Shown: positions 1-31,434 of the stretch, piece by piece
Position numbering within the stretch: position 1 is the stretch's first letter
How the letters are laid out: every line of letters starts with the position of its first letter
IMG/VR virus record: IMGVR_UViG_3300032093_007659
Location: 1 to 31,434 of that record
DNA length: 31,434 bases
Direction: 5' to 3' (one strand)
DNA from: a virus
Position numbers and translations under genes: made by a program
The notes under the pieces: model-generated
What the model saw: the letters and a program-made list of their open reading frames with translations, nothing else
What the model was told of the DNA's origin: nothing
Databases searched by the model: none

Positions 1-37
1 TATACTTATAGATATAAAAGGTTTTATTAATAGGGTT

Positions 38-1003
38 ATGAAAAAAGTATTTAAGATAGATTTCGGACAATTTGATAATGATAAAAAATTAGTTTCCGAA
101 TACTCCTTATCATTTGAAGTTCAACAGCATCTTATTGCGGAATTGTGGTTTGATAAATTAAAAGATTTATTATCCGATTCGACATGGAAATTAGAAACAC
201 GATGGGCCGCATTTAAACTACCTAGCCGTAATCCAAAAATTCTTGTTGAAAAATTAAAAAGATGCGTTGAAGCAATTAATAACTCCGATTGGTTCGATTA
301 TCATATTATAGAAAGTGATATGATTACTGAAGATTACCCTATGGAGGTTCATAACATTATACATCATCATTTCGAAACCCTAATTGGACAAGTTTGGAAA
401 CCATCCGAATACTGGCAAAGAATAATTGAAAAGAAGGATTGGAAATTAGTAGATGCGGTTAGAGGATTAAATGACCTTTCGCATGAAATTGAAGAGTGGA
501 ATATGGGAGGAGATGCAACTATTTGCACTACATTTATGAACGGACTTGCTCCAATACAAAAAGTAGAATTACCAAAAGAGGCTGATGAATGGTTTACATT
601 AGATGGTGCATTTGGTAGAGGTTATTTACATTATGCACAATTAGGAAAAACGTGGCAAGAAGTTTGTATCGATGATGATGACCATATAGATCCTACTAAC
701 ATATCCGAACACCGATTATTAAGTGGTGAATTCGATTTACAATTTTCTTTGTATGATAGAACTCACGAAGGAATGGTTGAATCGTTTGGTATGAGAGAAA
801 AACTTGCTAAATTCGATAGAACACCAGATGATAAAAGCCTTCGATTAGGATACTGCCCTATATTCGATATTAAATCTCAATCTATATTAACGAATGATGA
901 TAAACTAAACATTATTGATAATATAAGAAATCATCCTCAAATTATAAGGATGAATTTAGATGGAGTAGAGAGACCGTTTACTCCCTACTTTGATCCATAT
1001 TAA
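38..1003 (+). CDS. Unknown protein, 321 aa; only plus-strand gene
   Basis: I do not recognise this family. The protein is acidic, rich in Trp, His and Asp, and probably soluble: I see no signal peptide or membrane segment. A cluster of three His lies near residue 108 and an acidic DDDDH stretch near residue 216, but neither gives a convincing catalytic motif. The ATG at 38 follows an A/T-rich leader without a Shine-Dalgarno sequence, as elsewhere in the window. It is the only gene on the plus strand and converges on the tmRNA, with 2 nt between its stop codon and the encoded CCA end. No terminator hairpin is visible between them. The length and steady codon pattern make it a convincing gene, but its function is open. 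Confidence 0.75.
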   Translation: MKKVFKIDFGQFDNDKKLVSEYSLSFEVQQHLIAELWFDKLKDLLSDSTWKLETRWAAFKLPSRNPKILVEKLKRCVEAINNSDWFDYHIIESDMITEDYPMEVHNIIHHHFETLIGQVWKPSEYWQRIIEKKDWKLVDAVRGLNDLSHEIEEWNMGGDATICTTFMNGLAPIQKVELPKEADEWFTLDGAFGRGYLHYAQLGKTWQEVCIDDDDHIDPTNISEHRLLSGEFDLQFSLYDRTHEGMVESFGMREKLAKFDRTPDDKSLRLGYCPIFDIKSQSILTNDDKLNIIDNIRNHPQIIRMNLDGVERPFTPYFDPY

Positions 1004-1005
1004 AT

Positions 1006-1387
1006 TGGTGGAGGTGGAGGGAGTCGAACCCTCGTCCAAATACGGATTTAATAAACATCGTTCACAAGCTTAGTTTGTTTTTCTTAACAAACAAAATATT
1101 CGGTTGGTTCTTCACCATCGGCAACCGATAAACAATGGGTGATTCGATTTTGGGTTCAATCACTTTTTCACCTTTATAACTACTTCTGTTACTAAGCGTA
1201 TGTAGTCCGGCTCTATTGCTTGATTAGGCTGCTACAGCGTAATCAGCACCAACGAATGCCATAGCATCTTCGAAGGTCATTGTAGATAATTCTACGTCAT
1301 TTATTGTTCGATAGGTATTTACGGATTTCCATCTAACCCGGCTTGCAATTCACCAACTCATCGTACCTGTCAAAACCAGGCACCCCC
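1006..1387 (-). ncRNA. ssrA: Transfer-messenger RNA (tmRNA)
   Basis: The 5' end GGGGGTG pairs over 7 bp (one G-U) with CACCTCC at the 3' end. That is followed by discriminator A and an encoded CCA. The T arm is GAGGG-TTCGACT-CCCTC, preceded by the tmRNA-typical GGACG. The 5' part reads GGTTTTGACAGG, a tmRNA hallmark common in Bacteroidota. At 382 nt the length is normal. In the cell tmRNA with SmpB frees stalled ribosomes and adds a degradation tag; no SmpB gene is visible here. The tag frame ends ADYAVAA. The 5' end lies 2 nt after the stop codon of the upstream methyltransferase, so the RNA is probably co-transcribed with that gene and trimmed by RNases. A phage copy may act on host or phage translation. 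Confidence 0.95.
1224..1295 (-). other. tmRNA tag reading frame (mRNA-like domain)
   Basis: Inside the tmRNA an open frame ends ...GADYAVAA followed by TAA at 1226-1224. The hydrophobic AVAA end fits the usual -ALAA tag recognised by ClpXP and Tsp-type proteases. By analogy with other tmRNAs, AATGAC before GTA at 1295 could mark the resume codon, which would give a 23-residue tag. The frame has no stop further upstream, so the exact resume codon cannot be fixed from sequence alone. A tag of that length would be longer than the 8-15 residues I expect for Bacteroidota. This is not an independent protein gene. Confidence 0.6.
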
Positions 1388-1389
1388 AA

Positions 1390-2949
1390 TTACTTCTTAT
1401 AAAATATAAATATAGGTTCGTATTTGTAAAACTCACCATTTATCTTCATACTATTTTTTACATTTGATAAATCAACACCTGTCATTGGAGACATCGTCAT
1501 CTTTATCTTACCCTTATATTCCATACCTAATTCAGTAAGTATATCAATACTATCTTGCTCTAATGGATAAAAACTTTTACCAATTTTAATGTCCGCAATG
1601 TTCCAAAGAATATATCTATCATTTCGTAAGTATTCGTATGCGGTTGTTAAGGTAGGTCGTAAAAATCCATCTCTCCAACTTTCATAATTACTAAATTTCT
1701 TAAATGATTGGGTTTCATCATCGGAATACCTTTCTCTATCAAAATATGGAGGTGAAGTAAATATAAAATCTAATTGCCCTTTCCATTTTTGAAATCCAAC
1801 CTCATTACTAATAATCTCACTACCCGTTCTATAAATCTCATAGGTATTTTTATGCCCCCAAAATGGATTAGCCGCACCAGGTATACGCGAATTAAAAAAC
1901 TCAGCCAAATACTCATAACGAGTCTTACCTATTTCCTCAATATAATTTTCAGTATTCGGATCATTCCCAATATAGTGAAGGTTTCTATCATCTACACTCA
2001 ATGCCCCTAAAATTCTACCACCCCAACCGGATGATGGGTCATAAATGTTAATTTGCTTTTGCTCTTTAATATGGTTTGTAAATCTTTGATACAAATACTT
2101 CGCAGTAAGTGGAGGAAAGTTTACGGCTGCCTGTGTTCCCATTCCAATTCTAAATGCCGCAGTTGCCTCCGGAAATATAGTTTGACCTAATGGATACCAC
2201 TTTAATTGAATAGGTTGTTTTTCTAAATCAACTAATGAATCTATATCTTCGCCCCAATTAGCAGTTTTAAGAGATGAAATATGTTTATACTGAATTATAC
2301 CCGCTTTGTATAACTCTTTAACTTCTTCCGCAGTAATCGGTAAGGATTCAATTCGGCTATCGGTTTGAGCCAAACAAAAATCATGCCCTTCCCATACATC
2401 ACCACTCATCCATTTTTCAATCCATTCTTTTGCAGTTGGTAAATGTGAATTATGGTGTTCTTTATTTCCTTTTGCAAGAGTTTTTGAGAAACGATACATT
2501 GCATCTTGTCGAGTCAATCTCCTCATTTGTTTTGCAAATTCAGCGAGATATTCATCATTACAAAAAATATCGTAAATAGATGGTTTCGGTTTATCGTAAG
2601 TTGAACCACCGATACCCGTTTTATACATCGCAGGAAAGAACTGATTTACTGGTGTAGCAAATTTATTGAAATTAAAGATTACCTCATCACCGTCATCATC
2701 CTTTTCTTCGAACTTATCTACCTTATAGGTTTGTAATTTTGAAAATTGTTCAATAATCTCGGCTTCCGAAGAACCAATACGAGGAGGTGCACCCGTTTCA
2801 TTCCAAACTTCAACAACCGTTTTTCTGAACATTGTCACCCAATCTTCAAATTCTTTAAGTGTCATTTTAAGAACATCTTCATACTTTAAGTTAATATGAG
2901 GTTCATTAAAATAATCACACTTTTCGTAAAAATACTTCTTTTCTGACAT
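1390..2949 (-). CDS. DNA (N4-cytosine/N6-adenine) methyltransferase, TSPPY type
   Basis: The 519-aa protein has a C-terminal methyltransferase fold. An S-adenosylmethionine-binding motif I (DPSSGWGGRILG) lies near residue 304, and the catalytic motif IV TSPPYFD lies at about 398-404. The N-terminal 300 residues are not recognised and may serve in target recognition. The family transfers a methyl group to an exocyclic amino group of adenine or cytosine in DNA; in phages it usually protects against restriction. I chose ATG 2949 because a longer in-frame TTG at 2970 would overlap a strong promoter -7 element. The gene is the first of its own unit, with the tmRNA directly downstream. No cognate endonuclease is seen, so it is probably an orphan enzyme. 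Base specificity cannot be read from sequence. Confidence 0.85.
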   Translation of the reverse strand: MSEKKYFYEKCDYFNEPHINLKYEDVLKMTLKEFEDWVTMFRKTVVEVWNETGAPPRIGSSEAEIIEQFSKLQTYKVDKFEEKDDDGDEVIFNFNKFATPVNQFFPAMYKTGIGGSTYDKPKPSIYDIFCNDEYLAEFAKQMRRLTRQDAMYRFSKTLAKGNKEHHNSHLPTAKEWIEKWMSGDVWEGHDFCLAQTDSRIESLPITAEEVKELYKAGIIQYKHISSLKTANWGEDIDSLVDLEKQPIQLKWYPLGQTIFPEATAAFRIGMGTQAAVNFPPLTAKYLYQRFTNHIKEQKQINIYDPSSGWGGRILGALSVDDRNLHYIGNDPNTENYIEEIGKTRYEYLAEFFNSRIPGAANPFWGHKNTYEIYRTGSEIISNEVGFQKWKGQLDFIFTSPPYFDRERYSDDETQSFKKFSNYESWRDGFLRPTLTTAYEYLRNDRYILWNIADIKIGKSFYPLEQDSIDILTELGMEYKGKIKMTMSPMTGVDLSNVKNSMKINGEFYKYEPIFIFYKK

Positions 2950-2959
2950 TATGATTTTA

Positions 2960-2979
2960 TTAGTATTCAAAGATACTAA
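2960..2979. repeat. Inverted repeat over the -7 element (possible operator)
   Basis: TTAGTAT (2960-2966) and ATACTAA (2973-2979) form a perfect 7-bp inverted repeat around a 6-nt centre. The repeat covers most of the -7 box and part of the initiation region of the 2968-2999 promoter. It lacks a downstream T-run on either strand, so it is not a good terminator. A repressor site is one reading; chance in AT-rich DNA is the other. Confidence 0.35.
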
Positions 2980-2999
2980 AAAATTGTGTGATTTCCAAA
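2968..2999 (-). promoter_or_regulatory. Bacteroidota-type promoter for methyltransferase and tmRNA
   Basis: On the minus strand TTTG (2999-2996) is followed by 20 nt and then TATCTTTG (2975-2968). This matches the Bacteroidota primary-sigma consensus TTTG/TAnnTTTG. The methyltransferase ATG lies 18 nt downstream. The promoter sits in the only gap between the end of the amidinotransferase gene and this gene. Confidence 0.65.
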
Positions 3000-3003
3000 T
3001 AAA

Positions 3004-4029
3004 TTATTCTCTAATTGTATCTAATGTTACACAATGAGGGCCTCCACTAAAAGTTCTAGCGTGTCTCATTTTGACAGGTATAGAATCCACTCCCCACTTT
3101 TTTAATTCTCTCATAAGTGGAATTTGTCGTTCTTCTACAATCATAGTGTTTTCATCGTAAGAAAGGGTGTTCATTCCCAACCACGGCGATGCTTCCGCCC
3201 AATGTTCTAGGAAAGGAGTGTCAACCATCTCAGGAGAGTAGATTTTATCCCATTTGCGAAAGACTTCTGGCATATTGGTATCATTTACCCTTTTAGGATT
3301 AAGTAAGACCAGTCCCTCTCTAATCAACACGAAAGTGGTATCAATATGGATGAATGCATATACATCTTGAATAGGATGAACTTTGTACTTTTCTTTCATG
3401 TTTTCATCCAACCATTTTTGTAAATATTGTGCACCTGCTAAGTTACCGGTATTGGAAACCAAATAGATTATATCGTTATTACACTTTAACAGGTTAGCAG
3501 CATCAAATACAGGTTCTTCGTTCCCTAATGTTGGGCCAGGTAACAATCCCCTATCATAAATAGAATCCAATAATTTAGGTTTAGGAAAATCTACCCAATG
3601 GTTTTCATCGAAAAGGTGTTTAAATGCCCTCGCTTCATTTTGTCTTTGACGGAGAGCCATAGGTGTAGCAATTACTTTATCTTCTATAACTAACATAGAA
3701 TCTCGTGGGCAATATCCATAATACCCATCTACTTCCCAATTTTCAGTTACATATTTTTCACTCCAATCAATTAAAGCGGGTCTGAATACTTCTACCCCTA
3801 ACCCCTCTAATGTTTTACTTAAATCATCCAAATCTTCAATTGTTTCTTCAATCATCCAATTAGGATATCTTCCATATGGAATACGAAGAAATTGTTCATC
3901 GGTGTAATTAGCATAATCAATTGTGTGTAGGGATTTATCTCTAACGGTTGGTATTTGTGCAAATTCAGGTCTTCCTACAATTATTTGTTTAAGTTTTCCC
4001 CATTCGTTTTTAATGTAAGGTTTTATCAT
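3004..4029 (-). CDS. Amidinotransferase (glycine/inosamine amidinotransferase-like)
   Basis: The 341-aa protein has the signature of the arginine amidinotransferase family: CPRD at 107-110, EPVFDAAN at 172-179 with the conserved Asp176, HIDTT with catalytic His228, and SGGPHC with nucleophile Cys333 near the C terminus. Family members transfer the amidino group of arginine to an amine through a Cys-bound intermediate, for example glycine to guanidinoacetate or inosamine phosphate in streptomycin synthesis. The acceptor here cannot be told. It overlaps the epimerase gene upstream by ATGA, so the two are translationally coupled and may act on the same nucleotide sugar or glycan. It is the last gene of the large run and lacks the K-S-L-I tail shared by enzymes further upstream. 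Confidence 0.85.
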   Translation of the reverse strand: MIKPYIKNEWGKLKQIIVGRPEFAQIPTVRDKSLHTIDYANYTDEQFLRIPYGRYPNWMIEETIEDLDDLSKTLEGLGVEVFRPALIDWSEKYVTENWEVDGYYGYCPRDSMLVIEDKVIATPMALRQRQNEARAFKHLFDENHWVDFPKPKLLDSIYDRGLLPGPTLGNEEPVFDAANLLKCNNDIIYLVSNTGNLAGAQYLQKWLDENMKEKYKVHPIQDVYAFIHIDTTFVLIREGLVLLNPKRVNDTNMPEVFRKWDKIYSPEMVDTPFLEHWAEASPWLGMNTLSYDENTMIVEERQIPLMRELKKWGVDSIPVKMRHARTFSGGPHCVTLDTIRE

Positions 4030-4571
4030 CTATCTCTTTTTTGTAATATTGGATTATTTGTAGGCCATTCCATTTGAAACTCTGGATCATTCCACTTAAC
4101 TACATATTGTTCATCTGCATCCACATAACCATCTTTATAAAATAGGTTATAGTGAAACATACAATCGGTTAGTGCATAATGTCCATTTGCAAATCCCGGC
4201 GGAACTAATACCTGATTTCTCAATCTTTCGGTTATAATGTATGATTCCCAATCTCCATAAGTTGGTGAACCTTCTCTCATATCTAAAACAACCAAATATA
4301 TATCACCTACTACCGCTTGAACTAATTTCCAAGTCTTTTTATCCCAATGTAATCCTCTTAATACACCTTTGTAAGAACGTGAAAATCTTCCATGTATTGA
4401 AAGTTCACTTTTATCATAATGTATGTGATTCATTACCGGATGCTGTTCCGAATGATATGTTGTCCATATTTCACCTCTATACTCTCTGAATACCGATGGT
4501 TGAAATACCGGAACATCAAATCCAAATTTTTTTGATGGAGAAACTTGAAACTCATCCCATTTATTGCTCAT
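4026..4571 (-). CDS. dTDP-4-dehydrorhamnose 3,5-epimerase-like cupin (RmlC family)
   Basis: At 181 aa the length is typical of the RmlC family. The recognisable blocks are GVLRGLHW (near residue 70, with the conserved active-site His), KLVQAVVGDIYLVVLDMR, VPPGFANGHYAL and the closing WNDPEF...WP. RmlC epimerises C3 and C5 of dTDP-4-keto-6-deoxyglucose during deoxysugar synthesis. The usual GFAHGF segment reads GFANGH here, so an often conserved His is Asn. The exact reaction, single or double epimerisation or another keto-sugar, is therefore uncertain. No RmlA, RmlB or RmlD partner is present in the window, so the enzyme would have to draw on host nucleotide sugars. Its stop overlaps the amidinotransferase start by ATGA. 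Confidence 0.85.
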   Translation of the reverse strand: MSNKWDEFQVSPSKKFGFDVPVFQPSVFREYRGEIWTTYHSEQHPVMNHIHYDKSELSIHGRFSRSYKGVLRGLHWDKKTWKLVQAVVGDIYLVVLDMREGSPTYGDWESYIITERLRNQVLVPPGFANGHYALTDCMFHYNLFYKDGYVDADEQYVVKWNDPEFQMEWPTNNPILQKRDR

Positions 4572-4575
4572 AACT

Positions 4576-5427
4576 TTAAATTAACTTACTTTTAGTATAA
4601 TTATCTTTCATATATTTTTTAATGTTCATTATTGGTTCATTCACATCTTTAAAAGTAGAATACAAATTATCATCGTATAACTTTAAAAAATCTTGATATA
4701 CCGAATGATGGTATTTTGTGGTATGATGTAATAAATCTCTTGCTAAAAGTGATTCATCGTCTCTACCATGCCATCCTCTACTACCTTCAATTACATAATA
4801 ATTTGCTCCAATTTCACTTGCCAACCCTCTTATCGCCGAAGTGTTTTTATGCCAATTTAATTCAACTTGCTCATTAGTTAAAAGAGACTCTTTCATTAGA
4901 TTACCAAATTTAGATTCCCAATTTTTATTATAGTTCGCGATAATATACCAGTGAGGTCTTCCATTTTCAATAAATTCATATCGAGGATACAATGGCGCAT
5001 AATGGAATATATTTTTTATTTTAAGTTCTTTATAAAAAGCAAATAATAATCTAAAATGGGTATCCGTTCCTGTACCCCCTATTCCCAAATTCCAAAATTT
5101 ACGACCTAATATTTTACTTAATTTATAAGACCATACATTTTCTAAATGATGACCTATTCCAAATGTATGAGAACACCCTAAATAAACATCACCTTCATCA
5201 TATGAATTAAAATCATCCGGAGTTCTAAATCCAGCATTATTTAGTTTGTATTCTATTGGATTTAATTCGTAATATTGAATACTGGGTTTATCCAGTTCTG
5301 AAATAATATGCCTATCCCAAAATTCCTTTGAATCAGTTGGTATATATTCATAAGTTTCATTCGGTTTTAAATTTAAATCATCTAATTCACATCTGTATTT
5401 TAGAATTTTATTTGTTAAATATTCCAT
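4576..5427 (-). CDS. SGNH/GDSL hydrolase-like protein
   Basis: The 283-aa protein has a block I GCSHTFG at 84-90 (nucleophile Ser86) and a block II NLGIGGTG near 113-120. A late RDLLHHTTKYH stretch may supply the DxxH catalytic pair. SGNH enzymes are esterases or acyltransferases, often acting on acetyl groups of glycans. The catalytic site is plausible but the family is not one I can name. The ATG follows the previous stop as TAA-T-ATG. The protein ends K-S-K-L-I, a variant of the C-terminal motif shared with 13 other proteins upstream. It is the last gene in the cassette to carry that motif. Confidence 0.65.
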   Translation of the reverse strand: MEYLTNKILKYRCELDDLNLKPNETYEYIPTDSKEFWDRHIISELDKPSIQYYELNPIEYKLNNAGFRTPDDFNSYDEGDVYLGCSHTFGIGHHLENVWSYKLSKILGRKFWNLGIGGTGTDTHFRLLFAFYKELKIKNIFHYAPLYPRYEFIENGRPHWYIIANYNKNWESKFGNLMKESLLTNEQVELNWHKNTSAIRGLASEIGANYYVIEGSRGWHGRDDESLLARDLLHHTTKYHHSVYQDFLKLYDDNLYSTFKDVNEPIMNIKKYMKDNYTKSKLI

Positions 5428-5428
5428 A

Positions 5429-6115
5429 TTAAATCAATGATTTTTTGAGTTTTATATTAGCTTTTCCAAAGTGTTTAATTGATTCAAATAATGTTTTAAG
5501 CTCACTATCTACAATTTTTAAATCAATCATAGATTTTTTAACAGCAATCCATATTATAATACCCTCCATAGCACCAGGTAAATCGTAAGCCAATTTTTGA
5601 TAAGGTCTAGTTTGCCTATCAATCTTTTCCCACCATTGAATAAAACTACGTTTTTTATCATTATCTTTTATATGCAAAACAAATTTACCTTCATGTATCA
5701 ATTCTAAAGCATCATCGGTTACGGTAGTAAGAATAGATAAATAATCTTTCATATATTCCAACGATCCATATACATCTCTCAATTCATCCAATCCAACTAT
5801 TTTCGATGCATGAAATCCTTCATCTATATGATTCAGTATAAAAAAATCCGCATCACTTTTGATAAATGTATCTGTATCTAAAAAAAATAGTGTATCAAAT
5901 TCAGTCAAAGCCTCCCCAATAACAATTCTTTTTAAATTGTAATTAAATGATTCCGATAATTTTATAACCCTATAAACACCTTCGATAATTTTTGAAGGAG
6001 AATCAGTTCCGACTATTATTTTAAAATCCTTATCTAAATCCAATATAGATTTTGCAACTATATTAAATTCATTAATATGTTCATCGCCGTATGCAAGAAA
6101 GCAAAAACAAAACAT
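5429..6115 (-). CDS. GT-A type glycosyltransferase
   Basis: The 228-aa protein starts with a Rossmann-like strand pattern, and FFLDTDTF puts a DxD motif at residues 80-82. That motif binds the metal and nucleotide sugar in GT-A glycosyltransferases. Later features, such as the AYDLPGAMEG segment near 177, resemble acceptor-side loops of GT8-like or capsule-type enzymes, though I cannot name the family. It probably transfers a sugar from a nucleotide donor in the cytoplasm. It overlaps its upstream neighbour by TAATG and ends K-K-S-L-I. Its neighbours (sulfotransferase, SGNH, epimerase) suggest glycan synthesis or decoration. Confidence 0.7.
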   Translation of the reverse strand: MFCFCFLAYGDEHINEFNIVAKSILDLDKDFKIIVGTDSPSKIIEGVYRVIKLSESFNYNLKRIVIGEALTEFDTLFFLDTDTFIKSDADFFILNHIDEGFHASKIVGLDELRDVYGSLEYMKDYLSILTTVTDDALELIHEGKFVLHIKDNDKKRSFIQWWEKIDRQTRPYQKLAYDLPGAMEGIIIWIAVKKSMIDLKIVDSELKTLFESIKHFGKANIKLKKSLI

Positions 6116-6774
6116 TATATAATCTTATTTAAAGTATTTTGTATTCTAACCTTTTTAGTTTCAGATAATATAAATTCATTATAATATGAATCTATTAAGT
6201 TTATTTCCAAATAATTAAATATTTTTTCTATCTCACCCTTTTTATAGGATTCGAATATATCTTCATAATAAAAAATGGGTTGTTCACATTTGATTGATAT
6301 ACTAGATAGTAATTTAGCGGATGCCGTATATCTATCTACCATATTTTGAATATATAAAGAATCTATTTCTGCTATATTGTATTTTTTTGGAGTATGCCAA
6401 TCTATGCCGTATTTTCTAAACATAGTTTCATTAAAAGCAAAACTTTCAGATTGTGCTAATTTATCAATTCTATCCAATAAAATTATTTTATCGAAAAATG
6501 ATATACACCAATCGAAATATGAATTCGAACTATTAAAAGATTTTAAAGGATACTCATTATTTTCAACTAATAGTAATGTTTTTACTAATAGATTATTACA
6601 ATTTTGCAATGGTATAATAGTTTGAAAATCGAATCCTTTGTTTTTATACAATTGATAAAAGTTTGGATTAAATGGTTCTATAAAAAGGGAATAATCCGGA
6701 TTTAAATGTGCATTTATTAATTTAGTTAAAGAGGTAGAACCACTTCTAGGAGTAGCCAAAACTAAAATTTTCAT
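6115..6774 (-). CDS. Sulfotransferase-like protein
   Basis: The N terminus MKILVLATPRSGSTSLTKLI carries a 5'-phosphosulfate-binding loop (TPRSGSTS, residues 8-15) typical of PAPS-dependent sulfotransferases. The total of 219 aa is short but within range. KIILLDRIDKLAQSES, in the middle of the protein, resembles the 3'-phosphate-binding region (hydrophobic strand, then R..d...S). The predicted reaction moves sulfate from PAPS to a hydroxyl or amine, acceptor unknown. A second sulfotransferase (9923-10711) and an APS kinase (15444-15875) in the same run support a sulfation role. It starts by ATGA overlap with the upstream oxygenase and ends L-N-K-I-I, a variant of the shared tail. Confidence 0.75.
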   Translation of the reverse strand: MKILVLATPRSGSTSLTKLINAHLNPDYSLFIEPFNPNFYQLYKNKGFDFQTIIPLQNCNNLLVKTLLLVENNEYPLKSFNSSNSYFDWCISFFDKIILLDRIDKLAQSESFAFNETMFRKYGIDWHTPKKYNIAEIDSLYIQNMVDRYTASAKLLSSISIKCEQPIFYYEDIFESYKKGEIEKIFNYLEINLIDSYYNEFILSETKKVRIQNTLNKII

Positions 6775-7289
6775 AAAATTGATTTTTCTTGCATTCTAAA
6801 TTTATGCAAAAACATAGCAATCGCCCATCTTTCACCACTTGTTATGGGAGTAACTTGATGAGGTGTCTGTGATTGATATATGCATACATTACCAATTTTT
6901 TTATTTATATAAATAGGATTATCGTTTTCATCAAAAATGAGATAATCCCCTCCCATAAAATTTTCGTTAAGAACAATACCTACATTCCATTCTTTTAAAG
7001 GTGATCCAGTATCTATGTGCTTACCAAATTCATCACCTATGGTATAATGATGTAAATTTAATTTTGTAGGTCGGGTATGGATTTTTAATTTAGTTTCATT
7101 TTCAAAAAAATCACACATTCTATTTATAATCCAATTTATATCATCTATAAATTCTAGTGCATAAAATTTATATTTGAAATTATCGAATATATCCCATCTA
7201 CCATTATCACCCAACAGAGGATACTTATATTTTAAGTCAATAATATATTCACATTCCTCTTGTGAAAATAAGATTGATTGATATAACAT
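6771..7289 (-). CDS. 2OG-Fe(II) oxygenase (prolyl 4-hydroxylase-like)
   Basis: The 172-aa protein has the double-stranded beta-helix iron triad His91-x-Asp93 and His144, with Arg154 for 2-oxoglutarate. The segment FMGGDYLIFD carries the GGD typical of the P4Hc/PKHD branch. These enzymes hydroxylate unreactive carbons of proteins, peptides or small molecules. It is one of six such enzymes in about 7.5 kb; four of them share the GG[D/E] layout. It lies directly downstream of a 45-aa ORF and of the ATP-grasp/Hint-like gene. It ends E-K-S-I-L with TGA overlapping the next ATG. The substrate is unknown. Confidence 0.85.
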   Translation of the reverse strand: MLYQSILFSQEECEYIIDLKYKYPLLGDNGRWDIFDNFKYKFYALEFIDDINWIINRMCDFFENETKLKIHTRPTKLNLHHYTIGDEFGKHIDTGSPLKEWNVGIVLNENFMGGDYLIFDENDNPIYINKKIGNVCIYQSQTPHQVTPITSGERWAIAMFLHKFRMQEKSIL

Positions 7290-7291
7290 AT

Positions 7292-7429
7292 TTAACTTAG
7301 ATGTCTATCTTTAATTTTATTAACTACCGTTTGAATAGCAGCATTTACTTTTACTTTAGTATCATTAGATAAAGCTACAATACTTGGCTTAATCGTTTGA
7401 ATCGGTCTATTAATTCTTATATCTGACAT
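7292..7429 (-). CDS. Small protein, 45 aa, unknown
   Basis: A 45-codon frame fills the gap between the ATP-grasp/Hint-like gene and an oxygenase gene. It begins ATG at 7429, 12 nt after the stop of the upstream gene, and its TAA lies 2 nt before the next ATG. The peptide is basic with a predicted amphipathic helix (VKVNAAIQTVVNKIKDRH), has no Cys and does not end in the shared K-S-L-I motif. The perfect fit between neighbours and coding-like composition support a real gene. A peptide substrate, leader or adaptor is possible but unsupported by any motif. Confidence 0.6.
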   Translation of the reverse strand: MSDIRINRPIQTIKPSIVALSNDTKVKVNAAIQTVVNKIKDRHLS

Positions 7430-7441
7430 AATTAAATTATT

Positions 7442-8935
7442 TTAAAGTTTAGGGGGTTGGCCGCCTCCGCCACAACCCGAACAGGTGTTGTCATAACAAT
7501 AGTTTCCACAATATGACCACGGACAATAACAACTATTGTGCATTACTGAAAAAACATCATCTCCGATATCAACCAAAAAAAGGTCGGATGGCTCGAAATC
7601 CAATCCGTAAACCATCATTTGAGCGTGTTCCATTTCTAAATTAGTTATTTCTAATGTCGATAATTGTTGTGTATTAGAATCGGTTACAACTAATTTATCA
7701 CCAATATACATTTGGTTTAGTTTTTCAAATCTTGTTGATGTTGAGCCGGATTCTTCAATATAGTATGTACACGATGGAGAATCTACCCAACTTTTACCAT
7801 CAGCTGTCGTTACCCTTATATAAATTGTATCTATTGATGAAGAAATAATTCCTTGTAAAGATGATGATGTTTGAAGTAAGGTTTCATTGGATTTTGATAA
7901 ACTACCACTCCATCCAAATACATTTAATTTACCTTCTTCAAAATTAGCAGCGTGATTATCGTTATAATCTACAAAATCTATTGAACGAATATAATCTCCG
8001 ATCTGTAAATCACTTGCATTAATAATTGAACCCGTATAATTAATAATTTTAGAGTCCATATCGGTGTGATAACTTTCAATTTTTTGATTCACACCAACTT
8101 CCTTTGTGATGTATTTCTGTCTACTCTTTTGAATTAATTTTCTATCAGCAGTAAATTCATTAGCTATAAAATCAATTGGTATTACAGTGGATTGCTTATA
8201 TCCACCCATACTGATTACTTCCAAATTACTACCATATATAACATCAATGCTTCTTATTATAGAATATTTATTATCCACTAAATTATCAGTTGAATATAAA
8301 AATTCTTGTATAAGGTATTCCGAAGTATTCGATGATTTTAATGAATCTAATTGAGATTGTGATTCTAATGAATATATTGATGGATATAATGCAGTATCAT
8401 AGCTAGGAGCCTGTGCTTTTACTATAACATTTGGTGTTCCATTGGTTTGAAAACTAACATTATTTAATGTATCCATACTAACTTCAGATGAACTAAAATA
8501 AGTTTTTGGTATATATTGGCTACCGCTCATCAGTTCACAGAATCCAAATTTATCAGCACAATACGAGTCATCAATCAATGCTGTCGTATCATACGATTGT
8601 CTTAATATAAATTTAGTAGGAGAATCTTCTATATATGGTACCGTAACAGAATTAAAAGGAACGATGTATTCATTAAAAGAAATGTTATTTTCATTACATT
8701 TTTGAACTAATTTTTCCTTAAATCGATATCTTTCATTAGATGGTGAATGGGAATCTCTTTCAGTATATATAAAATGAAATTCTGATATGTTATTCTGAAC
8801 TAACATATCAAATAACCCATCATATTCCAATAGTTCAGCTCCAGGATTATAAATGGTTGTATTTGTATTTATCTCTAAAATTTTTACATCATTATTGTAT
8901 TCCAATAAATCTGAACCCAATATTATTGCTTTCAT
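7442..8935 (-). CDS. ATP-grasp-like protein with C-terminal Hint-like motif and Cys-rich tail
   Basis: The 497-aa protein has three parts. Residues 1 to about 280 resemble an ATP-grasp fold: a pre-grasp strand at the N terminus, IPKTYFSSS, PNVIVKAQAPSYDTAL (candidate ATP-binding Lys) and YLIQEFLYS followed by IIRSIDVIYG. Residues about 300-467 look like a Hint/intein C-terminal half, with LQIGDYIRS, YIGDKLVV, MVYGLDFEPSD and a closing SVMHN at 463-467. No Cys or Ser typical of an N-terminal splice junction is evident, so splicing is unlikely, but Asn cyclisation and cleavage after Asn467 is conceivable. The last 30 residues hold six Cys, four Tyr, one Trp and a GGGG run, ending PPKL. It may be a peptide-ligase precursor or a virion protein; both readings are inference. 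Confidence 0.5.
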   Translation of the reverse strand: MKAIILGSDLLEYNNDVKILEINTNTTIYNPGAELLEYDGLFDMLVQNNISEFHFIYTERDSHSPSNERYRFKEKLVQKCNENNISFNEYIVPFNSVTVPYIEDSPTKFILRQSYDTTALIDDSYCADKFGFCELMSGSQYIPKTYFSSSEVSMDTLNNVSFQTNGTPNVIVKAQAPSYDTALYPSIYSLESQSQLDSLKSSNTSEYLIQEFLYSTDNLVDNKYSIIRSIDVIYGSNLEVISMGGYKQSTVIPIDFIANEFTADRKLIQKSRQKYITKEVGVNQKIESYHTDMDSKIINYTGSIINASDLQIGDYIRSIDFVDYNDNHAANFEEGKLNVFGWSGSLSKSNETLLQTSSSLQGIISSSIDTIYIRVTTADGKSWVDSPSCTYYIEESGSTSTRFEKLNQMYIGDKLVVTDSNTQQLSTLEITNLEMEHAQMMVYGLDFEPSDLFLVDIGDDVFSVMHNSCYCPWSYCGNYCYDNTCSGCGGGGQPPKL

Positions 8936-8976
8936 TTGTTACAATTATCTTTTTTCAACTATAAATATATATAAAC

Positions 8977-9282
8977 TTAAATTATTGATTTTTCACGCTT
9001 ATCCTCTATCTTTTCAATAAACCCATTATCACACTCTTCCCATTTTAGGAGTGGACAGCTATTATAAATTTTAGTAAATATTTTTTTATTAAGGGGGCAG
9101 CCACACCCTTTACAATATTCAGACCACTTTTGATTTTTTATGACGGATTTTTTTAATTCACATTTTGAACAAATAGAATACCTTCTTTCTGCTAATTTTT
9201 TCTCATCATCAGATGGGTTTCTGGCAGTTATCCATGCATTAAAAATTTCTTTATAATCGTATTTAATACCATTTATTTTCAT
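8977..9282 (-). CDS. Small Cys-rich, probably zinc-binding protein
   Basis: The 101-aa protein contains CSKC at 38-41, CKGCGC at 57-62, a further Cys76 in SCPLLKW and Cys84. This pattern of two CxxC pairs plus CGCPLNKK and CPxxxW occurs in small phage proteins of unknown function, and I read it as one or two zinc sites. It might bind nucleic acid or another protein. It ends E-K-S-I-I, the shared tail. A gap of 41 nt separates its stop from the next gene, so here the motif cannot be a by-product of a downstream start signal. Its ATG follows the previous stop after 9 nt. Confidence 0.75.
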   Translation of the reverse strand: MKINGIKYDYKEIFNAWITARNPSDDEKKLAERRYSICSKCELKKSVIKNQKWSEYCKGCGCPLNKKIFTKIYNSCPLLKWEECDNGFIEKIEDKREKSII

Positions 9283-9291
9283 AATAATTAA

Positions 9292-9921
9292 CTATAATAA
9301 AGAATTTGTTTTTAGGGGTTTTGCAACAAAATTTAAATTAAGTATATATCTACTACCTTTAGTTGGATAATTTGCGTGATGTGCATATCTCCCATCAAAA
9401 ACTAAACATCTTCCCATTTTTGGAGAAATTTTAGTCAATAGTTCAAAAGAATCTAAATTTACATTATCAAAATTTTCCATATACGTCTCTGCGTTATCTC
9501 CAAATTTATTACGATAAATACACGTATCACCATCTATATCATTAATATAATATACTGCAGCAATATGTTCTGCTATTCTATCATAGTGTAATAAATCAAT
9601 TGGGTTATACTCATAATTTAACGGAGATGTATGGTTAATTTTCCATCTGTAAGTGGTTACAAATTCTAATCCTATTTTTTTGGATATAATACGTTGTATA
9701 TTCTTAATTAGCTCATCTATTTGTTCGTTCTTACAGTCGATTTGAGGATGAACTTTTGCAGGAAATTTATGTGTATTTTTTTTACCACCGTAATTTCCTG
9801 TTATATTCTCTGTTTCATTCCATTTAATCTCACTATTGTTCGCATAGTTATATAAGATTTTTTGCTCATCTACTGATAGCAAATCGTCAAAAACTTCATA
9901 TATTTTGTCGGAATAAAGCAT
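9292..9921 (-). CDS. 2OG-Fe(II) oxygenase-like protein, 209 aa
   Basis: The likely iron ligands are His112-Tyr-Asp114 (LLHYDR) and His181 or His182 (YAHHANYP), with Arg191 (GSRYILNLNF) for 2-oxoglutarate. The layout differs from the P4Hc-type neighbours: it lacks GG[D/E] and has a longer insert with GDTCIYRN between the strands, so it is a separate subfamily. A hydroxylation reaction is expected; the substrate is unknown. The gene ends T-N-S-L-L with a TAG stop, one of the few non-TAA/TGA stops here. Its ATG lies 1 nt after the TAA of the upstream sulfotransferase-like gene. Confidence 0.75.
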   Translation of the reverse strand: MLYSDKIYEVFDDLLSVDEQKILYNYANNSEIKWNETENITGNYGGKKNTHKFPAKVHPQIDCKNEQIDELIKNIQRIISKKIGLEFVTTYRWKINHTSPLNYEYNPIDLLHYDRIAEHIAAVYYINDIDGDTCIYRNKFGDNAETYMENFDNVNLDSFELLTKISPKMGRCLVFDGRYAHHANYPTKGSRYILNLNFVAKPLKTNSLL

Positions 9922-9922
9922 T

Positions 9923-10711
9923 TTATATTAAGGTTTTAGTTGTTTTATGTAAATCATAGTAATCATAAATACTATTATATTTGACAACAAAATTGTCATC
10001 TAATGGTAGATTTGTTTTTATATTTTTACTAGAATTTACATATTGTATTTTAAATGGTTTTTTAGTTTTATCAGATACCCATTTATCTAAATCTTGCAGT
10101 TTATCAAATTCAAACCATATTATATTTGGGTTATGATTTGTCCAAAAAGAAATCGGAGTTAATAGGATATCAATTAGATTAACCAGATAACCATTCTTTT
10201 CTTTCCAATAATTTTCTTCGTTTTTTCTACTTGATAAAGTTACGTTAATATCGACCGGTTGGTTAATTAATTTTAATTCAATTAGATAATCTGAAATTTT
10301 ATCCCATCTCGTCTTTTTGCTAATTAAATCATCTTTTGTGAAAAAAAATAATTCATTCAAAGTAAAATGGGAAAACGTATCATAAAAATCTAAATAACCC
10401 AATCGTTTAAAATCGGATAACATATGTTTGTAGAATGAATAGAAACGCTCATGTCTTTCTCTATTAACCGCTATCACAGGAACATCAATACCAAATTTAG
10501 ATTGTAAATCTGAAATGGTTTCATGTCCATGAAATATATGATTCATTAAATCTTCTTTTTCAATTGAATTAAAATCAATATGTTCATTTGATACTTCCCA
10601 TTCACCATTATTAGTTTTTACGCCAATATTATTTATAATACAAGAATAGTGAAACGAAGTAGATGCACATCTCGGTAAACTTAAATATATAAACTTATTA
10701 TCTACTAGCAT
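9923..10711 (-). CDS. Sulfotransferase-like protein, 262 aa
   Basis: The N terminus FIYLSLPRCASTSF (residues 7-20) is a 5'-phosphosulfate-binding loop of the membrane-type sulfotransferase clan. VIAVNRERHERFYSFYKH (near 79-96) matches the 3'-phosphate-binding element with the conserved Arg and Ser. It should use PAPS to sulfate a carbohydrate, peptide or lipid hydroxyl. It differs from the shorter sulfotransferase at 6115-6774, so two acceptors or positions may be modified. It overlaps its upstream neighbour by TAATG and ends T-K-T-L-I. No transmembrane segment is seen, so action in the cytoplasm is likely. Confidence 0.75.
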   Translation of the reverse strand: MLVDNKFIYLSLPRCASTSFHYSCIINNIGVKTNNGEWEVSNEHIDFNSIEKEDLMNHIFHGHETISDLQSKFGIDVPVIAVNRERHERFYSFYKHMLSDFKRLGYLDFYDTFSHFTLNELFFFTKDDLISKKTRWDKISDYLIELKLINQPVDINVTLSSRKNEENYWKEKNGYLVNLIDILLTPISFWTNHNPNIIWFEFDKLQDLDKWVSDKTKKPFKIQYVNSSKNIKTNLPLDDNFVVKYNSIYDYYDLHKTTKTLI

Positions 10712-11280
10712 TATAATAGTGATTTGGTAACATTTTTAGATGGCCAAACATTTAAGGAATACCTATTTCTATTTTCTATCTTTTTGACAGAGTGACTTAT
10801 ATTAGAATCAAATATAAAAACGCTACCTATTTTCTTATTAATCGTATAAATGTTATTATCTATATTATATTGTATTTCACCTCCATCATAATCATCATTT
10901 AGTTGAATTATAAATGTAATCGTAGCTCCATTTAGTATTTCATGACTGTCAGAATGCCAATCTAAAAAATCTCCTACACCATATTTGTTAAAAGAGTATT
11001 TTTTAATATAGCTGTATTCTATTCCTTTAAATGGATTTAAATTATTTGATAAATTAATAATTTTATTTGTCAGGCTTTTTACAATAGGTAAATCAAGTTG
11101 TTCATTGAGAAAATAACACCCTAATCTTTTATTACCTGCATATTCCAGGTTTTCACCAACTAATTCTCCATTGACAAATTTTGAAGATTTCATTTGGATT
11201 AAATCAATTGAATTGCCCAAATTAATTAAAGAAATACATTCATCTTCGTTTAAAAAATTTTCAATATAGCTTGCAAACAT
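10711..11280 (-). CDS. 2OG-Fe(II) oxygenase (prolyl 4-hydroxylase-like)
   Basis: The 189-aa protein has YGVGDFLDWHSD with His109-x-Asp111, then YDGGEIQY (GG[D/E] motif), IGSVFIFDSNISH with His163, and RNRYSLNVW with Arg173. This is the complete iron and 2-oxoglutarate site of the P4Hc/PKHD branch. It resembles the enzyme at 13162-13719 closely in layout, so the two probably arose by duplication. It starts and stops with TAATG overlaps and ends T-K-S-L-L. Confidence 0.88.
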   Translation of the reverse strand: MFASYIENFLNEDECISLINLGNSIDLIQMKSSKFVNGELVGENLEYAGNKRLGCYFLNEQLDLPIVKSLTNKIINLSNNLNPFKGIEYSYIKKYSFNKYGVGDFLDWHSDSHEILNGATITFIIQLNDDYDGGEIQYNIDNNIYTINKKIGSVFIFDSNISHSVKKIENRNRYSLNVWPSKNVTKSLL

Positions 11281-11921
11281 TATATTATTGATTTTTCTTT
11301 TTTAATATATTCAAACCCAACATTCCCCGCTAATACTATTCTATCAATAGTTGAATTAGGAGCGTTGTTTGGAGAATGAGGCATATCTGCTTCCATTATG
11401 ATTAAATCATCCTCTTCAGGTCTAATCCAATACTCTTGACCATCTTTACCTTTAAAATATAATACACCATCTTCTCCATTCATTACATCTGGCATTTGAA
11501 TATAATAAACATAGGTATAGGATGGTGGAAATGATTTTGTTTTTTTATTGATTTCAGTATGAATATGAAACTTTTGATTATCATCGTAAAAGTTTGGTTG
11601 AATTGGATCTATAGATCTAACTACATTTACCCAAGCATCAATATTAATTTTATTAAAAGGTAAGTTATTTGTAGTGTAAAGTTCTTTACATAAATCTATG
11701 CCATTTTGAATAACTTCATCTAATTTACTTTTAATCTCAATTTTACCTATAAAATTTAAATTATTATTCCATTCCTTTTTATATCCAAATCCATCAGTTT
11801 TGACACCAGGTTGAGAGTCAATAACTGAATAGGCTTCTTTTAGAAATAATGATTTATCGGTTAATTTATTTAGTTTTGTTTTCCAAATAAAAGTGGTATC
11901 ATTAAAATATAACTTTTCCAT
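11280..11921 (-). CDS. Putative 2OG-Fe(II) oxygenase / cupin-like, 213 aa
   Basis: KFHIHTE (His119, His121, Glu123) and the later MPHSPNNAP (His182), followed by Arg194, suggest an iron-binding double-stranded beta-helix. This fits the family of putative 2OG oxygenases that carry a PHSPNN-like loop. Unlike its neighbours it has Glu rather than Asp as the probable acidic ligand and no GG[D/E]. Oxygenase chemistry is likely but the co-substrate is less sure. It sits directly downstream of the halogenase, overlapping by TAATG, which suggests that they act together. It ends K-K-E-K-S-I-I. Confidence 0.65.
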   Translation of the reverse strand: MEKLYFNDTTFIWKTKLNKLTDKSLFLKEAYSVIDSQPGVKTDGFGYKKEWNNNLNFIGKIEIKSKLDEVIQNGIDLCKELYTTNNLPFNKINIDAWVNVVRSIDPIQPNFYDDNQKFHIHTEINKKTKSFPPSYTYVYYIQMPDVMNGEDGVLYFKGKDGQEYWIRPEEDDLIIMEADMPHSPNNAPNSTIDRIVLAGNVGFEYIKKEKSII

Positions 11922-13162
11922 TAAATTAATTCTTTTTTTAATACTTTTTTATTTTTTCTAAAAATAGTTTGATAATTGTGTGTAAAGAATGTCAACATAT
12001 TTTGTGGAGTTTCTACTAAATCAAAGGATTTCAATAAATCTCTATCGTTTTTGATAATAATGTTGTTATCTTTATCTAGTATTTGTTTCAATTTTTTTGG
12101 AATTGGTTTATTATATGCATCAATCCAAAATTTGTTATCCAATCTTTCCGCTAAATAGTGGTATCTAACAAACATCATATTTTGCTCATTAATTTCTTCA
12201 CACCATTTATTGAACCCATCTTTATAATTTTCATCAAAGTTTTTATCAACCAATCTTTTAAGTTGCATAATAGTCGACATCAACGATGTTGCTTCTAATG
12301 GTTCTATAAACCCATATGATAATCCTATTGATATAGAGTTACCAATCCAACTTCTTTTATATCTACCTGGATTATAACTAAACACTTTTTGAATTTCTAT
12401 TTCATGCCCTAAATAGTCTTCAACTTCTTTTTTCGCATCTTCTACTGTTATATAATCTTTATTAAAAGAATAGCCACATCCCCATCTGTGTTGTAGTTCA
12501 ATTTGCCACATCCACCCACAACTCATAGCAACCATATTTGTATATGTCTTATCTTTAATTGTAAGTTTTTTATTTTGAGGTAGGAAAAATGCAATGCTAC
12601 TATTAATCATTAAATATTTTGAATAATCAACCCATTCCTCATTAAATAGATTTCCAACTAATCTATTAAATCCACTACAGTCAAAAACAAAATCAGAACT
12701 AATTATTCTATCATCTACTAATTTGAAACTTTTAATAAACTCACCTGTATTATTAATTGTTTCTATTTCCCCATCAATCCAATTAACACCCCTATCTATT
12801 GCTATTTGTTTAAAGTAATCTGCAACTTTTCTTGCATCAAAATGATAACCAAATGATTTTGTAAAAACAGTTGGCTCTTCACCTGTAAATAAATGTTTTG
12901 CTGTGCTACCATCTCCAAGCCAATTTATTAAGTTTAGCCCACGCTTATTTGTAGCACCTGTTTTTTCATAAAAATCTTTTTGATTTATACCTAATAATGA
13001 TAAAATTCTACCGAAGTTTGGTGTGCTTCCTTCGCCCGCTCCTAGTATTCCTATTTTGGAACTTTCTACCAATGTTACATTTGTATTTTCCCAAAATTTA
13101 TTTACTATTAGAGCAGTAAGCCATCCAGCAGTCCCACCTCCGATTATGATTATTTTTTTCAT
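11921..13162 (-). CDS. Flavin-dependent (tryptophan-type) halogenase
   Basis: The 413-aa protein has the FAD-binding GGGTAGW at 8-14, GEGSTPNF at 43-50, TGATNKRGLNL with the halogenase catalytic Lys73, a CGWMWQIEL block at 215-223 (W-x-W of the family; the usual WxWxIP has Glu in place of Pro), and GLSYGFIEPLEATS at 280-293. The family uses reduced FAD, oxygen and halide to make hypohalous acid, which the Lys carries to an electron-rich carbon such as an indole. It is shorter than the roughly 500-540 aa of free-tryptophan halogenases, so the substrate may differ. A flavin reductase is not seen here and would come from the host. It lies among 2OG oxygenases, joined by TAATG, and ends K-K-E-L-I. 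Confidence 0.9.
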   Translation of the reverse strand: MKKIIIIGGGTAGWLTALIVNKFWENTNVTLVESSKIGILGAGEGSTPNFGRILSLLGINQKDFYEKTGATNKRGLNLINWLGDGSTAKHLFTGEEPTVFTKSFGYHFDARKVADYFKQIAIDRGVNWIDGEIETINNTGEFIKSFKLVDDRIISSDFVFDCSGFNRLVGNLFNEEWVDYSKYLMINSSIAFFLPQNKKLTIKDKTYTNMVAMSCGWMWQIELQHRWGCGYSFNKDYITVEDAKKEVEDYLGHEIEIQKVFSYNPGRYKRSWIGNSISIGLSYGFIEPLEATSLMSTIMQLKRLVDKNFDENYKDGFNKWCEEINEQNMMFVRYHYLAERLDNKFWIDAYNKPIPKKLKQILDKDNNIIIKNDRDLLKSFDLVETPQNMLTFFTHNYQTIFRKNKKVLKKELI

Positions 13163-13719
13163 TATAATAATGTTTTCTTATAATTTTTTTGTGTTTCTAA
13201 TTCCAACCAATTAACAATTGAATACCTAACTCCATTTTTAATTTCTTTAATTCTATGTTTAGTTAAAGATGAAAATGCAAATAAATTACCTATTCCTTTT
13301 TTTAACGAATATACCTTACCATCAATTTCTAACTCTAATTCACCTCCTTCATATTCATCGTTAAGTTGAATTACAATTGTTAAAATTCGTTGATTATATA
13401 CATCATCTGAAGAATCGGTGTGCCAATTAAAATAATCTCCATTTTGGTATTTAGTAAATTGATAGTTTGAAATTTTGAAATTGTATCCTTTTATACCAAA
13501 GTATTCTTTTAGCTTTTTAATAATTCTATCATTAAGTTCTTCCAAATCGATTCCCGCAACTTTAGATTTTCTTTTACTAACATCAATAACATTATTCATT
13601 AATTTACTATCATACACTTCCGCTATTTTTAAAACCGATTCATTTACACACTTATTAAGTATCTGATTACATTCTTCTTTAGAGAATACATTTTCGAAAA
13701 CTTTAAATTTACCAATCAT
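13162..13719 (-). CDS. 2OG-Fe(II) oxygenase (prolyl 4-hydroxylase-like)
   Basis: The 185-aa protein has NWHTD with His100 and Asp102, EGGELEL (GG[D/E]), TKHRIKEI with His155, and GVRYSIVNW with Arg165, a complete P4Hc-type site. I start it at ATG 13719, which forms an ATGA overlap with the upstream stop. A longer frame begins at TTG 13755 but would add 12 residues inside the neighbour. It is very like 10711-11280 in spacing and motifs. It ends K-K-T-L-L and its TAA overlaps the halogenase start, so the two are coupled. Confidence 0.88.
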   Translation of the reverse strand: MIGKFKVFENVFSKEECNQILNKCVNESVLKIAEVYDSKLMNNVIDVSKRKSKVAGIDLEELNDRIIKKLKEYFGIKGYNFKISNYQFTKYQNGDYFNWHTDSSDDVYNQRILTIVIQLNDEYEGGELELEIDGKVYSLKKGIGNLFAFSSLTKHRIKEIKNGVRYSIVNWLELETQKNYKKTLL

Positions 13720-14234
13720 ATTAAAGAAAATTTTGATTGTTTTTTTGAAAACCAAACAATTAATACCTCTCGATTTCCTTTTGTAATCGGCTTTACTTCA
13801 TGAAAATCATTACCACCAAAGAAACTTACATATTCACCGTTTGTATTTAATTGTATCTTTTTATCATTTACATACATATCCCCTCCCTCAAATTCATCTG
13901 ATAAAATTATACTTACCGTTTTATGTGTTGCATATCTATCTTTATGTTTTTTCGCAAAATCACCTACACCATAGATGTGTTTATGTATCATATACAAATA
14001 CTCAATGGGTTCTTCTAATTTCTCACATAAAAAGTTGTTAAGATTTTTGTTTTTTAATGAATATATTATAGAATTTTCGGTAATAAGAGCCACATCATCC
14101 CCTTTTTCTCCAATATATGTGGAATAAAGTTGAGAATGTGCAGATTTTACGAACTTAATTTCATCATCATTCATCAATGGAGTTATTTCCAATTGAGATT
14201 TTAAATACAAAAAATCATCTAACAATAATTTCAT
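13716..14234 (-). CDS. 2OG-Fe(II) oxygenase (prolyl 4-hydroxylase-like)
   Basis: The 172-aa protein has YGVGDFAKKHKD with His97 and Asp99, FEGGDMYV (GG[D/E]), NDFHEV with His145, and GNREVLIVW with Arg155. It is the first oxygenase to be translated in this block and is linked on both sides by ATGA overlaps, upstream to an SGNH protein. It is more divergent than the 10711/13162 pair. It ends Q-S-K-F-S-L-I. Confidence 0.85.
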   Translation of the reverse strand: MKLLLDDFLYLKSQLEITPLMNDDEIKFVKSAHSQLYSTYIGEKGDDVALITENSIIYSLKNKNLNNFLCEKLEEPIEYLYMIHKHIYGVGDFAKKHKDRYATHKTVSIILSDEFEGGDMYVNDKKIQLNTNGEYVSFFGGNDFHEVKPITKGNREVLIVWFSKKQSKFSLI

Positions 14235-14854
14235 ATTATTTTATTTGTTTTAGATTGAAAGGCCACTAAATCATCTTTTATATCTAAAAAGGTATGCATT
14301 TTTTTATAAAATTCATAGCAACCTTTCCAACCAGGATGCCAATCCATAGGATCACCTCCTTCATCTGCAATCGAAGTAACCTGAATCAACTCAACAAAAT
14401 CAGAAGTCATCTTATGAAAATCTTCATTCCAGGTCACAAATACCGGAGAAAAATCATTATACAACTCTTTAAGTTTTTTTAAAAATAGTATTTCATTATT
14501 TCTTTCACCATTTAACCAATGTGATGTTTCGGATAATCTAACTTCTAATAATTTTTTTGCAAATTGTTTATCTTTATACCATTCCCAATTAAAATATTTT
14601 ATATGATGATGTGTTTCTCTTTCCCCAAAAAATCTTCTTGGAAATCTACCTGGTGCACTAAATACAATCACTAATCTATCACCATATTCGTATTTTGGAA
14701 TTAAACCTGTTTGATAAAGAATAGAATGATTATCCGCGCCAAATTTTCCTAACTTAATAACATTGTAGTGATTGGATAAATAATTAGTCCAATGAGTTTC
14801 AGGCATATCCCAATCTACAAAACTATCACCGCAAATGTAAATGCTAGGTTTCAT
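14231..14854 (-). CDS. SGNH/GDSL hydrolase-like protein, 207 aa
   Basis: YICGDSFVDW places a block I GDSF motif at residues 9-12. A late DPMDWHPGWKGCYEFY supplies a DxxH-type catalytic Asp-His pair and the typical helix after it. An esterase or acyltransferase acting on a glycan or lipid is expected. I start it at ATG 14854, 1 nt after the TAA of the preceding gene (TAA-T-ATG, a junction repeated elsewhere here). The upstream in-frame TTG 14878 would run into the neighbour. It ends K-T-N-K-I-I, a variant of the shared tail. Confidence 0.75.
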   Translation of the reverse strand: MKPSIYICGDSFVDWDMPETHWTNYLSNHYNVIKLGKFGADNHSILYQTGLIPKYEYGDRLVIVFSAPGRFPRRFFGERETHHHIKYFNWEWYKDKQFAKKLLEVRLSETSHWLNGERNNEILFLKKLKELYNDFSPVFVTWNEDFHKMTSDFVELIQVTSIADEGGDPMDWHPGWKGCYEFYKKMHTFLDIKDDLVAFQSKTNKII

Positions 14855-14855
14855 A

Positions 14856-15071
14856 TTAATTATCCTTTTTAAGGCCAAACTTTATCCACTTATACCAAAC
14901 TCTTTCGTGAAGATAATACTGAATAGGTTTATAGATTAATTCTGCTACACCAAATGCTGCACCAACTTTAATTGAGCCACTTACCCACCACATAATACCA
15001 AACCCTATTAGAGTTGAAACTATTCGATATGATATAGTTTTAGCTATGTGCCTCTTTCTCTCTACTATCAT
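14856..15071 (-). CDS. DUF2061-like small membrane protein
   Basis: The 71-aa protein has the form RKRHIAKTISYRIVSTLIGF...VGAAFGVAELIYKPIQYYLHERVW, which matches the DUF2061 family. Two hydrophobic segments are visible (about 17-33 and 36-48), so it should sit in the inner membrane. Its function is unknown. It overlaps the upstream nucleotidyltransferase by 32 nt, so tight coupling is likely, and it lies two genes downstream of the APS kinase, which hints at a link with sulfate activation. It ends KKDN, without the shared tail. Confidence 0.75.
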   Translation of the reverse strand: MIVERKRHIAKTISYRIVSTLIGFGIMWWVSGSIKVGAAFGVAELIYKPIQYYLHERVWYKWIKFGLKKDN

Positions 15072-15447
15072 CGTTATCTATATTATAAACAATTACATCA
15101 CCGTTAGAATCGATGTATTTTTTTCTAATCGCAGTTCCGCTTATGGCTTCGATTTCTTTCGGAGGAGTATGATATATTACCTCATATCCAACTGCTCTAC
15201 CATAGTTTACCGATTCGATATCTGGTATCACACTTATGTATATTTTCTTTGAGTTTTCTACAAAAAAAGGTTCTTTACACAAATCCATTAAAACCTGATG
15301 AGCAGACTTAGGATTGTTCTCATCTTTCGGAACATCTCTAATTGCTACCCAAACATCTTTCCCTTTATCCAATTGTTGGCGGATTAACCATTCGTGTCCG
15401 GCGTGCCAAGTCTGCCACCTTCCAATAAACATTGCATATTTTTTCAT
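15040..15447 (-). CDS. HxGH nucleotidyltransferase (cytidylyltransferase-like)
   Basis: The 135-aa protein has GRWQTWHAGHEWLI with the HxGH signature at 15-18, and AISGTAIRKK at 101-110, the second nucleotide-binding motif (ISxTxIR). These are the two marks of the HIGH-type nucleotidyltransferase superfamily, which includes NMN and pantetheine-phosphate adenylyltransferases, glycerol-phosphate cytidylyltransferases and, more distantly, ATP sulfurylase. The substrate cannot be named. It is joined by ATGA to the APS kinase, so it might supply APS or prepare another activated precursor. It ends KEAHS, without the shared tail. Confidence 0.75.
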   Translation of the reverse strand: MKKYAMFIGRWQTWHAGHEWLIRQQLDKGKDVWVAIRDVPKDENNPKSAHQVLMDLCKEPFFVENSKKIYISVIPDIESVNYGRAVGYEVIYHTPPKEIEAISGTAIRKKYIDSNGDVIVYNIDNDDSREKEAHS

Positions 15448-15875
15448 ATTAGTGATTTTAATCTTTGAAATGTTGTAAACTCATCCTCATCTGTCGTATC
15501 TACATCTATAAAGTTTTTCAACGGCGGTTCGTAGTTAGAAACGTGAAACGATTCTCTACCCCTTATATCGGTAGTATGAACATATAATTCTTTTATATTC
15601 TCACCCATTTCGGTTTTAAATGCTTCTCTTTGGTCTCTATAAGGAGAAACTAATGAGACAATTGCCACATTACCTTTGTGGTGAAAAAACTTAGCCATTC
15701 GTTGAGCAAGTTCTATGTTCTTTCTCCTTCCTGCTTCGGAGTAATCTTTATTATCAAATATGGCCCTTATATCATCTCCATCGATTACCATACCCCTCTC
15801 CCTAAAATGAGCTTGAAACCAATTTGCTAATGTAGTTTTCCCCGCACCTGGCTGACCCGTAAACCAATATATCAT
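15444..15875 (-). CDS. cysC: Adenylylsulfate (APS) kinase, short form
   Basis: WFTGQPGAGKTTLA contains the P-loop (7-14). DGDDIR at 32-37, DYSEAGRRKNI at 44-54 and VSLVSPYRDQRE at 73-84 are the APS-binding blocks of CysC. The protein is 143 aa, against about 180-210 for cellular CysC, and lacks part of the C-terminal region. It should phosphorylate APS to PAPS, the donor for sulfotransferases, two of which lie in the same run. It ends L-K-S-L-I, the same tail as the sulfotransferases and oxygenases, and is the most upstream gene that carries it. An alternative is a related small kinase with a different substrate. Confidence 0.85.
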   Translation of the reverse strand: MIYWFTGQPGAGKTTLANWFQAHFRERGMVIDGDDIRAIFDNKDYSEAGRRKNIELAQRMAKFFHHKGNVAIVSLVSPYRDQREAFKTEMGENIKELYVHTTDIRGRESFHVSNYEPPLKNFIDVDTTDEDEFTTFQRLKSLI

Positions 15876-16993
15876 ATAAACATAAATTTTAAAAGCTGTT
15901 TATTATTATCTCTTATGAACGCATTCCACTTATCCATATTATTAAAATATTCATCTAAATGATTTTTCTGCACATTATGATACCAATATAAATCTTTTGA
16001 TAATATTGAATTTAAATGGGCTATCAAATCATCTTTTTCCATTCCAAAGAAATAAATAGGTGATTCAAAAGTTAAACCTAATCCTTCCAGTATTGTTTTT
16101 AATTTTGGATTACCATAATAAACAAATGGCAATCCTGTTCGAAGTGGTTTATGAAGTTTTTCTGAAATATGAACACCCGGTAATAATAAGTGTGGCTGTG
16201 TTTCTGTAATAATTTCAAAAAAGGATTCTAAATAAATTCGATAATTGAAATCGGGTAAGGTAGTAACGTGATTGATACCCAAAACCTCGTCTCTATTTAA
16301 AACATTTTCATTTAATTGTGAAGTAGTTGGAAACGCATCATAATACTTTGGATACTCAATTCCAAAATGTGAAACCTCTTTATGAAATTTATCTTTATCT
16401 ATCTCAATCGAATCAAATTTTATTTCATTAAACGAAATGTTCCCTTCATTATTAAACCCGTTTTTATATAAGAATTTAAGTATATCAAATCGTATATCGG
16501 AATAATGATTATTTAGAAACATAAATTTCTTTTTTATTGTTCCTAAATCTTTTGTTTTAAGGTATTTCCAAAATTCAAAAAAATCAGGTCTATCCAAATC
16601 ACAATGAATCCAAGCAGGATTATTTAGGAATACAATCGAATCTTTTTTTATCTCTTCGATGTTGATAGTAACAACAATAGAATCCGCATTATTAATCATC
16701 CTTTTCAACGAACTTATCACCGTATCAGTTGTAATCGATTCTTGCCTTTCTAACGATAATACAAATTTATATTTTATTAAATCATCACCTAATATATCTT
16801 TTATCTGTCGGTTAATATCGATTATTATATTATCCGAAAATGTAAAACGGTCTAATGATTTATCTATGCTAAGAAACCTTACATTTTTATGAAAGTTCGG
16901 AGGAATCGCCAAACCCTTTAACTCTACATAATTAATCCCAAAATCAATTAACTCAACTTTAAGATTTTGATTTATCATCAAACCTTTACGCAT
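15872..16993 (-). CDS. Probable glycosyltransferase, 373 aa
   Basis: The C-terminal third has YRIYLESFFEIITET followed by HISEKLHKPLRTGLPFVYYGNPK and LEGLGLTF. This pattern, [I/V]SEK...KP...G.PFV..G, is that of phage and bacterial GT-B-type transferases, related to the donor-binding half of fucosyltransferases. The N-terminal 230 residues are not recognised. It overlaps the upstream SGNH gene by 8 nt and the APS kinase by ATGA. A second ATG at 16978 is an alternative start. It ends KFMFI, hydrophobic but not the shared tail. A sugar-transfer role fits the surrounding SGNH and sulfation genes. Confidence 0.6.
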   Translation of the reverse strand: MRKGLMINQNLKVELIDFGINYVELKGLAIPPNFHKNVRFLSIDKSLDRFTFSDNIIIDINRQIKDILGDDLIKYKFVLSLERQESITTDTVISSLKRMINNADSIVVTINIEEIKKDSIVFLNNPAWIHCDLDRPDFFEFWKYLKTKDLGTIKKKFMFLNNHYSDIRFDILKFLYKNGFNNEGNISFNEIKFDSIEIDKDKFHKEVSHFGIEYPKYYDAFPTTSQLNENVLNRDEVLGINHVTTLPDFNYRIYLESFFEIITETQPHLLLPGVHISEKLHKPLRTGLPFVYYGNPKLKTILEGLGLTFESPIYFFGMEKDDLIAHLNSILSKDLYWYHNVQKNHLDEYFNNMDKWNAFIRDNNKQLLKFMFI

Positions 16994-17852
16994 TTTTAAT
17001 TAGGTTTAGGATGTTTTCACCAAAGTATTCATGCCCTTCTAAGCTGTAATGAAGATTTTCTATACCTAAATCTTTAAGAGTAAATGTATTACTTTCTATT
17101 TCTTTTGTTTTTTCAAGTGGTAGAAGGTTGTGGATTATTTTATGGTATTTGAAATCCATAGAGTTTGTCATTCTATGAAAAATTGAATAGCTTTTAAAAT
17201 TCATCGCATCCATTAATCCTTTGAAGGCAAGTAATAGATTTACATTTTCATAATGAGCAAGATATTCAGTATTCATTAAGTTATTATAGAATTGAAAAAA
17301 TGTATAGAATTTTTCTTCATCTAATGGTATTTGGTATTCATCTATCCAATTTTTAAGAATGGAAAAATCTGATAGACCTGGATTAACTATTTGTATTAAA
17401 CTTCTATATCCTATCTCACCTCTATATGAACTACTCCATTGTGTAATACATAATGGATTCTTATATTTAAAGAAATCCATTTTATTATATCGTGTAAATC
17501 TTTTGTTAATCGGGTCTAAAAAAGTCCAATGTTCTTCACCGGTTTTATATTCAAAGATTTTTTCATCGTTTTTAGTAGGGCCAACATTAAAAAGATAATA
17601 CCATCTTCGTAGGATTGATTTATTTGATGAGCCGCTTTTTGAAATGTTTAAAACGGGAACATTAAGAAGTTCGGCAACCTTCGTTCCCCACGAAAAAGAA
17701 CGGTCTAAAAATACTTCGGTATCGGAGTATTTTTTTAAATCTAACCAAAAATCATAATTCTTACATTCACTTTGTAAGGATTCGAATTGCTTACATAACC
17801 CATTACCTTCGGAAAATGAATCTCCATTAATTATAACTAAATCATATTTCAT
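16986..17852 (-). CDS. SGNH/GDSL hydrolase-like protein, 288 aa
   Basis: INGDSFSEGNG gives block I with GDSF at 10-13. NISKSGSSNKSI is block II, and LHYSLEGHEYFGENI near the C terminus resembles the final block, in which the catalytic His precedes a helix. The middle is a large insert not seen in simple esterases. It should be a hydrolase or acyltransferase for a glycan, or a structural relative. It overlaps the upstream 78-aa gene by ATGA and ends LIKNA, without the shared tail. Confidence 0.7.
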   Translation of the reverse strand: MKYDLVIINGDSFSEGNGLCKQFESLQSECKNYDFWLDLKKYSDTEVFLDRSFSWGTKVAELLNVPVLNISKSGSSNKSILRRWYYLFNVGPTKNDEKIFEYKTGEEHWTFLDPINKRFTRYNKMDFFKYKNPLCITQWSSSYRGEIGYRSLIQIVNPGLSDFSILKNWIDEYQIPLDEEKFYTFFQFYNNLMNTEYLAHYENVNLLLAFKGLMDAMNFKSYSIFHRMTNSMDFKYHKIIHNLLPLEKTKEIESNTFTLKDLGIENLHYSLEGHEYFGENILNLIKNA

Positions 17853-18085
17853 TTTACTTTCTTCTTAACGTAGATAGTATTACCAAAATCAGGAGATTCG
17901 TATATACCACCCATATCGTGCAATACTTCTTTTTCAATTATAGATTCTACTGAATCCACTGTCAAAGTATCGTTTTCTTTAAGTTTAATAATGTGATTGA
18001 TAACTTCTGTTATCGTGCAATTGGTATTAAGGGATAAGGTAACTACCTCATCCCCCATTTCCATTTTTATTTTAACTTTTTTCAT
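17849..18085 (-). CDS. Small protein, 78 aa, unknown
   Basis: I do not recognise this short, strongly charged protein. It has a beta-rich start (KKVKIKMEMGDEVVTLSLN), a helix around 26-36 and a basic end (YVKKKVK). It has no Cys and no membrane segment. Its ATG directly abuts the PhoH stop (TAAATG) and its stop overlaps the SGNH gene by ATGA, so it belongs to the same transcript. Confidence 0.7.
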   Translation of the reverse strand: MKKVKIKMEMGDEVVTLSLNTNCTITEVINHIIKLKENDTLTVDSVESIIEKEVLHDMGGIYESPDFGNTIYVKKKVK

Positions 18086-18937
18086 TTACATAGTTTCCTC
18101 TAATGTAAAGAATTCTTTTATATTTTCCAAATCTGGCTGAGAAAAACTTTCACCTAAAACGATTTGTTCTTCTAATTCATATCTTTCTAGTATTCGTTTC
18201 ACTATTCCACTTCTTACACAATCCTCTTTTGAGAACTCTACTTGATAAATCCCCTCTACTCCACTCAATCTTTTCCATATATCATAGAATCCACTTTTCT
18301 GATAAGCAGGTATCCCATTTGCTCTAAATTTATCACATTGGGATAGGTCTCCACATATTACCATCTTACTATTATCAGCAATACGCGTTACGAGGGTTTT
18401 TAATTGGGCAGGAGAAGCGTTCTGTGCCTCGTCCATAAAAATGTATGTATTCGAAAAGTTCATCCCTCTAAGGAAGTTTAAAACCTTAAATTCCAACTTA
18501 CCGATTTCAATCAATCTCGTTGTTTCCTTTTCCCCTACTATTTTATGAAGTATTCCTATTGAAGATTCGTTATGATATGCTATCTTTTCCATCAAATCAC
18601 CCGGTAAGTGTCCGAGCTTATCTTCGTTACCAACATCGACCGTTGGGTTTATAATAACCATTTTATAAAAACCGCTATTTCTTTGATAAAGTAACTCTAT
18701 TCCTTTTTGTATTCCCACAAATGTTTTTCCAGCTCCCGCTAATGCGTGTGCCATAACTATTTGATTTTTTTGGGATTCTATTGCCTTATAAAATCTCTTT
18801 TGATTTCTTGTCTTAAATTCTATTGGTGTAATTAGTTTCGGTATTCCTCCAATTTTGTTTTCTAGTATTTCTTCAATTGTGTTGGTAACTTCTGAATCAA
18901 CAGTTTTTCGTAATGCTTTGGTTCTTACTTTCGGCAT
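18086..18937 (-). CDS. phoH: PhoH-family ATPase
   Basis: The 283-aa protein has MAHALAGAGKTFVG with the Walker A GAGKT at 68-72, NTYIFMDEAQN with the Walker B DEAQ at 169-172, and an ICGDLSQCD segment typical of the PhoH family. PhoH proteins are P-loop ATPases with likely RNA helicase or RNase-linked roles and are common in marine phages, where they serve as a marker gene. Residues 1-40 are an unconserved extension. It precedes the accessory cassette and is likely co-transcribed with it. The gene ends ATG-TAA, with the next ATG directly after. Confidence 0.92.
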   Translation of the reverse strand: MPKVRTKALRKTVDSEVTNTIEEILENKIGGIPKLITPIEFKTRNQKRFYKAIESQKNQIVMAHALAGAGKTFVGIQKGIELLYQRNSGFYKMVIINPTVDVGNEDKLGHLPGDLMEKIAYHNESSIGILHKIVGEKETTRLIEIGKLEFKVLNFLRGMNFSNTYIFMDEAQNASPAQLKTLVTRIADNSKMVICGDLSQCDKFRANGIPAYQKSGFYDIWKRLSGVEGIYQVEFSKEDCVRSGIVKRILERYELEEQIVLGESFSQPDLENIKEFFTLEETM

Positions 18938-18954
18938 GAGACAATTTTAATTTA

Positions 18955-19326
18955 TTATTCATCCGTAACTTGATTCAACCTAATTAGAATCAGTTTATTT
19001 GATTCAGTTGTAGGTTTTCTCTTTCTAAATTTTTTTATTTTAATTTTTTCCAAAGTATTTTTTATTTCTATGCATTGTTCATAGTTTTCTCTAATCTGAA
19101 AATACATTAAACATTCTTCTAATAGTTCTTTGTATTCTTCGATGGGAATTAGGATCATAGTTCGAGTGAATGTATCAGCCGCAATACACAATTCTTCTTT
19201 CCTTTTTGATAATGCTGATTTTACTTCTGAAAATAGTAGAGAATAAAGCTCATCTTTGCTTTCATTCTTTAAGTTCCCACTCTTTAAGTAATCTTTCCAA
19301 TTTAGTCTGTAATATATTCTCTTCAT
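18955..19326 (-). CDS. Unknown protein, 123 aa
   Basis: I do not recognise this family. The sequence is mostly alpha-helical with many Lys and Glu, including a stretch from 58 to 100 likely to form a helical hairpin. RKEELCIAADTFTRTM and a basic KFRKRKP segment stand out, but no catalytic motif does. It lies alone between the 576-aa structural-like gene and PhoH, with 17 nt and 56 nt gaps. The gap upstream holds no promoter I would trust. Confidence 0.65.
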   Translation of the reverse strand: MKRIYYRLNWKDYLKSGNLKNESKDELYSLLFSEVKSALSKRKEELCIAADTFTRTMILIPIEEYKELLEECLMYFQIRENYEQCIEIKNTLEKIKIKKFRKRKPTTESNKLILIRLNQVTDE

Positions 19327-19382
19327 TGAATGTGGGTTATTACTACCTATAATTATAAAGTTTTCATAGATTACTATAAATT

Positions 19383-21113
19383 TTAACCACCAAATGTTGT
19401 AGTATTTCCAAGATCTATTGTTCCACTTTTAACGCTTGGAGTTGGTGTTGGTAGGGTAGCTCTATTGGCTGCTATCTGTTGTTGTAAAGTTTTTAATGCA
19501 TCCTGTCTCATATCAGCCAATTGATTATCGATTCTTTGTATATTTGCTTGTTGTTGTGCCTGTTGAGCATTTTTAGCATCGATTGATGGTTGTATAATGT
19601 CATTGGCTATACCACCAACACTTTTGGCAACTGAATCACCTAAACTAGAAGCCTGGTTTAAAATGTTCGCCGGCGCATTCAATAAACTTAATGGGTCTTT
19701 TAGATTTATATTACCTATTCCACTCACAATGCCTTTACCTTGTGCTAACAACCCACCTACATTTGGTAGTTTGCCTAATCCGGGTAATGTGTTTAAATTA
19801 TTTAAATTTAATTTTTTAGGTAATTGAGGTATTGAAGGCAAGTTAGGTAATTTTGGTAATTCAGGTAATTCAAAATTCTTTAAGGTGAATTTTGTTTTTA
19901 AATTTTTATCCTTTGCTTCCCTTTTTTGTTTTTTCCTTTGTAATCTCGCATCTCTTCTCGCATCTCTTTTTGCCAATAAGGTAAATTTGAAATCCATAAA
20001 AAGGTTTTTAATATTTTTAGGAGTTGGTAGTTTTGTTTTAATAAGATTTTTAACAGAACTTATCTTACCATTAATCGCATCTTTTGATAAAGCGGCTTTT
20101 AGGTCTTTAAACTTATCACCTAATTTGGCTGCGGTATCAGATAGATTTTTAATCGAATCCTTCGTATTACCATATATACTTTTTATACCTCCTAATGCAG
20201 CATTAGCGATAGCAAAAGTAGTTCCAACTTTTGTTACTGAATCTATAATCTTACCCAACTTATCCGCCCTTTTATTATCAAATGAAACTGATGCTAATGT
20301 TTTACCGGGTTGTGGTTCATCAACAGGATTCAAATCAGCAACCGTTTTAACTTTTGGAGGTATAACAAATGAATAATCTAATAGGGTAGTAGGAGTTGGC
20401 CCATCTAACCATTGAAGTAAAAATACAGGTGAAATGGTAAAACCATATAAAATACCACCATCTTTTTTCAATTTATCTGCTTCAAAATTATTATACTTAT
20501 CCACAAATGATTGCCAGTTCAAAGTAATATAGGGGTATTGTGTTAAATCTTTTTCTAATGTATGCAATACCTTACCCAAATTAGTACTCCACTCCACTTG
20601 TAACTTCTCATAAACAAATTGTGAAATATATCTTATTCCATTTGATGGTGGGTGATTTTCGAATTGAACTATATATGGGAAAAAAGTTTGAGGAACGACA
20701 ACTACATTATCTAAATCATTATCTACTGGTATAGTAATCTTATTGATTGTACTATAAAATCCATATAGAGTTACATCAGTTTTTTTAGGAGTTGTAATAG
20801 TTCTAACTTCTATTTGCTCATCTTTGGTAATAATCACTTCCGGTTGAACAACCTTTATCACTTCCGGTGTAATTGATTTACCAACCTCGCCCTCTTCTAA
20901 TTTGGGTTTTCGGTCTTTACCAAATTTTCTCCTAAGTATAGAATTATTTTCATCGGGCTTTCCTTTTTTCTTTTTTCCACCCGCTAATACAGCCGGTAGA
21001 ACTGCCAAAGAAGCGCCTGCGGTAAATGGAGCTGCTAAAACTGCACCAACGCCGGCTACTAATTTACCAACTTTAGATTTGAAAAAATTACCGATATTTT
21101 TAAATAATCCCAT
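19383..21113 (-). CDS. Large probable virion protein, 576 aa
   Basis: I do not recognise the family. The N terminus has a hydrophobic Ala/Gly/Val segment (about 16-45) followed by KKKKGK. Then comes a mixed globular region (about 110-260) rich in aromatic residues, a long helical region with DARRDARLQRKKQKR, and a leucine/proline repeat (ELPKLPNLPSIPQLPKKL) near 405-430. A Gln-rich helical segment and a low-complexity Gly/Thr tail finish it. The design (hydrophobic start, extended helical and repeat parts, highly basic) resembles phage structural or injected proteins, but that is inference. The gene stands alone, flanked by an SGNH gene upstream. Confidence 0.55.
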   Translation of the reverse strand: MGLFKNIGNFFKSKVGKLVAGVGAVLAAPFTAGASLAVLPAVLAGGKKKKGKPDENNSILRRKFGKDRKPKLEEGEVGKSITPEVIKVVQPEVIITKDEQIEVRTITTPKKTDVTLYGFYSTINKITIPVDNDLDNVVVVPQTFFPYIVQFENHPPSNGIRYISQFVYEKLQVEWSTNLGKVLHTLEKDLTQYPYITLNWQSFVDKYNNFEADKLKKDGGILYGFTISPVFLLQWLDGPTPTTLLDYSFVIPPKVKTVADLNPVDEPQPGKTLASVSFDNKRADKLGKIIDSVTKVGTTFAIANAALGGIKSIYGNTKDSIKNLSDTAAKLGDKFKDLKAALSKDAINGKISSVKNLIKTKLPTPKNIKNLFMDFKFTLLAKRDARRDARLQRKKQKREAKDKNLKTKFTLKNFELPELPKLPNLPSIPQLPKKLNLNNLNTLPGLGKLPNVGGLLAQGKGIVSGIGNINLKDPLSLLNAPANILNQASSLGDSVAKSVGGIANDIIQPSIDAKNAQQAQQQANIQRIDNQLADMRQDALKTLQQQIAANRATLPTPTPSVKSGTIDLGNTTTFGG

Positions 21114-21136
21114 ACCAATAAATATGTTAATAGGAA

Positions 21137-21979
21137 TTATCTATGTTTTGATTCCAAATATGAAACCAACTCTTTTGCATACCCTCTATGCCCCAATACA
21201 CCAGGATGAACATCTTCAATAGAAACCTCATCCACTATTCTACCTCTATTTTTTTGGGCCCAAATGTAAGATGAACCAAATGGTAAAATATTATCGGAAA
21301 AAATACGTTCTTTTAACCCAACTAAATCGTAATTGAGTTCTTCGGTTATATAAAAAGTTACACCATTTAATTTTAGGAAAGAAAGAAAGGTAATAAGTTC
21401 TCTTGTCAATTTTTGAAATATTTGTTTTGGATTTAAACACTCCTCCACAAATGGTTTTAAAATTGGTCTTAAATGGTTATTATCATCTGAATAAACCCTT
21501 TTAGCATAATCCCTACAACTAAACCATTCATCTATTGTATTATTTTCAGAATGTATTGTATAATTAAATAATGTATATTGATTGAATGTATTAGAATAAA
21601 ATTCCAACCTACTAAAATCAGCCAATTCCAAAATAACTAAAATCTTATCTCTTATCTCCCAATTTTCGGATATGAAATCATAGGTAGTTCTTATTATTCT
21701 CTCTATACCCCCACCACTTTGAGCATCATTAATAGTTTGTATTTTTGATGTATCGGCAAATATCGATGGGTATGCAACATCTAATCGTGAATTCCAATAG
21801 GGAATACCATAAGTTTCGTTGTATATCTTTAAAACATCTCTCCTACCATCCTTTAAATCTTTTTCAACACCATTCTCATCTCTCTCATTCCAATCAACAT
21901 CGTTAATGGTTTCTAATCCACCTCCTTGCGTAAAAGAACATCCGTTAAAATACGCAAGATTAAACTTTTGGTTTAACAT
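21137..21979 (-). CDS. SGNH/GDSL hydrolase-like protein, 280 aa
   Basis: AYFNGCSFTQGGG gives block I with Ser15 (GCSFTQG at 13-19), NDAQSGGGIERI gives block II, and IEDVHPGVLGHRGY supplies the catalytic pair Asp256 and His258 of the DxHPG block. This is the clearest complete SGNH site in the window. It may remove or add acyl groups on a glycan, and its place next to the 576-aa protein allows a virion-associated role. It starts after TAA-T-ATG from the upstream gene and lacks the shared tail. Confidence 0.8.
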   Translation of the reverse strand: MLNQKFNLAYFNGCSFTQGGGLETINDVDWNERDENGVEKDLKDGRRDVLKIYNETYGIPYWNSRLDVAYPSIFADTSKIQTINDAQSGGGIERIIRTTYDFISENWEIRDKILVILELADFSRLEFYSNTFNQYTLFNYTIHSENNTIDEWFSCRDYAKRVYSDDNNHLRPILKPFVEECLNPKQIFQKLTRELITFLSFLKLNGVTFYITEELNYDLVGLKERIFSDNILPFGSSYIWAQKNRGRIVDEVSIEDVHPGVLGHRGYAKELVSYLESKHR

Positions 21980-21980
21980 A

Positions 21981-22355
21981 TTATTTTTTTATTGTAAATG
22001 TTTCTAATAGAAATTTTTGTCTCTTATTAAGAAACTCTATTGATTTGCTTGTATCGGATAGGGCATAAACTAATTCTCCCTCTTTATTAACTGCCATTCT
22101 CAAATAACCCTTATGGTTAAGTTCATATAACGTGGATGATAACCCATCCCTATTTAGATTGTGTATCAATAACCCCAATTCTTTAGTATCTAAATCCACC
22201 ACACCTTCACTCTTATATTTTTTATACATCGAAGCCTGGAGTGTCAATTTTAATTTTACAGGTAGGATAAAGGGGTATTCTTCAAAAAATGAACCCTTCT
22301 TTAAAAGCCTTACAATATGCTCAGCTTTATCATTAATTTCTTCTTCTATATCCAT
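21981..22355 (-). CDS. Unknown protein, 124 aa
   Basis: I do not recognise it. The sequence is helical with a possible winged-helix pattern: a helix pair around 58-90 (KELGLLIHNLNRDGLSSTLY) followed by a strand-turn-strand (GYLRMAVNKEGELVYAL). That would fit a small DNA-binding protein, but the match is by eye only. It is the first gene after the 22379-22408 terminator, so it should have its own promoter; I see none that is convincing. Its stop joins the SGNH gene by TAA-T-ATG. Confidence 0.65.
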   Translation of the reverse strand: MDIEEEINDKAEHIVRLLKKGSFFEEYPFILPVKLKLTLQASMYKKYKSEGVVDLDTKELGLLIHNLNRDGLSSTLYELNHKGYLRMAVNKEGELVYALSDTSKSIEFLNKRQKFLLETFTIKK

Positions 22356-22378
22356 ATAACATCATTTTAAATAAATAT

Positions 22379-22408
22379 AAAAAAAATGGTGATAGAAACT
22401 ACCACCAT
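22379..22408 (-). terminator. Rho-independent terminator
   Basis: On the minus strand a hairpin (ATGGTG, mismatch, TAG, AAA-type loop, CTA, mismatch, CACCAT; 22408-22386) is followed by a T-run at 22385-22379. It closes the small-gene operon that ends at 22430. Confidence 0.7.
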
Positions 22409-22429
22409 CGATAAACACTATGTAATAAA

Positions 22430-22624
22430 TTATTTTTTTCTCTTTTGAAAAAATTCTTTAATAGTAAGAAAATACCACATTGGTAGTGTTACTATACAAT
22501 TCAAAAATAGAAAGAAATTGGATAGGAATCCATTCATTACAATGTTTTGTTTCTTTAACTCATTAGTAACCCCAATAATCATAGGGAACATAAGAATCAT
22601 ATATACACATAAAAAAATGTTCAT
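22430..22624 (-). CDS. Small membrane protein, 64 aa
   Basis: Two hydrophobic segments (MNIFLCVYMILMFPMIIGV, then FLFLNCIVTLPMWYFL) predict two membrane helices with a basic cytoplasmic end (FFQKRKK). I start it at ATG 22624, because the upstream TAA is followed by T and this ATG, a junction seen repeatedly in this window. A longer frame from 22648 would overlap the neighbour. Its function is unknown. Confidence 0.65.
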   Translation of the reverse strand: MNIFLCVYMILMFPMIIGVTNELKKQNIVMNGFLSNFFLFLNCIVTLPMWYFLTIKEFFQKRKK

Positions 22625-22625
22625 A

Positions 22626-23105
22626 TTAAAAAATTTGAAATCCCCCACAATTGCGGAGGAATATGATAAAATCTTTTATTCTACCAACCGATGTAGAGTG
22701 AGCCGATTCAACTGCTAATCCTTCTGATGTTACTACCGATGAATACATAATTTCTCCATAGGGGTATTGTTCGTTTAATGAAACTTCTTTTTCAGTTCCG
22801 ATGAATCGACCTGTTCCAAATTCACACCATGCTCCTAAACAAAGATATATCCTATCATCATCACCTTTTAAGTTGAAATCGTTTCCCAAAAGTTTCTCCA
22901 ATGCATCTGCTAACTTATCACACTGCTTTTGTGTACGAAGGCCTTTACCATCGTTTGAACCCCAATGAGAAAAATCAATCTTTAATTTTGATTGTTCAGC
23001 CGCCAATTGGCAAATGTAATTAATAGGTCTCCATCCCCACCAATTACTCGCAAAATAATCACCCACTTCTGTTTTTGGGTTTCTACCTGAAATATCTACT
23101 CCCAT
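22626..23105 (-). CDS. Unknown protein, 159 aa
   Basis: The protein begins MGVDISGRNP and contains YFASNWWGWRPINYICQLA and CEFGTGRFIG. I believe similar proteins occur widely in phages and bacteria as uncharacterised proteins, but I cannot name a function. It is Trp-rich and probably soluble. The start lies behind an 18-nt segment that is repeated before the upstream gene (23355-23372). Confidence 0.75.
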   Translation of the reverse strand: MGVDISGRNPKTEVGDYFASNWWGWRPINYICQLAAEQSKLKIDFSHWGSNDGKGLRTQKQCDKLADALEKLLGNDFNLKGDDDRIYLCLGAWCEFGTGRFIGTEKEVSLNEQYPYGEIMYSSVVTSEGLAVESAHSTSVGRIKDFIIFLRNCGGFQIF

Positions 23106-23120
23106 AATTTTATATTTTAA
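23103..23120 (-). repeat. Repeated start-site leader (copy 1 of 2, third partial)
   Basis: The 18-nt stretch TTAAAATATAAAATTATG that includes the start codon occurs identically at 23120-23103 and 23372-23355. A 12-nt part (TTAAAATATAAA) occurs before the 59-aa gene at 29508-29497. No Shine-Dalgarno sequence is present. It is likely a translation-enhancing A-rich leader, of the kind Bacteroidota ribosomes use, or a reused small promoter. Confidence 0.5.
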
Positions 23121-23126
23121 ATTTTA

Positions 23127-23357
23127 TTAATAACTCATTTCGATTTCCTCTACGAATTTACCATCTTCAAACCAATACATTCTACCTAACTCAATAACTT
23201 CAACTACACATCTACCTTCGTTATAATCCAAAAGGTTTTCACATTCATCCCAAATCCACGGAATATCTTTTTTATCTAACATTATGCAAAACTCAGTTGC
23301 GGAAAGAGAATGGGCTTCATACTCTAAAAATTCTAATAACTCTTTTACTTTACTCAT
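23127..23357 (-). CDS. Small protein, 76 aa, unknown
   Basis: An acidic protein with a helical N-terminal half (VKELLEFLEYEAHSLSATEF) and a C-terminal beta pair (CVVEVIELGRMYWFEDGKFVEEI). No motif is recognised. It sits in the short operon 24181-22430, sharing the repeated leader with its downstream neighbour. Confidence 0.7.
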   Translation of the reverse strand: MSKVKELLEFLEYEAHSLSATEFCIMLDKKDIPWIWDECENLLDYNEGRCVVEVIELGRMYWFEDGKFVEEIEMSY

Positions 23358-23361
23358 AATT

Positions 23362-23697
23362 TTATATTTTAACTTTTAATGATTTAATATGCTTACAATC
23401 TCTACCTCTACTCCAACCAAATGCGGGACAACTACAACTCCATTTTCCTTCATCATTTAAGACCTTATATATGTTTCCTTTACTACCTTCTACATTATAA
23501 TTAGCTTTAATACGTTTAGGAGATTCTTTCTTTAGAGTAGTATATGTAATTCTATTCCACATTTTACTTAACTCATCCCAATCATATCGTCTATCCACTT
23601 TAACCCATCCTAATTTAGAATCAGTAGTTGCTATATACCATTGTCCATCTACAACTGATTGAATACATACCGGTGGTAATAATGAATTTATAACCAT
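23362..23697 (-). CDS. SWIM zinc-finger protein
   Basis: The C-terminal part reads WSCSCPAFGWSRGRDCKHIKSLK: Cys88-x-Cys90, then Cys101-x-His103, the CxCxnCxH pattern of a SWIM finger. At 111 aa the rest holds a small domain, with a GKRIKANY-like central strand region. SWIM fingers bind DNA or proteins; many phages carry one as a stand-alone protein. Its role here is unknown. Confidence 0.85.
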   Translation of the reverse strand: MVINSLLPPVCIQSVVDGQWYIATTDSKLGWVKVDRRYDWDELSKMWNRITYTTLKKESPKRIKANYNVEGSKGNIYKVLNDEGKWSCSCPAFGWSRGRDCKHIKSLKVKI

Positions 23698-23700
23698 CTT

Positions 23701-23913
23701 TTATCTATATAAGGTTACGAAACTACCAAAATGTTCATCGAACACATTTATTGCGTTCTCATAATCACCACTCATCATTTTAGCTTGAATTTCTTTGCCA
23801 TCTAATCCTAATTGTTTGGCTAAGTTTTTAGCTGTTCCAATTAAGAAAAACACATTACCTTGTGGGCCCGTTAAATCGATTTCGATACCTTTGTTTTGTT
23901 TACTCTTTATCAT
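23701..23913 (-). CDS. Small protein, 70 aa, unknown
   Basis: The sequence IDLTGPQGNVFFLIGTAKNLAKQLG followed by an amphipathic helix and FDEHFGSFVTLYR suggests a small alpha/beta protein. I believe similar small proteins occur in other phages, without known function. The gene lies between the SWIM gene and an 87-aa gene, with 3-4 nt gaps. Confidence 0.75.
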   Translation of the reverse strand: MIKSKQNKGIEIDLTGPQGNVFFLIGTAKNLAKQLGLDGKEIQAKMMSGDYENAINVFDEHFGSFVTLYR

Positions 23914-23917
23914 AATC

Positions 23918-24181
23918 TTATTTTTTATTCTCTTTGATGAAATTAATTGTGATTGCTATTCTATCAGTAATGTGAGTCGGTAAACCCAATTGTTTTGCTG
24001 ATTCTAACATCTCTGTGTAAAGGTATCCATCCCATACACCACACAACATATTGTAAACCTCATTGAACCAACTTTGTTCTTTAAGGATATAAAACATCTC
24101 CATTTGGTTTAGTGTTTCTCTATGATACGCCATCCATGTGGAGTTGAATAATTCGTGGCGGTTAAATCGTATAATGTTCAT
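23918..24181 (-). CDS. Small protein, 87 aa, unknown; first gene of operon
   Basis: A helical protein rich in Met, Tyr and Trp with no recognised motif. It is the first gene downstream of the promoter at 24204-24234, which should drive the operon through to the terminator at 22379. The ATG lies 22 nt after the -7 element. Confidence 0.7.
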   Translation of the reverse strand: MNIIRFNRHELFNSTWMAYHRETLNQMEMFYILKEQSWFNEVYNMLCGVWDGYLYTEMLESAKQLGLPTHITDRIAITINFIKENKK

Positions 24182-24203
24182 ATCTTATCTTTTTATTACA
24201 TAG

Positions 24204-24234
24204 TAAAGATAGGAATAAATTTTGGATTTTCCAA
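24204..24234 (-). promoter_or_regulatory. Bacteroidota-type promoter for the 24181-22430 operon
   Basis: On the minus strand TTGG (24234-24231), 19 nt, then TATCTTTA (24211-24204), one base off TAnnTTTG. It lies between the terminator at 24254-24285 and the first gene of the operon, which is where a promoter is needed. Confidence 0.55.
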
Positions 24235-24253
24235 GTAATAAGGGAATTATTTT

Positions 24254-24285
24254 AAAAAAATAACCCATTGAAAATCAATGGGTTA
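24254..24285 (-). terminator. Rho-independent terminator after the 499-aa gene
   Basis: Perfect 10-bp stem TAACCCATTG/CAATGGGTTA (24261-24270 with 24276-24285) with a 5-nt loop, followed on the minus strand by a run of seven T (24260-24254). It ends the transcript of the 24316-25815 gene. Confidence 0.9.
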
Positions 24286-24315
24286 TGATAAAAAAAATAT
24301 ATAAATTTATATTGG

Positions 24316-25815
24316 TTAATTCTTAATAAAAGTTAATTCACTCGCATCATAGGTTTTTGTTGAACCATTTGGGAATTTAAGGTGGAATTTTCTACCATAA
24401 GTTTTGATAATAAGGCCGGTTTTGTTTATTGCCTTAACATTAGCCACATCCCCCACTTCTACATCTTGCCATTTTAGTTCGGTTGCCTCATTTACACTCT
24501 CATTAAATCTTCTTCTACTTTCCATAGATTTCCAATTTACACCTTTAATAAGGTCGTCTAATGATTTAAACGCGGGTGAAGAAATTATTTTACCAACTAA
24601 TACATAGTTACCACCCATATTTTTTTGAATCTTACCTGTTCCAATTACTTGCCAAAAGTTTCTATCTACTCCTTTGGGAACAATAAAATCAATTATATTA
24701 CCAACACCCTTAATTATTTTTAATTTTTGGTCTTTGGTTATATCTTCTAATGATTTATTTGATGGGATACCCTCTAATCCTTTAAATTGTTTTTCGGAAA
24801 GGATCGATTCTACTTCCAATTCAGCATCTGCATTTAATTTTTGGATATACTCTTCTTCCATATCTCTTAACTGAATCAAATTCTTTTCGTATCCTTTGAT
24901 TTGATTTGTTAATTTGATAAGGATTTGTTTTAAGGTCTCCTTTTTCTTAGGATCAGTTTCGTTATTATAAGGAACTACTGCCCTTTTTCTATCGGCCATT
25001 AATTCTTTAATCTTCTTTTCAACTGCCGCAGTTTTTACAAAAATTTTAGGAACATTCGAACTGATTTCGTTTACCGATTCTCTTACAAATTTACCATCTT
25101 TATCTGCTACATAATAAGCAATCATATTATATGAACCACCTCTTTGCTTTTCAAGCTTTTCTACTTCTTTTTTAGCATCTTTGTATGATGAATAAGAATC
25201 TTTGAATACACCTGTTCCTTGCCCTCTACCTTTATTATATCCTACATGGTATAAACCTTCACCCAATTGATTACTCGTATCGGTTTTAAAGAAAGGGCCT
25301 CTTCTAATAGTTTTAAAATCCAAACTCATTTCGTTTCCGAAAATCTCTTTTGGAGCTAGGATTCTTAATCGAATAGTTCCATTACTATTATCTACTCCTA
25401 ATGTTTCAAAATCAATTTGATTATATGATTTACCTTTAAATTTTAAGTTCTTACCGGTAATTAATTTATGAACTTTACCACCACTAACCGCTTGATTCTC
25501 TTTAAGACTTCTTTTTTGAAGAACTAATTTATTTATATCGGAAAACAAATCTGCTATATCTTTATCTAATTTTTTTTCATCTGCCGTCATAGGTGTTTCA
25601 ATATCTACATCGGAATATAATTTCTTCTTCTTTGCTATCAAAGTATCTACTTTTTTAAGTAAATCGTTTTTAGCTTTATCCAAATCCTTAATGATGTCAT
25701 CTTTTGTAGATTCGGTGACAGGAACACAATTAGGAACTTGCTTTCCACCCTTATTTTTCATACCAACCTGCTTATATCCGGTCCAGCATTCAGTAAGTAT
25801 CGGTTTTAATTTCAT
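24316..25815 (-). CDS. Coiled-coil protein, 499 aa, possible virion protein
   Basis: The start ILTECWTGYKQVG...GGKQVPNCVP resembles an N-terminal module I associate with marine and freshwater phage proteins. After it come a helical region (about 36-105), a globular part (110-250) with GLYHVGYNKGRGQG and KEVEKLEKQRGGSYNMIAYYV, a second coiled coil (about 260-340) and a beta-rich end resembling an SH3/Tudor-like fold (VEVGDVANVKAINKTG). This mosaic of helical linkers and small domains suggests a structural or scaffold role. I recognise no enzyme motif. The gene is monocistronic at its end, closed by a strong terminator. Confidence 0.55.
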   Translation of the reverse strand: MKLKPILTECWTGYKQVGMKNKGGKQVPNCVPVTESTKDDIIKDLDKAKNDLLKKVDTLIAKKKKLYSDVDIETPMTADEKKLDKDIADLFSDINKLVLQKRSLKENQAVSGGKVHKLITGKNLKFKGKSYNQIDFETLGVDNSNGTIRLRILAPKEIFGNEMSLDFKTIRRGPFFKTDTSNQLGEGLYHVGYNKGRGQGTGVFKDSYSSYKDAKKEVEKLEKQRGGSYNMIAYYVADKDGKFVRESVNEISSNVPKIFVKTAAVEKKIKELMADRKRAVVPYNNETDPKKKETLKQILIKLTNQIKGYEKNLIQLRDMEEEYIQKLNADAELEVESILSEKQFKGLEGIPSNKSLEDITKDQKLKIIKGVGNIIDFIVPKGVDRNFWQVIGTGKIQKNMGGNYVLVGKIISSPAFKSLDDLIKGVNWKSMESRRRFNESVNEATELKWQDVEVGDVANVKAINKTGLIIKTYGRKFHLKFPNGSTKTYDASELTFIKN

Positions 25816-25845
25816 ACATATAAATATAATTTTATTCCAAAAAGA

Positions 25846-26349
25846 TTATATGTTTTTTAATCTCTCCTCTAATTCCTTCTTTAAATCCCCATTCACCTTA
25901 ATCCCATCTATTAATTCACTCATCATTTTACCATAATCAATAGTAGTTCCACTATTTTGAACCATATTAATAATACCACTACTTGCACCCCCACCATTTA
26001 TTCGATGTGATATAGTAGAAACAAGTTTTTCCTCCATCATTAGGATTTCATCCACTAATCCTTCAAAGACCATTCTAAAATCGGAAAGTTTTAGCATCAT
26101 TGCTCGTGAAACAATTGTTTGTGTGGACATTCGGTTTTCCCCTTCGATGGAAACAAAAAAATCAGTTGAACCCATTCGGAATTTATGATTATTAGTCAAT
26201 ACTTTTAATTTCCAAATAGGTTTATCAGGTCTATTAAAATTAATTATTTGAGTTGTATATTTAGTTTCTTCAGCATTGTGAATTGGATTTACAATTGTTA
26301 ATCCTTTATACGTTATACCACTTAACTTCTCCCAACCTTTTATTTTCAT
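25846..26349 (-). CDS. Unknown protein, 167 aa
   Basis: An alpha/beta protein with a beta-rich N-terminal half (KGLTIVNPIHN, KPIWKLKVLTNN) and a helical C-terminal half with NGGGASSG as a linker. I do not recognise it. Its ATG lies 2 nt after the stop of the second methyltransferase, so the pair is likely co-transcribed. A weak TATCTTTA before the start has no matching upstream element. Confidence 0.65.
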   Translation of the reverse strand: MKIKGWEKLSGITYKGLTIVNPIHNAEETKYTTQIINFNRPDKPIWKLKVLTNNHKFRMGSTDFFVSIEGENRMSTQTIVSRAMMLKLSDFRMVFEGLVDEILMMEEKLVSTISHRINGGGASSGIINMVQNSGTTIDYGKMMSELIDGIKVNGDLKKELEERLKNI

Positions 26350-26351
26350 AA

Positions 26352-27683
26352 TTAATAAAGATAGATGTAATCGTTATAAGAATCGGATACCAATTTTTGT
26401 CTTATTCTTTCATCGGATACATCAAAATGTTGCGCCGCATCTTTGATAGAATAAAAATCAATTCCTTCACATTGAATAGTATGCAACTGTTCCCTTACCA
26501 CTACACCTTCTAAACTTTTTTCATGCTCTTCATATGAAATGTTAGTAGTAGGTTCTTCTAATTGAATCCAATGGCGGTAAAGAGGATTGGATGAATAGAT
26601 GCGGTTTCTAATTTCACCAACACTCATATCAATGTATTGTGAAGCCTGCACCGGTGATTCAAACAAGTACCCATCTAAACTTATTTTTAATACGGGTTTA
26701 GTTTCTTCCCCAATCACCTGCCAATCTTTGTATTTAATTTTTGGAGAAAGGCATCTTCTTTCTACTTCGGAGGCAACTAATATATCAGCATCTATTGAAA
26801 TAGCGGCCTCTCTAAATGATTTATACTTTTTTCCTTCTACTATACATTTGTATTCACCATCCCATTCTAATTCTTCTGTGGCAAGGTCGGGATTACCTTT
26901 TACAAAAGTAAGTACATTTTGGTGAACGGATGGAACTTTTCGGTTTCTTTCAAAGTAAGTATCTCCTACTCTTGATGCCGCATGTTGCGAATTGATTAAA
27001 ATCATATCATTGTAAAATTTGTAACCTGCTTCCTCACATATTTTTATTGTATCCGGAACTAATCCTTTGTAACTACCGATTTTGTAACTACCTGTCTTTG
27101 TAAGTTCTCTAATTTCTGATACCACAATTGTAAAAAAGCGGTTTGGTTTTAATTTGTTAAACGTTTGTTTTAGTATTGATTTATATTTGTTTAAAAATGT
27201 TTGATAATCCATATTAGATAAATCATCAGGTGAATCCGAATAGATTTCTAAATCATGATAAGGAGGGCAAGTAAATATGTAATCATAGCCCTCATCATCT
27301 AATAGGGTAAGTTCTTTATCACTGTCACCGAAAATCCAATTTGGTTTATGGGATTGTAATCGGTTCGCTTCTATTTGTGTTTCGGATAAATCTATACCAT
27401 CGTATCTTAATCCCATTTCGGTTGCAATGATTCCTCTCACACTCCCACCTGCAAATGGGTCTAATACCTTACCACCTTTAAGTGCAAACCATTCATACAT
27501 CTTTTCACATAAGGTTGCATCAAAGATAGAAACGGTGTTCTCTTCGGTATCCCAAAAGCGAGATTTGGATATGGTTGCCTCTCTACCTAATTCTGATTTG
27601 ATTCCATAGGTATTTATCCACCATCTTTTACGGTCTTGCCATTCTTTGGTTCGAGAATCTAAAATGGAAAATGGTTTTATCAT
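26352..27683 (-). CDS. DNA methyltransferase fused to three homing-endonuclease-type DNA-binding repeats
   Basis: Residues 1-260 are an adenine/cytosine-N methyltransferase: motif I LDPFAGGSVRG near 74-84, the acidic loop DGIDLS, and catalytic CPPYHD at 139-144. Residues about 278-325, 330-375 and 400-443 each repeat the pattern: strand, G-x-x-[F/Y]-x-S, E-A-A or Q-A-x helix, recognition helix with I/V-R-x-x-[I/L], and a W or Y near the end. This is the NUMOD1/IENR1-like module found in GIY-YIG and HNH homing endonucleases. The repeats probably fix the enzyme on its DNA site. The ATG overlaps the upstream stop (ATGA). Function is likely DNA protection with an unusual targeting mode. Confidence 0.85.
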   Translation of the reverse strand: MIKPFSILDSRTKEWQDRKRWWINTYGIKSELGREATISKSRFWDTEENTVSIFDATLCEKMYEWFALKGGKVLDPFAGGSVRGIIATEMGLRYDGIDLSETQIEANRLQSHKPNWIFGDSDKELTLLDDEGYDYIFTCPPYHDLEIYSDSPDDLSNMDYQTFLNKYKSILKQTFNKLKPNRFFTIVVSEIRELTKTGSYKIGSYKGLVPDTIKICEEAGYKFYNDMILINSQHAASRVGDTYFERNRKVPSVHQNVLTFVKGNPDLATEELEWDGEYKCIVEGKKYKSFREAAISIDADILVASEVERRCLSPKIKYKDWQVIGEETKPVLKISLDGYLFESPVQASQYIDMSVGEIRNRIYSSNPLYRHWIQLEEPTTNISYEEHEKSLEGVVVREQLHTIQCEGIDFYSIKDAAQHFDVSDERIRQKLVSDSYNDYIYLY

Positions 27684-27802
27684 CCGTTAATTAAAAATAG
27701 GATAAAAAGAATTACCATTCGGAACGCGTGGAAAAGAATAAAGAATCCCAATCCAACACCGATGATTTTTAATGCAAGTTCAATCCAGTTTTTGTTTTTC
27801 AT
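27680..27802 (-). CDS. Small membrane protein, 40 aa
   Basis: This frame begins at ATG 27802 (ATGA overlap with the upstream stop) and ends at 27680 (ATGA overlap with the methyltransferase start). After MKNKNW comes a long hydrophobic stretch (LALKIIGVGLGFFILF) and a second (MVILFILFLI). The dual overlap argues strongly that it is translated. Its function is unknown. Confidence 0.7.
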   Translation of the reverse strand: MKNKNWIELALKIIGVGLGFFILFHAFRMVILFILFLING

Positions 27803-28161
27803 TTTTTAGTTTTATTAACTCTCATACCATAATCATTGTATTCGAAATCATTTTTAGGTAGATTATTATCATAATCAGCCGGTAGGTTAGCAAGGTAATC
27901 ATTCATCGCCTTTGTTTCTTCCTCATTGAATGAAATAGTTTCTCTATCCTCCTCATTATATTCATCTGCCTTTTCCAATACCCAATGTTTAAGGGAATCG
28001 TTACTATATCCCATACCGATGATTAAAGTTTGGAACGCCTCCATTACTTCATTTAAATCCAAATCAGAATGGTCAATCTCAACGGTAGTTTTTGTTCCGT
28101 AAGTTTGTGCCGTAAATATGGCAGGTTTGTTGAATCCGGTTGTAAAATTTTCGTAACCCAT
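27799..28161 (-). CDS. Unknown protein, 120 aa
   Basis: An acidic protein with a beta-rich start (IFTAQTYGTKTTVEIDHSDLDLNEVMEAFQTL) and helical middle, ending RVNKTKK. I do not recognise it. The segment DLDLNEVMEAFQTLIIGMGYS recalls small phage proteins of unknown role. It overlaps the 40-aa membrane gene by ATGA. Confidence 0.7.
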   Translation of the reverse strand: MGYENFTTGFNKPAIFTAQTYGTKTTVEIDHSDLDLNEVMEAFQTLIIGMGYSNDSLKHWVLEKADEYNEEDRETISFNEEETKAMNDYLANLPADYDNNLPKNDFEYNDYGMRVNKTKK

Positions 28162-28169
28162 TTGTTTTT

Positions 28170-28379
28170 TTATTTAAGTGGAAAATATTTGCCAATTGCT
28201 TCTAACCTATCATCCGCATCTATTAACATCTTTAATGCATCTTCTGCATTCTTATAGAAATCATCGGTTGAATGGTCTCCAATACCAACTCCTCTATTTT
28301 CTAATAGGTCTAAAGTAAGGAGGGCCTTTGCTCTATCCGCTTCCGCAGTTGCTCTTAACATTTTTACTAATTTGCTCAT
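28170..28379 (-). CDS. Small helical protein, 69 aa, unknown
   Basis: Helical and acidic (LRATAEADRAKALLTLDLLENRG...ALKMLIDADDRLEAIG), with GIGDHSTDDFYKNAEDAL in the middle. No family is recognised. It lies 8 nt from its downstream neighbour. Confidence 0.7.
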   Translation of the reverse strand: MSKLVKMLRATAEADRAKALLTLDLLENRGVGIGDHSTDDFYKNAEDALKMLIDADDRLEAIGKYFPLK

Positions 28380-28394
28380 ATATTTTTTTTTGTT

Positions 28395-28580
28395 TTAATT
28401 TTCAATTTCTACATTCGGTATGTGCCTACAAAAAAGTAGAACCCCATTATGTTTAAGTGTAATATCACATTGCCAAAATTCTTTTACCATTTCGATGTTT
28501 TTCACCGAACCTTCTTTTACTTTTCGATAAACCCAATATAGTTCATCTTTATATGTTATTAATTCTTTTCCTAAACTCAT
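28395..28580 (-). CDS. Small protein, 61 aa, unknown
   Basis: A beta-rich small protein (DELYWVYRKVKEGSVKNIEMV, then CDITLKHNGVLLFCRHIPN). Its TATG start lies 1 nt after the TAA of the gene upstream (TAA-T-ATG). No function is visible. Confidence 0.6.
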   Translation of the reverse strand: MSLGKELITYKDELYWVYRKVKEGSVKNIEMVKEFWQCDITLKHNGVLLFCRHIPNVEIEN

Positions 28581-28581
28581 A

Positions 28582-28926
28582 TTATTTCCAAAATATACTT
28601 ACTAAAAGGATAAGAAGAGCAAGAATAATCTGAACTAATACTTTGAGCGAAAAATTCTGATTATAATGAAGTGGGTATAATATAATACCAACAAATACAC
28701 CGGTGATAAAAAATAAAAAACGATTACTCCACATACTTCCTCCAAAACCCGCTACTCCATATTCACTCGCCTTTATCCATAACCAAGTGCAAACAATTGC
28801 TATTAGGTAAGGATATGGTGACTTAATCCAATTCGGCATTTTAAATTGCCAATACATAATATACCAATGACCGAAACCACCCAACATAAAAAGTGTGAAT
28901 GATTGTAATATTTTAATTATATTCAT
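28582..28926 (-). CDS. Polytopic membrane protein, 114 aa
   Basis: Four hydrophobic segments are visible: LQSFTLFMLGGFGHWYIMYW, YLIAIVCTWLWI, FLFFITGVFVGIILY and VLVQIILALLILLVSIFW. An inner-membrane location is expected. I do not recognise the family. Its ATG lies 3 nt after the stop of the 41-aa gene. Confidence 0.7.
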   Translation of the reverse strand: MNIIKILQSFTLFMLGGFGHWYIMYWQFKMPNWIKSPYPYLIAIVCTWLWIKASEYGVAGFGGSMWSNRFLFFITGVFVGIILYPLHYNQNFSLKVLVQIILALLILLVSIFWK

Positions 28927-28929
28927 AAC

Positions 28930-29055
28930 TTATTTAATTCGTTTACCATTTTTATATACCCACAATTCATCCACACCCTCTTTGTTTGTGACAATAAAGG
29001 TAAAAATCTCATCCTTCTTAAATAAGGATTTAATCCAATGTATAACCTTTTTCAT
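28930..29055 (-). CDS. Small protein, 41 aa, unknown
   Basis: A 41-codon frame from ATG 29055 to TAA 28930 fills the gap between two genes. The peptide begins with a basic amphipathic helix (MKKVIHWIKSLFKKDE) and continues with a beta pair (FTFIVTNKEGVDELWVYKNGK), which looks like a folded mini-protein. Tight spacing on both sides supports it. Confidence 0.6.
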   Translation of the reverse strand: MKKVIHWIKSLFKKDEIFTFIVTNKEGVDELWVYKNGKRIK

Positions 29056-29060
29056 AAAAT

Positions 29061-29303
29061 TTAATTTAGGCAGATTGGTCCAAACTTTTCTTCGAAAGTA
29101 GGGGGGGCTAGAAATTTATCTATTTGTTTTTGAACAACACCCATTGCTTTATTCGTATCTTCCCACTCATAATCTTCAATTCTTGCGGTGATGTATGTGT
29201 GAACACACCTCATGACTTCCTTCAAAGGTAGCGATAATTCCAAAAGATATGGAATCAATTGTTCGTTTACTTCTTCGTTTAATTGTTCGTGAGAAACTTT
29301 CAT
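29061..29303 (-). CDS. Small protein, 80 aa, unknown
   Basis: A helical, acidic protein (VSHEQLNEEVNEQLIPYLLELSLPLKEVMRC). I start it at ATG 29303 rather than the upstream TTG 29330, which would overlap the 59-aa gene. No family is recognised; there are two Cys but no metal motif. Confidence 0.65.
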   Translation of the reverse strand: MKVSHEQLNEEVNEQLIPYLLELSLPLKEVMRCVHTYITARIEDYEWEDTNKAMGVVQKQIDKFLAPPTFEEKFGPICLN

Positions 29304-29314
29304 ACTAATAAATA

Positions 29315-29494
29315 TTAAATGGTCGTACAATCTTCAAAAGCGAAATGATATGCATCGGTAGGATGAATACCACCATCGATATAATTTTGAGCCTTCTCTT
29401 CTACTTCGGTTCTACAACCCCACGCGGAGGCCTCAACCAATACCAATTCAATGTCTTGCAAATCGCCAATTGTTAAATCATACTTTGTGTTCAT
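29315..29494 (-). CDS. Small protein, 59 aa, unknown
   Basis: ATG 29494 to TAA 29315, an open frame of 59 codons that fills the space between neighbours. The sequence is acidic and helical with GCRTEVEEKAQNYIDGG and HPTDAYHFAF. The ATG is preceded by the TTAAAATATAAA leader also found at two other genes. No function is visible. Confidence 0.65.
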   Translation of the reverse strand: MNTKYDLTIGDLQDIELVLVEASAWGCRTEVEEKAQNYIDGGIHPTDAYHFAFEDCTTI

Positions 29495-29504
29495 AGTTTA
29501 TATT

Positions 29505-29963
29505 TTAAAAAGGTAATTGTTCTAAATTGTTATAAATGAAATAGGAAATTTTATATATGATGGTATCGATGGTAACCTCACTCCTTTCTATTGAATATGT
29601 TTGGTGAATGTTACCGCTTCTAAAATCCATATTATAATCACCCCCTTCGACATTTTTAGTTCGGCTTATCACCACATTAATCCTTCTACCATTCCAATCA
29701 ATTAACATTTCATAATCTTTATAATCCTCTTCAATCGAAATCACATCAAAAGAGAAATCGTTTATATTATTAAGTTGTGTATCATAATGACCGATGATTT
29801 TGCGGAAATTTTGGATAGTAAGGGTAATCTCTTTGGACTTCTCTACAATCTCATACACATCAGCAAGAAAATCTTTCCAATCCTTTTTATGACCGTATTT
29901 GGAATAGAGTTGTTGAACATCCATCCCAATCGTTTTTAATAATACATCATCTATTTCTTTCAT
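29505..29963 (-). CDS. Unknown protein, 152 aa; possible distant paralogue of 30494-30937
   Basis: A two-part protein: helical residues 1-45 and a beta-rich remainder (ITLTIQNFRKIIG, YEMLIDWNGRRINVVI, GGDYNMDFRSG). The pattern x-L-x-IQN-x-x-x-I-x-G and the closing IDTI-x-x-KI recur in the protein at 30494-30937 at corresponding positions, which suggests distant relationship. The function is unknown. It starts by ATGA overlap with the upstream gene. Confidence 0.65.
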   Translation of the reverse strand: MKEIDDVLLKTIGMDVQQLYSKYGHKKDWKDFLADVYEIVEKSKEITLTIQNFRKIIGHYDTQLNNINDFSFDVISIEEDYKDYEMLIDWNGRRINVVISRTKNVEGGDYNMDFRSGNIHQTYSIERSEVTIDTIIYKISYFIYNNLEQLPF

Positions 29964-30145
29964 TCTCTTAAACCATTTTCCGGTCCTAAAATCCGTCCAT
30001 TCGATTTAGAATAAGCCTTTTGATAGTTTATCCACCATACGGCTTCCCAATCTGCTCTCCTCTCCTGCCACTCCCTAATCCGCTTATCGTTGTAATCACA
30101 TAAGGTAGCCACTCCCAACTCCTTACACCATTCGTTGTATTCCAT
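29960..30145 (-). CDS. Small protein, 61 aa, unknown
   Basis: A Trp-rich basic protein (MEYNEWCKELG...REWQERRADWEAVWWINYQKAYSKSNG). Three possible starts exist (TTG 30157, ATG 30151, ATG 30145). I chose 30145 because the -7 element of the strong promoter at 30155-30186 ends at 30155, so transcription should begin close to or past 30151. The transcript would be almost leaderless. No family is recognised. Confidence 0.6.
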   Translation of the reverse strand: MEYNEWCKELGVATLCDYNDKRIREWQERRADWEAVWWINYQKAYSKSNGRILGPENGLRE

Positions 30146-30154
30146 AAACATAAC

Positions 30155-30186
30155 CAAATATACAAAAAATAATTGAGTATTCCAAA
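30155..30186 (-). promoter_or_regulatory. Bacteroidota-type promoter for the 30145-leftward genes
   Basis: On the minus strand TTTG (30186-30183), 20 nt, TATATTTG (30162-30155): an exact match to TTTG/TAnnTTTG with the same spacing as the promoter at 2968-2999. It lies just after the stop of the 30188-30463 gene and before the 61-aa gene. Confidence 0.65.
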
Positions 30187-30187
30187 T

Positions 30188-30463
30188 CTAATCTCCACCT
30201 ATTAAGACGGAAACATAAAAAGAAAATAATTCCCTATCTTCAATCGCCGCCTTCGTAATATCGATATGATTAGAACCGTATCGGAGACGGTAACAATCAT
30301 CCCTTACCAAATGGCGATGAAGGCGGACATCCTTTCGTTGATTACCATCAGTATCGTTTATATAGAAGTAGTAATCCCATCGGTGTAAAACCACTTTACC
30401 AAATACCCAATCATCGGAAATGCGGTGACCGGTAATCCTATCGGTATTCTGAATGATTAACAT
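30188..30463 (-). CDS. Unknown protein, 91 aa
   Basis: A beta-rich basic protein (DDWVFGKVVLHRWDYYFYINDTDGNQRKDVRLHRHL). It carries many His, Arg and Tyr and no Cys pattern. I do not recognise it. Its stop lies directly before the promoter at 30155-30186. Confidence 0.65.
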   Translation of the reverse strand: MLIIQNTDRITGHRISDDWVFGKVVLHRWDYYFYINDTDGNQRKDVRLHRHLVRDDCYRLRYGSNHIDITKAAIEDRELFSFYVSVLIGGD

Positions 30464-30493
30464 ATAGTAGAGATTTACCGCAAACCATTTTCA

Positions 30494-30937
30494 TTATATA
30501 GTATTCATACAAATTATAATCTTTTCAATAGTATCTATCTCATCACTACCCAGCCATAAGGTTTTAGAATCATACTCCATAATGTAATGACCCGAATCGG
30601 TTTGTCTTCGATGTAAAAGGATTTGATACCCACCGGTTTTAGCCGTATTATCTAAATTAAATTGGTAGTACTTATCCTCCTCTACCACACCTACGATGTT
30701 TAGGCGGTCATCATAGGGCATCCCCACTATGGATTGAATGTTTTGAATCTTTAACTTTACACTCTTCGATTCAAATAGGTCTTTATGCCCCTTCATCCAT
30801 TCATCTATTACCATACGGGCCTTTTGTTCGGCAACATCCCGAATTTGTTGAGCAACATTTGAATTCGGTTGGGATATATTCACCGATACTCCTTTTGGTG
30901 GTGGAGCCGTCATCGGTGGTATTGGTATTCTACTCAT
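30494..30937 (-). CDS. Unknown protein, 147 aa
   Basis: After a Pro-rich start (IPIPPMTAPPPKG) and a helical part comes a beta-rich domain (VKLKIQNIQSIVG...YYQFNLDNTAKTGGYQILL) that resembles the corresponding part of 29505-29963. No enzyme motif is seen. The Pro-rich segment may be an unstructured linker or partner-binding tail. Confidence 0.65.
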   Translation of the reverse strand: MSRIPIPPMTAPPPKGVSVNISQPNSNVAQQIRDVAEQKARMVIDEWMKGHKDLFESKSVKLKIQNIQSIVGMPYDDRLNIVGVVEEDKYYQFNLDNTAKTGGYQILLHRRQTDSGHYIMEYDSKTLWLGSDEIDTIEKIIICMNTI

Positions 30938-30939
30938 TC

Positions 30940-31188
30940 TTATTTAATTTTTAGATAACTAATCCCTCCCCCCTTCCTCTCCTTCTTTTCCCTAATTACC
31001 TCTACCGCCCAATCATAGGTATAAGAACCGGTAGGTGATACATCCACCCAATCACCCAATCCCCTTCTTTGTTGTGGAAAGTGGTAACTACTACCATCCG
31101 AATGAGTAACCCTTTTAATTCGATACTCTACGCAAGAAGATAACACTCCCATTATCATTCCTACTACAACTATTTTTTTAATCATCAT
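30940..31188 (-). CDS. Small lipoprotein, 82 aa
   Basis: MMIKKIVVVGMIMGVLSSC is a short signal peptide with a lipobox (LSSC), so the protein is likely lipid-anchored after export; the acceptor Cys is residue 19 from this start. After it come charged residues and SYHFPQQRRGLGDWVDVSPTG. I chose ATG 31188 because it forms ATGA with the upstream stop; a longer start at 31209 would spoil the signal peptide. A phage lipoprotein could serve superinfection exclusion, but nothing shows that directly. Confidence 0.7.
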   Translation of the reverse strand: MMIKKIVVVGMIMGVLSSCVEYRIKRVTHSDGSSYHFPQQRRGLGDWVDVSPTGSYTYDWAVEVIREKKERKGGGISYLKIK

Positions 31189-31434
31189 ATTCCTAAACCA
31201 TTTAACCATTCTAAAAGTATATACGAAATCTTATACCCTACAAACGCCCCAAAAGCAGATGAATAGGGAAATACAATCAACTTACCCAAATCGGTAACAT
31301 ACTTTGGACGGTTCACAATCTTACCCATAAAAGTGTAATATGTTATATACCCAATCAATACCGCTAAATCCGTCCGAGTGGCAATAAATACGACTAAGGT
31401 TGCACCCAAAAATCCAAAAATGAAATTATCCCTA
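31185..31434 (-). CDS. Membrane protein, 5' end cut by window edge
   Basis: The frame is open to the right edge, so the gene is probably truncated here: codons before the first start-like TTG (31409) continue with ...DNFIFGFLGATLVVF. The visible part has three hydrophobic segments (ATLVVFIATRTDLAVLIGYITYYTF; FPYSSAFGAFVGYKISYILL), suggesting a polytopic inner-membrane protein. The function is unknown. Its stop overlaps the lipoprotein start. Confidence 0.6.
   Translation of the reverse strand, partial: RDNFIFGFLGATLVVFIATRTDLAVLIGYITYYTFMGKIVNRPKYVTDLGKLIVFPYSSAFGAFVGYKISYILLEWLNGLGI

Follow-up and report, generated by a model that had tools for sequence, protein, structure and literature searches.

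A common C-terminal tag on the enzymes of an aquatic phage cassette that encodes an ATP-grasp-like/HINT protein

Most enzymes encoded in a gene cassette of uncultured aquatic phages end in the same short peptide, with a consensus of roughly K-x-x-K-[ST]-[LI]-[LI]-COOH. The tag is real and extends far beyond the DNA in which it was noticed, and it is probably a common address label for a peptide-modifying machine. We studied IMG/VR record IMGVR_UViG_3300032093_007659, whose full 31,434 nt are called the window here; the cassette occupies its minus strand at 4576-15875 (Table 1). The first-pass annotation had reported [LI][LI] tails on 14 unrelated cassette proteins, and each is present at the gene to which it was assigned, with the described make-up (S/T third from the end in 10/14, K/N fourth from the end in 12/14). 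As it also claimed, the ending is absent from the other genes (0 among the remaining listed ORFs). Its denominator of 18 is reached only when the 45-aa ORF is counted, since 17 coding ORFs of at least 60 aa lie on this strand of the cassette. Set against 33/732 ORFs ending in [LI][LI] outside the cassette in three large related records, 14/18 gives a binomial p of 3.7e-16. Correction of the two probably overlong TTG starts would leave the C-termini unchanged.

Table 1. Cassette genes in window coordinates, with the three parts of the central protein and the share of tagged proteins in the family
Product	Position	Strand	C-terminal tail	Basis and remarks	Tagged in family
Tagged, SGNH-like (first-pass name)	4576..5427	-	TKSKLI	No Pfam or PHROG match	
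Tagged, glycosyltransferase-like (first-pass name)	5429..6115	-	KKSLI	No Pfam or PHROG match	
Tagged sulfotransferase	6115..6774	-	LNKII	Pfam Sulfotransfer_1, 22.3 bits (cut-off 22)	64/65 distinct members (family 4)
Tagged 2OG-Fe(II) oxygenase	6771..7289	-	EKSIL	Pfam 2OG-FeII_Oxy_3, 5.9e-10; match stops 10 residues short of C-terminus	
Untagged 45-aa ORF	7292..7429	-	KDRHLS	Directly after HINT gene	
Untagged central protein: ATP-grasp-like + HINT + Cys/Trp/Tyr-rich peptide	7442..8935	-		Fold matches, conserved columns	0/71
Central protein, residues 468-497, peptide	7445..7534	-			
Central protein, residues 290-467, HINT/intein fold	7535..8068	-			
Central protein, residues 1-285, ATP-grasp-like	8081..8935	-			
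Tagged, ~100 aa, Cys-rich, putative Zn protein	8977..9282	-	EKSII	PHROG 13558, unknown function; 41 nt to next ORF	54/60 strict, 60/60 with V/M/F allowed (family 5)
Tagged 2OG-Fe(II) oxygenase-like	9292..9921	-	TNSLL	Pfam E 2.4e-4, below cut-off	
Tagged sulfotransferase-like	9923..10711	-	TKTLI	Motif PRCASTSF read by eye; no Pfam match	74/79 (family 1)
Tagged 2OG-Fe(II) oxygenase	10711..11280	-	TKSLL	Pfam 1.8e-12	
Tagged 2OG-like	11280..11921	-	EKSII	Pfam 9.9e-5, below cut-off	57/69 strict, 67/69 with V/M/F allowed (family 3)
Tagged flavin-dependent tryptophan halogenase	11921..13162	-	KKELI	Pfam Trp_halogenase 2.7e-84	
Tagged 2OG-Fe(II) oxygenase	13162..13755	-	KKTLL	Pfam 3.2e-14; TTG start probably too long	
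Tagged 2OG-Fe(II) oxygenase	13716..14234	-	KFSLI	Pfam 8.2e-6, 27.1 bits (cut-off 27)	
Tagged, SGNH-like (first-pass name)	14231..14878	-	TNKII	No Pfam match; TTG start probably too long	5/5 (family 48)
Untagged DUF2061 membrane protein	14856..15071	-		Pfam 1.1e-15	0/42 (family 8)
Untagged nucleotidyltransferase-like	15040..15447	-		PHROG 10255 and 395	0/39 (family 9)
APS kinase, tagged in window	15444..15875	-	LKSLI	Pfam APS_kinase 7.1e-19	3/29 (family 10)

Related loci tell the same story on a larger scale. Across 142 overlapping IMG/VR loci, 588/631 distinct proteins of 15 core families (picked after their tails had been seen, and including 2OG oxygenases, halogenases and sulfotransferases) end in [LI][LI], against 9.35% of 1016 non-core ORFs of these loci. 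Among the 631, S/T stands at -3 in 60% and L/I at -1 in 97%, and Lys is frequent at -4 (57%) and -7 (51%). Tagging is densest near the HINT gene: 73-94% of distinct neighbours carry the tag within four genes of it and 0-27% at nine or more genes. In a second cassette, L009, with a partly different gene set and a halogenase 68% identical to that of the window, four orthologues keep their tails (window/L009: KKELI/KKELI, EKSII/EKSLL, TKSLL/KKSII, TKTLI/MTLI), while its APS kinase ends in FIEL versus KSLI in the window. All 31 cassette rows of the halogenase alignment end in [LI][LI], as opposed to 0/5 non-cassette rows. Among cyanophages and pelagiphages, 2OG oxygenases and PrnA-like halogenases of the same superfamilies occur in Kyanoviridae. 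The annotation had named untagged orthologues in similar clusters, or equal frequency elsewhere in the genome, as evidence against a tag; 0/14 oxygenases and halogenases from named phages, selected through a tblastn match or their annotation, and 0/4 halogenases of the HINT-less loci L101-L104 end in this way, next to the 33/732 in the rest of the records.

The distribution has ragged edges. Some families contain both tagged and untagged members (8/13 tagged in radical SAM family 21, 7/17 in family 14, 3/29 for APS kinase), core family 63 (4/4 tagged) sits outside the run of tagged genes, and at HINT-less loci 36/45 core proteins are tagged by the strict definition; these three observations count against recruitment to a single precursor. 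Most of the HINT-less loci with tagged core proteins look like contig fragments.

The [LI][LI] pair stands exactly at the end in 561/601 proteins, and looking for it 1-5 residues further inwards leaves only 1 to 13 of the 601. With 16 nt or more before the following listed ORF (ORFs being listed from 50 aa upwards), 92% of 107 are tagged, as are 7/7 at gaps above 150 nt. Because the pair occupies the exact C-terminus and persists across such gaps, the constraint is on the peptide, as had been proposed.

The annotation passed over the untagged gene at the centre of the cassette, together with the small ORF that follows it. Residues 1-285 of the central protein are modelled (pLDDT 89) as an ATP-grasp-like domain with a predicted fold similar to YgiC and glutathione synthetase. 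The closest structure is 7uk8 (Z 10.2, rmsd 4.2, 213 aligned), 1m0w reaches Z 9.9, and the rows after 7uk8 all belong to the GSS/GspS/YgiC group; the Foldseek top match is 3k1t (E 1.4e-4, the sole one below 0.001). This group consists of circularly permuted ATP-grasp ligases, but here a HINT domain and a peptide follow in one polypeptide. Six residues, which may include nucleotide- and metal-binding positions, are invariant in 58 central-protein sequences (Asp9, Glu21, Asn23, Lys173, Glu211 and Arg228). Residues 290-467 have a predicted HINT/intein fold (1at0, Z 15.4, rmsd 2.6, 142 aligned; 2lwy, Z 15.2, rmsd 2.2) and end in His466-Asn467, also invariant in the 58. Fold and terminal His-Asn are shared with inteins, bacterial intein-like domains and hedgehog proteins; unlike in that superfamily, His stands at residue 290 in 90% or more of the 58 (the equivalence of this residue to intein residue 1 rests on aligned ranges, which start there in many rows), the +1 residue can be S, T, P, G, A, N, Q or yet another, and only a peptide of ~30 residues follows in most members. 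A splicing intein has a Cys or Ser nucleophile at position 1 and Cys, Ser or Thr at +1; with His at the first and P, G, A, N or Q occurring at the second, the central HINT domain does not qualify as one. Absence of the usual first-position nucleophile also speaks against the recruitment reading given below.

Residues 468-497 form a Cys-rich peptide, variable between phages and predicted to be disordered (pLDDT below 50 at 469-497), which is a putative core peptide. The first 22 residues of 35 distinct peptides contain 26.5% Cys, 13% Trp and 12% Tyr. A halogenase is found in 29/31 cassettes whose peptide has C[WY]C versus 0/4 without it (p = 3e-4, uncorrected for kinship). Downstream of the HINT gene a 25-60 aa ORF is present in 71/71 cases, with a recognisably conserved K..HL-type end in 67/71.

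We lean towards a RiPP-like pathway in which a common C-terminal address tag recruits the enzymes; its receptor, cleavage and product are what we infer. The central protein would be the precursor of a modified peptide, on which the tagged halogenase, 2OG oxygenases and sulfotransferases, and in relatives the radical SAM enzymes, methyltransferases and glycosyltransferase-like proteins, would act. The tag would bring them to the peptide by binding one common site. Candidate hubs are the central protein, which was also the bait of our search for cassettes, and the small ORF product, both untagged and in every cassette examined; we favour the former. The HINT domain of the central protein, with His at intein residue 1 and the His-Asn end kept, might free the peptide through Asn cyclisation. 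The tag is mostly missing from apparent supplier or auxiliary proteins (APS kinase, DUF2061 and the nucleotidyltransferase-like protein, a possible supplier of activated sulfate). Some tagged families, such as the SGNH and Zn proteins, have no obvious peptide chemistry, which sits awkwardly with recruitment. In L134, L136, L139, L140 and L144 the tags are kept although identity to the window's ATP-grasp-like domain is only 29-35%, and in three of these loci (L139, L140 and L144) the small ORF, too, differs greatly. This would mean that the docking site is strongly conserved or that the receptor is somewhere else. The most specific form of the proposal, a private phage C-terminal address code that docks tailoring enzymes on an ATP-grasp-HINT precursor bearing, and itself releasing, their substrate peptide, is tentative, and we regard it as possible rather than likely.

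The cassette resembles RiPP clusters in that the gene of a protein with a variable Cys/Trp/Tyr-rich peptide at its end is clustered with those of many tailoring enzymes of peptide type: the variable peptide comes after His-Asn, and in 24 well-flanked HINT loci (three near-identical to the window) families 0, 1 and 3 occur in 24/24 and families 4, 5 and 6 in 23/24. It differs in being phage-borne, in a precursor that carries ATP-grasp-like and HINT folds, and in the single C-terminal tag on most of the likely tailoring enzymes. The RiPP clusters closest to it include the proteusin/flavin brominase type; a flavin brominase that acts on a RiPP precursor is described (PMC10858898).

Neither GenBank phages nor pattern scans of GTDB genomes yielded a relative of the central protein. 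The profile PF07068 of the gp23 major capsid family, a mark of T4-like phages, scores above cut-off in 3/6 records and weakly in a fourth; there is no match in G003 or in G006, the latter being the record with the cassette of the window. The annotation had compared the tag with class I PDZ ligands. A free carboxylate and the [ST]-x-hydrophobic form bear this out, and shared docking or targeting is the best reading; a PDZ receptor of phage origin found no support, with 0 matches to PDZ_2 and PDZ_6 in 10 possibly incomplete records and matches in 14/14 control genomes. A PDZ protein supplied by the host may be the receptor.

Peroxisomal PTS1 signals and encapsulin cargo peptides are short C-terminal sorting signals on unrelated proteins, and like PDZ ligands they share with the tag a short motif with a free carboxylate. 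The tag could thus direct enzymes to a place (the membrane, a phage-made compartment, the virion or capsid) and not to a precursor. Some central-protein variants, those of L134-L138, have a tail-fibre S74-chaperone-like C-terminus, recognised by eye, which is in line with this. We consider it unlikely, since unlike those signals the tag is concentrated in one phage cassette, around the HINT gene, and the auxiliary-looking proteins there mostly lack it.

It is quite improbable that the tag carboxylate is a substrate, conjugated covalently by the ATP-grasp-like domain to the peptide, the small ORF product or an amino acid. Such chemistry would suit the likeness to YgiC, glutathione and glutathionylspermidine synthetases (weaker for tubulin tyrosine ligase, Z 6.4), the confinement of the tag to free C-termini and the six invariant residues; however, there is no known substrate, and the role of these residues in an active site is putative. 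A protease signal, limiting enzyme life or trimmed after assembly, has a slimmer chance still. Tsp/Prc- and Clp-type proteases recognise hydrophobic C-termini, and no receptor of the tag is known, but this by itself leaves unexplained both the untagged auxiliary proteins of the same cassette and how often Lys stands at -4 (57%) and -7 (51%). Functionless spread by gene-end recombination or common ancestry is very improbable: cassette genes are indeed reshuffled among phages, yet the motif is kept in orthologues 52-68% identical while codons and preceding residues differ, and it is found on members of several Pfam superfamilies. Finally, the idea that the motif acts in DNA or RNA to start the following gene (by translation coupling or as an A/T-rich start region) is already contradicted and deserves next to no credence: many genes overlap, and 98% of ATGA overlaps use ATA for Ile, so that overlap does shape codon choice, but tags persist across wide gaps, where ATA is at background (48% versus 46% at gaps of at least 16 nt), tag Ser is encoded by TCN and AGY alike, Ser, Thr and Leu codons are near background use, and the motif is rare elsewhere in the same records.

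If such an address code exists, ribosomal peptide biosynthesis would have a new principle for recruiting its enzymes. Should the tag recruit to one precursor, a few residues would make a portable address for halogenases, oxygenases, sulfotransferases, radical SAM enzymes and methyltransferases, and these phages would be a reservoir of varied, uncharacterised peptides. The C-terminus alone could serve to find further members, and the targets of the 2OG oxygenase and halogenase clusters in these uncultured phages become directly testable.

All 14 tails that the first-pass annotation had read in the window are encoded exactly as written in the ORF translations between 4576 and 15875, and its proportion of 14 in 18 holds when the 17 coding ORFs that reach 60 aa are counted together with one 45-aa ORF. 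The terminal pair of leucine or isoleucine residues ([LI][LI], commonly K-[ST]-[LI]-[LI]-COOH, hereafter the tag) is absent from every other listed ORF of the window. Three large related records supply the background rate, 33 tagged among 732 ORFs that lie beyond the cassette; at this rate the binomial probability of 14 tagged proteins in 18 is 3.7e-16. The tag is a short extension, since six 2OG oxygenases encoded in the window have Pfam matches that stop 10 to 13 residues short of the C-terminus.

The IMG/VR loci fetched first contain the halogenase gene region in seven near-identical copies and a single diverged one, L009, in which halogenase identity is 68% and the gene set is partly different. 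The halogenase tail KKELI is identical in the window and L009, and three other orthologue pairs end in EKSII/EKSLL, TKSLL/KKSII and TKTLI/MTLI, respectively, with different residues immediately preceding the motif; the APS kinase is tagged in the window and untagged in L009. Three more scans of viral_contigs, the first of which contributed 80 of its 101 matches, enlarged the set to 144 loci. Counts were made on 142 of them, leaving out the window itself (L001) and a named phage (L010), and many of the 142 are overlapping pieces of the same contigs. Clustering of their 1647 distinct ORF products (minimum length 50 aa) gave 404 families. The tag ends 588 of 631 distinct proteins in 15 core families, chosen after the tails had been seen, and 9.35% of the remaining 1016 distinct ORFs; all such counts concern sequences related by descent, hence not independent events. 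Since tails guided the choice of core families, the measure free of this bias is the gradient of tagging around the gene of a HINT-domain protein (the central protein): 73–94% of distinct neighbours are tagged within four genes of it, and 0–27% at nine or more. When V, F and M are also allowed, 593 of 601 core proteins fit in loci with the HINT gene and 40 of 45 in loci without it, the five misfits of the latter including four halogenases (L101–L104) that lie in other contexts.

Three whole records gave 8/19, 12/22 and 14/26 tagged ORFs in generous windows around the cassette and 13/360, 11/229 and 9/143 outside it. In Pelagibacter phage HTVC008M and six cyanophage regions, 2 of 178 ORFs carry the terminal pair, and the tag is found in none of their 14 oxygenases and halogenases selected by tblastn match or annotation, three of which are phytanoyl-CoA dioxygenase-like. 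The comparison of orthologues inside and outside such clusters, proposed in the first-pass annotation, came out in favour of the tag: in a halogenase alignment 31 cassette members end in it and five non-cassette relatives do not. Far from the cassette, four SGNH/GDSL-like proteins of two large related records (Table) have tag-like tails (KPNII, TNKLI, NGKLI, EINLL); other SGNH-like proteins of the same records end without them.

The window had suggested that the constraint lies on the peptide, and the larger set bears this out, since tagging is independent of the spacing to the next ORF and codons are near background. Proteins are tagged at 94% of 327 overlaps of 1–4 nt, 88% of 43 gaps of 31–60 nt, 97% of 39 gaps of 61–150 nt and 7 of 7 beyond 150 nt, the gap being measured to the next listed ORF of at least 50 aa. 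Of 601 core proteins that have an ORF downstream, 561 end in the hydrophobic pair; at positions shifted one to five residues towards the N-terminus, such a pair occurs in just 1 to 13 of them. Within the tag, codon choice for S, T and L is near that of the gene bodies, and serine is encoded by both TCN and AGY. The sole effect of DNA on the tag is seen at ATGA overlaps, where the isoleucine codon is ATA in 98% of cases; at gaps of at least 16 nt the ATA share is 48%, versus a background of 46%. A start signal at the DNA level, suspected at first as upstream regions are A/T-rich, was rejected on the spacing, codon and end-position data. The tail profile (n = 631) has K at –7 in 51% and at –4 in 57%, S or T at –3 in 60%, L at –2 in 75% and I at –1 in 70%. 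As firmly as sequence can establish it, the tag is a genuine signal at the peptide level, confined to the C-terminus and common to functionally linked enzymes.

Tagged families include a tryptophan halogenase, 2OG oxygenases, Sulfotransfer_1, GDSL, radical SAM proteins and methyltransferases, several of them below the Pfam cut-off; among radical SAM proteins, the family with a SPASM domain carries the tag in only 8 of 13 members. Families 1, 4, 5 and 13 were without a Pfam match in searches with their representatives, and family 20 had only a DUF below cut-off; the names sulfotransferase-like (family 1), Zn protein (family 5) and glycosyltransferase-like (families 13 and 20) were assigned by eye. 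Neither the Zn protein nor one sulfotransferase-like protein (Table) has a match in GenBank phages. Auxiliary-looking proteins are mostly untagged: DUF2061 in 0/42, nucleotidyltransferase-like in 0/39, APS kinase in 3/29 and carbamoyltransferase in 2/20. The window's APS kinase is among the few tagged exceptions in a family whose commonest ends in the fetched loci are IDL, LDL, LFL and LSL.

Since the HINT gene was used as the search bait, all 24 loci flanked by 6 kb or more on either side (three near-identical to the window) contain it by construction; families 0, 1 and 3 accompany it in 24/24 and families 4, 5 and 6 in 23/24. The central protein is untagged in 71/71 family members. Its model, built on an alignment of 58 members, has a mean pLDDT of 81, with residues 469–497 disordered. 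In structure comparison, residues 290–467 of the model match inteins, bacterial intein-like domains and hedgehog at Z about 15; by aligned range a conserved His aligns with intein residue 1, and His466-Asn467 is invariant in the alignment. Modelled alone (pLDDT 89), the N-terminal domain matches YgiC (Z 10.2), glutathione synthetases (to 9.9) and glutathionylspermidine synthetase (9.1), a group of circularly permuted ATP-grasp ligases; with Foldseek alone, a putative gamma-glutamylcysteine synthetase was the one hit under E 0.001. Most members have, after His-Asn, a variable peptide some 26 to 33 residues long (for example SCWCPWNYCGHWCNSWYC...), and the first 22 residues of 35 distinct peptides contain 26.5% Cys, 13% Trp and 12% Tyr. 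Of 31 cassettes with a C[WY]C motif in the peptide 29 encode a halogenase, as against none of the 4 that lack the motif (Fisher P = 3e-4, uncorrected for kinship). Three distinct long variants (L134–L138) end, after a Cys-containing stretch, in a tail-fibre-like S74 chaperone domain named by eye, which hints that the product may belong to a fibre. A PDB sequence search with the central-protein profile gave nothing significant (best E 0.37), and no relatives were found in 50,697 GenBank phage records or by two short-pattern scans of GTDB genomes, a kind of scan that can miss distant relatives. Directly after the HINT gene an ORF of 25–60 aa is present in 71/71 cases, with a K..HL-type end in 67; the ORF itself differs in the other four.

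Coordinates of features in the window and in two large related records (G001, G003)
Feature	Record	Position	Strand	Remarks
tmRNA gene	window	1006-1387	-	Rfam RF00023, 110 bits; tag peptide ends AVAA
DNA methyltransferase-like ORFs (two)	window	1390-2970 and 26352-27683	-	SPPY/CPPY motifs, by eye
Small ORF	window	7292-7429	-	45 aa; under the 60-aa ORF limit, absent from the first-pass annotation
HINT gene (central protein)	window	7442-8935	-	untagged
Sulfotransferase-like protein	window	9923-10711	-	
SGNH/GDSL-like proteins	G001	168514-169251, 265415-266065		far from cassette
SGNH/GDSL-like proteins	G003	64824-65459, 97991-98635		far from cassette

Recruitment of the enzymes to a common hub by the tag would fit this distribution best, because peptide-type enzymes are tagged, most auxiliaries are not, and tagging is centred on a precursor-like gene. 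Two untagged products are present in every cassette examined, the central protein and that of the small ORF. We favour the central protein as the hub, since its predicted fold is kept in divergent cassettes whose small ORF is unrecognisable. The small ORF product may instead be the tag receptor; however, in L139, L140 and L144 it is very different, yet the neighbours stay tagged. For the docking to a PDZ-like receptor proposed earlier, a receptor of phage origin is not supported: PDZ_2 and PDZ_6 were found in none of 10 phage records, with control genomes positive in 14/14, so that such a receptor, if any, would more likely be the host's. The tag may also target proteins to a compartment or the virion, or act as a protease signal, or its carboxylate may be ligated by the ATP-grasp-like domain.

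A T4-type gp23 capsid gene is over the cut-off in three of six large records, with a weak match in a fourth; the record holding the window's own cassette, which may be a fragment, has no gp23 match. Start regions are rich in A, and Shine-Dalgarno motifs are modestly enriched in them (41/211 versus 9/211 shuffled); one relative has a Bacteroidota-type lipoprotein, recognised by eye. These features are too little evidence for naming any host. A defence system was considered and rejected, PADLOC returning for 10 proteins one weak generic 2OG match only.

The pathway logic of the cassette is like that of RiPP biosynthesis, in which a flavin brominase acting on a RiPP precursor is described (PMC10858898). 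In the open-access PMC literature we found no account of the cassette, its tag or an ATP-grasp-HINT-peptide precursor, nor of a C-terminal tag shared by the tailoring enzymes of one cluster. If RiPP membership were proven, the phage cassette could count as a new RiPP class. Even then the shared tag would have, to our knowledge, no counterpart.
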